This document shows, one piece after another, positions 1 through 31,970 of a DNA stretch of 31,970 bases (the stretch's first letter is position 1; every line of letters begins with the position of its first letter). The position numbers and the translations under genes are program-made. The DNA is from a virus. Under the pieces are notes generated by a model. It ran no database searches. It had not been told where the DNA came from and saw nothing but the letters and a program-made list of their open reading frames with translations. Where the stretch lies: the IMG/VR virus record IMGVR_UViG_3300034104_003607, positions 1 through 31,970 of that record; one strand, 5' to 3'.

Positions 1-144
1 GAGCAGGCCGGGGCTTCGAGCAGGCCGGGGCTTCGAGCAGGCCGGGGCTTCGAGCAGGCCGGGGCTTCGAGCAGGCCGGGGCTTCGAGCAGGCCGGGGCT
101 TCGAGCAGGCCGGGGCTTCGAGCAGGCCGGGGCTTCGAGCAGGC
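1..144. repeat. 17-bp tandem repeat array at the window edge
   Basis: Eight complete head-to-tail copies of GAGCAGGCCGGGGCTTC (1-136) plus an 8-nt partial copy. The array starts exactly at the window edge, so it may continue outside. The period is not a multiple of three and no plausible gene crosses it. Uniform short direct repeats of this size resemble plasmid or phage iterons or operator arrays; that role is inference. The last partial copy runs into the sequence AGGCTACCCGGCCACA, which recurs elsewhere in intergenic positions. Confidence 0.95.
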
Positions 145-240
145 TACCCGGCCACAGAATCCGGGGGCATCTAGGGTCGACCCGCCCCCCGATCGGGCTT
201 CCTGCGCAATCCTAGAGCGTCGAATTCTGGCCATGGCCAG

Positions 241-282
241 AAAAACAGCCGGCCAGCGCCGCCCGGGGGCAGCGCTGGCCGG
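241..282 (-). terminator. rho-independent terminator downstream of the VWA gene
   Basis: On the minus strand an 11-bp perfect stem (CCGGCCAGCGC at 249-259 pairing with 272-282) with a 12-nt loop is followed directly by CTGTTTTTCT, the T-tract being the complement of 241-245. It lies about 20 nt past the stop of the VWA gene and so closes the MoxR-VWA transcript. Confidence 0.85.
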
Positions 283-301
283 ATTGGTCGACGGTCGCCG
301 G

Positions 302-1564
302 TCAGCGCTTCAGCGCGCCGATATTGGGGAGGATTCGGATATCGGCGGCACGGCATATCCGAAGGCACTCGTCGTGGCAGACTCCACCGATACCAAAGTC
401 CCCACCGGCGCCGCCCACTTCCTGGTCAGAGATCCAGAACCGCGGCGCCGGCTGTCGGGCCAGCCAGCGCAGCGCCGGCCCGTCGACTTTATTTTGCTGG
501 CCGGGGAGCGCCCGCATGATATCGGCCACGGGCGCCGCCCGGCCGCCGGCCGCGCCTATCACGATCCGCCCGTGATTCTGGCCACCGTGGGCGCCGGCGT
601 AAAATGCCACGGTCGACCCGGGCGCCTCTCGAATGATTCGGGCTATATCGTCGTCATCGTAGTCCATTGAACCGCTGGCGTCGCACAACACGGTCCCGCC
701 CTTTTTCGGGCGCTTCGTCGTGAACACGGCGCCGTCGACCGGCAACCTATGCACGGCGGCCGGCAGCACGCCGCAATCGCTGAAGCGCCGGCCGGGCGAC
801 CGGCGGGGGCGGACGGTCGCCGACAGCCGGGGCTTGAATACGTCGGTCAGCGTCCCCCACAATCCGCGCCCCTTGACGGCGCGCACCTTCCGATCGGTCG
901 CCCGCTCGTTTTCCGACCGGCGGGGAGCGTCGGCCGGGAATTCCCGATCGAACGCCAGCGCCAGCGGGATCGTGAACACCTTGAAGCCGTCGACGGCGGC
1001 GAACACTTTCGACCACGGGCGACGGCGGCCACGGCGGCCACCGCTGGCGCCCCGGGCGGCGGTCTCCCGAATCACCTGCAGGCGCTCTAGGATCCCGTCG
1101 AGATCATCGGCCAGCACGCCAGCGCGGATAAAGGCGTCGCGGAGCCGCATGAATTGGTTTGGTAGATCCCAGTGAACAAGAAACGCGCCGGCCACGGCAC
1201 GATCCGACCGGGCCAGCACTTTCGCGGTCCCGTCGGCTTCGTCGTCGGTCAGCGCGCCGGCGTCGACCAATTCACGTTCGCGGAGGAACGTCGAGATTCG
1301 GCTATCTTCCGACCACTGAAGCGCTTCCATGGTCACACTGTGGCGCTTGCAAAGCGCCGCCGCGTCGACCCTGGGGGTTATTCTGGCGTGCGCCAGTTCG
1401 TGATTCCGGACCATTCGCGCTGTGGCGCTGTCGCCGATCGGGCAGATAAGACGGGCGCGCTTCGTGTCGGTCGCGCCGAATAGATCGGCGGGAGCGCCGT
1501 CAACGGACCATGCACGGCCGTCGATCGCGGCGGGAACGGGGCGGTTTGACTGTGGGGCGATCAT
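302..1564 (-). CDS. VWA-domain protein with N-terminal HExxH (metallopeptidase-like) region, MoxR partner
   Basis: 420 residues. The C-terminal third carries a VWA MIDAS signature, DASGS at 295-299 after a hydrophobic strand, with a later Asp in WISDQEV (about 380); the usual MIDAS Thr is not evident near 362. The N-terminal part has HELAH at 55-59 and EDSRI at 86-90, the HExxH-plus-downstream-Glu pattern of gluzincin-type zinc proteases and of VWA-like proteins with a putative metallopeptidase domain. An Arg/Gly-rich linker lies near 170-182. The gene follows a MoxR ATPase, the classic partner of VWA proteins, and ends at a terminator. ATG 1564 is preferred over an in-frame ATG at 1645 because the longer N-terminus is low-complexity and encoded across an intergenic hairpin; AAAGG lies upstream. 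Protease activity is inferred; a cobaltochelatase-like chaperone role is the alternative. Confidence 0.8.
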   Translation of the reverse strand: MIAPQSNRPVPAAIDGRAWSVDGAPADLFGATDTKRARLICPIGDSATARMVRNHELAHARITPRVDAAALCKRHSVTMEALQWSEDSRISTFLRERELVDAGALTDDEADGTAKVLARSDRAVAGAFLVHWDLPNQFMRLRDAFIRAGVLADDLDGILERLQVIRETAARGASGGRRGRRRPWSKVFAAVDGFKVFTIPLALAFDREFPADAPRRSENERATDRKVRAVKGRGLWGTLTDVFKPRLSATVRPRRSPGRRFSDCGVLPAAVHRLPVDGAVFTTKRPKKGGTVLCDASGSMDYDDDDIARIIREAPGSTVAFYAGAHGGQNHGRIVIGAAGGRAAPVADIMRALPGQQNKVDGPALRWLARQPAPRFWISDQEVGGAGGDFGIGGVCHDECLRICRAADIRILPNIGALKR

Positions 1565-1608
1565 CGGGGGTACCTTTACTGTGGGGGGGTGGAGTGTTTC
1601 GGACGGTC

Positions 1609-1639
1609 GCCCGGGGCGGCCACGGCGGCCGCCCCGGGC
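1609..1639 (-). other. perfect 13-bp hairpin between the MoxR and VWA genes
   Basis: GCCCGGGGCGGCC (1609-1621) pairs perfectly with 1627-1639 around a 5-nt loop. It sits in the roughly 90-nt gap between the MoxR stop and the VWA start. No T-tract follows, so it is not an ordinary terminator. An RNA-stability or processing element, or a protein-binding palindrome, would fit. Confidence 0.75.
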
Positions 1640-1655
1640 TGGCAACGGGGGACGA

Positions 1656-2327
1656 TCACGACGCGACGCGGAGAGAATCCAGCACGGCTTTCCAGTTCTG
1701 ACCGAACGCGGCCACGGCGGCCGATTCTTCGCCTACCCGCGCTTCGAGCCGGGCGAAGCACAACCACGAACGGAGGGAGATACGATCGTCTCCGTTCGCG
1801 GTCACGGTGCCGCGCGCCGCATTGCGAAGCCTCTCCGGCAGCGCTTCGAGCGCGGCGGGGTGCGGTTCGACAATCTCGACCCGGGCGGAAAACCGATCGG
1901 CGAGCGCCGGAATAAGATCCGACGGCGCGCCGTTCATGGTCCCCACGACATGGTAGCCGGGCGCCGGCGTCACGGTCTCCCCGGTGGGGAGCGTCACGCG
2001 GCACGACTCCCGATTGTCCAGCGCGGCGAGCAGGAAGGACACCGCGTCGCCGCCCGCGTGGTCTACCTCATTCAGCACGACGCGCCGCCCCTCCCGCATG
2101 GCGCGGACGACGGGGCCATCCTGCCACTGGAATTCGCCGCCCCGGGGGACGTAGTGGCCGCGCAATTCGGCCGCCGGGGTCTCTGGCGTAATCGTGATAT
2201 TCGGACAGTCCGTTCCGCCCTGCGCGGCGAACGTCTTGCCGGTCCCGGGGGGGCCGTACAGAAGGACATTCCCTTCGCCAACGGACACGATCGCTTCAGC
2301 CACTTTCCAAGCGTCAAAACGGGCCAT
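1656..2327 (-). CDS. MoxR-type AAA+ ATPase
   Basis: 223 residues. Walker A GPPGTGKT at 25-32, Walker B RVVLNEVD around 82-89, sensor-1 GTMN at 129-132 and an arginine-finger-like DRF at 144-146 mark a compact MoxR-family AAA+ ATPase. MoxR proteins act as chaperone-like remodellers together with VWA-domain partners, and one is encoded immediately downstream. At 223 residues it is shorter than a typical MoxR of about 300 or more, with little lid domain left. ATG 2327 is chosen because GGAGAG lies about 9 nt upstream; an in-frame ATG at 2351 lacks such a site. Its very GC-rich codon use matches the VWA gene and differs from the phage genes to the right. Confidence 0.9.
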   Translation of the reverse strand: MARFDAWKVAEAIVSVGEGNVLLYGPPGTGKTFAAQGGTDCPNITITPETPAAELRGHYVPRGGEFQWQDGPVVRAMREGRRVVLNEVDHAGGDAVSFLLAALDNRESCRVTLPTGETVTPAPGYHVVGTMNGAPSDLIPALADRFSARVEIVEPHPAALEALPERLRNAARGTVTANGDDRISLRSWLCFARLEARVGEESAAVAAFGQNWKAVLDSLRVAS

Positions 2328-2421
2328 GGTGCTACTCTCCAGAAAAACCAATCAAACCGCTCCCCGGCCGGGCCGCGCCGCGCGGCGCTGTCGCCCGGCG
2401 GGGAGAGTGTCGTCGTGGCGC

Positions 2422-2550
2422 CTATTCGCCGATCGCGCGGGCCAGAGAATCGAAGTCGTCGAGTGTGGGCGAATACTCTCCGCTCCACTCGGCCGCCAGC
2501 GCGGCGAGCGCTTCGTTGACCATCGCGGAATCGTCGTCAAAACCCGGCAT
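2422..2550 (-). CDS. small acidic protein upstream of MoxR
   Basis: 42 residues starting MPGFDDDSAMVNEA, acidic and predicted helical, with no recognised domain. A strong Shine-Dalgarno sequence (GGGGAG, spacing about 7) decides this start over longer in-frame versions. It is the first gene of the likely transcript leading into MoxR and VWA, so it could be an adaptor or a regulator of that pair; this is inference from position only. Confidence 0.6.
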   Translation of the reverse strand: MPGFDDDSAMVNEALAALAAEWSGEYSPTLDDFDSLARAIGE

Positions 2551-2603
2551 GGTGTCGTCTCCCCTTTTGAGTGTCGCCCGGCGGCCTTTTCGCCGGTCGC
2601 CCA

Positions 2604-2632
2604 AATGTATGCCCAACGGTCAAGTGTTGCAA
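2604..2632 (-). promoter_or_regulatory. possible sigma-70-type promoter for the MoxR-VWA transcript
   Basis: On the minus strand TTGCAA (2627-2632), a 17-nt spacer and TACATT (2604-2609) each match the consensus at four of six positions. It lies about 55 nt upstream of the small gene at 2550. It is only a candidate. Confidence 0.3.
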
Positions 2633-2692
2633 GGGCGCCCGGGAAATTTGCAATTGGACACCTAGTTTTTTGAGAATCTGACCGCCGGTAGC

Positions 2693-2959
2693 CTATCGGC
2701 GGACGATAAAACCGTCGACGGCGTCGACGGCGGCGGCCATGGCGCGGCGGACGGGGCCGGGCGACGGGGCGACGGCCGGCCACGACGGCGGGGCGACGGG
2801 CGACGGGGCGACGGCCGGCCACGACGGCGGGGCGACGGGCGACGGGGCGACGGCCGGCCACGACGGCGGGGCGACGGGCGACGGGGCGGGGCGCCGGCCG
2901 TCGATCGCCAGCGCCAGCGCGGCGGCGGCCATGCCAATAGATAGAGCGTCACGAATCAC
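2693..2959 (-). CDS. proline-rich repeat protein with hydrophobic N-terminus
   Basis: 88 residues, starting at GTG with GGAGGG about 7 nt upstream. A short hydrophobic stretch (GMAAAALALAI, near residues 9-19) precedes three identical 13-residue repeats of the type PVAPPSWPAVAPS, followed by a short tail ending in FIVRR. The repeats are encoded by a 39-bp DNA repeat whose length keeps the frame, which supports coding. A membrane anchor or weak signal followed by an extended proline-rich rod is the simplest reading. Its TAG stop lies within a CGATAGGCTACCGG element that recurs in the window. No family was recognised. Confidence 0.5.
   Translation of the reverse strand: MIRDALSIGMAAAALALAIDGRRPAPSPVAPPSWPAVAPSPVAPPSWPAVAPSPVAPPSWPAVAPSPGPVRRAMAAAVDAVDGFIVRR
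2761..2890. repeat. 39-bp tandem repeat, three copies plus a partial
   Basis: Units begin at 2761, 2800 and 2839, identical over 39 bp, with a partial fourth copy from 2878. Read on the minus strand it encodes the 13-residue repeat of the proline-rich protein. Exact identity implies recent expansion. Confidence 0.95.
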
Positions 2960-3045
2960 GGCGGATCCCTCCGGCCGGGCGGCGGACTGTCGCCCGGTAG
3001 CCTTTTCATCGGCGGGGCGGCGGGGCGGCCTGCAGTTTATTTGGC

Positions 3046-3130
3046 GGCCCGGCCGGCGATCCCGGCGGCGGCCCGGCCGGCGATCCCGGCGGCGGCCCGG
3101 CCGGCGATCCCGGCGGCGGCCCGGCCGGCG
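3046..3130. repeat. 24-bp tandem repeat, three copies plus a partial
   Basis: Three identical 24-bp units (3046-3069, 3070-3093, 3094-3117), each beginning GGCCCGGCCGGCGATC, and a diverging fourth. A minus-strand frame reads PAGPPPGS-type repeats ending PPPRR at a stop at 3006-3008 next to the AGGCTACCGG motif, echoing the neighbouring proline-rich gene. No start codon with a ribosome site could be found for that frame, so no CDS is called. The 2960-3311 interval otherwise holds only repeats and a promoter. Confidence 0.9.
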
Positions 3131-3162
3131 GGCCGGCCCGCCGCCCGCCCGGCGGCGCCCCA

Positions 3163-3180
3163 AGCGCTAGCGCTAGCGCT
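3163..3180. repeat. AGCGCT triple palindrome
   Basis: AGCGCT occurs three times in direct succession, giving an 18-bp perfect palindrome between the 24-bp repeats and the second 17-bp array. It could be a dimeric protein-binding site; nothing more can be said. Confidence 0.8.
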
Positions 3181-3183
3181 ATA

Positions 3184-3234
3184 GACCCCGGTGTAGCAAA
3201 GACCCCGGTGTAGCAAAGACCCCGGTGTAGCAAA
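3184..3234. repeat. 17-bp direct repeat, three copies, upstream of a sigma-54 promoter
   Basis: GACCCCGGTGTAGCAAA is repeated three times without gaps (3184-3200, 3201-3217, 3218-3234). The period is again 17 bp, as in the array at the window start, and both units contain CCCCGG in one orientation, but the units are otherwise different. The array ends 12 bp before a sigma-54 promoter, so enhancer-binding-protein or repressor binding is plausible, although classical enhancer sites lie further upstream. Confidence 0.9.
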
Positions 3235-3246
3235 GACGCGAAGCGA

Positions 3247-3263
3247 TTGGCACGACTCTTGCA
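3247..3263 (+). promoter_or_regulatory. sigma-54 (RpoN) promoter
   Basis: TTGGCACGACTCTTGCA matches the RpoN consensus (TGGCACG, four bases, TTGCA) with the invariant GG and GC exactly 10 nt apart. The first plus-strand gene begins about 50 nt downstream with a good ribosome site. It would make the whole 3312-6387 cluster dependent on host RpoN and an enhancer-binding ATPase. Confidence 0.8.
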
Positions 3264-3311
3264 CTGTGTCCATTCAGCACAGAACGAACCACGAATAAAG
3301 GAGACCCCGGA

Positions 3312-3710
3312 ATGACAAAGCGAACCACCGAGATCGACGACGTTCTGCCGGATTGCGTGGCGAGCGCCATCGAGCAAGCCGACGACCTGCTCCGCGACTA
3401 CATCAAGGACAACTCGCCCGACAAAACCCCGTGTATGTCAAACGACTTGGACTACAGCGGCGAGGTTCACGAGATCGTGGACGGCTGCGTTCCGATTCAC
3501 ACTTCCGACATCGAGGCCGCGTGGTTTCTGCACGGCAAAGACTTGGAGGAAGCCTATGAGAACGCTGGCGTCGGCACGAACCCGCGAGAGAACAACGGCA
3601 TGGCGGCCATCTATTTCTACATCTACGAGAAGGTGGCCGAGTGGTACGCGGCGAACGCCGAGCGGATCTTCGACGAACTGCGGCACGGCGATTGCACTGA
3701 CAGTGAATAG
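3312..3710 (+). CDS. hypothetical acidic protein, first gene of the sigma-54 cluster
   Basis: 132 residues, acidic, mostly helical by composition, with an aromatic segment IYFYIYEKVAEWY near 100-112. No catalytic motif or membrane segment is seen. Ribosome site AAAGGAG lies 7 nt upstream of the ATG. It is the first gene after the sigma-54 promoter and is separated from the next by a gap holding a duplicated CTCAAACACA. I do not recognise the family. Confidence 0.8.
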   Translation: MTKRTTEIDDVLPDCVASAIEQADDLLRDYIKDNSPDKTPCMSNDLDYSGEVHEIVDGCVPIHTSDIEAAWFLHGKDLEEAYENAGVGTNPRENNGMAAIYFYIYEKVAEWYAANAERIFDELRHGDCTDSE

Positions 3711-3753
3711 CCCCGTCTGACTCAAACACACTCAAACACAAGGAGGCCAGGGC

Positions 3754-4011
3754 ATGATGCCAAGCACAGATAGTTTCACGGGCGACGTAATGACACTCCT
3801 GAATCTCCGTGGCAAAGACGAAGTTATTCGCGTCACTTCGGGCGTGGACGACGAAGCGCTGGCTGACTTTCTCCGCGACAACTTGTTCGTGAGCCTGTAC
3901 CCGCACGTTGACAAGATGCCGAACTTCGTCAAGCAGATTGTGGCACGGGCTTTGCTGGATCATGTCGATTGGAAGCACGTTGCCCACTGGATTCGAGCGG
4001 AGAACAACTGA
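3754..4011 (+). CDS. hypothetical protein
   Basis: 85 residues, of unknown family, with a C-terminal helix ending WIRAENN. AGGAGG at 3741-3746 lies 7 nt before the first of two adjacent ATG codons. Its stop is one base before the ATG of the next gene, so the two are probably co-translated. Confidence 0.75.
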   Translation: MMPSTDSFTGDVMTLLNLRGKDEVIRVTSGVDDEALADFLRDNLFVSLYPHVDKMPNFVKQIVARALLDHVDWKHVAHWIRAENN

Positions 4012-4012
4012 A

Positions 4013-4471
4013 ATGCAAACCTTCCTTCCGTACTCAAACTTCGTCGACTCGGCCCGCTGCCTGGACTATCGACGACTCGGCAAGCAAAGAGTCGAGTGCA
4101 AGCAGATCCTACAGGCGCTCGGCGTTCCGGTCGGTGGACCCCTGAGTGGCAAGCCGAGCAGTTGGCGAAGCCATCCTGCAACCCGAATGTGGCAAGGGCA
4201 CGAGTATTCGCTCTGCGTGTACGCGATTGCCGTGTGCCGAGAGTGGCGCGGTCGAGGCTACAAGGACACGCTTCTGCCGCAGTTCATGTATGCGGCGTCG
4301 TGCTGTCTTGAGAGCGGCGATCCGTCTAGTCCGCCGTGGCTGGGCGACGACGACTTTCATTCGTCGCACCGGAGCAACTTGCTCCGCAAACTTCCCGGCC
4401 ATTACTCGCAGTTCGGATGGAGCGAGCCCGACGACCTGCCATACGTCTGGCCGGCCGAGTTGGTCGCATGA
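4013..4471 (+). CDS. Pyr_excise / MSMEG_6728-like protein
   Basis: 152 residues. The N-terminus MQTFLPYSNFVDSARCLDYR, followed by RLGKQRVECKQIL, and the later HPATRMWQGHE and GRGYKDT segments are typical of the small family annotated as MSMEG_6728 or pyrimidine-dimer DNA glycosylase (Pyr_excise) found in actinobacteria, planctomycetes and phages. True glycosylase activity is unproven for most members, so the role in DNA repair is a family-based suggestion. The in-frame extension upstream of 4013 is rejected because it overlaps the previous gene and lacks a ribosome site. Confidence 0.85.
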   Translation: MQTFLPYSNFVDSARCLDYRRLGKQRVECKQILQALGVPVGGPLSGKPSSWRSHPATRMWQGHEYSLCVYAIAVCREWRGRGYKDTLLPQFMYAASCCLESGDPSSPPWLGDDDFHSSHRSNLLRKLPGHYSQFGWSEPDDLPYVWPAELVA

Positions 4472-4482
4472 AGGAGGTGCCC

Positions 4483-4680
4483 ATGAGCATGGAGGTTGTC
4501 GAGAAAGTCTACGCGGATCGGATCGCACGGCGGGCGCCAGAACTGATGGCGTTCGCCGAGGACTTCGCGATCGACCCGAGCAGGCGGAATATCTTCCGCC
4601 TCAAGATTGCTGTCGAGGAAGTTGAGCGAGATATCGCAGTTCGGGATGCCCTACGAAGCCAAATGGAGGTTCTGTCATGA
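4483..4680 (+). CDS. hypothetical helical protein
   Basis: 65 residues, highly charged and helical, with no known domain. AAGGAGG at 4471-4477 sits 5 nt before ATG 4483. An alternative ATG at 4468 would overlap the previous stop as ATGA and add MKEVP, but the ribosome site lies inside it, which favours 4483. Its own stop overlaps the next start. Confidence 0.7.
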   Translation: MSMEVVEKVYADRIARRAPELMAFAEDFAIDPSRRNIFRLKIAVEEVERDIAVRDALRSQMEVLS

Positions 4681-4886
4681 AGATGACCACGAAGAAGCAG
4701 ATCACGATGACCCGAAAGGAAGCCGAAGTCTTGATGTTCGGCATGGACTTTGCAGTAGGTGAGATTGGAGAGCCCGAGTGTCCCAAATGCCGCAAGGCTC
4801 TCCACTCGATCGTCAAGAAACTCGACAAGGCGTTTGAGTTTCTCGACGGCGAGGCGGACGACTTTCAGGAGTGCTGCGATGACTGA
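4677..4886 (+). CDS. hypothetical protein with CPKC motif
   Basis: 69 residues. One CPKC pair (near 35-38) and a second CC close to the acidic C-terminus (ECCDD) could bind one metal ion, but spacing to a classic ribbon is poor. The start overlaps the previous stop in ATGA, implying translational coupling. Confidence 0.7.
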   Translation: MKMTTKKQITMTRKEAEVLMFGMDFAVGEIGEPECPKCRKALHSIVKKLDKAFEFLDGEADDFQECCDD

Positions 4887-5007
4887 CCTTGAACTCAAGA
4901 GAAACGAAGTCGAGGGAGCGCTGGCCGAACTCGACCGGCTTCTGGCGAAGGCCGAGGAAGCCTACGAACTGATGGCATGGGCGGAAGAAGATGAAAACGA
5001 CGAGTGA
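4879..5007 (+). CDS. small coiled-coil-like protein
   Basis: 42 residues, predicted to be one amphipathic helix with Leu spacing (LELKRNEVEGALAELDRLL) and a very acidic tail. AGGAG lies about 7 nt before ATG. It overlaps both neighbours by a few codons. The function is unknown. Confidence 0.6.
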   Translation: MTDLELKRNEVEGALAELDRLLAKAEEAYELMAWAEEDENDE

Positions 5008-5296
5008 CGAATACCGCGTTTCCCCGAAAGTCGTCCTACGGCCAGGAGATCGGTTCCGCATATCCGGCGGGCCGTACTGGAAGATGGGCGACGGCAGGAA
5101 GATACCGCTCGCGGCCCGTGGCGTCTGCACGTTCGTGCGGGCCACTCGGGTCGGCCAGCGGGTCTACATCGAGGCCAGGAACAAGGACGGTTCCGTCCTG
5201 CTCCATGTCGAGGGCAGGCGGAAGAACAAGGCAGCCCCGGAAATCGTGTGCCGTCCGTACAAGATCCGGAGCAAAATCAGGAGCAAGAAGCGATGA
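4991..5296 (+). CDS. small basic beta-rich protein
   Basis: 101 residues, rich in Lys and Arg. Alternating hydrophobic segments (VVLRPGDRFRISGGPYW, GVCTFVRATRV, VYIEARNKDGSVLLHVEG) suggest a small SH3-like or beta-barrel domain, and the tail IRSKIRSKKR is strongly basic, so nucleic-acid binding is possible. It overlaps the preceding gene by 17 nt and the following one as ATGA. Confidence 0.7.
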   Translation: MKTTSDEYRVSPKVVLRPGDRFRISGGPYWKMGDGRKIPLAARGVCTFVRATRVGQRVYIEARNKDGSVLLHVEGRRKNKAAPEIVCRPYKIRSKIRSKKR

Positions 5297-5538
5297 AATG
5301 CTTGAGGCAGGGAGAGAAGCCGTACTCGACGTTCGTGCGGCAATACATGGCGGGGTACTACGCTGGCGAGTCGGCCGCAGAGATCGCGAAGCGGCTCGAC
5401 ACGACAGAAGGCGCGCTGCTGGTCTACGCCTGCGACCTTCGCAAGAAGGGCGTTCGGATTCCCAAACTCAATGACCGGCTGGACGTTGACCATCTCAACA
5501 GCATCATTCGGAGGGCCGCAAAATCATGGGCGCGATGA
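5293..5538 (+). CDS. small HTH-like protein
   Basis: 81 residues. The segment ESAAEIAKRLDTTEGALLVYACDLR reads as a helix-turn-helix resembling sigma-70 region 4 or phage regulators; SAHELLAYAASLGLR in the gene at 10027-10434 is similar in layout. The start at 5293 overlaps the previous stop as ATGA; a longer in-frame version lacks this coupling. It is probably DNA-binding. Confidence 0.65.
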   Translation: MKCLRQGEKPYSTFVRQYMAGYYAGESAAEIAKRLDTTEGALLVYACDLRKKGVRIPKLNDRLDVDHLNSIIRRAAKSWAR

Positions 5539-5798
5539 AGGAAGTTATGATCGACTGCCTCGACTCCGGCGTGGTCCCGGTCGAGGCAAAGCGAATCGGA
5601 GAATGGGCCGACCAACTCGGCGACAACGCCAAGATCCTCAACGGGATGCCCATGAAGCATCGCTACGAGGGTCGCTTCGGCGAGATCGACGTTGACGTTC
5701 TGCCGGTGTCGGTGGCGTTTCGCGTTGGCGAACTCCTGCCCGACACCTACGATGAACTGGGGTGGATGATCGACTCTTTTCTGGAGACCCGGCTGTGA
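5526..5798 (+). CDS. hypothetical protein
   Basis: 90 residues with no recognised family and no membrane segment; mixed alpha/beta composition with DVDVLPVSVAFRVGELLPD in the middle. GGAGGG lies about 11 nt upstream of ATG 5526; ATG 5535 is an in-frame alternative. It overlaps the previous gene by 13 nt and the next by a GTGA junction. Confidence 0.65.
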   Translation: MGAMKEVMIDCLDSGVVPVEAKRIGEWADQLGDNAKILNGMPMKHRYEGRFGEIDVDVLPVSVAFRVGELLPDTYDELGWMIDSFLETRL

Positions 5799-6010
5799 GA
5801 AAGAAACTTACGTCTGCGTATGACAGCCAAATCGACGCCGGCTCGGTCGTGCTGACCGGCGAGCAGGCCCGGGCGCTCGTGGTCGCCGTGGCGGACTCGA
5901 TCCGCCACGGCCGCGCCGGGGGCGACGAGATCCTGACGGCCAGGATGCTGGCGGCCGTCGAGGCGCTAAACTATGTATTTCAGATTGGCATTGAGGAGGT
6001 GGACGCATGA
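5795..6010 (+). CDS. hypothetical protein with GTG start
   Basis: 71 residues starting at GTG 5795, which overlaps the previous stop as GTGA; GGAG lies about 9 nt upstream. The centre is helical (EQARALVVAVADSIRHG). No domain was recognised. Confidence 0.65.
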   Translation: MRKKLTSAYDSQIDAGSVVLTGEQARALVVAVADSIRHGRAGGDEILTARMLAAVEALNYVFQIGIEEVDA

Positions 6011-6387
6011 AAGTCGTCGATGCCGACGAGTTGGCCAAGATGCTTGGCGTGTGCCGGAGGACCGTGCTGTCGGCGGCCGGCGGGAACGTCGAGTACCTGG
6101 GCAACAAGGCTTTCATCCGGTCCAAAACTTCGGGAGTACCCGTTCGCGGCAAACACAAGACGCTGCAGCAGGTGGCCGATCAACTCGGTTGCTCGCGGTC
6201 CACGGTTCTGCGTGTGGTCAAGCGGACGGGCCTCGGCATCCAGATCGGCGGCCGTCGCTACATACCGGAGTCGCAGATCGGGCGGATCAAAAAGAGCATC
6301 CTCGCCAGGGGCGTCACGCAGATCCACGGCGACCAAAAAGCCATGAGCGAGCGCGGCCGAATGATGGCTCAGGCCCGATGGGGGTGA
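6007..6387 (+). CDS. double helix-turn-helix DNA-binding protein
   Basis: 126 residues. Two HTH segments are visible: DADELAKMLGVCRRTVLSA near residues 5-23 and QQVADQLGCSRSTVLRVVKR near 55-74, the second followed by an RRYIPESQIGRI wing as in excisionase or MerR-like domains. GAGGAGG is 7 nt upstream and the ATG overlaps the previous stop. It ends the plus-strand cluster and overlaps the opposing HNH gene tail to tail by 19 bp. It could be a regulator of the cluster or a directionality factor. Confidence 0.8.
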   Translation: MKVVDADELAKMLGVCRRTVLSAAGGNVEYLGNKAFIRSKTSGVPVRGKHKTLQQVADQLGCSRSTVLRVVKRTGLGIQIGGRRYIPESQIGRIKKSILARGVTQIHGDQKAMSERGRMMAQARWG

Positions 6388-6671
6388 CCGATCGAGTCCT
6401 CGGCGTGCCGCTTGCTGTGGCAACTGCTGCAGAGAAGTCGCAGGTTGTGGATTGCGTCGGTGCCGAGGGGTTTCTCGATGATATGGTCGACGTGCGCTTG
6501 CTTGCCGGAAACCAAGAACCCGCAGAGTTGGCACTTGCCTTCGTCGCGGGAGATCACGGCGAGCCGCGTTCGTCGCCATGCCGCAGAGCAGTACCCCCGC
6601 TCGGCCGCAGTCGGGCGGGGGGCTTTTGGTCGAGGACGGAAGGCCGGGATTCGTTTAGGCACAGACTTCAT
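6369..6671 (-). CDS. HNH endonuclease
   Basis: 100 residues. CxxC at 47-50, HVDH at 60-63, an Asn near 76 and CSSCH at 81-85 form the canonical zinc-stabilised HNH fold (the CxxC/CxxC subclass). The shorter start (6671) is chosen because the longer frame reads low-complexity sequence through the upstream methyltransferase gene; GGGGG lies just before the ATG. It overlaps that gene by 17 nt. It could be a packaging-associated or free-standing homing nuclease, or a restriction partner of the methyltransferase. Confidence 0.85.
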   Translation of the reverse strand: MKSVPKRIPAFRPRPKAPRPTAAERGYCSAAWRRTRLAVISRDEGKCQLCGFLVSGKQAHVDHIIEKPLGTDAIHNLRLLCSSCHSKRHAEDSIGHPHRA

Positions 6672-7206
6672 TCCCCCAGGCGGCCCAGCCGTCGCGGCGC
6701 CTTCTGGCAAAGAGTTCGATTCGTGATGCGTCCGGGTACAAGCGCTCGATGCGGGCCTGAATCTCGTCGGGCTTTGCACTGTGGGCTCCGAGCGGCGCGA
6801 GGACGACCTGGGCCACAGACTCGTCGGCGATGGACAGCGGTCGCCCTGACTTTTTCATGGAACCGGCTAGAACAAACTCGGTGGTCGGCTTGACGATGCT
6901 GGGCCGAACGCCGCGAGCGCCGAACGGCACGCCGGCCTTGGTTGCCTTCACCCACACGAACGCCACGCCACGGTAATAGCACCCCCACGACGCAAGCGTG
7001 CGGATGGCCAGATCCAGCCGAGGCCCGGTGGCCCAAAGAAACACGACGGACGACGGCTTGAGCAGAGACTTGACATCGAGGGCGAGGATCTCGTCGTCGC
7101 TCATCGTGTCGTAGAACTTGGCGGCAGCGCCCCACTTGTCCTTGGCGCCGTAGTACGACCAAGGCGGGTCGGCCAGCACTACGTCATACTTCTCGCCTGG
7201 AAGCAT
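6655..7206 (-). CDS. MT-A70 family adenine methyltransferase
   Basis: 183 residues. DPPW at 13-16 is the catalytic motif of MT-A70 enzymes, and the C-terminal HSAKPDEIQARIERLYP followed by RIELFARR is the family's other hallmark. Phage members methylate adenine N6 in DNA, usually as solitary anti-restriction enzymes. It overlaps both neighbours and leads into the HNH gene. Confidence 0.92.
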   Translation of the reverse strand: MLPGEKYDVVLADPPWSYYGAKDKWGAAAKFYDTMSDDEILALDVKSLLKPSSVVFLWATGPRLDLAIRTLASWGCYYRGVAFVWVKATKAGVPFGARGVRPSIVKPTTEFVLAGSMKKSGRPLSIADESVAQVVLAPLGAHSAKPDEIQARIERLYPDASRIELFARRRRDGWAAWGNEVCA

Positions 7207-7507
7207 TGCGATGCCACCCCATCATGAGAACTCGATGCGAGTCGCGGGAGAACCACCACTCGACCACGATCTTGGCAATGGCGTTGACAAGCACGCTGAT
7301 GATGAACATTGCCAGCACGCTGCCGTACTCCTTGCGGACCCGTATTCTCATTCGGGCTTTGAGAACGTCCACGAGCATGGCGGGGTCGCAGGTCTCGGGC
7401 CACTCGTCGACGGCCATCTCGATCAGCCGGTCGCGGAGTTTGCCGTGGGCGGCGAGCCTGAATCCGCCGCGCTTGGCGACGTAGGTCTTGAGCGGGGCGT
7501 AGATCAT
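7184..7507 (-). CDS. single-pass membrane protein of unknown function
   Basis: 107 residues, basic N-terminal half, one transmembrane segment VLAMFIISVLVNAIAKIVV near residues 64-82, then a short basic tail. Start overlaps the preceding stop (ATGA). Its position next to a lipoprotein and other exported proteins might suggest an envelope or lysis role, but nothing specific is seen. Confidence 0.75.
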   Translation of the reverse strand: MIYAPLKTYVAKRGGFRLAAHGKLRDRLIEMAVDEWPETCDPAMLVDVLKARMRIRVRKEYGSVLAMFIISVLVNAIAKIVVEWWFSRDSHRVLMMGWHRNASRREV

Positions 7508-7737
7508 CAGTTTTTTCCGGTGCCCTTACAGACGGGGCAGACCACGAACACGCGACCGTCGCCGATTTTTCCGGCGCCGCGGCAATTGTCGCACTGCCCC
7601 GACGGGGCCGGCTCTGGCTTTTGCATCATGCTGTATTGGCCGGCCACGGCGACGATCGGCTGAAGGTCTCGGCGCAACTGGCCGACGCACCCCGCAACGA
7701 GGAAAGCAGCACAGATCAGCGGCAGTGTTTTAGACAT
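7507..7737 (-). CDS. small lipoprotein with DnaJ-type cysteine motifs
   Basis: 76 residues. A lipoprotein signal, hydrophobic stretch with lipobox LVAGC, would leave Cys17 as the lipidated residue. The C-terminal part contains CDNCRGAG and CPVCKGTG, two CxxCxGxG motifs as in the DnaJ zinc-binding domain. A lipid-anchored zinc mini-domain is unusual. Phage lysis accessory (Rz1-like) is possible given the membrane gene beside it, but Rz1 proteins are proline-rich and lack these motifs. Confidence 0.8.
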   Translation of the reverse strand: MSKTLPLICAAFLVAGCVGQLRRDLQPIVAVAGQYSMMQKPEPAPSGQCDNCRGAGKIGDGRVFVVCPVCKGTGKN

Positions 7738-8731
7738 ACCCCATCGCCCCGTAAGTAGTGTGCTGACGGCGAGGCCAGCCGGCCACGCTGGACAAGGCGA
7801 TGCACTGTGCCTTGTCGATAGTCGAAGCCAGCGCCCAGAACGAGCCCGGCGGAATGTCGATTGGCGTGCCGCGAACCCTTCGAGGCCCGGAGTTCCACGC
7901 CGCCCAGGTGTTGTTCCAGAGAACTAGCGCCTGGCCGTACTTCTGGTGCGTCTCGGGCCGGTCGTCGTATCCGATAAAACTCTGCGCATGGTGCCAAATG
8001 CCGGTCTGGCGAGAGAATCCGTCCTCGTTGCGCGTCCTCTCGAACGCCATCGAACTACAGTTGAAGATCCCGTAGCCCTGAAACAGAAAGTCGCGAACTT
8101 GGTCGCGGCCGCTCAGAATCGTGGATGTCCTGGCGACATACTTCGATGACTCGTCGAGCCACTTCTGGCCGGGAGCCCGGGAACCACCGAGCGAGATGGT
8201 CTTTTCGGTGTATTGCGTCAGATCAATGCCGAGTTCGGGATAGGGCTTCCTGACCAAAAAGCCCTTCGCCGTCGCAACATGGGCGGCGCGAGAGCAGATC
8301 CAGCCGTCGGAGTCGTACCCTCTCCACGCCCAAAGAGACTCCGACGCAATCACGGAGTCTCGAACGCCACGCTCCGAAATCTGCGGCGCGCATTCGAGTT
8401 TTCCAGTGACTTCGTCGGGGACGTTGCTCGCAATCTCCATCCCGAGCGAGGTAAGCAGGCAGTTGGCGGCCGCACGGGCGACGCAGTCGCCCGTCAACTG
8501 GGTCGGCCCAGGCCAGCACCCTGGAAAGACGCCCTGCACCGTCGGGAACAGCAGAATCAGTTTGCCTTTTCCGGCGTCCGCAAACTCCCAACTGTGGGCC
8601 ACGCTGCCGCCGTCGGGGTTGCCGCCGTGCCGAATAATCGAGTCGACCAACTCCTCGTCGGCGCGAGGGTCGCGCCGGCAGCCCATCAGGCCACGCGAGT
8701 AGGCGGCGGCTGGGTCGAACAAATCACTCAT
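7730..8731 (-). CDS. papain-like (C1-type) cysteine peptidase
   Basis: 333 residues. The papain triad and oxyanion Gln can be traced: Q78 and C83 in TQLTGDCVARAAA, H248 in WHHAQSFIGYDD (compare HAV..VGYG) and N274 in LWNNTWAAWN (compare NSWG..WG). No signal peptide is visible. Phage genomes of planctomycete and marine origin sometimes carry such proteins among virion genes; possible roles are virion processing or host-peptide cleavage. The start at 8731 overlaps the preceding gene by 8 nt; an in-frame longer start lies within that gene. Confidence 0.75.
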   Translation of the reverse strand: MSDLFDPAAAYSRGLMGCRRDPRADEELVDSIIRHGGNPDGGSVAHSWEFADAGKGKLILLFPTVQGVFPGCWPGPTQLTGDCVARAAANCLLTSLGMEIASNVPDEVTGKLECAPQISERGVRDSVIASESLWAWRGYDSDGWICSRAAHVATAKGFLVRKPYPELGIDLTQYTEKTISLGGSRAPGQKWLDESSKYVARTSTILSGRDQVRDFLFQGYGIFNCSSMAFERTRNEDGFSRQTGIWHHAQSFIGYDDRPETHQKYGQALVLWNNTWAAWNSGPRRVRGTPIDIPPGSFWALASTIDKAQCIALSSVAGWPRRQHTTYGAMGYV

Positions 8732-9203
8732 CGCCGTGGATGTCCATGACCCATGCCAGTGCGCCGCACGCGGCAACGAGCCGCTCCTGGCCCTGGGCGT
8801 CCAGTGCTTTTTGGTCCGGGCCGAGCGCGGCCATGAACGTGCGGTCGATAGCCTCGGCGAGCCCGGGATACTTCCCTACGCTCTCCTTGTCGATCGCCAG
8901 CCGCAGTGAGCCGGAGTGAAACGTGATGAAGTCGTCCGTCGTGGCGACGATCGGCTTTTCCCGCCCGAAGTCACGCAGCAGGATGAACGCCATGGCTTCG
9001 TAGAAACTCGACAGGTACAGGCGGTCCTTGGGCAGCATCCTGGCTGCAACCGGCGACACGGGCTTCGCCCAATCGAGATATTCCTGGCCCGGCCGTGGCG
9101 TCGAGACGCTGGACTCCTCGGGCGGCCACGACAGATCGAGCGTCACGCCTTTCCACGAGAAGAACAGCAGGATCACCACGAGCGCATACCTCGCGTATTT
9201 CAT
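8724..9203 (-). CDS. exported or membrane-anchored protein
   Basis: 159 residues. MKYARYALVVILLFFSW is a signal peptide or N-terminal anchor without a clear cleavage site; the rest is a soluble, mainly helical domain of unknown family. GGGAG is about 6 nt upstream. Start overlaps the previous stop (ATGA). Confidence 0.7.
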   Translation of the reverse strand: MKYARYALVVILLFFSWKGVTLDLSWPPEESSVSTPRPGQEYLDWAKPVSPVAARMLPKDRLYLSSFYEAMAFILLRDFGREKPIVATTDDFITFHSGSLRLAIDKESVGKYPGLAEAIDRTFMAALGPDQKALDAQGQERLVAACGALAWVMDIHGDE

Positions 9204-9472
9204 TGGTCGCTCCCATCAACCAGTGCGAGCGTCAGAACGTCGATGGCCTTCTTCTGGTCGTCGCCCAGGCACTCGGTCCTGAGAAGCCGCAGGCGGACGG
9301 CCGCCAGATTGGCGATTGCCGTCTGGTAGTTCGGCGCAACCGCCACTGAAAGCGGCTTCGGCGCCGGCACGTTTTTGTCGTCCGACATGGCCCACGCCAG
9401 CATCTTGCTGGCCTCTGGCCAGACAGCGACCGCGACGGCTGCCACCCCACAGGCGACCTGAAATACGCTCAT
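9200..9472 (-). CDS. small membrane protein
   Basis: 90 residues with an N-terminal transmembrane helix (VFQVACGVAAVAVAVW) and a charged helical tail. ATG 9472 overlaps the previous stop; a longer in-frame ORF from 9496 is not needed. No family recognised; part of a run of envelope-directed small genes. Confidence 0.65.
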   Translation of the reverse strand: MSVFQVACGVAAVAVAVWPEASKMLAWAMSDDKNVPAPKPLSVAVAPNYQTAIANLAAVRLRLLRTECLGDDQKKAIDVLTLALVDGSDQ

Positions 9473-9747
9473 CACAGCACCTTCCCGGCCGCCCACTCGA
9501 AGAAGGCCTTGCCCTCTGGCGAGCGGAGGACCGCCTCAAGATGGAACAGAGCCTCGTCGTCGACCTCTGTGCTGGACTTCCCGGCCGCCCACTGGACCGC
9601 CGACACGATGGCAAGCGCCTGGGCGTGCGGAGTCGGAGCCGAGGTAATCGCCTGCAGGCGGCCGAGCATCGGCGCCCACTCGGCGAGCAACTTGAGTTTC
9701 TCGAAAATCGGAAGATTCGCGCCATAGATATCAACCGGCTCGTCCAT
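9472..9747 (-). CDS. hypothetical helical protein
   Basis: 91 residues, rich in Ala and Leu, soluble, with two similar WAAGK endings (residues near 53-57 and 85-89) hinting at an internal helical repeat. It overlaps the preceding gene by 17 nt and the following one in ATGA. Function unknown. Confidence 0.65.
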   Translation of the reverse strand: MDEPVDIYGANLPIFEKLKLLAEWAPMLGRLQAITSAPTPHAQALAIVSAVQWAAGKSSTEVDDEALFHLEAVLRSPEGKAFFEWAAGKVL

Positions 9748-9922
9748 CTTTCTTGGCCTCCTTGCCCTTGTTGAGAAACTTGATGTATGCCGCAGACAGC
9801 GTCCTTGCCGTGCTGGTCAACTTGCCCCAATGACTCGGCGGCGCCTCGGGGACGAGCGACACAAGCGGTGTCGAGTCGTCGCCATACCGGGCCGCCGTGT
9901 AATCAAATCGTTCACCGCTCAT
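9731..9922 (-). CDS. small hypothetical protein
   Basis: 63 residues with a basic C-terminus (KFLNKGKEAKKDGRAG). No domain was recognised. It overlaps its neighbours on both sides, in keeping with a polycistronic minus-strand transcript. Confidence 0.6.
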   Translation of the reverse strand: MSGERFDYTAARYGDDSTPLVSLVPEAPPSHWGKLTSTARTLSAAYIKFLNKGKEAKKDGRAG

Positions 9923-10103
9923 GCGTTGCGTACTGGAGGACTTGGTAGGCGTCCTGAAAAACGCACCGCGCGATCTCCTCGACCTCCGCTTTCGTCGGCC
10001 GGCGATCCAACTTCCACGCCTCGGACTCAGTCTCCCTGTCGTCCAATTTCAGGACGAGAGTCGCCTCTTTGCCCGCGAGTATCAGTCGTACCTCGGCCGT
10101 CAT
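9912..10103 (-). CDS. small hypothetical protein
   Basis: 63 residues starting MTAEVRLILAGKEATLVLKL, with a beta-strand-like N-terminus and a helical end. GGAG is about 10 nt upstream. The gene overlaps the preceding CDS by 77 nt in another frame, more than usual here, so one of the two may be shorter than drawn. Confidence 0.55.
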   Translation of the reverse strand: MTAEVRLILAGKEATLVLKLDDRETESEAWKLDRRPTKAEVEEIARCVFQDAYQVLQYATHER

Positions 10104-10434
10104 TCATGTGTGGCTCCGTAGCATTATTCATTCTACAGAATGCGCCCGCGCCGAGCCGGGACTCGCGGTCTGCCTCCGACCATCCGGCGCGGATCTCGGC
10201 GGCGGCCACCCGGATCTGCTCAGGAGACGGGATAAACACGTTCGGCTCCACTCGCTCGCGTAGCCCCAGCGAAGCCGCGTAGGCCAGAAGTTCGTGCGCC
10301 GACATCTCCATCTCGTCGCAGACCTCGTCGAAGGACAAGTCGCTGTACGACCAGAGTTTTCTCAGTTTTCGCTTCTTGTTCGCGCTGACTTTATTCGCGC
10401 GAATCTCTTCTTCAGTCCTGCGCGGCGACGCCAT
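10027..10434 (-). CDS. HTH-like small protein with EIRxGW C-terminal motif
   Basis: 135 residues. A helix-turn-helix-like segment (SFDEVCDEMEMSAHELLAYAASLGLR) is followed by SPEQIRVAAAEIRAGWSEAD, which matches in layout TPAEIEAKCAEIRSRWTPQE of the gene at 12202-12528. The last 40 residues look low in structure and overlap the next gene, so a frameshift near the end is possible. ATG 10434 overlaps the preceding glycosyltransferase gene. It is likely a phage regulator of a family with several copies per genome. Confidence 0.6.
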   Translation of the reverse strand: MASPRRTEEEIRANKVSANKKRKLRKLWSYSDLSFDEVCDEMEMSAHELLAYAASLGLRERVEPNVFIPSPEQIRVAAAEIRAGWSEADRESRLGAGAFCRMNNATEPHMNDGRGTTDTRGQRGDSRPEIGRQGD

Positions 10435-11287
10435 GCGGTATGACGGCTGCATATCGGCAGCCGGGATTGAGGTACATCTGATATCCGGCCTGCCGCATGG
10501 TTTTGTGCAGGGCAACGTGTTCGCAGTCGCCGCCGACGTATTCGACCCCGTCCGCGAAAAAAGCCTGAGACCGGTAGACCGCCAGCCCGCCGAATGCGGA
10601 GTTTATCGGAATCGGCTCGCTGCCGACCGGCGGCAGGAGTTCGTGAAACCAGCCGTGTTGCCGGCGGTCCTCCCACCAGTTCAGACGCGCGGCCCAGGCG
10701 TCGTACTGCATGACCCTAATGGCGCCCTCTTGCTCGGCGTGCGTGGAGGCCCAGAGCGAAACACTCGCCATGCCGCCCGGCCGAAGCGATCGGCACTGCT
10801 CGGTGCCGTAGGCGTCAAGCCAGCCGATGCTGTTCAGGACGCCTTCCGGCGAGAACCCGCCCGTGGGATCCATGTCGATCACGACCACGAAGTCGCAGTC
10901 AGGGGCGTTTTGAACAGCCCAGCGGCGGCACCGGTTTCGGTACTCCGCCAGGGCGATCGTTCTGTCCTCCTCGAACCCCCGATAATCCGGCCTGTGCAGC
11001 GTGGCGTGTTCGTGGGTAGCCCACGGCCGGGACTCGGCGAACGAGGTGAGCATCTGGGTGGTGCCGTCGGTCGAGTCGTTTTCGTAGACGTAGAGCGACG
11101 CACTCTTGAAGAACCCGGCCGTCTCTTCGAGGAGAACCAGCGTGTTTTCGAGAAACGGCATGGCGTCCCTGGCGATGGCCAGGAAGCACACCGACGACCT
11201 CGCGGCTGACTCTCGCCCAATGGCGACGTATTTGTCGTACTGCTCTTGATACGGCGGCTCGATTCGCCAGAAATCTTCAGGCTTCAT
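10412..11287 (-). CDS. glycosyltransferase (GT-A fold, GT2-like)
   Basis: 291 residues. A Rossmann-like N-terminal half with ENDSTDGT at 69-76 and a metal-binding DxD motif, DMD at 138-140 in VVVIDMDP, mark a nucleotide-sugar glycosyltransferase. The next gene upstream encodes an FkbM-type methyltransferase, a common companion in glycan modification. In a phage these could decorate virion proteins or DNA, or alter the host surface. The start at 11287 is preferred; the longer ORF reads through the neighbouring gene. Confidence 0.8.
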   Translation of the reverse strand: MKPEDFWRIEPPYQEQYDKYVAIGRESAARSSVCFLAIARDAMPFLENTLVLLEETAGFFKSASLYVYENDSTDGTTQMLTSFAESRPWATHEHATLHRPDYRGFEEDRTIALAEYRNRCRRWAVQNAPDCDFVVVIDMDPTGGFSPEGVLNSIGWLDAYGTEQCRSLRPGGMASVSLWASTHAEQEGAIRVMQYDAWAARLNWWEDRRQHGWFHELLPPVGSEPIPINSAFGGLAVYRSQAFFADGVEYVGGDCEHVALHKTMRQAGYQMYLNPGCRYAAVIPHGVAAQD

Positions 11288-11888
11288 TGAGGAATATCCA
11301 GAAGTGGTTCGGGTGGGCGCCTGGGTACGGGTGCGGAATGGCCATAAACTTCTCGTGGCCGAGCCGTTGAATCGCGTGGCTGACATCTCGCCTGTTGTCA
11401 TGCACCTCGATCAGCCACCGCGTCCCCCTGAACTTCTCCGGCGTCGCGCCGTTCAGAACCAGATGCTCTGCGCCCTCAACGTCGATTTTCACAAAATCGA
11501 CGACACCGCCAGCGCAGGCGTCGCGGACGTAGTCTAGGGTTACTGCGGGGACACTCTCGACATCTATGACAGATGTTTTTTCTTGCCCACCGCCGCCAAT
11601 AGGGTGTGTCGGCAGGATCGACGATTGGTCAGGCTTGTCCCGGAGGTAAAAGTCCCTCTGACCGAAGGCGTCGGCGCACGCAAACTCGTGGAGCGTGGCG
11701 TTCCTGGGGATATGACGCCGGATTCGCTCTGCAGCCCGGCGGTCGGGCTCGACGGCAACGACGCTGTCGAAATACTGCGACAGCCAGTGCGTCCATTCGC
11801 CCTTGTTGGCCCCGATATCCAGGGCTACACGACGATGGCCTCGAAGAAAAAACTCGGCGTAATCCTGCAGCAAAAAGACTTCTTCCAT
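11277..11888 (-). CDS. FkbM family methyltransferase
   Basis: 203 residues. SAM-binding motif I LDIGANKGEW at 23-32, VEPD in the next strand and FVKIDVEGAEHLVL later are the FkbM pattern. FkbM enzymes methylate hydroxyl groups of sugars and small molecules. Its ATG lies one base past the preceding TAG and GAGGTG is upstream. It pairs with the glycosyltransferase, overlapping it by 11 nt. Confidence 0.9.
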   Translation of the reverse strand: MEEVFLLQDYAEFFLRGHRRVALDIGANKGEWTHWLSQYFDSVVAVEPDRRAAERIRRHIPRNATLHEFACADAFGQRDFYLRDKPDQSSILPTHPIGGGGQEKTSVIDVESVPAVTLDYVRDACAGGVVDFVKIDVEGAEHLVLNGATPEKFRGTRWLIEVHDNRRDVSHAIQRLGHEKFMAIPHPYPGAHPNHFWIFLNEA

Positions 11889-11889
11889 G

Positions 11890-12168
11890 CTACACGCACC
11901 TCTGCAGAAAAGTCCTGGCGTCCTTGGCCGAATAGACGACTGCGCACGGGCACCCAGCGGCAGCCAGTTCGGCCATTCGTTTTTCCTGAATCTTGCTGGG
12001 GGAGTTCCCAGGCACTTTGGCCTCCATCCAGACCGCGCGGCCGCCCTTGATGGCAAGAACGTCGGGAAGCCCGGCCATCTGGTAGGCGCTGCCGTGAATC
12101 TTGACAGCGAACCAACCCAGAGACCGTGCCTCTGCGACGACTTTCGTGACGATCGTTCGCTCCAGCAT
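11890..12168 (-). CDS. VRR-NUC domain nuclease
   Basis: 92 residues. GLPDVLAIKGGRAVWMEAK contains the D...E-x-K catalytic core of the PD-(D/E)XK VRR-NUC family, with a downstream conserved SKIQEKRMAEL helix. Phage members are single-domain nucleases of replication or recombination modules with DNA structure preference. It starts 33 nt after the previous stop, the longest break in this stretch. Confidence 0.9.
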   Translation of the reverse strand: MLERTIVTKVVAEARSLGWFAVKIHGSAYQMAGLPDVLAIKGGRAVWMEAKVPGNSPSKIQEKRMAELAAAGCPCAVVYSAKDARTFLQRCV

Positions 12169-12201
12169 GGAGCGTTAGTGTGGCAACCTGTAGCCTACCG
12201 G

Positions 12202-12528
12202 TCAAGCCCGAAATGACATCGTCTCGCGATCGAACGACGAGTAGGACGGGGGGCGCCACTGCTTCCTGCCGCCCCCGACAAGCCGCTGCGCCTCCTCCTG
12301 CGGAGTCCATCGGCTCCGGATCTCGGCGCACTTGGCCTCGATCTCCGCAGGCGTCGGGTCGTCGTCCACAGAAGCGCGACTCACGAAGCGCTTCGGGAGC
12401 CCGTAGCGGTCCTTGAGCGAATACATGAGTGTTCGTCTGATACCGAGCGCCTTGCAGAGCATCTGATTGCTCATGTCGGTGTGCCAGAGTTCAAACAAAC
12501 GCTTGACATCGACCTTCTGCCCACTCAT
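12202..12528 (-). CDS. HTH-like small protein with EIRxRW C-terminal motif
   Basis: 108 residues. VKRLFELWHTDMSNQMLCKALGI reads as a helix-turn-helix, then TPAEIEAKCAEIRSRWTPQE matches the C-terminal motif of the 10027-10434 protein, making them likely paralogues. GGAGG is 7 nt upstream. Its stop overlaps a TTGACCGGTAGG sequence that could be a promoter for the VRR-NUC gene. Confidence 0.75.
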   Translation of the reverse strand: MSGQKVDVKRLFELWHTDMSNQMLCKALGIRRTLMYSLKDRYGLPKRFVSRASVDDDPTPAEIEAKCAEIRSRWTPQEEAQRLVGGGRKQWRPPSYSSFDRETMSFRA

Positions 12529-12848
12529 TGTCCGGCCTCCTTGCAAATAGCCTTGTGCCCCTCGATCGCCTGCTTGACGCTTGAATATCTCTCGCAGATG
12601 TCGCACCCCGGAAACGTCATCGTCTCCCAGAGCAGCGGCGGCCCGCCGTCGTAGGCGTGGTTCAGCCCCAGAAAGACGGTCGAGACCCTGATGCCGTTCT
12701 CCAGAACGTCGCTGGCGATGCTGAACCCGCAGCCTGTTTTGCTTGCGTACCAACTGGACGACTCCGGCATGGCGGCGTGCCACTCGAAGTATTCGAGGAC
12801 TCCGCACGGGCGTGTCGAGCCGCTCTCGTCGACCGTGTACCAGTTCAT
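12525..12848 (-). CDS. conserved phage hypothetical protein
   Basis: 107 residues. The segment VSTVFLGLNHAYDGGPPLLW followed by ETMTF resembles small phage proteins widely annotated as hypothetical. FPGCDICERY contributes two cysteines. Start and stop both sit in ATGA overlaps with neighbours, fixing the start at 12848. Confidence 0.75.
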   Translation of the reverse strand: MNWYTVDESGSTRPCGVLEYFEWHAAMPESSSWYASKTGCGFSIASDVLENGIRVSTVFLGLNHAYDGGPPLLWETMTFPGCDICERYSSVKQAIEGHKAICKEAGQ

Positions 12849-13300
12849 TGCGCGGCCTCTGCTGGCTTTTGGCATGGGCAGTCGGGATGGTGCATCCCCC
12901 ACTTGTCGCCGACGACGAACCAGTGGCCGCTGTGCTTCACGGTGCAGAGCGTCCACGACTCCGGCGGCTCGCTGTCCTCGGCGACCGACGGCACGGTCAT
13001 GTGGTCGGCGTTCTTGCGGGCGGCCAGGATCGCCGGCACGAGCAGGCCGACGAGCGTTGCGATGATCGCCAGGACGGTGAGAACCTCGACGAGCGTGAAG
13101 GCTCGTCTCTTTTGATACGCATTGAGCGCATCGCAGACGTAGTGCGCGTCGCTTTCGTCGATGCACTCGCAAACGGGCTCGTATTTTCCGTCATAATGCT
13201 TGCCGTGGATCATCACGGGGCGTGTCGTATCGACGACGGTTGCCGAAAAACAGCAATGGTTTGTCTGCGACTCGTCGACCACCATGTATCGCTGTGTCAT
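12845..13300 (-). CDS. fusion of a phage protein with an internal prepilin-type motif
   Basis: 151 residues in one uninterrupted frame. The first 60 residues (VVDESQTNHCCFSATVVD, then CECIDESDAHYVCDALNA) resemble small soluble phage proteins. Directly after KRRA comes FTLVEVLTVLAIIATLVGLL (68-87): a type IV prepilin N-methylation and cleavage motif with Glu at +5, followed by VPAILAARKNA, like the FTLVELLVVIAIIG...LLPAVQAARE signature of Planctomycetota DUF1559-type proteins. A leader of 67 residues is far longer than normal, and position -1 is Ala rather than Gly. The C-terminus (HPDCPCQKP) is soluble. The start overlaps the previous stop (ATGA). Confidence 0.8.
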   Translation of the reverse strand: MTQRYMVVDESQTNHCCFSATVVDTTRPVMIHGKHYDGKYEPVCECIDESDAHYVCDALNAYQKRRAFTLVEVLTVLAIIATLVGLLVPAILAARKNADHMTVPSVAEDSEPPESWTLCTVKHSGHWFVVGDKWGMHHPDCPCQKPAEAAQ

Positions 13301-13554
13301 TTCCGGCCATCTCCCTCAAGTTCCTCATCGAACAGTGCGTCGGCGAACTCCTGGGCGGCATCGCTCAAGTGTTCGTAACGCTCCCTCAGTGAAGTTTGCA
13401 GCCACCTCGTCCTTGAGTTGCATTTCTCCTGCAACCGCTCGATCTCCTTCGCCGCCTCCTCGATCCACGACTCCAGCACGAACTCATAGGTGCCGATATC
13501 TTCTGTTCGGTGCTTGAGGAGATCGCGAAGGACTTGGAGCAGCGGTTTCTTCAT
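13297..13554 (-). CDS. small helical / coiled-coil protein
   Basis: 85 residues, charged and helical (WIEEAAKEIERLQEKCN), of a type common in phage accessory regions. No catalytic motif. Weak upstream ribosome site. It is the first gene after a structured non-coding gap at 13555-13736. Confidence 0.65.
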   Translation of the reverse strand: MKKPLLQVLRDLLKHRTEDIGTYEFVLESWIEEAAKEIERLQEKCNSRTRWLQTSLRERYEHLSDAAQEFADALFDEELEGDGRK

Positions 13555-13576
13555 CTATCTCATTTCCTTGATTTCT

Positions 13577-13652
13577 GCGACACGTTGAATCGTCGTGTCG
13601 CCGGGGGCGACAGGCTGCTATGCAGCACTCGGTAACGCCGTGCTTCGCGTTA
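13577..13652. other. cluster of three hairpins in a non-coding gap
   Basis: Three perfect inverted repeats follow each other: GCGACAC/GTGTCGC (13577-13601, 11-nt loop), GCTGC/GCAGC (13614-13626, 3-nt loop) and TAACGC/GCGTTA (13633-13652, 8-nt loop). The gap runs from 13555 to 13736. The last hairpin ends in GCGTTAGGC, which contains GTTAGGC, a match to the GTTRRRY core of integron attC sites, but a full attC is not convincing. Confidence 0.6.
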
Positions 13653-13709
13653 GGCGGCCGGGCGGCGCGGAATCGGCGGGGTGTTATGCGGAACGGGGGG
13701 CGGCTATCG

Positions 13710-13743
13710 AGAACCGCATACTCACTGGTTCTGTGGCTACTTG
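13710..13743. repeat. intergenic hairpin repeat, shortened copy
   Basis: AGAACCGCATACTCACTGGTTCT followed by GTGGCTACTTG; keeps the outer AGAACC/GGTTCT arms and right flank of the repeat family at 13962-14565 but has lost the central stem. It covers the stop of the gene at 13737-13940. Confidence 0.7.
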
Positions 13744-13940
13744 TCGCCAGTCAGCATCTGCCACGCTTCGTAGCACCCGCTTCCCACCGGAGAGCCTTGC
13801 AGCAGGTACGCGGCGTTTTGAATCAACACCCGCAGCCGCGTGACCTCGTCTTCCAAGTCTTCGTTCTCGGATCGCATCCGCCGCTCCTCTGGCGTGCAGT
13901 CGCAGTTCATCGGCTTCTTGTCGCATATCGGGCAAGTCAT
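13737..13940 (-). CDS. small zinc-ribbon / coiled-coil protein
   Basis: 67 residues. CPIC near 3-6 and CDC near 13-15 form a small cysteine cluster, followed by a coiled coil (RRMRSENEDLEDEVTRLRVL). AAAGGAG lies 9 nt upstream. The gene is bounded on both sides by hairpin-repeat copies, its stop lying inside one. Confidence 0.75.
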   Translation of the reverse strand: MTCPICDKKPMNCDCTPEERRMRSENEDLEDEVTRLRVLIQNAAYLLQGSPVGSGCYEAWQMLTGDK

Positions 13941-13961
13941 GTCGTTTCTCCTTTACGCCCC

Positions 13962-14018
13962 AGAACCACGCGATGCAGCGGACTGCGCCGCTGATCGCTG
14001 GCGTTCTGTGGCTACTTG
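13962..14018. repeat. intergenic hairpin repeat, full copy
   Basis: Begins AGAACCACGCGATGCAGCGG and ends GTTCTGTGGCTACTTG. Nested inverted arms AGAAC/GTTCT, GCGAT/ATCGC and CAGCGG/CCGCTG give an extended hairpin. It covers the TAG stop of the DUF551 gene at 14012. Confidence 0.85.
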
Positions 14019-14275
14019 CTCGCTCTCGGCGTCGGCGGGAGCGGCATCCAATGGGTCGGCTCAGTCGGCCCCAGCAACTGCTCGTCGTCGCACACCCACA
14101 TCCCGTTCGCCTGCCGGTCTGCGCACGTTGTTTCATCTGGCTCCAGCAGCGGACAGAAGATCAAAACGTGATCGCCAACGTCGGGCAGCGACTCGTCTAT
14201 CGGAATCCACCGCCGCTCCCACTCAGCCATTGTCGGTTCCAGTTCTTCGATGATTCGTCGTTTCAGCCAGCCCAT
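14012..14275 (-). CDS. DUF551-domain protein, copy 1
   Basis: 87 residues. WIPIDESLPDVGDHVLIF ... THWMPLPPTP is the start and end signature of DUF551, a small domain frequent in phages with unknown biochemical role. ATG 14275 has GGAG six nt upstream; an internal ATG at 14230 has an almost duplicated leader (CCGACAATGG). A second DUF551 gene lies at 14572-14844. Its stop is in a hairpin repeat. Confidence 0.85.
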   Translation of the reverse strand: MGWLKRRIIEELEPTMAEWERRWIPIDESLPDVGDHVLIFCPLLEPDETTCADRQANGMWVCDDEQLLGPTEPTHWMPLPPTPRASK

Positions 14276-14299
14276 TGTCGGCTCCGATTCTACGCTCAC

Positions 14300-14343
14300 A
14301 GAACCACGCGATGCTGCGGACGAGCCGCAGATCGCATCGTTCT
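14300..14343. repeat. intergenic hairpin repeat, full stem copy
   Basis: AGAACCACGCGATGCTGCGG...CCGCAGATCGCATCGTTCT with nested arms CTGCGG/CCGCAG, GCGAT/ATCGC and AGAAC/GTTCT. The right-hand GTGGCTACTTG flank is missing. It begins at the stop of the 14343-14498 gene. Confidence 0.85.
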
Positions 14344-14498
14344 CAATCACAACAGTGCAGTCGAACGAAAGCCTCGGCCAGTGCCAGCCAAGCCCACTTG
14401 CGGAACTGAACAATGATTCGACCGTCAACAACGACAGTCCACCCGCGCCGGCGGTCGCATCCGTAGTCCCTGTCGTAGTGGAGGGCGAATGATTTCAT
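14343..14498 (-). CDS. small hypothetical protein in a hairpin module
   Basis: 51 residues, MKSFALHYDRDYGCDRRRGW at the start and a Trp/Ala-rich C-terminal helix. Ribosome site is weak. Support comes from its fit between two hairpin copies, the downstream copy starting at its stop codon. No family recognised. Confidence 0.5.
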   Translation of the reverse strand: MKSFALHYDRDYGCDRRRGWTVVVDGRIIVQFRKWAWLALAEAFVRLHCCD

Positions 14499-14511
14499 GC
14501 CTGATCCGTTG

Positions 14512-14565
14512 AGAACCACGCGATGCTGCGGACAAGCCGCAGATCGCACCGTTCTGTGGCTACTT
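14512..14565. repeat. intergenic hairpin repeat, full copy
   Basis: Nearly identical to the 13962 copy: nested arms AGAAC/GTTCT, GCGAT/ATCGC, CTGCGG/CCGCAG with loop ACAAG, then GTGGCTACTTG. It follows the second DUF551 gene. Confidence 0.85.
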
Positions 14566-14571
14566 GATGCC

Positions 14572-14844
14572 CTACGGCCCATCTGGGATCGGCATCCAAT
14601 GTGTTGGTTTCATGGTCGTTTCGATGTACCAGCGTTCGCCCAAGTCGGCGTCGCATTCGTGGCACTCGTCGCCCGGATCGCACTTGTAGTAGCGACCGAG
14701 GAAGTACGAGTTCCCAGCGGCGACCGCGACAATATGGCTGAACCCATCCCAGCGGCGCTCTGGGAAGCGATCCGTCACGGGTATCCAGGCGTTCGCCCCA
14801 GAACCAAGCGATGCAACGGACGGCCCTGCTACGTCATGCGTCAT
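14572..14844 (-). CDS. DUF551-domain protein, copy 2
   Basis: 90 residues. WIPVTDRFPERRWD ... PTHWMPIPDGP gives the DUF551 frame; between them CDPGDECHEC could bind metal. GGAGG is 8 nt before ATG 14844. It overlaps the upstream gene by 11 nt and is followed by a hairpin repeat. Sequence divergence from copy 1 argues for separate acquisition rather than recent duplication. Confidence 0.85.
   Translation of the reverse strand: MTHDVAGPSVASLGSGANAWIPVTDRFPERRWDGFSHIVAVAAGNSYFLGRYYKCDPGDECHECDADLGERWYIETTMKPTHWMPIPDGP
14800..14825. repeat. intergenic hairpin repeat, degenerate copy
   Basis: AGAACCAAGCGATGCAACGGAC matches the left arm of the repeat family; the right arm is not clear. It lies just after the stop of the 14834-15196 gene but now inside the coding sequence of DUF551 copy 2. 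Confidence 0.5.
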
Positions 14845-15196
14845 GGTGAGTCCTCCGGTGGCCGTCGTCCATTTTCCACGGCACGCCTGCCTCGCCCATC
14901 GCTGCTTTGACTTGGGCTGAACAGAAAAACCAGCCCGACGCAAAGTCTGGTCGCAGCATCGCCGGGTTCGCTGGAGGCTTCGGAAGCACAACGACAATCG
15001 CGGGTTTTGTTGTCTGGCCGATACGATCATCGTCGCTGGGCCTTCCTGCGGCAGGACGAGGCTGGTCGGCCTCCTGTCGCGCCGCGTCCCCACGCAGCCG
15101 CTCGATCTCGCCTGCGGCCTCGTCAAACAACTCGCCGAGCCTCGCAATGTGCAGGCCGCGCCAGCCGCGAAGTCGCGCCACAATGTCGTCACTCAT
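14834..15196 (-). CDS. phage protein with N-terminal helical motif (MSDDIVARLR type)
   Basis: 120 residues. The N-terminal MSDDIVARLRGW and FDEAAGEIERLRGDA helix are typical of small phage proteins of unknown function; a proline-rich linker leads to VPWKMDDGHR. ATG 15196 is chosen over upstream starts that overlap the preceding gene. No catalytic motif seen. Confidence 0.7.
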   Translation of the reverse strand: MSDDIVARLRGWRGLHIARLGELFDEAAGEIERLRGDAARQEADQPRPAAGRPSDDDRIGQTTKPAIVVVLPKPPANPAMLRPDFASGWFFCSAQVKAAMGEAGVPWKMDDGHRRTHHDA

Positions 15197-15431
15197 GCGA
15201 GCAGCATCCGTCGCAGCCGTGGATATTCTTGTGCCCCATGCCAACGCGATCCAAGTACGCCGCATCGTCTGGGTCTGGATGCCCTACGCCGTGCTGGCAG
15301 ATTCTCTCCATTTTCCCGGCGTCGTCTCGCCAGCGCATCGGCCACGACCTCATATGATGCTCCGAAGGGTTATGAATGCAGCAGAACTCGCCAGCGCATT
15401 TCGCAGCGTCGTGAGTGACGAGGCTTTTCAC
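15189..15431 (-). CDS. conserved phage protein with Cys/His pattern
   Basis: 80 residues from GTG 15431, which follows GGGGGA by 6 nt and lies just after the previous stop. HHMRSWPMRWRDDAGKMERI, CQHGVGHPDPDD and a terminal HGCDGCC form a Cys/His-rich pattern seen in many phage hypothetical proteins; zinc binding is likely. A longer TTG-initiated version from 15461 is possible. Confidence 0.7.
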   Translation of the reverse strand: MKSLVTHDAAKCAGEFCCIHNPSEHHMRSWPMRWRDDAGKMERICQHGVGHPDPDDAAYLDRVGMGHKNIHGCDGCCSHE

Positions 15432-15432
15432 T

Positions 15433-15654
15433 CTATTCCCCCGCATCAGCGGCCGCGTCAATCAGCGCTTTGCCGAGCAGCCTCGCCACTTGCGCCGAAA
15501 CAGTGAAGTCAATGTCCCCAAAATGCGCCTTGCTTGCCGCGTATGGTGCGCGAACCTCGACGCACCCCAAGCCGTCGCAGCCTGGGCCGACCTGAATGCA
15601 CGCCCCGCTCTCGTCGTGGTAAATGCGGCGGACGAGTTCCACGCTGTATGCCAT
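15433..15654 (-). CDS. conserved small phage protein
   Basis: 73 residues. VRRIYHDESGACIQVGPGCD with a downstream CVEVR resembles a small phage family of unknown function. CGGAGA lies 7 nt before ATG 15654, favouring it over an in-frame start at 15681. Confidence 0.7.
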   Translation of the reverse strand: MAYSVELVRRIYHDESGACIQVGPGCDGLGCVEVRAPYAASKAHFGDIDFTVSAQVARLLGKALIDAAADAGE

Positions 15655-15677
15655 AGTTTTCTCCGTATCGCTTGAGG

Positions 15678-15890
15678 TCACTCACTCACCCTTACGCCGC
15701 TGTCTTGAATCATCAGAAGAACCTCATTCGCGAGGCGGCGCTCGTCGTCGTCCGGGTCGCAATGATCCATGATGGATCGGCAGTGGCTTTCGATCTGCCA
15801 CAGCGCAGCGATGGCGTCGTTGCCCTGGAGGGCGGCATCGAACTCGTCGGAATCGTCCGGAAGGGTGAACGAGAGCGTGGCTCGCATCAT
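15678..15890 (-). CDS. conserved small phage protein (MRATLSFTLP type)
   Basis: 70 residues. MRATLSFTLPDDSDEFDAAL is reminiscent of small phage proteins that begin with a beta strand and an acidic helix; the remainder is helical. The start overlaps the previous stop (ATGA); the second Met is an alternative. Function unknown. Confidence 0.7.
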   Translation of the reverse strand: MMRATLSFTLPDDSDEFDAALQGNDAIAALWQIESHCRSIMDHCDPDDDERRLANEVLLMIQDSGVRVSE

Positions 15891-16087
15891 TGCGGGATCT
15901 CCTTGTTCAAGAACTTGACCAACTCGGTTTCGTAAACATCGAACGATTGTTCGAGCATATGGCAGGCAAACAGCAGGCCGGTTGCATCAACGCTTTCTGC
16001 AAACTCGGTGACTCTGCCGAACGCCTGCCGGAGAGACGAGAACTGCTCCTGCATTGCGACGAGGGCTCTCTCTACGCTCTTTTCCAT
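15887..16087 (-). CDS. small helical protein
   Basis: 66 residues, all-helical composition (MEKSVERALVAMQEQFSSLR), no known domain. It overlaps the GNAT gene by 16 nt and couples to the next gene through ATGA. The longer upstream frame is a shadow of the GNAT gene. Confidence 0.65.
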   Translation of the reverse strand: MEKSVERALVAMQEQFSSLRQAFGRVTEFAESVDATGLLFACHMLEQSFDVYETELVKFLNKEIPQ

Positions 16088-16479
16088 TGGTCTCGACTGT
16101 CTTTCTCGAAAAGAGTTGGAAACAGCCCGGCCGACTTCGCGACCATGAGCATTCGCGGGTGAAACACCGCGACAGACCCGAGTTCCGCGACTCCGGCGGC
16201 CTTCAGGCCAGCGGCGGCGAAGGTCGCGACGCCACGGCCACGAAAACCGCCGTGAACAAAGGCTTCGAGCGTGTCCCAGTAGCCGGCCCGCTCCTCTTGC
16301 CAAGGCTCCGAGCGAACCCAGCCGACCATCCGGCCGCCGCTGAACACCAGGGCGATATGGCCACGGTAGACGCCTTCGCGGAGCGACTTCTGAAAGTCGC
16401 TGCCTTCTTTGGTCAACGCTTCGACTGCAGCGAGTTCCTGTCGAGAGCAGTCGTCAAGCGGTTTGACTGTGCATTCCAC
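16072..16479 (-). CDS. GNAT-family N-acetyltransferase
   Basis: 135 residues. FVHGGFRGRGVATFAAAGL is the acetyl-CoA-binding motif A (R-x-R-G-x-A variant) and VSGGRMVGWV-like strand pairing precedes it (LVFSGGRMVGWVR). The substrate cannot be told. Phage GNAT proteins can modify host proteins or hypermodified bases. It overlaps the methyltransferase gene by 26 nt. Confidence 0.75.
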   Translation of the reverse strand: MECTVKPLDDCSRQELAAVEALTKEGSDFQKSLREGVYRGHIALVFSGGRMVGWVRSEPWQEERAGYWDTLEAFVHGGFRGRGVATFAAAGLKAAGVAELGSVAVFHPRMLMVAKSAGLFPTLFEKDSRDQWKRA

Positions 16480-17203
16480 GAGAAGCCTCCATGATTCTCT
16501 GGGCCGCGATCATCCCGTACTCGGGATTGAGTTCAATTCCCGTTGCGTCCCTGTCCATTTGGACTGCTACTGCACAAACCGTGCCAGATCCAGCAAACGG
16601 GTCGAGAACAGAGTCGCCAGGATTGCTCGACACGCCGACGATCCGGCGGACGAGTTCCTCTGGAAGTTGCGTCGGCACGCCCTTGATTCGCTCGCGAAAC
16701 GTGCCGCAGACCCGGCTCACCTGCCAGACATCGCCCATGATTTTTTTGCCGTCGGACGCAGCCCGCCGGTCGCCGTATTTTGCGTACCTCGCTGACGGCA
16801 CGAGGACCGCGTCGCGGTTGAAGGTGAACCGCCGGCTGTCCTTCGTCGCGTAGAAGATCGGCCTGGAGCATCGGCCGAACTTGCTGTGGCAGTAGACGCC
16901 GAACGTCTCGTGCCATGTAATCCTGTTTCGCATCGTCATGCCGGCGCGCCGGATGGCGATGTCGATGTCGGCGCCATGCTCCTGGCCGCTGATGACCCAG
17001 AGCGAGCCGTGCGGCTTGAGTACCCTGCAGCACAGGCCTACCCACTGCTCGCACCAGATGTCGTAGTCACCCCTCCTATCCGCCTTTGCGCCGGCCCCGT
17101 AGTCGATGCCGATGTTGTACGGAGGGTCCGCAATGACGAGGTCGACGCTCTCGCTGGGCATGGCCCTCATCGCGTCAGCGCAGTCGCCGATGATGATGCT
17201 CAT
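16454..17203 (-). CDS. DNA methyltransferase (DPPY ... FAGSGT order, N6-adenine or N4-cytosine)
   Basis: 249 residues. DPPY at 26-29 precedes FAGSGT at about 203-208, the beta-class order, with a target-recognition region between them. Such enzymes methylate exocyclic amino groups in short palindromes. No restriction endonuclease is adjacent, so an orphan anti-restriction role is likely. ATG 17203 overlaps the previous stop (ATGA). Confidence 0.92.
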   Translation of the reverse strand: MSIIIGDCADAMRAMPSESVDLVIADPPYNIGIDYGAGAKADRRGDYDIWCEQWVGLCCRVLKPHGSLWVISGQEHGADIDIAIRRAGMTMRNRITWHETFGVYCHSKFGRCSRPIFYATKDSRRFTFNRDAVLVPSARYAKYGDRRAASDGKKIMGDVWQVSRVCGTFRERIKGVPTQLPEELVRRIVGVSSNPGDSVLDPFAGSGTVCAVAVQMDRDATGIELNPEYGMIAAQRIMEASRGMHSQTA

Positions 17204-17451
17204 GGTTGCAACTCCTTTGCCCGCATCAACAGCCGCACGACCTCGGCGTGAGGCAGGCGCCCCCAGCCGACTGCACGGGCCGCGCTCTTGACCACCGCGT
17301 CGTCGCCACGCCCGTTGGCGTCGGCGACAACAATGAGGTTGCGAACGTGAGCCTCAAGCAGCGATATGCGTTCCTTCAGCGGCTCGATCCGACCATGTAG
17401 CCTCGCGTTGCCGCGTATCGCACCGGTCAGTTCCTTTCGATAGTCCTTCAT
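17200..17451 (-). CDS. small coiled-coil protein
   Basis: 83 residues starting MKDYRKELTGAIRGNARLHG, then a heptad-like segment (IEPLKERISLLEAHVRNLIV). The start at 17451 is chosen because the longer frame reads through a tRNA-like sequence. It couples to the methyltransferase by ATGA. Function unknown. Confidence 0.65.
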   Translation of the reverse strand: MKDYRKELTGAIRGNARLHGRIEPLKERISLLEAHVRNLIVVADANGRGDDAVVKSAARAVGWGRLPHAEVVRLLMRAKELQP

Positions 17452-17454
17452 CAG

Positions 17455-17543
17455 TGCCCCCGGCGGGAGTTGAACCCGCGTCTCGCCTGCAGCGCGTTTT
17501 ATCCGTTGGCAGCGTGCGCACTCTGCGTCCAAACTACGGGGAA
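17455..17543 (-). tRNA. tRNA-like sequence, probably degenerate
   Basis: The minus strand has a perfect T-arm, GCGGG-TTCAACT-CCCGC (complement of 17463-17479), followed by CGGGGGCA as an acceptor 3' half. A 5' partner TTCCCCG (17537-17543) pairs at six of seven positions counting one G-T. Total length of 89 nt would fit a class II tRNA, but I could not fold a convincing D-arm or anticodon arm and no CCA is encoded. It may be a decayed tRNA or an attachment-site fragment matching the 3' end of a host tRNA. Confidence 0.35.
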
Positions 17544-17547
17544 CCCG

Positions 17548-17661
17548 TCAGTCGTCACCGAACCATGTCGTGCTGGGGAGGATCGTGAAGAACACGACGA
17601 CCCCTACGAGACACAGGACAGTTGCGACGTTCAGCCAGATGTTGAGGGCGTCGTGTATCAC
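17548..17661 (-). CDS. 37-residue single-pass membrane protein
   Basis: GTG start at 17661 overlaps the stop of the previous gene (GTGA), with GGGAGGA about 6 nt upstream. The product, starting MIHDALNIWLNVATVLCLVG, has one transmembrane helix (VATVLCLVGVVVFFTIL) and a short acidic tail WFGDD. Tiny one-helix proteins of this kind are common in phages (holin-like or superinfection-exclusion candidates). It is short enough to be missed by length cut-offs. Confidence 0.7.
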   Translation of the reverse strand: MIHDALNIWLNVATVLCLVGVVVFFTILPSTTWFGDD

Positions 17662-17957
17662 GACGCGTCCTCCCGAAGCAGCGAGACGCCGATCTCGCCA
17701 GGAGCAGCCGGCGGAATCGTGTCGGTTGCGACGAACTCGCGGAGGGCCGGCTGACTGCGGTTGCCGGCATCGTCGATGTCGACGAGGGCGACCGAGACGT
17801 TCGAGTCCTGGGCGACCTTGATTTCGCCGAAGTCCGTCGTTTCCTTGGGGAACGAGACCCGGGAAATCTGCTCGCCGTTGACGGCAACCGTCAACTCGCG
17901 GGAGACGACATCAGCATCGACAGCAGGACCGGCAGAAACAGAGTAGACAAGCGCCAT
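17658..17957 (-). CDS. Ig/fibronectin-like beta-sandwich protein
   Basis: 99 residues. Alternating strands with VALVDIDDAGNRSQP and a TIPPAAPGEIGV C-terminal segment resemble Ig-like or FnIII-like modules found on virion surfaces. CAGGAG lies about 9 nt upstream of ATG 17957, within the end of csrA. A decoration or fibre-accessory role is inferred from fold-like features only. Confidence 0.65.
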   Translation of the reverse strand: MALVYSVSAGPAVDADVVSRELTVAVNGEQISRVSFPKETTDFGEIKVAQDSNVSVALVDIDDAGNRSQPALREFVATDTIPPAAPGEIGVSLLREDAS

Positions 17958-17958
17958 G

Positions 17959-18222
17959 CTATTTGGCTCCTGTATTGTTAGACGAACCCACAGAACAGGC
18001 CCGCGACACGCTATCGCAAGGCTTTGTATTGACTTCCGGAGTCGCGCAAGTTCCGCAACGAGACCGAACATCCAGCAACTCCTCCCTGTAGACCCCGACC
18101 CCGTCAGGGGCTTTGATTCCGAGCCTGACGGATCCGTTTCGCTGGACCCTGACGACGCAGACTTCGATGCCGCTCGAAGGGATCAAGACGCTCTGGCCAG
18201 ACTTCCTTGTCACGACGAGCAT
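17959..18222 (-). CDS. csrA: CsrA/RsmA-family RNA-binding regulator with C-terminal extension
   Basis: 87 residues. MLVVTRKSGQSVLIPSSGIE, then RLGIKAPDGVGVYREEL, is the CsrA signature from the first strand through the RLGI-AP core to the R-E-E-L helix. CsrA dimers bind GGA motifs in mRNA leaders to repress or stabilise transcripts. A normal CsrA has about 61 residues; here a Cys/Ser-rich tail of about 30 follows. The leader contains ACAGGAG as its own ribosome site, a possible autoregulation target. An AGGCTACCCGGCGACA motif lies just upstream. Confidence 0.92.
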   Translation of the reverse strand: MLVVTRKSGQSVLIPSSGIEVCVVRVQRNGSVRLGIKAPDGVGVYREELLDVRSRCGTCATPEVNTKPCDSVSRACSVGSSNNTGAK

Positions 18223-18686
18223 GGCTCACTCCTGTGTGTCGCCGGGTAGCCTATCGACGAAATCCATTTCTGGCAAGCCTCCCGGACGGCGTCGCTCTTG
18301 TGCTTGGAGGCACACCAGCGGATATACGCCTCTCCGTTCTCTGTTCTGGATGCCTGTGCAAGTGTCATGCCAGAGCAGATGCCCTCGAAAAAAACGAAGT
18401 CGTCGCTTGGCGCAAGAACGCCCTCGACCGCAGGAACGTGCTGCTGCCAGCCGCAGAACGCGCAGGCGATCAGCCACTGGCTCCGGTAGTCGTCGAGAAT
18501 GTCAAAATAGGTAGCCTGACACTTTGGATTGTGGCAGGTGAAGTGCCCGTCTGACTGCCCGAGAATCGTCTCTGGCTCGTAGAAAACAGGCTGCGCCGGC
18601 GCCGGTGGTGGCTCCTGCTTTTTTGCGCGACGGTGCTTCTTGGACTTCTCTGGCTCCTCCGGCGAGATGTCGAACAGCAGGCTCAT
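18210..18686 (-). CDS. zinc-ribbon-containing phage protein
   Basis: 158 residues. An N-terminal basic and proline-rich linker (KSKKHRRAKKQEPPPAPAQP) is followed by CHNPKC and CAFCGW about 30 residues apart, a split zinc ribbon. Translationally coupled to the helicase gene (ATGA) and overlapping csrA by 13 nt, it is likely part of the replication module. Function unknown. Confidence 0.7.
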   Translation of the reverse strand: MSLLFDISPEEPEKSKKHRRAKKQEPPPAPAQPVFYEPETILGQSDGHFTCHNPKCQATYFDILDDYRSQWLIACAFCGWQQHVPAVEGVLAPSDDFVFFEGICSGMTLAQASRTENGEAYIRWCASKHKSDAVREACQKWISSIGYPATHRSEPCSS

Positions 18687-21223
18687 ATCCGCACCCCCAT
18701 CCTGAAGTCGACCGGGTCGTCGGAGATAATCAGTTCTCGCCTCGCCCTCGTCACGCCGACGTACTCGACGCGACGCTCCTCGTCGTGCTGCGCCCTGTCG
18801 GACGACCGAGCCTCGTGGATCTTGCGGGTCAGGGTCGTCGACAGGACGACAACGTCGGCCTCCATGCCTTTCGCCGAGTGGACGCTCCCGAGGCGAATCT
18901 GTGGCCGTGCGGCCAAATCGGCGCCCCACTTCAGGGCCGCCGCCCGAAACTTCTCGCCGCCGTCGACCAGATCGGCCCAGGTTCCACCAAGCACCCTGTC
19001 CACCATGGCCTGCGTCATGCCGGTGTCGCCGAGCGCCGACGGAAAGACAGCGTCCCAGCGGCGCTGCGTCTCCTCGCGGCGCCAGTTGGTCTTGGTGCCC
19101 CGCTCCAGCAGCGGGCCGTCCTTTCCTCGCGACGGAATCTCCTCGATGGCGCAGGCGAAGTCTTCGCCAGAAACAGCCTCGCCGTGTTCGAGATCCCAGA
19201 GCGCCCGGATCCCACGAAGGACCGCCGTGTCACTCTTTGCCTTGAGTTTCGCGAACGGCAGCCGCTTCTTGCGAAGCACTGCGGCCCACTCGTCCAGCAT
19301 GAAGTTGCATCGGGCGAGGATCAGCGTGGGCTTCGTCGGATCGAGGCCGGGCACCACGCTGTCGGCACCCTGGCCGCGAGAAATCCTGCCGTCGTGGTCG
19401 GCCGGGGACACCTCCCTGTCGAAGTACCCCTCGTGCATTTGCCGCAGGCACTTCTCGCCGAGCGACAAGATCGGCGCGGGGCACCGGTATGACTTCGGCA
19501 TGATCCGCTTCTTGTCGGCAGGCCACGACATGAAGTGCTTGGAGTCAGAGCCGCAGAATCCGTAGATCGAGTTCCCGGTGACATAGCCGTTTTCGACGAC
19601 GTAGGTGTGGTATTTCTCGACTTCGAGGCTGTAGACCCTCGCCGTACTTCCAGGGGCGAGCCTGCGAATCGACTTGACGGCGACCCACTCGCAGTGCGAC
19701 CCGACCGTCCTGCTGCCTCGCGGCCCAGTTCCTCGCTTCTTCCTCTCCAGAACGCCGTCGATGAGCCGTGGCGCCAAGTGAATACCGGGCAACACATTGA
19801 CAGCCTGAAGAAACCGGCCGGCGCGGCAGCCGTTCTTGCTCCTGTCTGCTTTTTGACAGAACGGAAACAGGATGTCTCGGTCGTGGTCGTCGAGGCATCG
19901 GCGACCGGAATCAGTCATGTCGCCCATTGCGGAGAACACGCCGTCGATGAACTCTCGGCTCAGGTTCGTCTTCCCGTGCGGCGGCCGAAACGTCACCTGC
20001 GGGATGCCGTACCGGCACGACACGATCTGCTCGTGCATTCTGGCATCGCGGTCGGTGTCGAACACTTTGAGAACCCAGACAGAGTCAGCGTCTTCTTGAT
20101 TCATTCGCATCTTGAGCCTGAACTCGCCGTTCTTCTCGGATCGCTTTTTCGAGAACATCTGCACCGTACCTACCCGCCACCGGTTGCCTTTTCGCATCAG
20201 GTAGGTCGCGTATGCCTCGCGCTTTTTCGTTCGGACGTACCACTTGTGGTTCGTCGTACAGACTGACTTGGTGCCGTCCTCGAACGTGACCTCGATCAAG
20301 TCTCGCGAATCAACATCTCGCCACGCCTTTCTGAACGGGATCTGCTTGCTCGTTCCGTAGAACCTACCCTCGTTCTTCGAGAACGCGATCAGTTTGTCGG
20401 TCCTGGGGTCGAGATCCTCGATCGGCTTGTAGCCAGACGCGGTCAGGACGGGTGTCCCTTCAAGGGAGCATTGAAAGGGATCTCCCGCGACGTAAACCCA
20501 CGCCACCTCCGGCCCGTTGGCGAGCCGGCGGCAGACCTTGTCCACCAAGGCCGAGGCATCCTGTGCCTCGTCGAAGATCCACGCCCTCACGCCGGCCGGC
20601 AGTTCGCCTTCCGGGTCAGTGAAGTAGAAGCCGTCGGCCTCGAAGTGGATGCCGGCGTACCGGGCAAGCAGGTCCGTAAAGTCAGACCTGTTCTCCAGAC
20701 GCTTGGCCTGCTCGTAACGGTCAACCAACTGCTTGCAACGGGCGAACGGCGGCACCTCTCGGCCGGCGCGCACCATCCTCTCAACCGTTTTCTTGAGCGG
20801 CTCAATACGCGCCCGGCTGACATCCCAGCATTCCAGTGCTGCGGCCGCCGTCTTGTCTCCAGCATATCTGACCCGGCCGTCGTCCTCGTCCAGTAGCGTC
20901 CGGATGTCGACCTTCAGGGCTCCGGCAAGCCAAATCTGGCTCTCCTTCTTGTCGTCGATCATCTGGCCCTTCACGATCCCCAACTGCTTGTGGCAGATGC
21001 CGTGGGCCGTCTTGAACCAGCCGTCTCGGGACAGAACCTCCACCGGAACGCCCCAGGCGAGGCTCGCCCGCTCGACGGCCTCCTGCCGGGCGGCCTTCGT
21101 CATGCTTGCGAAACCGACAGCAAACGGGCTGCCGCCGAGGGCCGACTTGGCCCCCTCCATGACCCGGAGAAGTTCCGTAGTCTTCCCAGACCCCGCAGAT
21201 CCAATGAGCATTGCTGTTTTCAT
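18683..21223 (-). CDS. UvrD/Rep-like superfamily 1 DNA helicase interrupted by an intein
   Basis: 846 residues as translated; about 546 after splicing. Walker A GSAGSGKT at 8-15, Walker B WIFDEAQD at 215-222, motif III split as AGDPFQ|SIYGFCGS by the intein, RCPAPI soon after the junction, and near the C-terminus VHSAKGMEADVV and EERRVEYVGVTRARREL (motifs V and VI). It unwinds DNA 3'-5' during phage replication or repair. ATG 21223 is chosen for the usual short distance to Walker A; a GTG at 21313 would add 30 residues with CPVC but lacks a ribosome site. Separated from the primase gene by a 137-bp AT-rich region. Confidence 0.93.
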   Translation of the reverse strand: MKTAMLIGSAGSGKTTELLRVMEGAKSALGGSPFAVGFASMTKAARQEAVERASLAWGVPVEVLSRDGWFKTAHGICHKQLGIVKGQMIDDKKESQIWLAGALKVDIRTLLDEDDGRVRYAGDKTAAAALECWDVSRARIEPLKKTVERMVRAGREVPPFARCKQLVDRYEQAKRLENRSDFTDLLARYAGIHFEADGFYFTDPEGELPAGVRAWIFDEAQDASALVDKVCRRLANGPEVAWVYVAGDPFQCSLEGTPVLTASGYKPIEDLDPRTDKLIAFSKNEGRFYGTSKQIPFRKAWRDVDSRDLIEVTFEDGTKSVCTTNHKWYVRTKKREAYATYLMRKGNRWRVGTVQMFSKKRSEKNGEFRLKMRMNQEDADSVWVLKVFDTDRDARMHEQIVSCRYGIPQVTFRPPHGKTNLSREFIDGVFSAMGDMTDSGRRCLDDHDRDILFPFCQKADRSKNGCRAGRFLQAVNVLPGIHLAPRLIDGVLERKKRGTGPRGSRTVGSHCEWVAVKSIRRLAPGSTARVYSLEVEKYHTYVVENGYVTGNSIYGFCGSDSKHFMSWPADKKRIMPKSYRCPAPILSLGEKCLRQMHEGYFDREVSPADHDGRISRGQGADSVVPGLDPTKPTLILARCNFMLDEWAAVLRKKRLPFAKLKAKSDTAVLRGIRALWDLEHGEAVSGEDFACAIEEIPSRGKDGPLLERGTKTNWRREETQRRWDAVFPSALGDTGMTQAMVDRVLGGTWADLVDGGEKFRAAALKWGADLAARPQIRLGSVHSAKGMEADVVVLSTTLTRKIHEARSSDRAQHDEERRVEYVGVTRARRELIISDDPVDFRMGVRI
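19571..20470 (-). other. intein in the helicase motif III
   Basis: 300 residues (252-551 of the precursor). Block A begins CSLEGTPVLTASGYKPIEDL, block B has TTNHKWYV, block F is VYSLEVEKYHTYVV and block G ends YVTGN followed by Ser as the +1 nucleophile. The penultimate residue is Gly where His is usual. No LAGLIDADG motifs are seen; the middle (DARMHEQIVSCRYGIPQ) looks like a non-endonuclease insert or a degraded homing domain. The insertion splits Gln-Ser in the conserved GDPxQSI motif, a known hot spot for helicase inteins. Confidence 0.93.
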
Positions 21224-21360
21224 GACCACAAAACCAAAAACCGTTTTATTCCCAGGATTTGTGGTACGTCGTAAACCCTTGCAAACAGGGCACTTACGAC
21301 GCGAAAACCACAAAACCAGAAAACCAACGCAAAATGAGGATGCGAAACGTCGTTTTTTTT
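21224..21360. promoter_or_regulatory. AT-rich intergenic region with hairpin and direct repeats
   Basis: Between primase stop and helicase start lies the least GC-rich stretch of the window. ACCACAAAACCA occurs at 21225-21236 and 21307-21318, flanking a hairpin with 8-bp arms CGTCGTAA (21267-21274) and TTACGACG (21294-21301) plus an inner CCCT/AGGG pairing. Eight consecutive T on the plus strand end the region. This could hold the helicase promoter/operator or a replication origin; the sequence does not decide. Confidence 0.55.
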
Positions 21361-23076
21361 CTAATTACTAGCCGGAACTTCCACGGTCGCCCGGAAGCCG
21401 TCGGGCACCTCGCCGGCAGCGATCCGCTCCAGGGCGCGGATATGCCGCCCGGTGAACCGGATGTACCGCCGGGATGACCCGCCGTCGCTCAGGTGCCGGC
21501 CGGTCAGGAAACTGGCCTCCCCGGTCGAGGCGAGGATCAGCCGCTTCATCTTGAGTTTGTCGCCCTCCTCAAGACGCCGCTGGGGCCGCCCAATGTCCTC
21601 CCAGAGCCTCGACCAGCCAAACCAGAGTTCCCACACGCCGTCCTTGGATCGGACCCACACGGGCCTCCCAGACGGGTCTGGCTCGCCGTCGTCCTCTTCC
21701 TCCTCGCCCGGCTCGGGGACGATGCACAGGGAGTCGAGGATCCAGCCCGCCACGGCGGCGTACCGGAGGTTCTCGGCCGTCGCCTCCTCCTGCAGAGCCT
21801 CGTCCATCAGTTTGGCCTTGAGTCCCCGGGCCGCCGGCTGGCCGGCTCGCGGGCCACGGGTGCGGGCCGCCGTGCCGCACCAGATGACGCCCCACTCCTC
21901 CGGTACGGCGTCGAGGATGACCGTGTGGGTGGCCTCCAGAACGGCGCAGGCAACCTTGGCCGCCGACCGGTAGGTCTCAGCGTCCATGGTTACGTCTACC
22001 GTCTTGGTCTCGCCCTTCGAGAACACCGGGATCGAGAGGACGAACGTGACCGGGTCAGAATGGACGACCTTGAGCCGCCACTGGCCCGGGAACCACTCGC
22101 CGTCCCGGTACTCCAGGCCGTTCAGGGTGAATGGGCAGTCCACGCGATCTTCTTCGGTCGGCCCGTCGTCTTCGCCTCCGGACTCGATCCGCTCGGCGAG
22201 TTTCTGCTTCAGGAACTCCGGCCCGCCTCCCTCCGACCGCACCTTGATGGCCCACCGCAGTTGGCCACGCCAGATGTTCTCGACTTCATGCTCGGGGAGC
22301 GGCGGAACGCACTGGGTCGCGTTGATCGCCTTGGACTCGATCAGGGTGTCCTGCTGTTCCTGCGGGTCGTGGGGGTCCAGCATCTTCACGCACTTCGAGG
22401 CGATGTAGCGAACCATCGTCAAGTGCCTCGACCCGGCGTCGGCCTTCTTGTGGAGGATCTCGCTGGCCGGCGCCTTGCCGATCTCGCTGCCCCGGCCGCC
22501 CGTCGCCGCGACGATCGCCTGCATGAGTTGCGGCGGGATCTCGGCAACGTCGACCTCGTCGGGGCCGAATCCGTACTTCCACCGGTATCTGACGCCCGAG
22601 GCGTGAACGCTGGGCGGAAACACCGACTGCGCCCCCTTGCCGCCGCCGCCGATCCGCACCTCCAGGCCGCCGATCTTGATGACAGCCTGCTCCGGCAGGC
22701 GATCGTCGAACCGGAAGATCCGATGCTCGCTGCGGTGCGAGATGTAGGTCGGCGTCTCGACCAGATGCAGGCCGAACTTCTCGGCCGTCTCTTTGCCGGC
22801 CTCGTCGTCCCACTCGATGTCGACGATGCCTGACTCTTTGCCGAGGGCCACGCCGATGTTCGCGTTCGTCACGCCGTCGAACCAATCGGCCAGCGTGTCC
22901 TCGTCGGTGGTGGCGATCCGCTGCCACTTCGGATGCACCGGATGCTTGCCGGGCGTCCCGCACGCCGTCCCGTAGTGGCAGGTGCAGGTCTTGCCGTCCT
23001 CGCGAAGCCCGTTGATCGGGAGCGCCCGCCAGCCCTTCGCCGCGTAGAGCGCAGCGGCTTTGAACATATCTTCCAT
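21361..23076 (-). CDS. bifunctional DNA primase/polymerase (prim-pol, AEP superfamily)
   Basis: 571 residues. The prim-pol N-domain is recognisable: AAALYAAKGWRALPI at the start, the cysteine segment CTCHYGTACGTPGKHP (31-46), NIGVALGKESGIVDIEWDD (73-91) supplying the catalytic acidic residues, and GGGGKGAQSVFPPSVHASG further on. The C-terminal half lacks a clear helicase Walker motif. Archaeo-eukaryotic-type prim-pols prime and extend DNA in phages and plasmids. ATG 23076 has a full GGAGGTGA ribosome site. A strong terminator sits just upstream of that site. Confidence 0.88.
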   Translation of the reverse strand: MEDMFKAAALYAAKGWRALPINGLREDGKTCTCHYGTACGTPGKHPVHPKWQRIATTDEDTLADWFDGVTNANIGVALGKESGIVDIEWDDEAGKETAEKFGLHLVETPTYISHRSEHRIFRFDDRLPEQAVIKIGGLEVRIGGGGKGAQSVFPPSVHASGVRYRWKYGFGPDEVDVAEIPPQLMQAIVAATGGRGSEIGKAPASEILHKKADAGSRHLTMVRYIASKCVKMLDPHDPQEQQDTLIESKAINATQCVPPLPEHEVENIWRGQLRWAIKVRSEGGGPEFLKQKLAERIESGGEDDGPTEEDRVDCPFTLNGLEYRDGEWFPGQWRLKVVHSDPVTFVLSIPVFSKGETKTVDVTMDAETYRSAAKVACAVLEATHTVILDAVPEEWGVIWCGTAARTRGPRAGQPAARGLKAKLMDEALQEEATAENLRYAAVAGWILDSLCIVPEPGEEEEDDGEPDPSGRPVWVRSKDGVWELWFGWSRLWEDIGRPQRRLEEGDKLKMKRLILASTGEASFLTGRHLSDGGSSRRYIRFTGRHIRALERIAAGEVPDGFRATVEVPASN

Positions 23077-23092
23077 GAATCACCTCCATGCG

Positions 23093-23136
23093 AAAAAATG
23101 GCGCCGCCGGGGAGGGGGACCAGCCCCGGCGGCGCC
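23093..23136 (-). terminator. strong intrinsic terminator immediately upstream of the primase ribosome site
   Basis: On the minus strand GGCGCCGCCGGGG (complement 23124-23136) pairs perfectly over 13 bp with 23100-23112, 11-nt loop, followed by ATTTTTT. It lies between the upstream gene's stop at 23269 and the primase ATG at 23076, with only about 10 nt left before the ribosome site. Confidence 0.92.
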
Positions 23137-23268
23137 TTGCGGCTGTCTGGTGCGGCTGTGGGAGAAGGCACCCCGCAGTCAGACAACTTCCAGCGTTACG
23201 ACGCCACTACTGGCTAGGCGACCGGCCCACGAGTCTGTGGGTTTCAGGCCGCCGGCCCAGCCGTTGAA

Positions 23269-24045
23269 CTACTCCTCGCCGAGGTCGTCAGACGCGACCG
23301 CCGAGGCAATCGGAGGCGCGGTGAACATGGCGCGGATCGGGTCGGCGTAGACGCGCTTCGCAACGTCGCCCTGCGCCTGCGTGATGGTGCCGACGAGGCG
23401 AGGAACGATCTGGCTGTAGGGCTGGCCACCCTTGCCCTTCGCCTTCACCAACTTCAGCCCGATGACCGCCTCGTGCGGGAACACCGGCAGACGCTTGAGA
23501 AACGGGATGATGTTCCTCAGTGACCCGGGGCCGACGGTGACGAGGATGGGCCACGTTTCGCCCTGGCGAAGAATCGCCAGAACACGGGCTTCCTTGCACC
23601 GCTTCCCGTTGCCGTTCCGACCCGAACCGTAGCCAAACTCAGGCCCGGTCGAGAGCGACACCCAATCGTACTTTCGCTCGCCGATCCGGTACCGCTCCAG
23701 CGACTCCGGGTTGATGGACCCGAGTTCGTCCGACACGCGGTACGCGACCTGCAGGTCGTTCGTGACGAGGACCGGCCGCATCTCGGACGGATCTTCCTCT
23801 GGCCACAAGACACCTCGCTTTCCGATGCCGACCAGCAGGCCGACGATCTCGTCGCTGGTCGTGACGTTGCCGTCAACGTCAATCGACCACTGCGTCGCCC
23901 CGCCCAGCGGCGTCTTGACGCGAACGAGGTCCGTCTCCTGCATCCCCTCGCCTTCGAGGTTCGAGGCGATGATCTGCATTTGCCTCGAATCCGGAGCGAG
24001 GGCCGGGTAATCAACCGCCTTCACCGCCAACTCTGCCGTGGCCAT
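23269..24045 (-). CDS. replication-associated phage protein, candidate SSB-like
   Basis: 258 residues. LVRVKTPLGGATQWSIDVDG, RPVLVTNDLQVAYRV, a Gly-rich NGNGKRCKEARV and PGSLRNIIPFLKRL follow the layout of phage proteins often encoded next to prim-pol genes and suspected of single-strand binding. The C-terminus ASDDLGEE is acidic, as in SSB tails. CAGGAGG is 6 nt before the ATG. The gene ends about 130 nt before a strong terminator. The SSB idea is inference; no OB-fold motif can be shown by eye. Confidence 0.65.
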   Translation of the reverse strand: MATAELAVKAVDYPALAPDSRQMQIIASNLEGEGMQETDLVRVKTPLGGATQWSIDVDGNVTTSDEIVGLLVGIGKRGVLWPEEDPSEMRPVLVTNDLQVAYRVSDELGSINPESLERYRIGERKYDWVSLSTGPEFGYGSGRNGNGKRCKEARVLAILRQGETWPILVTVGPGSLRNIIPFLKRLPVFPHEAVIGLKLVKAKGKGGQPYSQIVPRLVGTITQAQGDVAKRVYADPIRAMFTAPPIASAVASDDLGEE

Positions 24046-24084
24046 TTGTGGCCTCCTGTAGTTATTCGGAACCGACCAAGTACG

Positions 24085-24534
24085 TCAGCCAACCGTGACA
24101 TGACGTAGTTTCATCTCCGTGTATTCACCGACGAGGCCGTCGAACGGCGTCCCGGCGGCGAACGGAGAGCCGGCCTCCCTGCCGGCTTCCTTTGCCCGCT
24201 CGACGAGCCACGCCTTGAGCGTGGTCGTCGCAACCGTCGTGATCGCATCCTCGATCCCGGCGGCACGCGCTGCCTCCAGCACCGCGTCTCGCCGATCCTT
24301 CGGCACCGACAGGTGAAGGCTCTCCTCCACCCGCCAACTCCTCCCTGCGACCCGAACTCCGTCGAGCCGTTGCGTCGTCATCTCCTCCACGGCGAGCGTC
24401 TCCAAATTCGCCCTCCGCTTCTTCATGTCGTCGACCTGTGCAGAAAGCGTGCCAATCTGCTTGTCGAGCGACGAGATTTCTTCAAGAAGCCCCGACAGCC
24501 CGTCGTGTGCTTCTGTAGCCAATAATGAGTGCAT
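24085..24534 (-). CDS. coiled-coil protein, possibly Gp157-like
   Basis: 149 residues. A long N-terminal coiled coil (LLEEISSLDKQIGTLSAQVDDMKK, then RRANLETLAVEE) is followed by a compact domain with SWRVEESLHLSVPKDRRDAV, reminiscent of siphovirus Gp157 proteins. AGGAGG about 6 nt upstream decides ATG 24534, which overlaps the SNF2 gene by 53 nt. It belongs to the replication module. Confidence 0.6.
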   Translation of the reverse strand: MHSLLATEAHDGLSGLLEEISSLDKQIGTLSAQVDDMKKRRANLETLAVEEMTTQRLDGVRVAGRSWRVEESLHLSVPKDRRDAVLEAARAAGIEDAITTVATTTLKAWLVERAKEAGREAGSPFAAGTPFDGLVGEYTEMKLRHVTVG

Positions 24535-25858
24535 CAATGACCTCCTGCCTGCTTTCGAGCGCCTTGTAGACTGAACCGTCGACAGTCATGCCGCCGTCTA
24601 CCGTAGCGACAAGGCTGTAGAAGTGCGTTTTCTTGGTCTGGCCTGGGCGGTGCAGCCTTGCGATCGCCTGCAGGTACTCGCTCAGGCTGTGGCCCAGCGA
24701 GTAGAACACGCCGTAGGCCGCCCTGGTCAGGTCGATGCCGATGCCACCGCTGGCTGTGTTGGCCACAAGCACCGTTGTCTTTCCGGCCTGCCAATCGGCC
24801 AGTTCGTTCTGACGGCCGTTCAAGACACTGACCTCGCGGCCAGCATTTTTGCACGCAGCCACGGCAGCCTCGCCGTCGGCCTTGAAGCGGTGAAACACGA
24901 CGAGCGGCTCGCTGGGGTCCAAACAGTCGAGGATATCAGCCAGCGCCGCCCCCTTGCTGGGAGTGTCGTCGATTTTCTTGGCGTCCCGATCTCCGTCGGC
25001 GTGGACATTCCCGCCGCAGATTTCGAGTAGCCGCGTCAACTGCACCAGCACGTTGGCGGGCGTCACCTCGGCGTCACCGATCGTGGCGCAGAAATCCTGC
25101 TCCAGCGCCTTGTAGAGCCGGGCTTCTGCCGGCGAGAGTTCTACGTCCACTTGCTCGTGCATGATGTCTGGCAGATCCAAAACGTCCTCTGACCGTCGAT
25201 GAAACGTCGTTTCTGCAACCTTCGTGCCAAACTCATCTGTGTTTCTGTAGCCAACTACCCACCCTGGGTAGCCTGGGCGGGATATGGCGTATCGTGACCG
25301 AAAGGCCGTATAGGAAGTTCCGAACGTCTTGCACTCCGGGGATTCGACGGCCCGGTAGACGCCGTAGGCATCAAGCGGCGAGTGGGCGAGCATGGTGCCC
25401 GACAGGCCGACCCGCTTGGCGGTCGGGTTCTTTTTGCCCATTCGTGCGGCCCACCGCGAGGCGGTGCCGGATGGACTCTTGAGTTTGTGGATCTCGTCGT
25501 AGACGAGGCAGTCCCACGGCGTCTTTTCGAGCGACGGGATTCGCCACGCCGACTCGTAGTTCGTGACGACAATGACCGGCCTGGAGTCCGAGAGGGCGGC
25601 CCGCAAGGCCTCGTCCTTCTGCTTGGACGACCCCTTGTCCAGCAGCACGACACGCCACTCGGGCAGCCAGAGCCCGGCCTGCTTTTTCCACGCCGGGATC
25701 ACGGCCTTCGGGCAGCACACCAGAACCCTTGCGAGATTTTCAGCCCGCAGGATCTCAAGAAGGGCGCGCGACTTGCCTGTGCCCATCCCCATGTGCAGGA
25801 GAACGCATAGCCGGCCGAGCGCCCACTGAACTGCCTCTTGCTGGTGTTTCCAGAGCAT
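24482..25858 (-). CDS. SNF2-family DEAD-like helicase
   Basis: 458 residues. Motif I GMGTGKS at 24-30, motif II DEIH at 121-124, motif III SGT at 153-155, and near the end NTASGGIGIDLTRA and HRPGQTKKT (motifs V and VI) give a complete SF2 SNF2-type ATPase. Phage members accompany replication and recombination genes. AAGGAGG lies before ATG 25858, favouring it over a start at 25894. A TTGACC/TATCTT promoter candidate lies directly upstream. Confidence 0.93.
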   Translation of the reverse strand: MLWKHQQEAVQWALGRLCVLLHMGMGTGKSRALLEILRAENLARVLVCCPKAVIPAWKKQAGLWLPEWRVVLLDKGSSKQKDEALRAALSDSRPVIVVTNYESAWRIPSLEKTPWDCLVYDEIHKLKSPSGTASRWAARMGKKNPTAKRVGLSGTMLAHSPLDAYGVYRAVESPECKTFGTSYTAFRSRYAISRPGYPGWVVGYRNTDEFGTKVAETTFHRRSEDVLDLPDIMHEQVDVELSPAEARLYKALEQDFCATIGDAEVTPANVLVQLTRLLEICGGNVHADGDRDAKKIDDTPSKGAALADILDCLDPSEPLVVFHRFKADGEAAVAACKNAGREVSVLNGRQNELADWQAGKTTVLVANTASGGIGIDLTRAAYGVFYSLGHSLSEYLQAIARLHRPGQTKKTHFYSLVATVDGGMTVDGSVYKALESRQEVIDALIIGYRSTRRAVGAS

Positions 25859-25880
25859 CTGCCCCTCCTTGGCGGAAGGG

Positions 25881-25908
25881 AAGATAGCAGTCACTGGCTA
25901 CCGGTCAA
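25881..25908 (-). promoter_or_regulatory. candidate sigma-70-type promoter for the SNF2-to-SSB operon
   Basis: On the minus strand TTGACC (25903-25908), 16-nt spacer, TATCTT (25881-25886); ATG 25858 follows 23 nt later with its ribosome site. The -35 box overlaps the end of the regulator gene (GTT GAC CGG TAG). The same TTGACCGGTAG string precedes the VRR-NUC gene near 12207. Confidence 0.5.
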
Positions 25909-26416
25909 CAGTTTTTCGCTTGCGGCCGCGCTTTTTGCCGGCCTGCTCCAGTTTGGACACCTCCGCCGCGTGTCGCTGGCACGACTCGCGGGAGACGATC
26001 CAGATTCGAGCGCCGCCGGCCCGCCCGGAGGTCAGGACACGGCCCACGATCTTCCCGCTTTCGACGAGCCGTGGCACGAGCGTCCAGTAGACGCCCATGG
26101 CTTTGGCGGCCTCCTCTACGCTGATGGCGTCGCCGAAGGCGATTCGGGGCCGCTTCTTGGAGGCCAGCGCCTTCACCATCCCGGGCCGCAGATCCAGGGC
26201 CGTCCTGGGCCGTCGCGTGACGACCCGCTTTTCGATGTAGTCCTGATAGTTCTGCTCGCAGTCCTCTCTGGAGTAGACGGCGAACTCCCGCCCGTCCTGG
26301 CCGGAGACCGCCCGGGAGACGATGTCCCCCTTGGCGGCCATCTTGGCTGGCCGAGACCAGTGAACCCCCATGAGGCAGGCTGCCTCCCACGGCCCGATTG
26401 CTTCGTCGTTGCTCAT
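25898..26416 (-). CDS. DNA-binding protein with duplicated winged-helix domain
   Basis: 172 residues. Two homologous halves are visible: IGPWEAACLMGVHWSRPAKM ... AVYSREDCEQNYQ and ISVEEAAKAMGVYWTLVPRL ... WIVSRESCQRHAA, each an excisionase/MerR-like winged helix with a wing ending SRE-C. The C-terminus KKRGRKRKTVDR is very basic. It faces the integrase operon across a divergent promoter gap, which fits a regulator or directionality factor. Confidence 0.8.
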   Translation of the reverse strand: MSNDEAIGPWEAACLMGVHWSRPAKMAAKGDIVSRAVSGQDGREFAVYSREDCEQNYQDYIEKRVVTRRPRTALDLRPGMVKALASKKRPRIAFGDAISVEEAAKAMGVYWTLVPRLVESGKIVGRVLTSGRAGGARIWIVSRESCQRHAAEVSKLEQAGKKRGRKRKTVDR

Positions 26417-26444
26417 GCCGGTATTCTCGGCACAGACCCCCTGC

Positions 26445-26473
26445 TTGACAATGCTACTGGAGGCGAGAACAAT
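26445..26473 (+). promoter_or_regulatory. candidate sigma-70 promoter for the integrase operon
   Basis: Perfect -35 TTGACA (26445-26450), 17-nt spacer and AACAAT (26468-26473) as a 4/6 -10 box, about 30 nt before the ATG at 26502. It lies in the only divergent gap of the right half of the window. Confidence 0.5.
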
Positions 26474-26501
26474 CTACTGCGTCACAAGGAGGAGACGCAA
26501 G

Positions 26502-26699
26502 ATGAAGCGATGGATCGTAGTGATTGATTGGATTGACGGTGACGTTGAGGACTCCGACGAGTTGACCGTTCTCGCGAGAAGCGAGGCCGAGGCTGTGACT
26601 GCGGCGGTTGAGTCGTGGGTGGAATCAAACGAATGGCCGTCCTGTGCGTTGCAGGGCGTCTCGGTTTTCTCTCCGAAACGACTTCGGGGACTTGCCTGA
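26502..26699 (+). CDS. small acidic protein preceding the integrase
   Basis: 65 residues, MKRWIVVIDWIDGDVEDSDE at the start, acidic, then a helix with LARSEAEAVTAAVESWV. AAGGAGGAG is about 8 nt upstream of ATG 26502. No domain recognised. Its place directly upstream of the integrase and opposite the double-HTH gene suggests a switch-region role, but this is positional inference. Confidence 0.7.
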   Translation: MKRWIVVIDWIDGDVEDSDELTVLARSEAEAVTAAVESWVESNEWPSCALQGVSVFSPKRLRGLA

Positions 26700-26747
26700 C
26701 CGCAGGGAGGTGGTAGATCACCGCTACGGCGGGTCGGAGAACCACCC

Positions 26748-27614
26748 ATGTTGCTGGAAGACTTCTTGAGGGACATCTACGTCCCTCTCAAGGGCATCTG
26801 TGCCCAGACCGAGTTGCTCTACAAGATGACGATTGCGGAGTTCGGCAAATCGTTGGGCAAAGACCCGGAACTTGCCGACCTCGAAGAACTCAAAGTCGCC
26901 AAGTTTCTGGCCAAGCGAGTCCGCGAGCGCAAGCCGGCCACGGCGGCCAAGGACCGCAGCCAAATCCGCGCTTTGTGGGAGTTGGCGGCCCGCAGGCGCA
27001 TGGTCAACGAGTGGCCGACGATTTCTAGGATCCGGGTGCCAGAGCGCGTCCCGGAGGCGTGGCTGACGGGCGAGATGGAGTCGCTGCTCGTCTCGGCGTC
27101 CCTGGAGACTTCTAGGTACGTCGGCATTCCGGCGGCGCTCTGGTGGCGAGCCATCCTGCTGGTCTGCTACGACACCGGGGAGCGCATCGGCTCTGTGGTG
27201 TCGGCTCGGTGGCGAGACGTTCGCGGCGGCAGCATTTTGTTCGTCGCCGAAAACAGGAAGGGGAAGCGTCGGGACATTCTTCGTGCCCTCAAGCCGGAGA
27301 CGCTCGCCGCCCTGCAGGTGATCCGCTTTGACCGCGAACCCGGCGACCTCGTGTTCCCATGGCCCAGGTCTCGCGGCTACCTGTGGAGGCGGCTTGAAAT
27401 CATTCTGAAGCGGGCCGGGCTGCCGCACGACCGGTCGTGCAAGTTCCACAAGATCAGGCGCACGACGGCCAGTTATTCGGCCGCTGCCGGCCTGTCGGCC
27501 CAGGAGATCCTCGATCACTCAGACCCGAAGGTCACTCGCCGCTACATCGACCCGAGGATCGTCACTCAGCCGACGGCGGCCGATGTCATTCCGCCGCTTC
27601 GGGAGCCGGCGTGA
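26748..27614 (+). CDS. int: tyrosine recombinase (phage integrase)
   Basis: 288 residues. An N-terminal SAM-like core-binding region (residues 1-100) precedes the catalytic domain with all tyrosine-recombinase residues: R146 in TGERIGS, K171 in NRKGKRR, H234 and R237 in HKIRRT, H257 in LDHSDP and nucleophile Y266 in RRYIDP. GGAG is about 9 nt before ATG. It overlaps the opposing gene tail to tail by 29 bp. Size and layout fit a temperate-phage or chromosome-dimer-type recombinase; no obvious attP repeat was found next to it. Confidence 0.95.
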   Translation: MLLEDFLRDIYVPLKGICAQTELLYKMTIAEFGKSLGKDPELADLEELKVAKFLAKRVRERKPATAAKDRSQIRALWELAARRRMVNEWPTISRIRVPERVPEAWLTGEMESLLVSASLETSRYVGIPAALWWRAILLVCYDTGERIGSVVSARWRDVRGGSILFVAENRKGKRRDILRALKPETLAALQVIRFDREPGDLVFPWPRSRGYLWRRLEIILKRAGLPHDRSCKFHKIRRTTASYSAAAGLSAQEILDHSDPKVTRRYIDPRIVTQPTAADVIPPLREPA

Positions 27615-27906
27615 CCACCAACCCCGCCACCTCGCTCATCGGCACCACCTCCACCTGCGCCATGATCTCTGGCGTCAGTTGTTCAACGGCCCAGCCGAGT
27701 ATGCCGCCGGGATAGAGTTCGCTCAGGAGATGCCCGCCCAGCATCCAGCGTCCATCGGTCAGTTGCGTGGCCGTCGCAACGTGTCGCGGATCGCCATGCT
27801 CCTGCTGAGTTGTGTACCAGACGACAGCGACCTCGTATGGGTAGACCATCGCAAGGTCTTTGCACTCGTCGTATGGCATCGGGAGCGTGAGGTCGGAGAG
27901 CCACAT
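27586..27906 (-). CDS. hypothetical protein downstream of the fibre genes
   Basis: 106 residues, mixed alpha/beta (VYPYEVAVVWYTTQQEHGD, GRWMLGGHLLSELYPGG), no known domain. ATG overlaps the stop of the LamG gene by one base (TGATG). As the last gene of the tail cluster it could be a fibre chaperone; nothing in the sequence proves that. Confidence 0.65.
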   Translation of the reverse strand: MWLSDLTLPMPYDECKDLAMVYPYEVAVVWYTTQQEHGDPRHVATATQLTDGRWMLGGHLLSELYPGGILGWAVEQLTPEIMAQVEVVPMSEVAGLVVTPAPEAAE

Positions 27907-30194
27907 CAGACGTTCCTACTAAGGGCGGTCTGGAACGCCTGCATGGCGTTGTAGTAGGCGGCGGCTTGCGAAGCAGTCATAGCACTACCGATGGAATATG
28001 CGCCAAGCCTCCCACCGTAATGAGAGGTCGCGGAGTCGCTTCGATTCAGGGCATACACATAGAAGTTTCTTGATGAAAGAGTCTGCGCGGTCTGCGTGTT
28101 TGACGCCTCAAGAGTTCCGTTTCTGTAGAGTTGACCAGCGGTGTCGGGCGAGTTGACGCCAATCCAGTGGGCGCCCGTAGACACGGACGTAACGGTTATA
28201 TTTGCACTGAAAGCGCCGTAGCCGAACTGTATGGTGCTGCCGATTCCACCGTACTCTAGGGTAAACCTCTGCGAACCGGCCTCATCTGTGCCTAAAAAGG
28301 TCTGAAACGTACCGCCGCTGCGAACAGTCTCATAGGCAGACAGATGCCTGTCTCCAGCGCTCAACACATTCGACGCCAGCCCCGTGTTGAGGTATCGCGC
28401 GCCGCCTCCCGCAAGGCCTCCATTGGGGCCGAGTTCGCTGTAGTCCCCGCTGACGAACAGCACGCCAACATTGCTGTCGGTGGCGTTGCCATACTGCGCC
28501 CCGCTACGCGACTGCCCGCGATACAGCGGGACGAGGCAGGCATTGAGCCCGCCGCCGCAGAAAAGATTCAGCCGATAGAAGCGGTCGCGGATGCTGACTC
28601 CGCTTACGCCAAAGTCAATGGCATCGCAGAACGTATTCACCGCGCTCGCCGTGCTGGCACTCACCGTGCCGCCGTTCGCGTAGACGCGGTTGACCCAATC
28701 CTGCGCGTCGGCGTTGGACACCTGCGGGGCGAGGGTGATGCCCCACTTGGCGGCGAGGTAGCGTTCGACTCGGCGTCGTTCTGTATCCGTCAGGCTGTAC
28801 GGGTACGCAATCAACTCCGCAATGTTTCCGCTGAAGGCGCTCGCACCTGCTGTAGACGATCCGATGTTTCGCAGGAGGTTTCCGAGATGCTGTCCAGTAA
28901 TCACGCTGCCGTCGTCGCTGAAGACTCGCGCGCCATTATGGTAGCCGCGCCACAGCGATGTCGTATCCTTGCTGATGCCGTATATGACAGACGCTGCTCC
29001 GTGCGGGCCGTAGAGTTGCTCCGTGCGGCCTGCCGGATAGAACGTAAGTCGATTGACCGAAGACGCACCTTGAAAATGGAGTGCCGTTGTGAAGTTGCCG
29101 CCGCGCTCGCCAACCAGAACTCCGCTTGAGGGAGTGGAGTTTCGCACTACCGCCAGCACCGTATACAACTGCCCGTCAGTGCCGGGAACCGTCGCCCCAA
29201 GTCGCTGCGACGACGCGCCTGAGAAAGCCACCGTGCCGCGAGAGTTGATGGACGCGGTCGCGAGCGTCGGCCTATTCGCCGCCGTCGTCTGCGTGGCGTG
29301 CCTCGCGTTCCCGCTCTTGTCCCCCCAGTACCCCACCGGATCGCTGGTCGCGGTGGCCTGTGCGTGGACGCCGCTGATGCCCCACTTGGCGGCGAGGTAG
29401 GCTTCGACGCGGGCGCGGTCGGCGGTGGAGAGGGCGGTGGGGTACAGAATGATCTCGGCTATGTCGCAAGTGTTGAACCCCGTGCCACCCTGTGCCGCGA
29501 CTCCAACACCGAGACGAGTGACTGCCGTAGAGAGCGTTGCGGCGGCCGATGCGGCCGACATCCCGCCCGCCGAGTTTGTAACGAGATTCGACGACAGCAC
29601 GCCTGCGAACACGCCGTAGGACGCGAAGCCAGTGACTCCGCTTGTGGTTGTTCCTTGAGTTCCAGCATAAGCGGACAGGGTTCCGCCGTTGGATACGCAC
29701 GGGATGACGCTACCAGACGCGAAATCGTTGCCTGCGCCACCCGTGCTAAGTAGGCGTCCGTTTGTGATGGCTCCAGTAATCTTGCACACCACAAACACGC
29801 TGTATGCGTTTGTGGCGATGCTGGCCGCCAGATTTCCGGTTAGCCCCTGCGACCCGCCAAACGTCAATACGCTCCGGCTATTCAAAGCGTTACTTGTGAG
29901 CGTTGGTCGAAGCCCGCCGCTCGCCGTCACGTCGTTTCCGCTGTTGCTCTTGTCCTTCCAAGTCTCAACCAGCGATCCGTTCAGCGTCATGCTCGCCGCC
30001 GACGAGTCTGCGCCGTCAAGCCACAATGCACACCCACTGATCTCCGTAGGCGAACTCACCGCCGTCACCGGCCCCGCATCGGTGGTGTAAAGCGACGAGG
30101 AGTCCGCGCCGTCCAGCCACAGCGCGAGGCCGCTGATCTGGCGGGGATTGAAGCCGCTGCTCGCCGGTCGGAGGGTGCGTGGGGAGAGGGGCAT
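27906..30194 (-). CDS. tail-fibre-like protein with repeated LamG/concanavalin-type domains
   Basis: 762 residues. Domain starts are marked by ISGLALWLDGADSS (near 20 and again as ISGCALWLDGADSS near 52), DKSGNARHATQTT, and repeated ends RVEAYLAAKWGIS / RVERYLAAKWGIT; a third beta-sandwich follows (SAYETVRSGGTFQTFLGTDE ... GQLYRNGTLEAS). This is the LamG-3 type jelly-roll found in phage receptor-binding and adhesin-like fibres. The first domain is truncated to about 30 residues, consistent with unequal recombination. Its Gly/Ser/Ala-rich composition is typical. The start overlaps the Mtd_N-like gene in TAATG. Confidence 0.88.
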   Translation of the reverse strand: MPLSPRTLRPASSGFNPRQISGLALWLDGADSSSLYTTDAGPVTAVSSPTEISGCALWLDGADSSAASMTLNGSLVETWKDKSNSGNDVTASGGLRPTLTSNALNSRSVLTFGGSQGLTGNLAASIATNAYSVFVVCKITGAITNGRLLSTGGAGNDFASGSVIPCVSNGGTLSAYAGTQGTTTSGVTGFASYGVFAGVLSSNLVTNSAGGMSAASAAATLSTAVTRLGVGVAAQGGTGFNTCDIAEIILYPTALSTADRARVEAYLAAKWGISGVHAQATATSDPVGYWGDKSGNARHATQTTAANRPTLATASINSRGTVAFSGASSQRLGATVPGTDGQLYTVLAVVRNSTPSSGVLVGERGGNFTTALHFQGASSVNRLTFYPAGRTEQLYGPHGAASVIYGISKDTTSLWRGYHNGARVFSDDGSVITGQHLGNLLRNIGSSTAGASAFSGNIAELIAYPYSLTDTERRRVERYLAAKWGITLAPQVSNADAQDWVNRVYANGGTVSASTASAVNTFCDAIDFGVSGVSIRDRFYRLNLFCGGGLNACLVPLYRGQSRSGAQYGNATDSNVGVLFVSGDYSELGPNGGLAGGGARYLNTGLASNVLSAGDRHLSAYETVRSGGTFQTFLGTDEAGSQRFTLEYGGIGSTIQFGYGAFSANITVTSVSTGAHWIGVNSPDTAGQLYRNGTLEASNTQTAQTLSSRNFYVYALNRSDSATSHYGGRLGAYSIGSAMTASQAAAYYNAMQAFQTALSRNV

Positions 30195-30466
30195 TAGATA
30201 GTTTCGTATGCAGTGAGAATGCCGTTCACGAACGTGAGTTGGTGCGAGGCCCCGATGTCAGAGTCGAAGATGCTGATAGTTCCCGAGTAGCCTCCGGGGA
30301 TCGACTTCACGGAGCCGTCCTGAGACTTGTAGAGCATTTTCCCGTCGGCCGAGTTGAGCGCGACCTCGCCCGTTCGCAGGCCGGCAGCGCCGATCGACTC
30401 AAGTGGAGTCGCGGAGTGCTTCAGCCGCACCTTGCCTCCGGTTGTCGAAGAGTCTTTCCACGGCAT
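30194..30466 (-). CDS. short fibre protein with Mtd_N-like motif
   Basis: 90 residues. LRTGEVALNSADGKMLYKSQ matches the N-terminal virion-attachment motif of major-tropism-determinant and hyaluronidase-type fibres (GEL-x-NT-x-DGKLY). The C-terminal IFDSDIGASHQLTFVNGILT reads like a fibre cap strand pair. It probably bridges the baseplate or tail with the LamG protein downstream. Confidence 0.75.
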   Translation of the reverse strand: MPWKDSSTTGGKVRLKHSATPLESIGAAGLRTGEVALNSADGKMLYKSQDGSVKSIPGGYSGTISIFDSDIGASHQLTFVNGILTAYETI

Positions 30467-30469
30467 CGT

Positions 30470-30715
30470 TTAGTTCTCCGGCTTTGCGTGGCTCTTGGGC
30501 TGAAGGGCGTACAGGAGCCTCGTCTGCTCGCTGACCGCCTCGGCGATCTCTTTCTGACTGTCGGCGATCGTCTTCAGGAACGTCGCGTGCTGGTCGACAA
30601 GAGGCACCAAAACGTCCTGACGCAAAACGTAAAATGCCGCCAGCGCCACGAGGGTCGGAAAACCCCACCTCTCGATGATCGTCTTGAGCGTCTCGCTCAC
30701 CTCTGCGCCACTCAT
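30470..30715 (-). CDS. holin-like small membrane protein
   Basis: 81 residues. An amphipathic N-terminus, one hydrophobic stretch (FPTLVALAAFYVLRQDVLVPLV, near 19-40) and a coiled, charged C-terminal half (FLKTIADSQKEIAEAVSEQ). This layout fits BhlA/UviB-like or class III holins that sit between fibre and lysis genes. No endolysin is visible nearby, so the call is tentative. Confidence 0.55.
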   Translation of the reverse strand: MSGAEVSETLKTIIERWGFPTLVALAAFYVLRQDVLVPLVDQHATFLKTIADSQKEIAEAVSEQTRLLYALQPKSHAKPEN

Positions 30716-30718
30716 CGG

Positions 30719-31075
30719 TCAGGTCTTCATCGTCACGATGCACACCGCCGCCGTCGCGGCAGCCTGACCGGCGACCAGCCGGATCGCACCGGCGCCGTAG
30801 CAGGCATCCGGCAGGGCGTAGACCCTCGCCTCCGTCGCGGACGGGGCCAGGGTGATGTCGGCCGCCGACCCGCTGGCGTCGTACAACCGGCCGAACGTGC
30901 CGACCGTGGCGTCGGAGGCCCAGACCTGAATGCTGGTGGCGGCCGTCGAGACGGTGCCCATCTCCAGCGTCCCGCCGGCAACGTCGTCCCAGCGGAGGGT
31001 GGTGGCGGCGGCCACCGACGTCGAGAGCGTGACGCCGATCGCCTTGAACTTACGTCGAATCTTCGGTTCGGACAT
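30719..31075 (-). CDS. putative virion decoration or fibre-accessory protein
   Basis: 118 residues, beta-rich and Ala/Thr/Val-rich (AAATTLRWDDVAGGTLEMG, SIQVWASDATVG), without signal or membrane segment. AAGGAGG is about 9 nt upstream. Composition resembles phage structural proteins; no named family is recognised. Confidence 0.6.
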   Translation of the reverse strand: MSEPKIRRKFKAIGVTLSTSVAAATTLRWDDVAGGTLEMGTVSTAATSIQVWASDATVGTFGRLYDASGSAADITLAPSATEARVYALPDACYGAGAIRLVAGQAAATAAVCIVTMKT

Positions 31076-31126
31076 GGCTGCGCACCTCCTTGTGCGTTGC
31101 GGGCCTCGTGGGCCACTCGTGGCGTG

Positions 31127-31672
31127 TCACAGGTACTCTTTCATTGTAGCCTTCACGGCCTCGACGAGTTCGTCCATCGACCCCCCATTGACGATCGTCG
31201 CATCGATGAGGTCGTCGCTGATCCCGGCCTCGCTCGAGTGCCTCATCGCCTCGCTGGTAACGCACCCCGAAGGCCGGACGATACGCACGATCTTCCCGCC
31301 GGCCTCGCGGATCGCCGCCGCCTCGTTGTCGAACCTGACGTCCGGCACGGCGACGACCTTGAACCCCGCCCCCAGGCTGACGGAGGCCCGCCGCAGGCAG
31401 ATTCTCGCCCAGATGTCGTCGCCGATGACCTGGCGGCCCCACTCAGTCCCCAGCGTCTGGAGGAGCCGCCGGGGCGACTGGCCGATCCAGTCGATCGTCT
31501 GCTCCTTCTTGCCGCGGTCGACGAGGGCAGCTTCGGGGATGCCGAACATGGCCGACAGCGCCTTGTACAGCGGGTCGGCCAGCGGGATCGTCACCCCCCT
31601 CCCGTCGCCGCAGAGGATGCCGGCGACGGTGCTCTTCCCTGCCCCGGCGGGGCCGCAAATGCCAATGATCAT
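31127..31672 (-). CDS. deoxynucleoside monophosphate kinase
   Basis: 181 residues. P-loop GPAGAGKST at 7-15 and PDVRFDNEAAAIREAGGKIV are the hallmarks of phage dNMP kinases (T4 gene 1 type), which phosphorylate dNMPs, including modified ones, for phage DNA synthesis. ATG 31672 overlaps the deaminase stop as ATGA. The longer frame upstream is a shadow of the deaminase gene. Confidence 0.92.
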   Translation of the reverse strand: MIIGICGPAGAGKSTVAGILCGDGRGVTIPLADPLYKALSAMFGIPEAALVDRGKKEQTIDWIGQSPRRLLQTLGTEWGRQVIGDDIWARICLRRASVSLGAGFKVVAVPDVRFDNEAAAIREAGGKIVRIVRPSGCVTSEAMRHSSEAGISDDLIDATIVNGGSMDELVEAVKATMKEYL

Positions 31673-31970
31673 AGGTGCAAATCTCTCCCGTCGAAGGTGA
31701 TGGTCACATCCAGCTTGTCGGCGATCCACCGCGTGTTGACGCCGGCCTCGCGGAGCATCCGCTCGCCATCCTCGACGGCCTCCAGCCACCGGGCGGGCGT
31801 CGCCTGGCGGGCGTGCAGGCTGCCGACGACGCTCTTGATGCCTGAGCAGATGATCGCCCTGGCGCAGTCGGGGCAGGCAAACCAGACGACGTACAGCGTG
31901 GCGCCGTCCGTCCGCAGTCCGCACCGGCCGGCCTCGTAGATGACGCCGCGTTCGGCGTGCTCGATGTAGC
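31669..31970 (-). CDS. dCMP deaminase (cytidine/deoxycytidylate deaminase family), 5' end cut by the window
   Basis: The visible 99 residues read EHAERGVIYEAGRCG with the HAE zinc/catalytic motif, then FACPDCARAII with the second zinc-binding cysteine pair, followed by a C-terminal helix and strand. The gene runs off the window, so the N-terminus is missing. It converts dCMP to dUMP for dTMP synthesis and pairs with the overlapping dNMP kinase. Confidence 0.92.
   Translation of the reverse strand, partial: YIEHAERGVIYEAGRCGLRTDGATLYVVWFACPDCARAIICSGIKSVVGSLHARQATPARWLEAVEDGERMLREAGVNTRWIADKLDVTITFDGRDLHL

Follow-up and report, generated by a model that had tools for sequence, protein, structure and literature searches.

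Introduction

Integrons have mostly been studied as bacterial devices, and copies in phages are reported to be infrequent. The available text of Qi et al. 2023 (PMC9892861) describes integrons and CALINs in phages, with 17 CALINs in phage genomes, gives GTTRRRY as the consensus of the 7-nt attC core, and reports that IntI1 recombined five of the six phage sites tested. Planctomycete integrons are named in the accessible parts of PMC8618304, PMC2426708 and PMC3108266; those of PMC8352920 include an attC model for Planctomycetes. In the text available from PMC8946536, the attC site is an imperfect palindrome with an unpaired central spacer, extrahelical bases and a variable terminal structure, and the choice of the bottom strand fixes the orientation of cassettes for expression from Pc.

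We analyzed a stretch of 31,970 bases, hereafter the window, which is an IMG/VR virus record with phage genes. It is highly probable that one region of it is an integrase-less integron cassette cluster (CALIN) with attC sites of a planctomycete family, carried by a phage most likely of Planctomycetota and presumably moved by the IntI of the host.

Hairpins and gene units of the window

The window encodes phage-type genes, namely a virion structural protein, a primase-polymerase, SNF2 and UvrD helicases, and a dNMP kinase. The UvrD-like helicase (18683-21313, - strand) contains a probable intein, with a Pfam Intein_splicing match under its cut-off (E 9e-5) and an NCBIfam intein C-terminal region above its own. 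Tandem repeats with periods of 17, 39 and 17 bp occupy positions 1-145 (at the contig end), 2753-2888 and 3183-3237, and an ORF near the array (12845-13300, - strand) has an internal prepilin-type N-methylation motif.

Three nested palindromes are found on the + strand, at 13958-14011, 14296-14347 and 14508-14559, with the common sequence AACCACGCGATGC[A/T]GCGGAC...CCGC[T/A]GATCGC...GTT. The pattern of the 5' arm occurs four times in the window, for 0.01 expected in shuffled sequence, which rules out chance palindromes. When folded as single strands, the three hairpins have z-scores of -2.8 to -4.3 on both strands. A previous sequence-only reading had described nested hairpins here, at 13962, 14300 and 14512, each directly following the stop codon of a minus-strand ORF; both descriptions hold, and the hairpins are near-perfect. 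Our model R2, whose training set contains these three copies, scores them at 72, 72 and 63 bits.

The array is made of four units. The gene of cassette A (13737-13940, - strand) is an ORF of 67 aa with no Pfam match that is missing at this place in the related contig L095. Its attC site (13958-14011, + or top strand) is of the short class (see below), scores 71.9 bits with R2 and 60.7 bits with model R1, has its AAC box at 13964-13966 and its GTT box at 14003-14005, and folds with z-scores of -3.2 and -4.3. Cassette B (14012-14275, - strand) encodes a DUF551 protein of 87 aa (PF04448, E 2e-9), and its short-class attC (14296-14347, + strand; GTT at 14339-14341; R2 72.3 bits) is the place of an extra cassette in another relative, L310. 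Cassette C (14343-14498, - strand) has a gene of 51 aa from the ATG at 14498, with no Pfam match, a short-class attC at 14508-14559 (+ strand; R2 62.7 bits; z-scores of -2.8 and -3.4), and unit ends GTTCTCAA and TTGAGAAC that match each other. Cassette D (14572-14853, - strand) encodes a second DUF551 protein (93 aa; PF04448, E 3e-5). The genes had been described as unrelated, which does not apply to B and D.

The start codon of cassette D lies inside its own attC, a decayed site of the long class matched by the long-loop model R1 at 14796-14881 (+ strand; 19.7 bits, E 2e-4). Its 5' arm is intact and its 3' arm degenerate. The degenerate copy noted earlier at 14800 is thus recovered by R1, but by itself it has no convincing fold (z about +1). 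The score is barely above that of an unrelated R1 match in the window at 10436-10508 (- strand; 16.8 bits, E 2e-3), which, together with its counterpart in L310, we took as noise. The 69 nt from 14800 onward are 98.6% identical in contig L041.

The left edge of the array (13640-13736) carries GTTAGGC- and GTTATGC-like boxes, GCGTTAGGC, TGTTATGCGG and CCGCATA. Regarding the shortened copy that had been noted at 13710, the outer AGAACC/GGTTCT arms are kept, but the hairpin is not significant (z -0.9; R2 12.5 bits, E 0.08). The edge as a whole has no significant match to R1 or R2, and could represent a former attC or a site resembling attI.

Three strong attC sites and a decayed one thus lie within 0.93 kb without intI, and a CALIN is defined by at least two clustered attC sites and no intI. 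The sequence-only reading had suggested looking for an IntI-type integrase nearby. None was found in the window: the one tyrosine recombinase detected (26748-27614) is Xer-like and has no match to the IntI model. That the ends are non-canonical, as also noticed earlier, is correct, since the R' cores of the window (GTTCTGT and GTTCTCA) deviate from GTTRRRY. Cores of planctomycete host arrays, such as GTTCTGC and GTTCGGC, deviate too; hence, strict agreement with GTTRRRY is not a discriminating criterion for this lineage.

A family of viral hairpins in two size classes

The 5'-arm pattern was searched in the viral_contigs collection, where it retrieved at least 120 stretches. A hairpin regular expression with a check of the inner stem was passed by 73 of the 120 viral loci listed. 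The other 47 were left out of the counts, as were four copies of the window (L001-L004) and duplicate segments. The contigs compared are metagenomic and mostly partial. The hairpins fall in two classes, of about 41 nt (40-43) and about 81 nt. The alignment of 45 long sites has 18 pairs, with 99.1% of the cells paired, while shifted registers are only 22-50% paired. The changes in paired cells are two-sided in 77 cases and one-sided in none. This lack of one-sided (G-U-type) intermediates is consistent with a hairpin formed by DNA. G18 and A25, both unpaired, lie on one arm, the inner box is GCGAT/ATCGC, and loops are short or long. Hence, the inner L box, the unpaired spacer, the extrahelical bases on one arm and the variable loop of attC sites are all present. 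The outer AAC and GTT boxes are invariant in the viral alignments A1 and A2, where sites had been preselected by a pattern and a regular expression containing them, and in 150 of 150 aligned host sites, which were selected by the model. Site polarity is uniform in the 25 loci with at least two sites. Two IMG/VR contigs carry one identical long attC with identical listed flanks (L017 10526-10605 and L063 7731-7810).

The hairpins lie between the stop and start codons of co-oriented genes, and many long loops contain an ATG, often with a Shine-Dalgarno-like motif, features that would suit transcription terminators, mRNA-processing elements or translation-control elements without any role in recombination. 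This explanation is very improbable. The coding strand shows no T run after the three window hairpins and the Rfam scan of the window returned 0 gathering matches, so that terminators were rejected. Covariation is two-sided without G-U-type changes, as expected for DNA, and the sites are exchange points belonging to the attC family, as detailed below. An additional role of the hairpins in expression is possible.

Outside viral contigs, the 5'-arm pattern matched at least 120 stretches of the genome_contigs collection; among those listed, 4 passed a loose hairpin regular expression, and only one, from a Rubripirellula MAG (L140), was judged real. At the level of the phylum, an exact pattern occurs in 17 of 294 genomes, where by eye only G051 looks real. 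In the phages collection (50,697 records), only 36-base matches were found, in 3 records. The covariance model is far more sensitive. R1 was trained on 45 hairpins, 44 viral ones and that of the Rubripirellula MAG, and its outer pair is one column off, with the loss of one of its three pairs.

The same sites in planctomycete integrons

R1 matches 44 of 60 Pirellulaceae genomes versus 1 of 18 genomes outside Planctomycetota, which bears out the link to planctomycetes made in the sequence-only reading. The exception, the Oceanobacter mangrovi genome (G410, L320), has a single match of 41 bits. In 11 host stretches, R1 found 181 sites (E up to 0.05), of which the best 150 were aligned (A3) and used for the host tests of cassette ends and orientation. 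One example is an array in genome G358 at about 230-318 kb. An IntI over the family cut-off was found in 30 of the 60 Pirellulaceae genomes and in 0 of 14 controls. In five genomes (G358, G374, G382, G389 and G598), the distance between this IntI gene and an R1 site is about 1-5 kb, with the gene on the opposite strand; three others (G353, G360, G371) have arrays and no IntI match at E 1e-40. A model that is almost wholly viral thus finds planctomycete arrays, in five genomes beside an IntI gene. Hence, the hairpins are attC sites, and the earlier proposal of cassettes with attC-like sites is supported. Since IntI is on the opposite strand beside the sites, the + strand of the model is the canonical top strand of attC.

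In the 60 Pirellulaceae genomes, all R2 matches at E 1e-6 among the 22 listed span at least 90 nt, so these genomes gave no sites of the short class. In a set of 248 genomes of the class, G586, G598 and G610 have the highest attC scores, and IntI over the cut-off is present in G586 and G598.

For comparison, none of the 50 viral records searched, of the 73 hairpin loci, encodes an IntI over the TIGR02249 cut-off (there are two weak partial matches). We therefore rejected a phage-borne IntI, and complete integrons, with intI and attI next to the array, were not found in these records, nor in the window, whose recombinase is not IntI. IntI-like proteins occur in eight loci of other viral contigs, and no R1 site was found in the five of these loci tested. 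Tyrosine recombinases over the Pfam cut-off are present in 13 of 27 viral records tested, including the window, and the phages' own Xer-like enzyme could in principle shuffle the cassettes. We regard this as improbable, given the lack of IntI-like proteins over the cut-off in the 50 records, the window protein's lack of a match to the IntI model, the 12 of 27 records without a tyrosine recombinase match (though records may be fragments), and the host arrays with the same sites, which adjoin IntI.

Cellular contigs can turn up in virus collections, and planctomycete arrays look similar to those described here, as would be the case if our contigs were bacterial integron fragments misclassified as viral. 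We find this very improbable. The window has the virion protein, primase-polymerase and helicases mentioned above; large ORFs of the hairpin loci (set A7, 100 of the 102 listed) match terminase, portal, major head and head protease families; and inverted genes and short attC sites set the phage arrays apart from most host arrays.

Cassette boundaries, gain and loss

In integrons, the R' half-site departs with the next cassette. Hence, a match of R'' is expected at the opposite end of the same unit, and not with its hairpin partner. Among phage units shorter than 450 bp, 20 of 21 have ends that are complementary over at least 4 nt, as do 70 of 77 host units shorter than 700 bp; these limits were fixed after a first look at the matches. 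The same complementarity occurs in 13-14% of cases within hairpins, and in 20% (phage) and 11% (host) of shuffles. Without a length limit, ends match in 24 of the 41 units from phages and in 82 of the 130 from hosts (17% and 10% in shuffles), a weaker signal that probably comes from sites missed in long gaps. In the phage arrays with fuller mapping, leaving out the three weakest of 41 rows (window 14796-14881, window 10436-10508 and L310 10739-10811), 25 of 32 units pass the 4-nt rule, 4 have 3 nt and 3 have none.

We then compared 35 junction pairs between loci, which are not independent and in which L038, L072, L075 and L090 were replaced by fuller copies of the same contigs. The left unit alone is shared in 23, the right alone in 7, and both in 5. 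The hairpin size class is the same in 23 of 23 left-only pairs versus 4 of 7 right-only ones. Furthermore, 24 of 34 left-extending BLAST alignments stop within 3 bases past GTT. These breakpoints indicate that the hairpin travels with the left unit (in + orientation) and that exchange takes place at GTT. Each unit ends at G^TT and can be written [TT... reverse-strand gene ...AAC-hairpin-G]^TT; as in cassettes, R'' is complementary to R' at the unit's own other end. The sequence-only reading had paired each hairpin with the gene whose stop it follows, and this has to be revised, since the breakpoints assign it to the gene whose start it adjoins.

Single units are gained and lost at the hairpins, in line with the comparison of gene order between relatives that had been proposed. 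The contig L310 (3300042453_003615) aligns with window positions 42-14345 at 91-97% identity. At the GTT of attC-B, it has one additional cassette of 292 bp that brings an attC of its own (R1 60.5 bits), and it then rejoins the window at 14338 with 100% identity over the 127 bases to the contig end. Conversely, L095 lacks cassette A and has, directly after the partly conserved array edge, a DUF551-type cassette related to B. The attC-B sites of the window and L310 differ in one compensated pair and in the spacer, which shows that conversion or mutation alters hairpins as well. L310 also has about 330 bp (3693-4026) that are absent from the window at 3730, a place without any attC match.

A cassette shared with a host chromosome

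Contig C23 of genome G586 carries an array in which two short phage-type attC sites precede host cassettes in forward orientation. The unit at 423-732 of this array and a unit of the phage contig G016 share 93.9% identity over 310 bp, and the gene is reversed in both. On the right, the homology stops at GTT, and on the left only the conserved attC aligns. The ends of the host copy match over 6 nt, a match broken in the phage copy by a substitution beside GTT, so that this copy is among the units failing the 4-nt rule above. Three of the nine scanned ORFs of C23 match Pfam, all of cellular types (FGGY kinase, T2SSE, trypsin/thioredoxin). Judging from the sequences, the partial identity and the exact ends argue against a chimeric assembly. 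When the phage loci were compared by BLASTN with the first 11 host stretches, no alignment exceeded 110 bp.

These data bear on whether units are instead swapped between phages by homologous recombination at the 40-80-nt hairpins, which would be relics of integrons with no IntI on the phages now. The hairpins are indeed very similar across phages, attC-B differs between the window and L310 despite the conserved gene, and RecE-like recombination families match 4 of the 100 large ORFs of the hairpin loci. Still, we consider this explanation unlikely, even if it deserves to be taken seriously. The size class follows one side of the junction, which is not expected if exchange were symmetric within the hairpin; host cassettes surround a phage cassette whose right homology ends at GTT; and the complementary ends of the cassettes imply a circular attC intermediate at some point.

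Inverted genes and start codons in attC sites

Since each hairpin travels with the gene that starts beside it, the orientation of phage genes is opposite to that of attC. The classical layout, with the gene along the top strand of attC and the attC after its stop, is thus not that of the phages. The longest ORF, a noisy measure of orientation, is forward in 109 and reversed in 21 host units (85:8 when one orientation is at least 1.3 times longer), compared with 8 forward and 33 reversed in phages (1:24). The stretches of G586, G598 and G610 have 28 forward and 5 reversed units. By the same measure, 10 of 32 units are reversed in host G374 (L306-L307), above the other large host arrays, and some in-loop frames of this array are near-identical between sites. 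There are 20 Pfam family matches among 105 reversed phage ORFs (16 DUF551, 3 Dam, 1 DUF7448) and none among 90 forward ones. One of the ORF sets (A5) has some overlapping or near-duplicate entries. PHROGs adds DNA methyltransferases and a Mom-like DNA-modification protein. Large flanking ORFs have the direction of the cassette genes in 59 cases and not in 39, which is a weak tendency.

Because the gene is inverted, its attC forms the 5' leader. Of 48 long phage sites, 33 have an in-loop ATG that begins an ORF of 45 codons or more reading through R'', and 23 of these 33 have a Shine-Dalgarno-like motif. Typical in-loop N-termini are MTDEVDEMSAASRGS and MTMNKPTDALAGPLHRVV; at least three of the 33 frames, with the N-terminus M.CPLHRVV, are probably wrong. 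No such ORF was found in 60 short sites. Among 132 host sites, 19 have in-loop ATG frames, 2 of them with a Shine-Dalgarno-like motif, and most look spurious. Hence, many long phage attC sites would also provide their gene with its start codon and about 13-18 initial codons. A gene antiparallel to its attC would face away from the Pc promoter after integration at attI.

Discussion and comparison with known systems

The membership of the hairpins in the attC family, the boundaries of the cassettes, the insertion and loss of single cassettes, and the presence of one cassette in both a phage and a host array are direct results of our computations. They leave the sequence-only reading partly confirmed in what it observed and supported, with two corrections, in its interpretation as integron cassettes.

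As for the mechanism, we infer that a host IntI most likely acts in trans on the bottom strands of phage attC sites. While a phage infects the cell or persists as a lysogen, the host IntI would fold and cut the bottom strand of its attC sites in single-stranded form, and cassettes could thereby move between phages, and into and out of host arrays. We also put forward a broader scenario, in which our confidence is evenly divided. Planctomycete phages would keep their own pool of gene-inverted, ready-to-translate cassettes, where attC serves as recombination site, as ribosome-binding leader and as coding sequence of a shared N-terminal peptide. Host IntI would provide an exchange service in trans, and accessory genes would be parked silent in host integrons, facing away from Pc, until recaptured by a phage.

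Cassettes bounded by attC sites recur in many phage contigs and encode small accessory proteins (DUF551, DNA methyltransferases, Mom-like). With one of them common to a host array, virus and host appear to trade genes through the integron system, and gene flow from phages to integrons becomes directly testable. Inverted genes with a start codon in attC would represent a distinct expression logic, in which one sequence is selected both as a DNA hairpin and as a coding sequence.

Phage genomes with attC clusters and no IntI, as here, are also described in the available text of PMC9892861. The word planctomycete is absent from its main text, and its phages have cassettes in the same direction in two cases and attC sites of divergent direction in one; the text available mentions neither an inverted-gene lineage, nor start codons in attC, nor a cassette shared with a host array. 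Among the matches listed, judged by title and beginning of the abstract, none deals with cassettes of planctomycete phages or with start codons inside attC sites, in a library without most subscription journals and without bioRxiv preprints.

In structure, the phage hairpins match the classical attC, as set out in the accessible part of PMC8946536, in the palindrome, the spacer, the extrahelical bases and the terminal structure. They differ from it in the R' cores of the window, which are not GTTRRRY, and in the gene being antiparallel to attC, and such inverted genes would defeat the orientation of cassettes for Pc expression. The chromosomal integrons of Planctomycetota share the attC family, the arrays adjacent to IntI and the rule of cassette ends. 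Yet, host genes are mostly forward with attC sites of about 80 nt, whereas those of the phage arrays are mostly reversed, with many attC sites of 40-43 nt. Clusters of attC sites in phages and integrons in planctomycetes were already known, and the gene-inverted cassettes with translated attC sites look like a new form of these.
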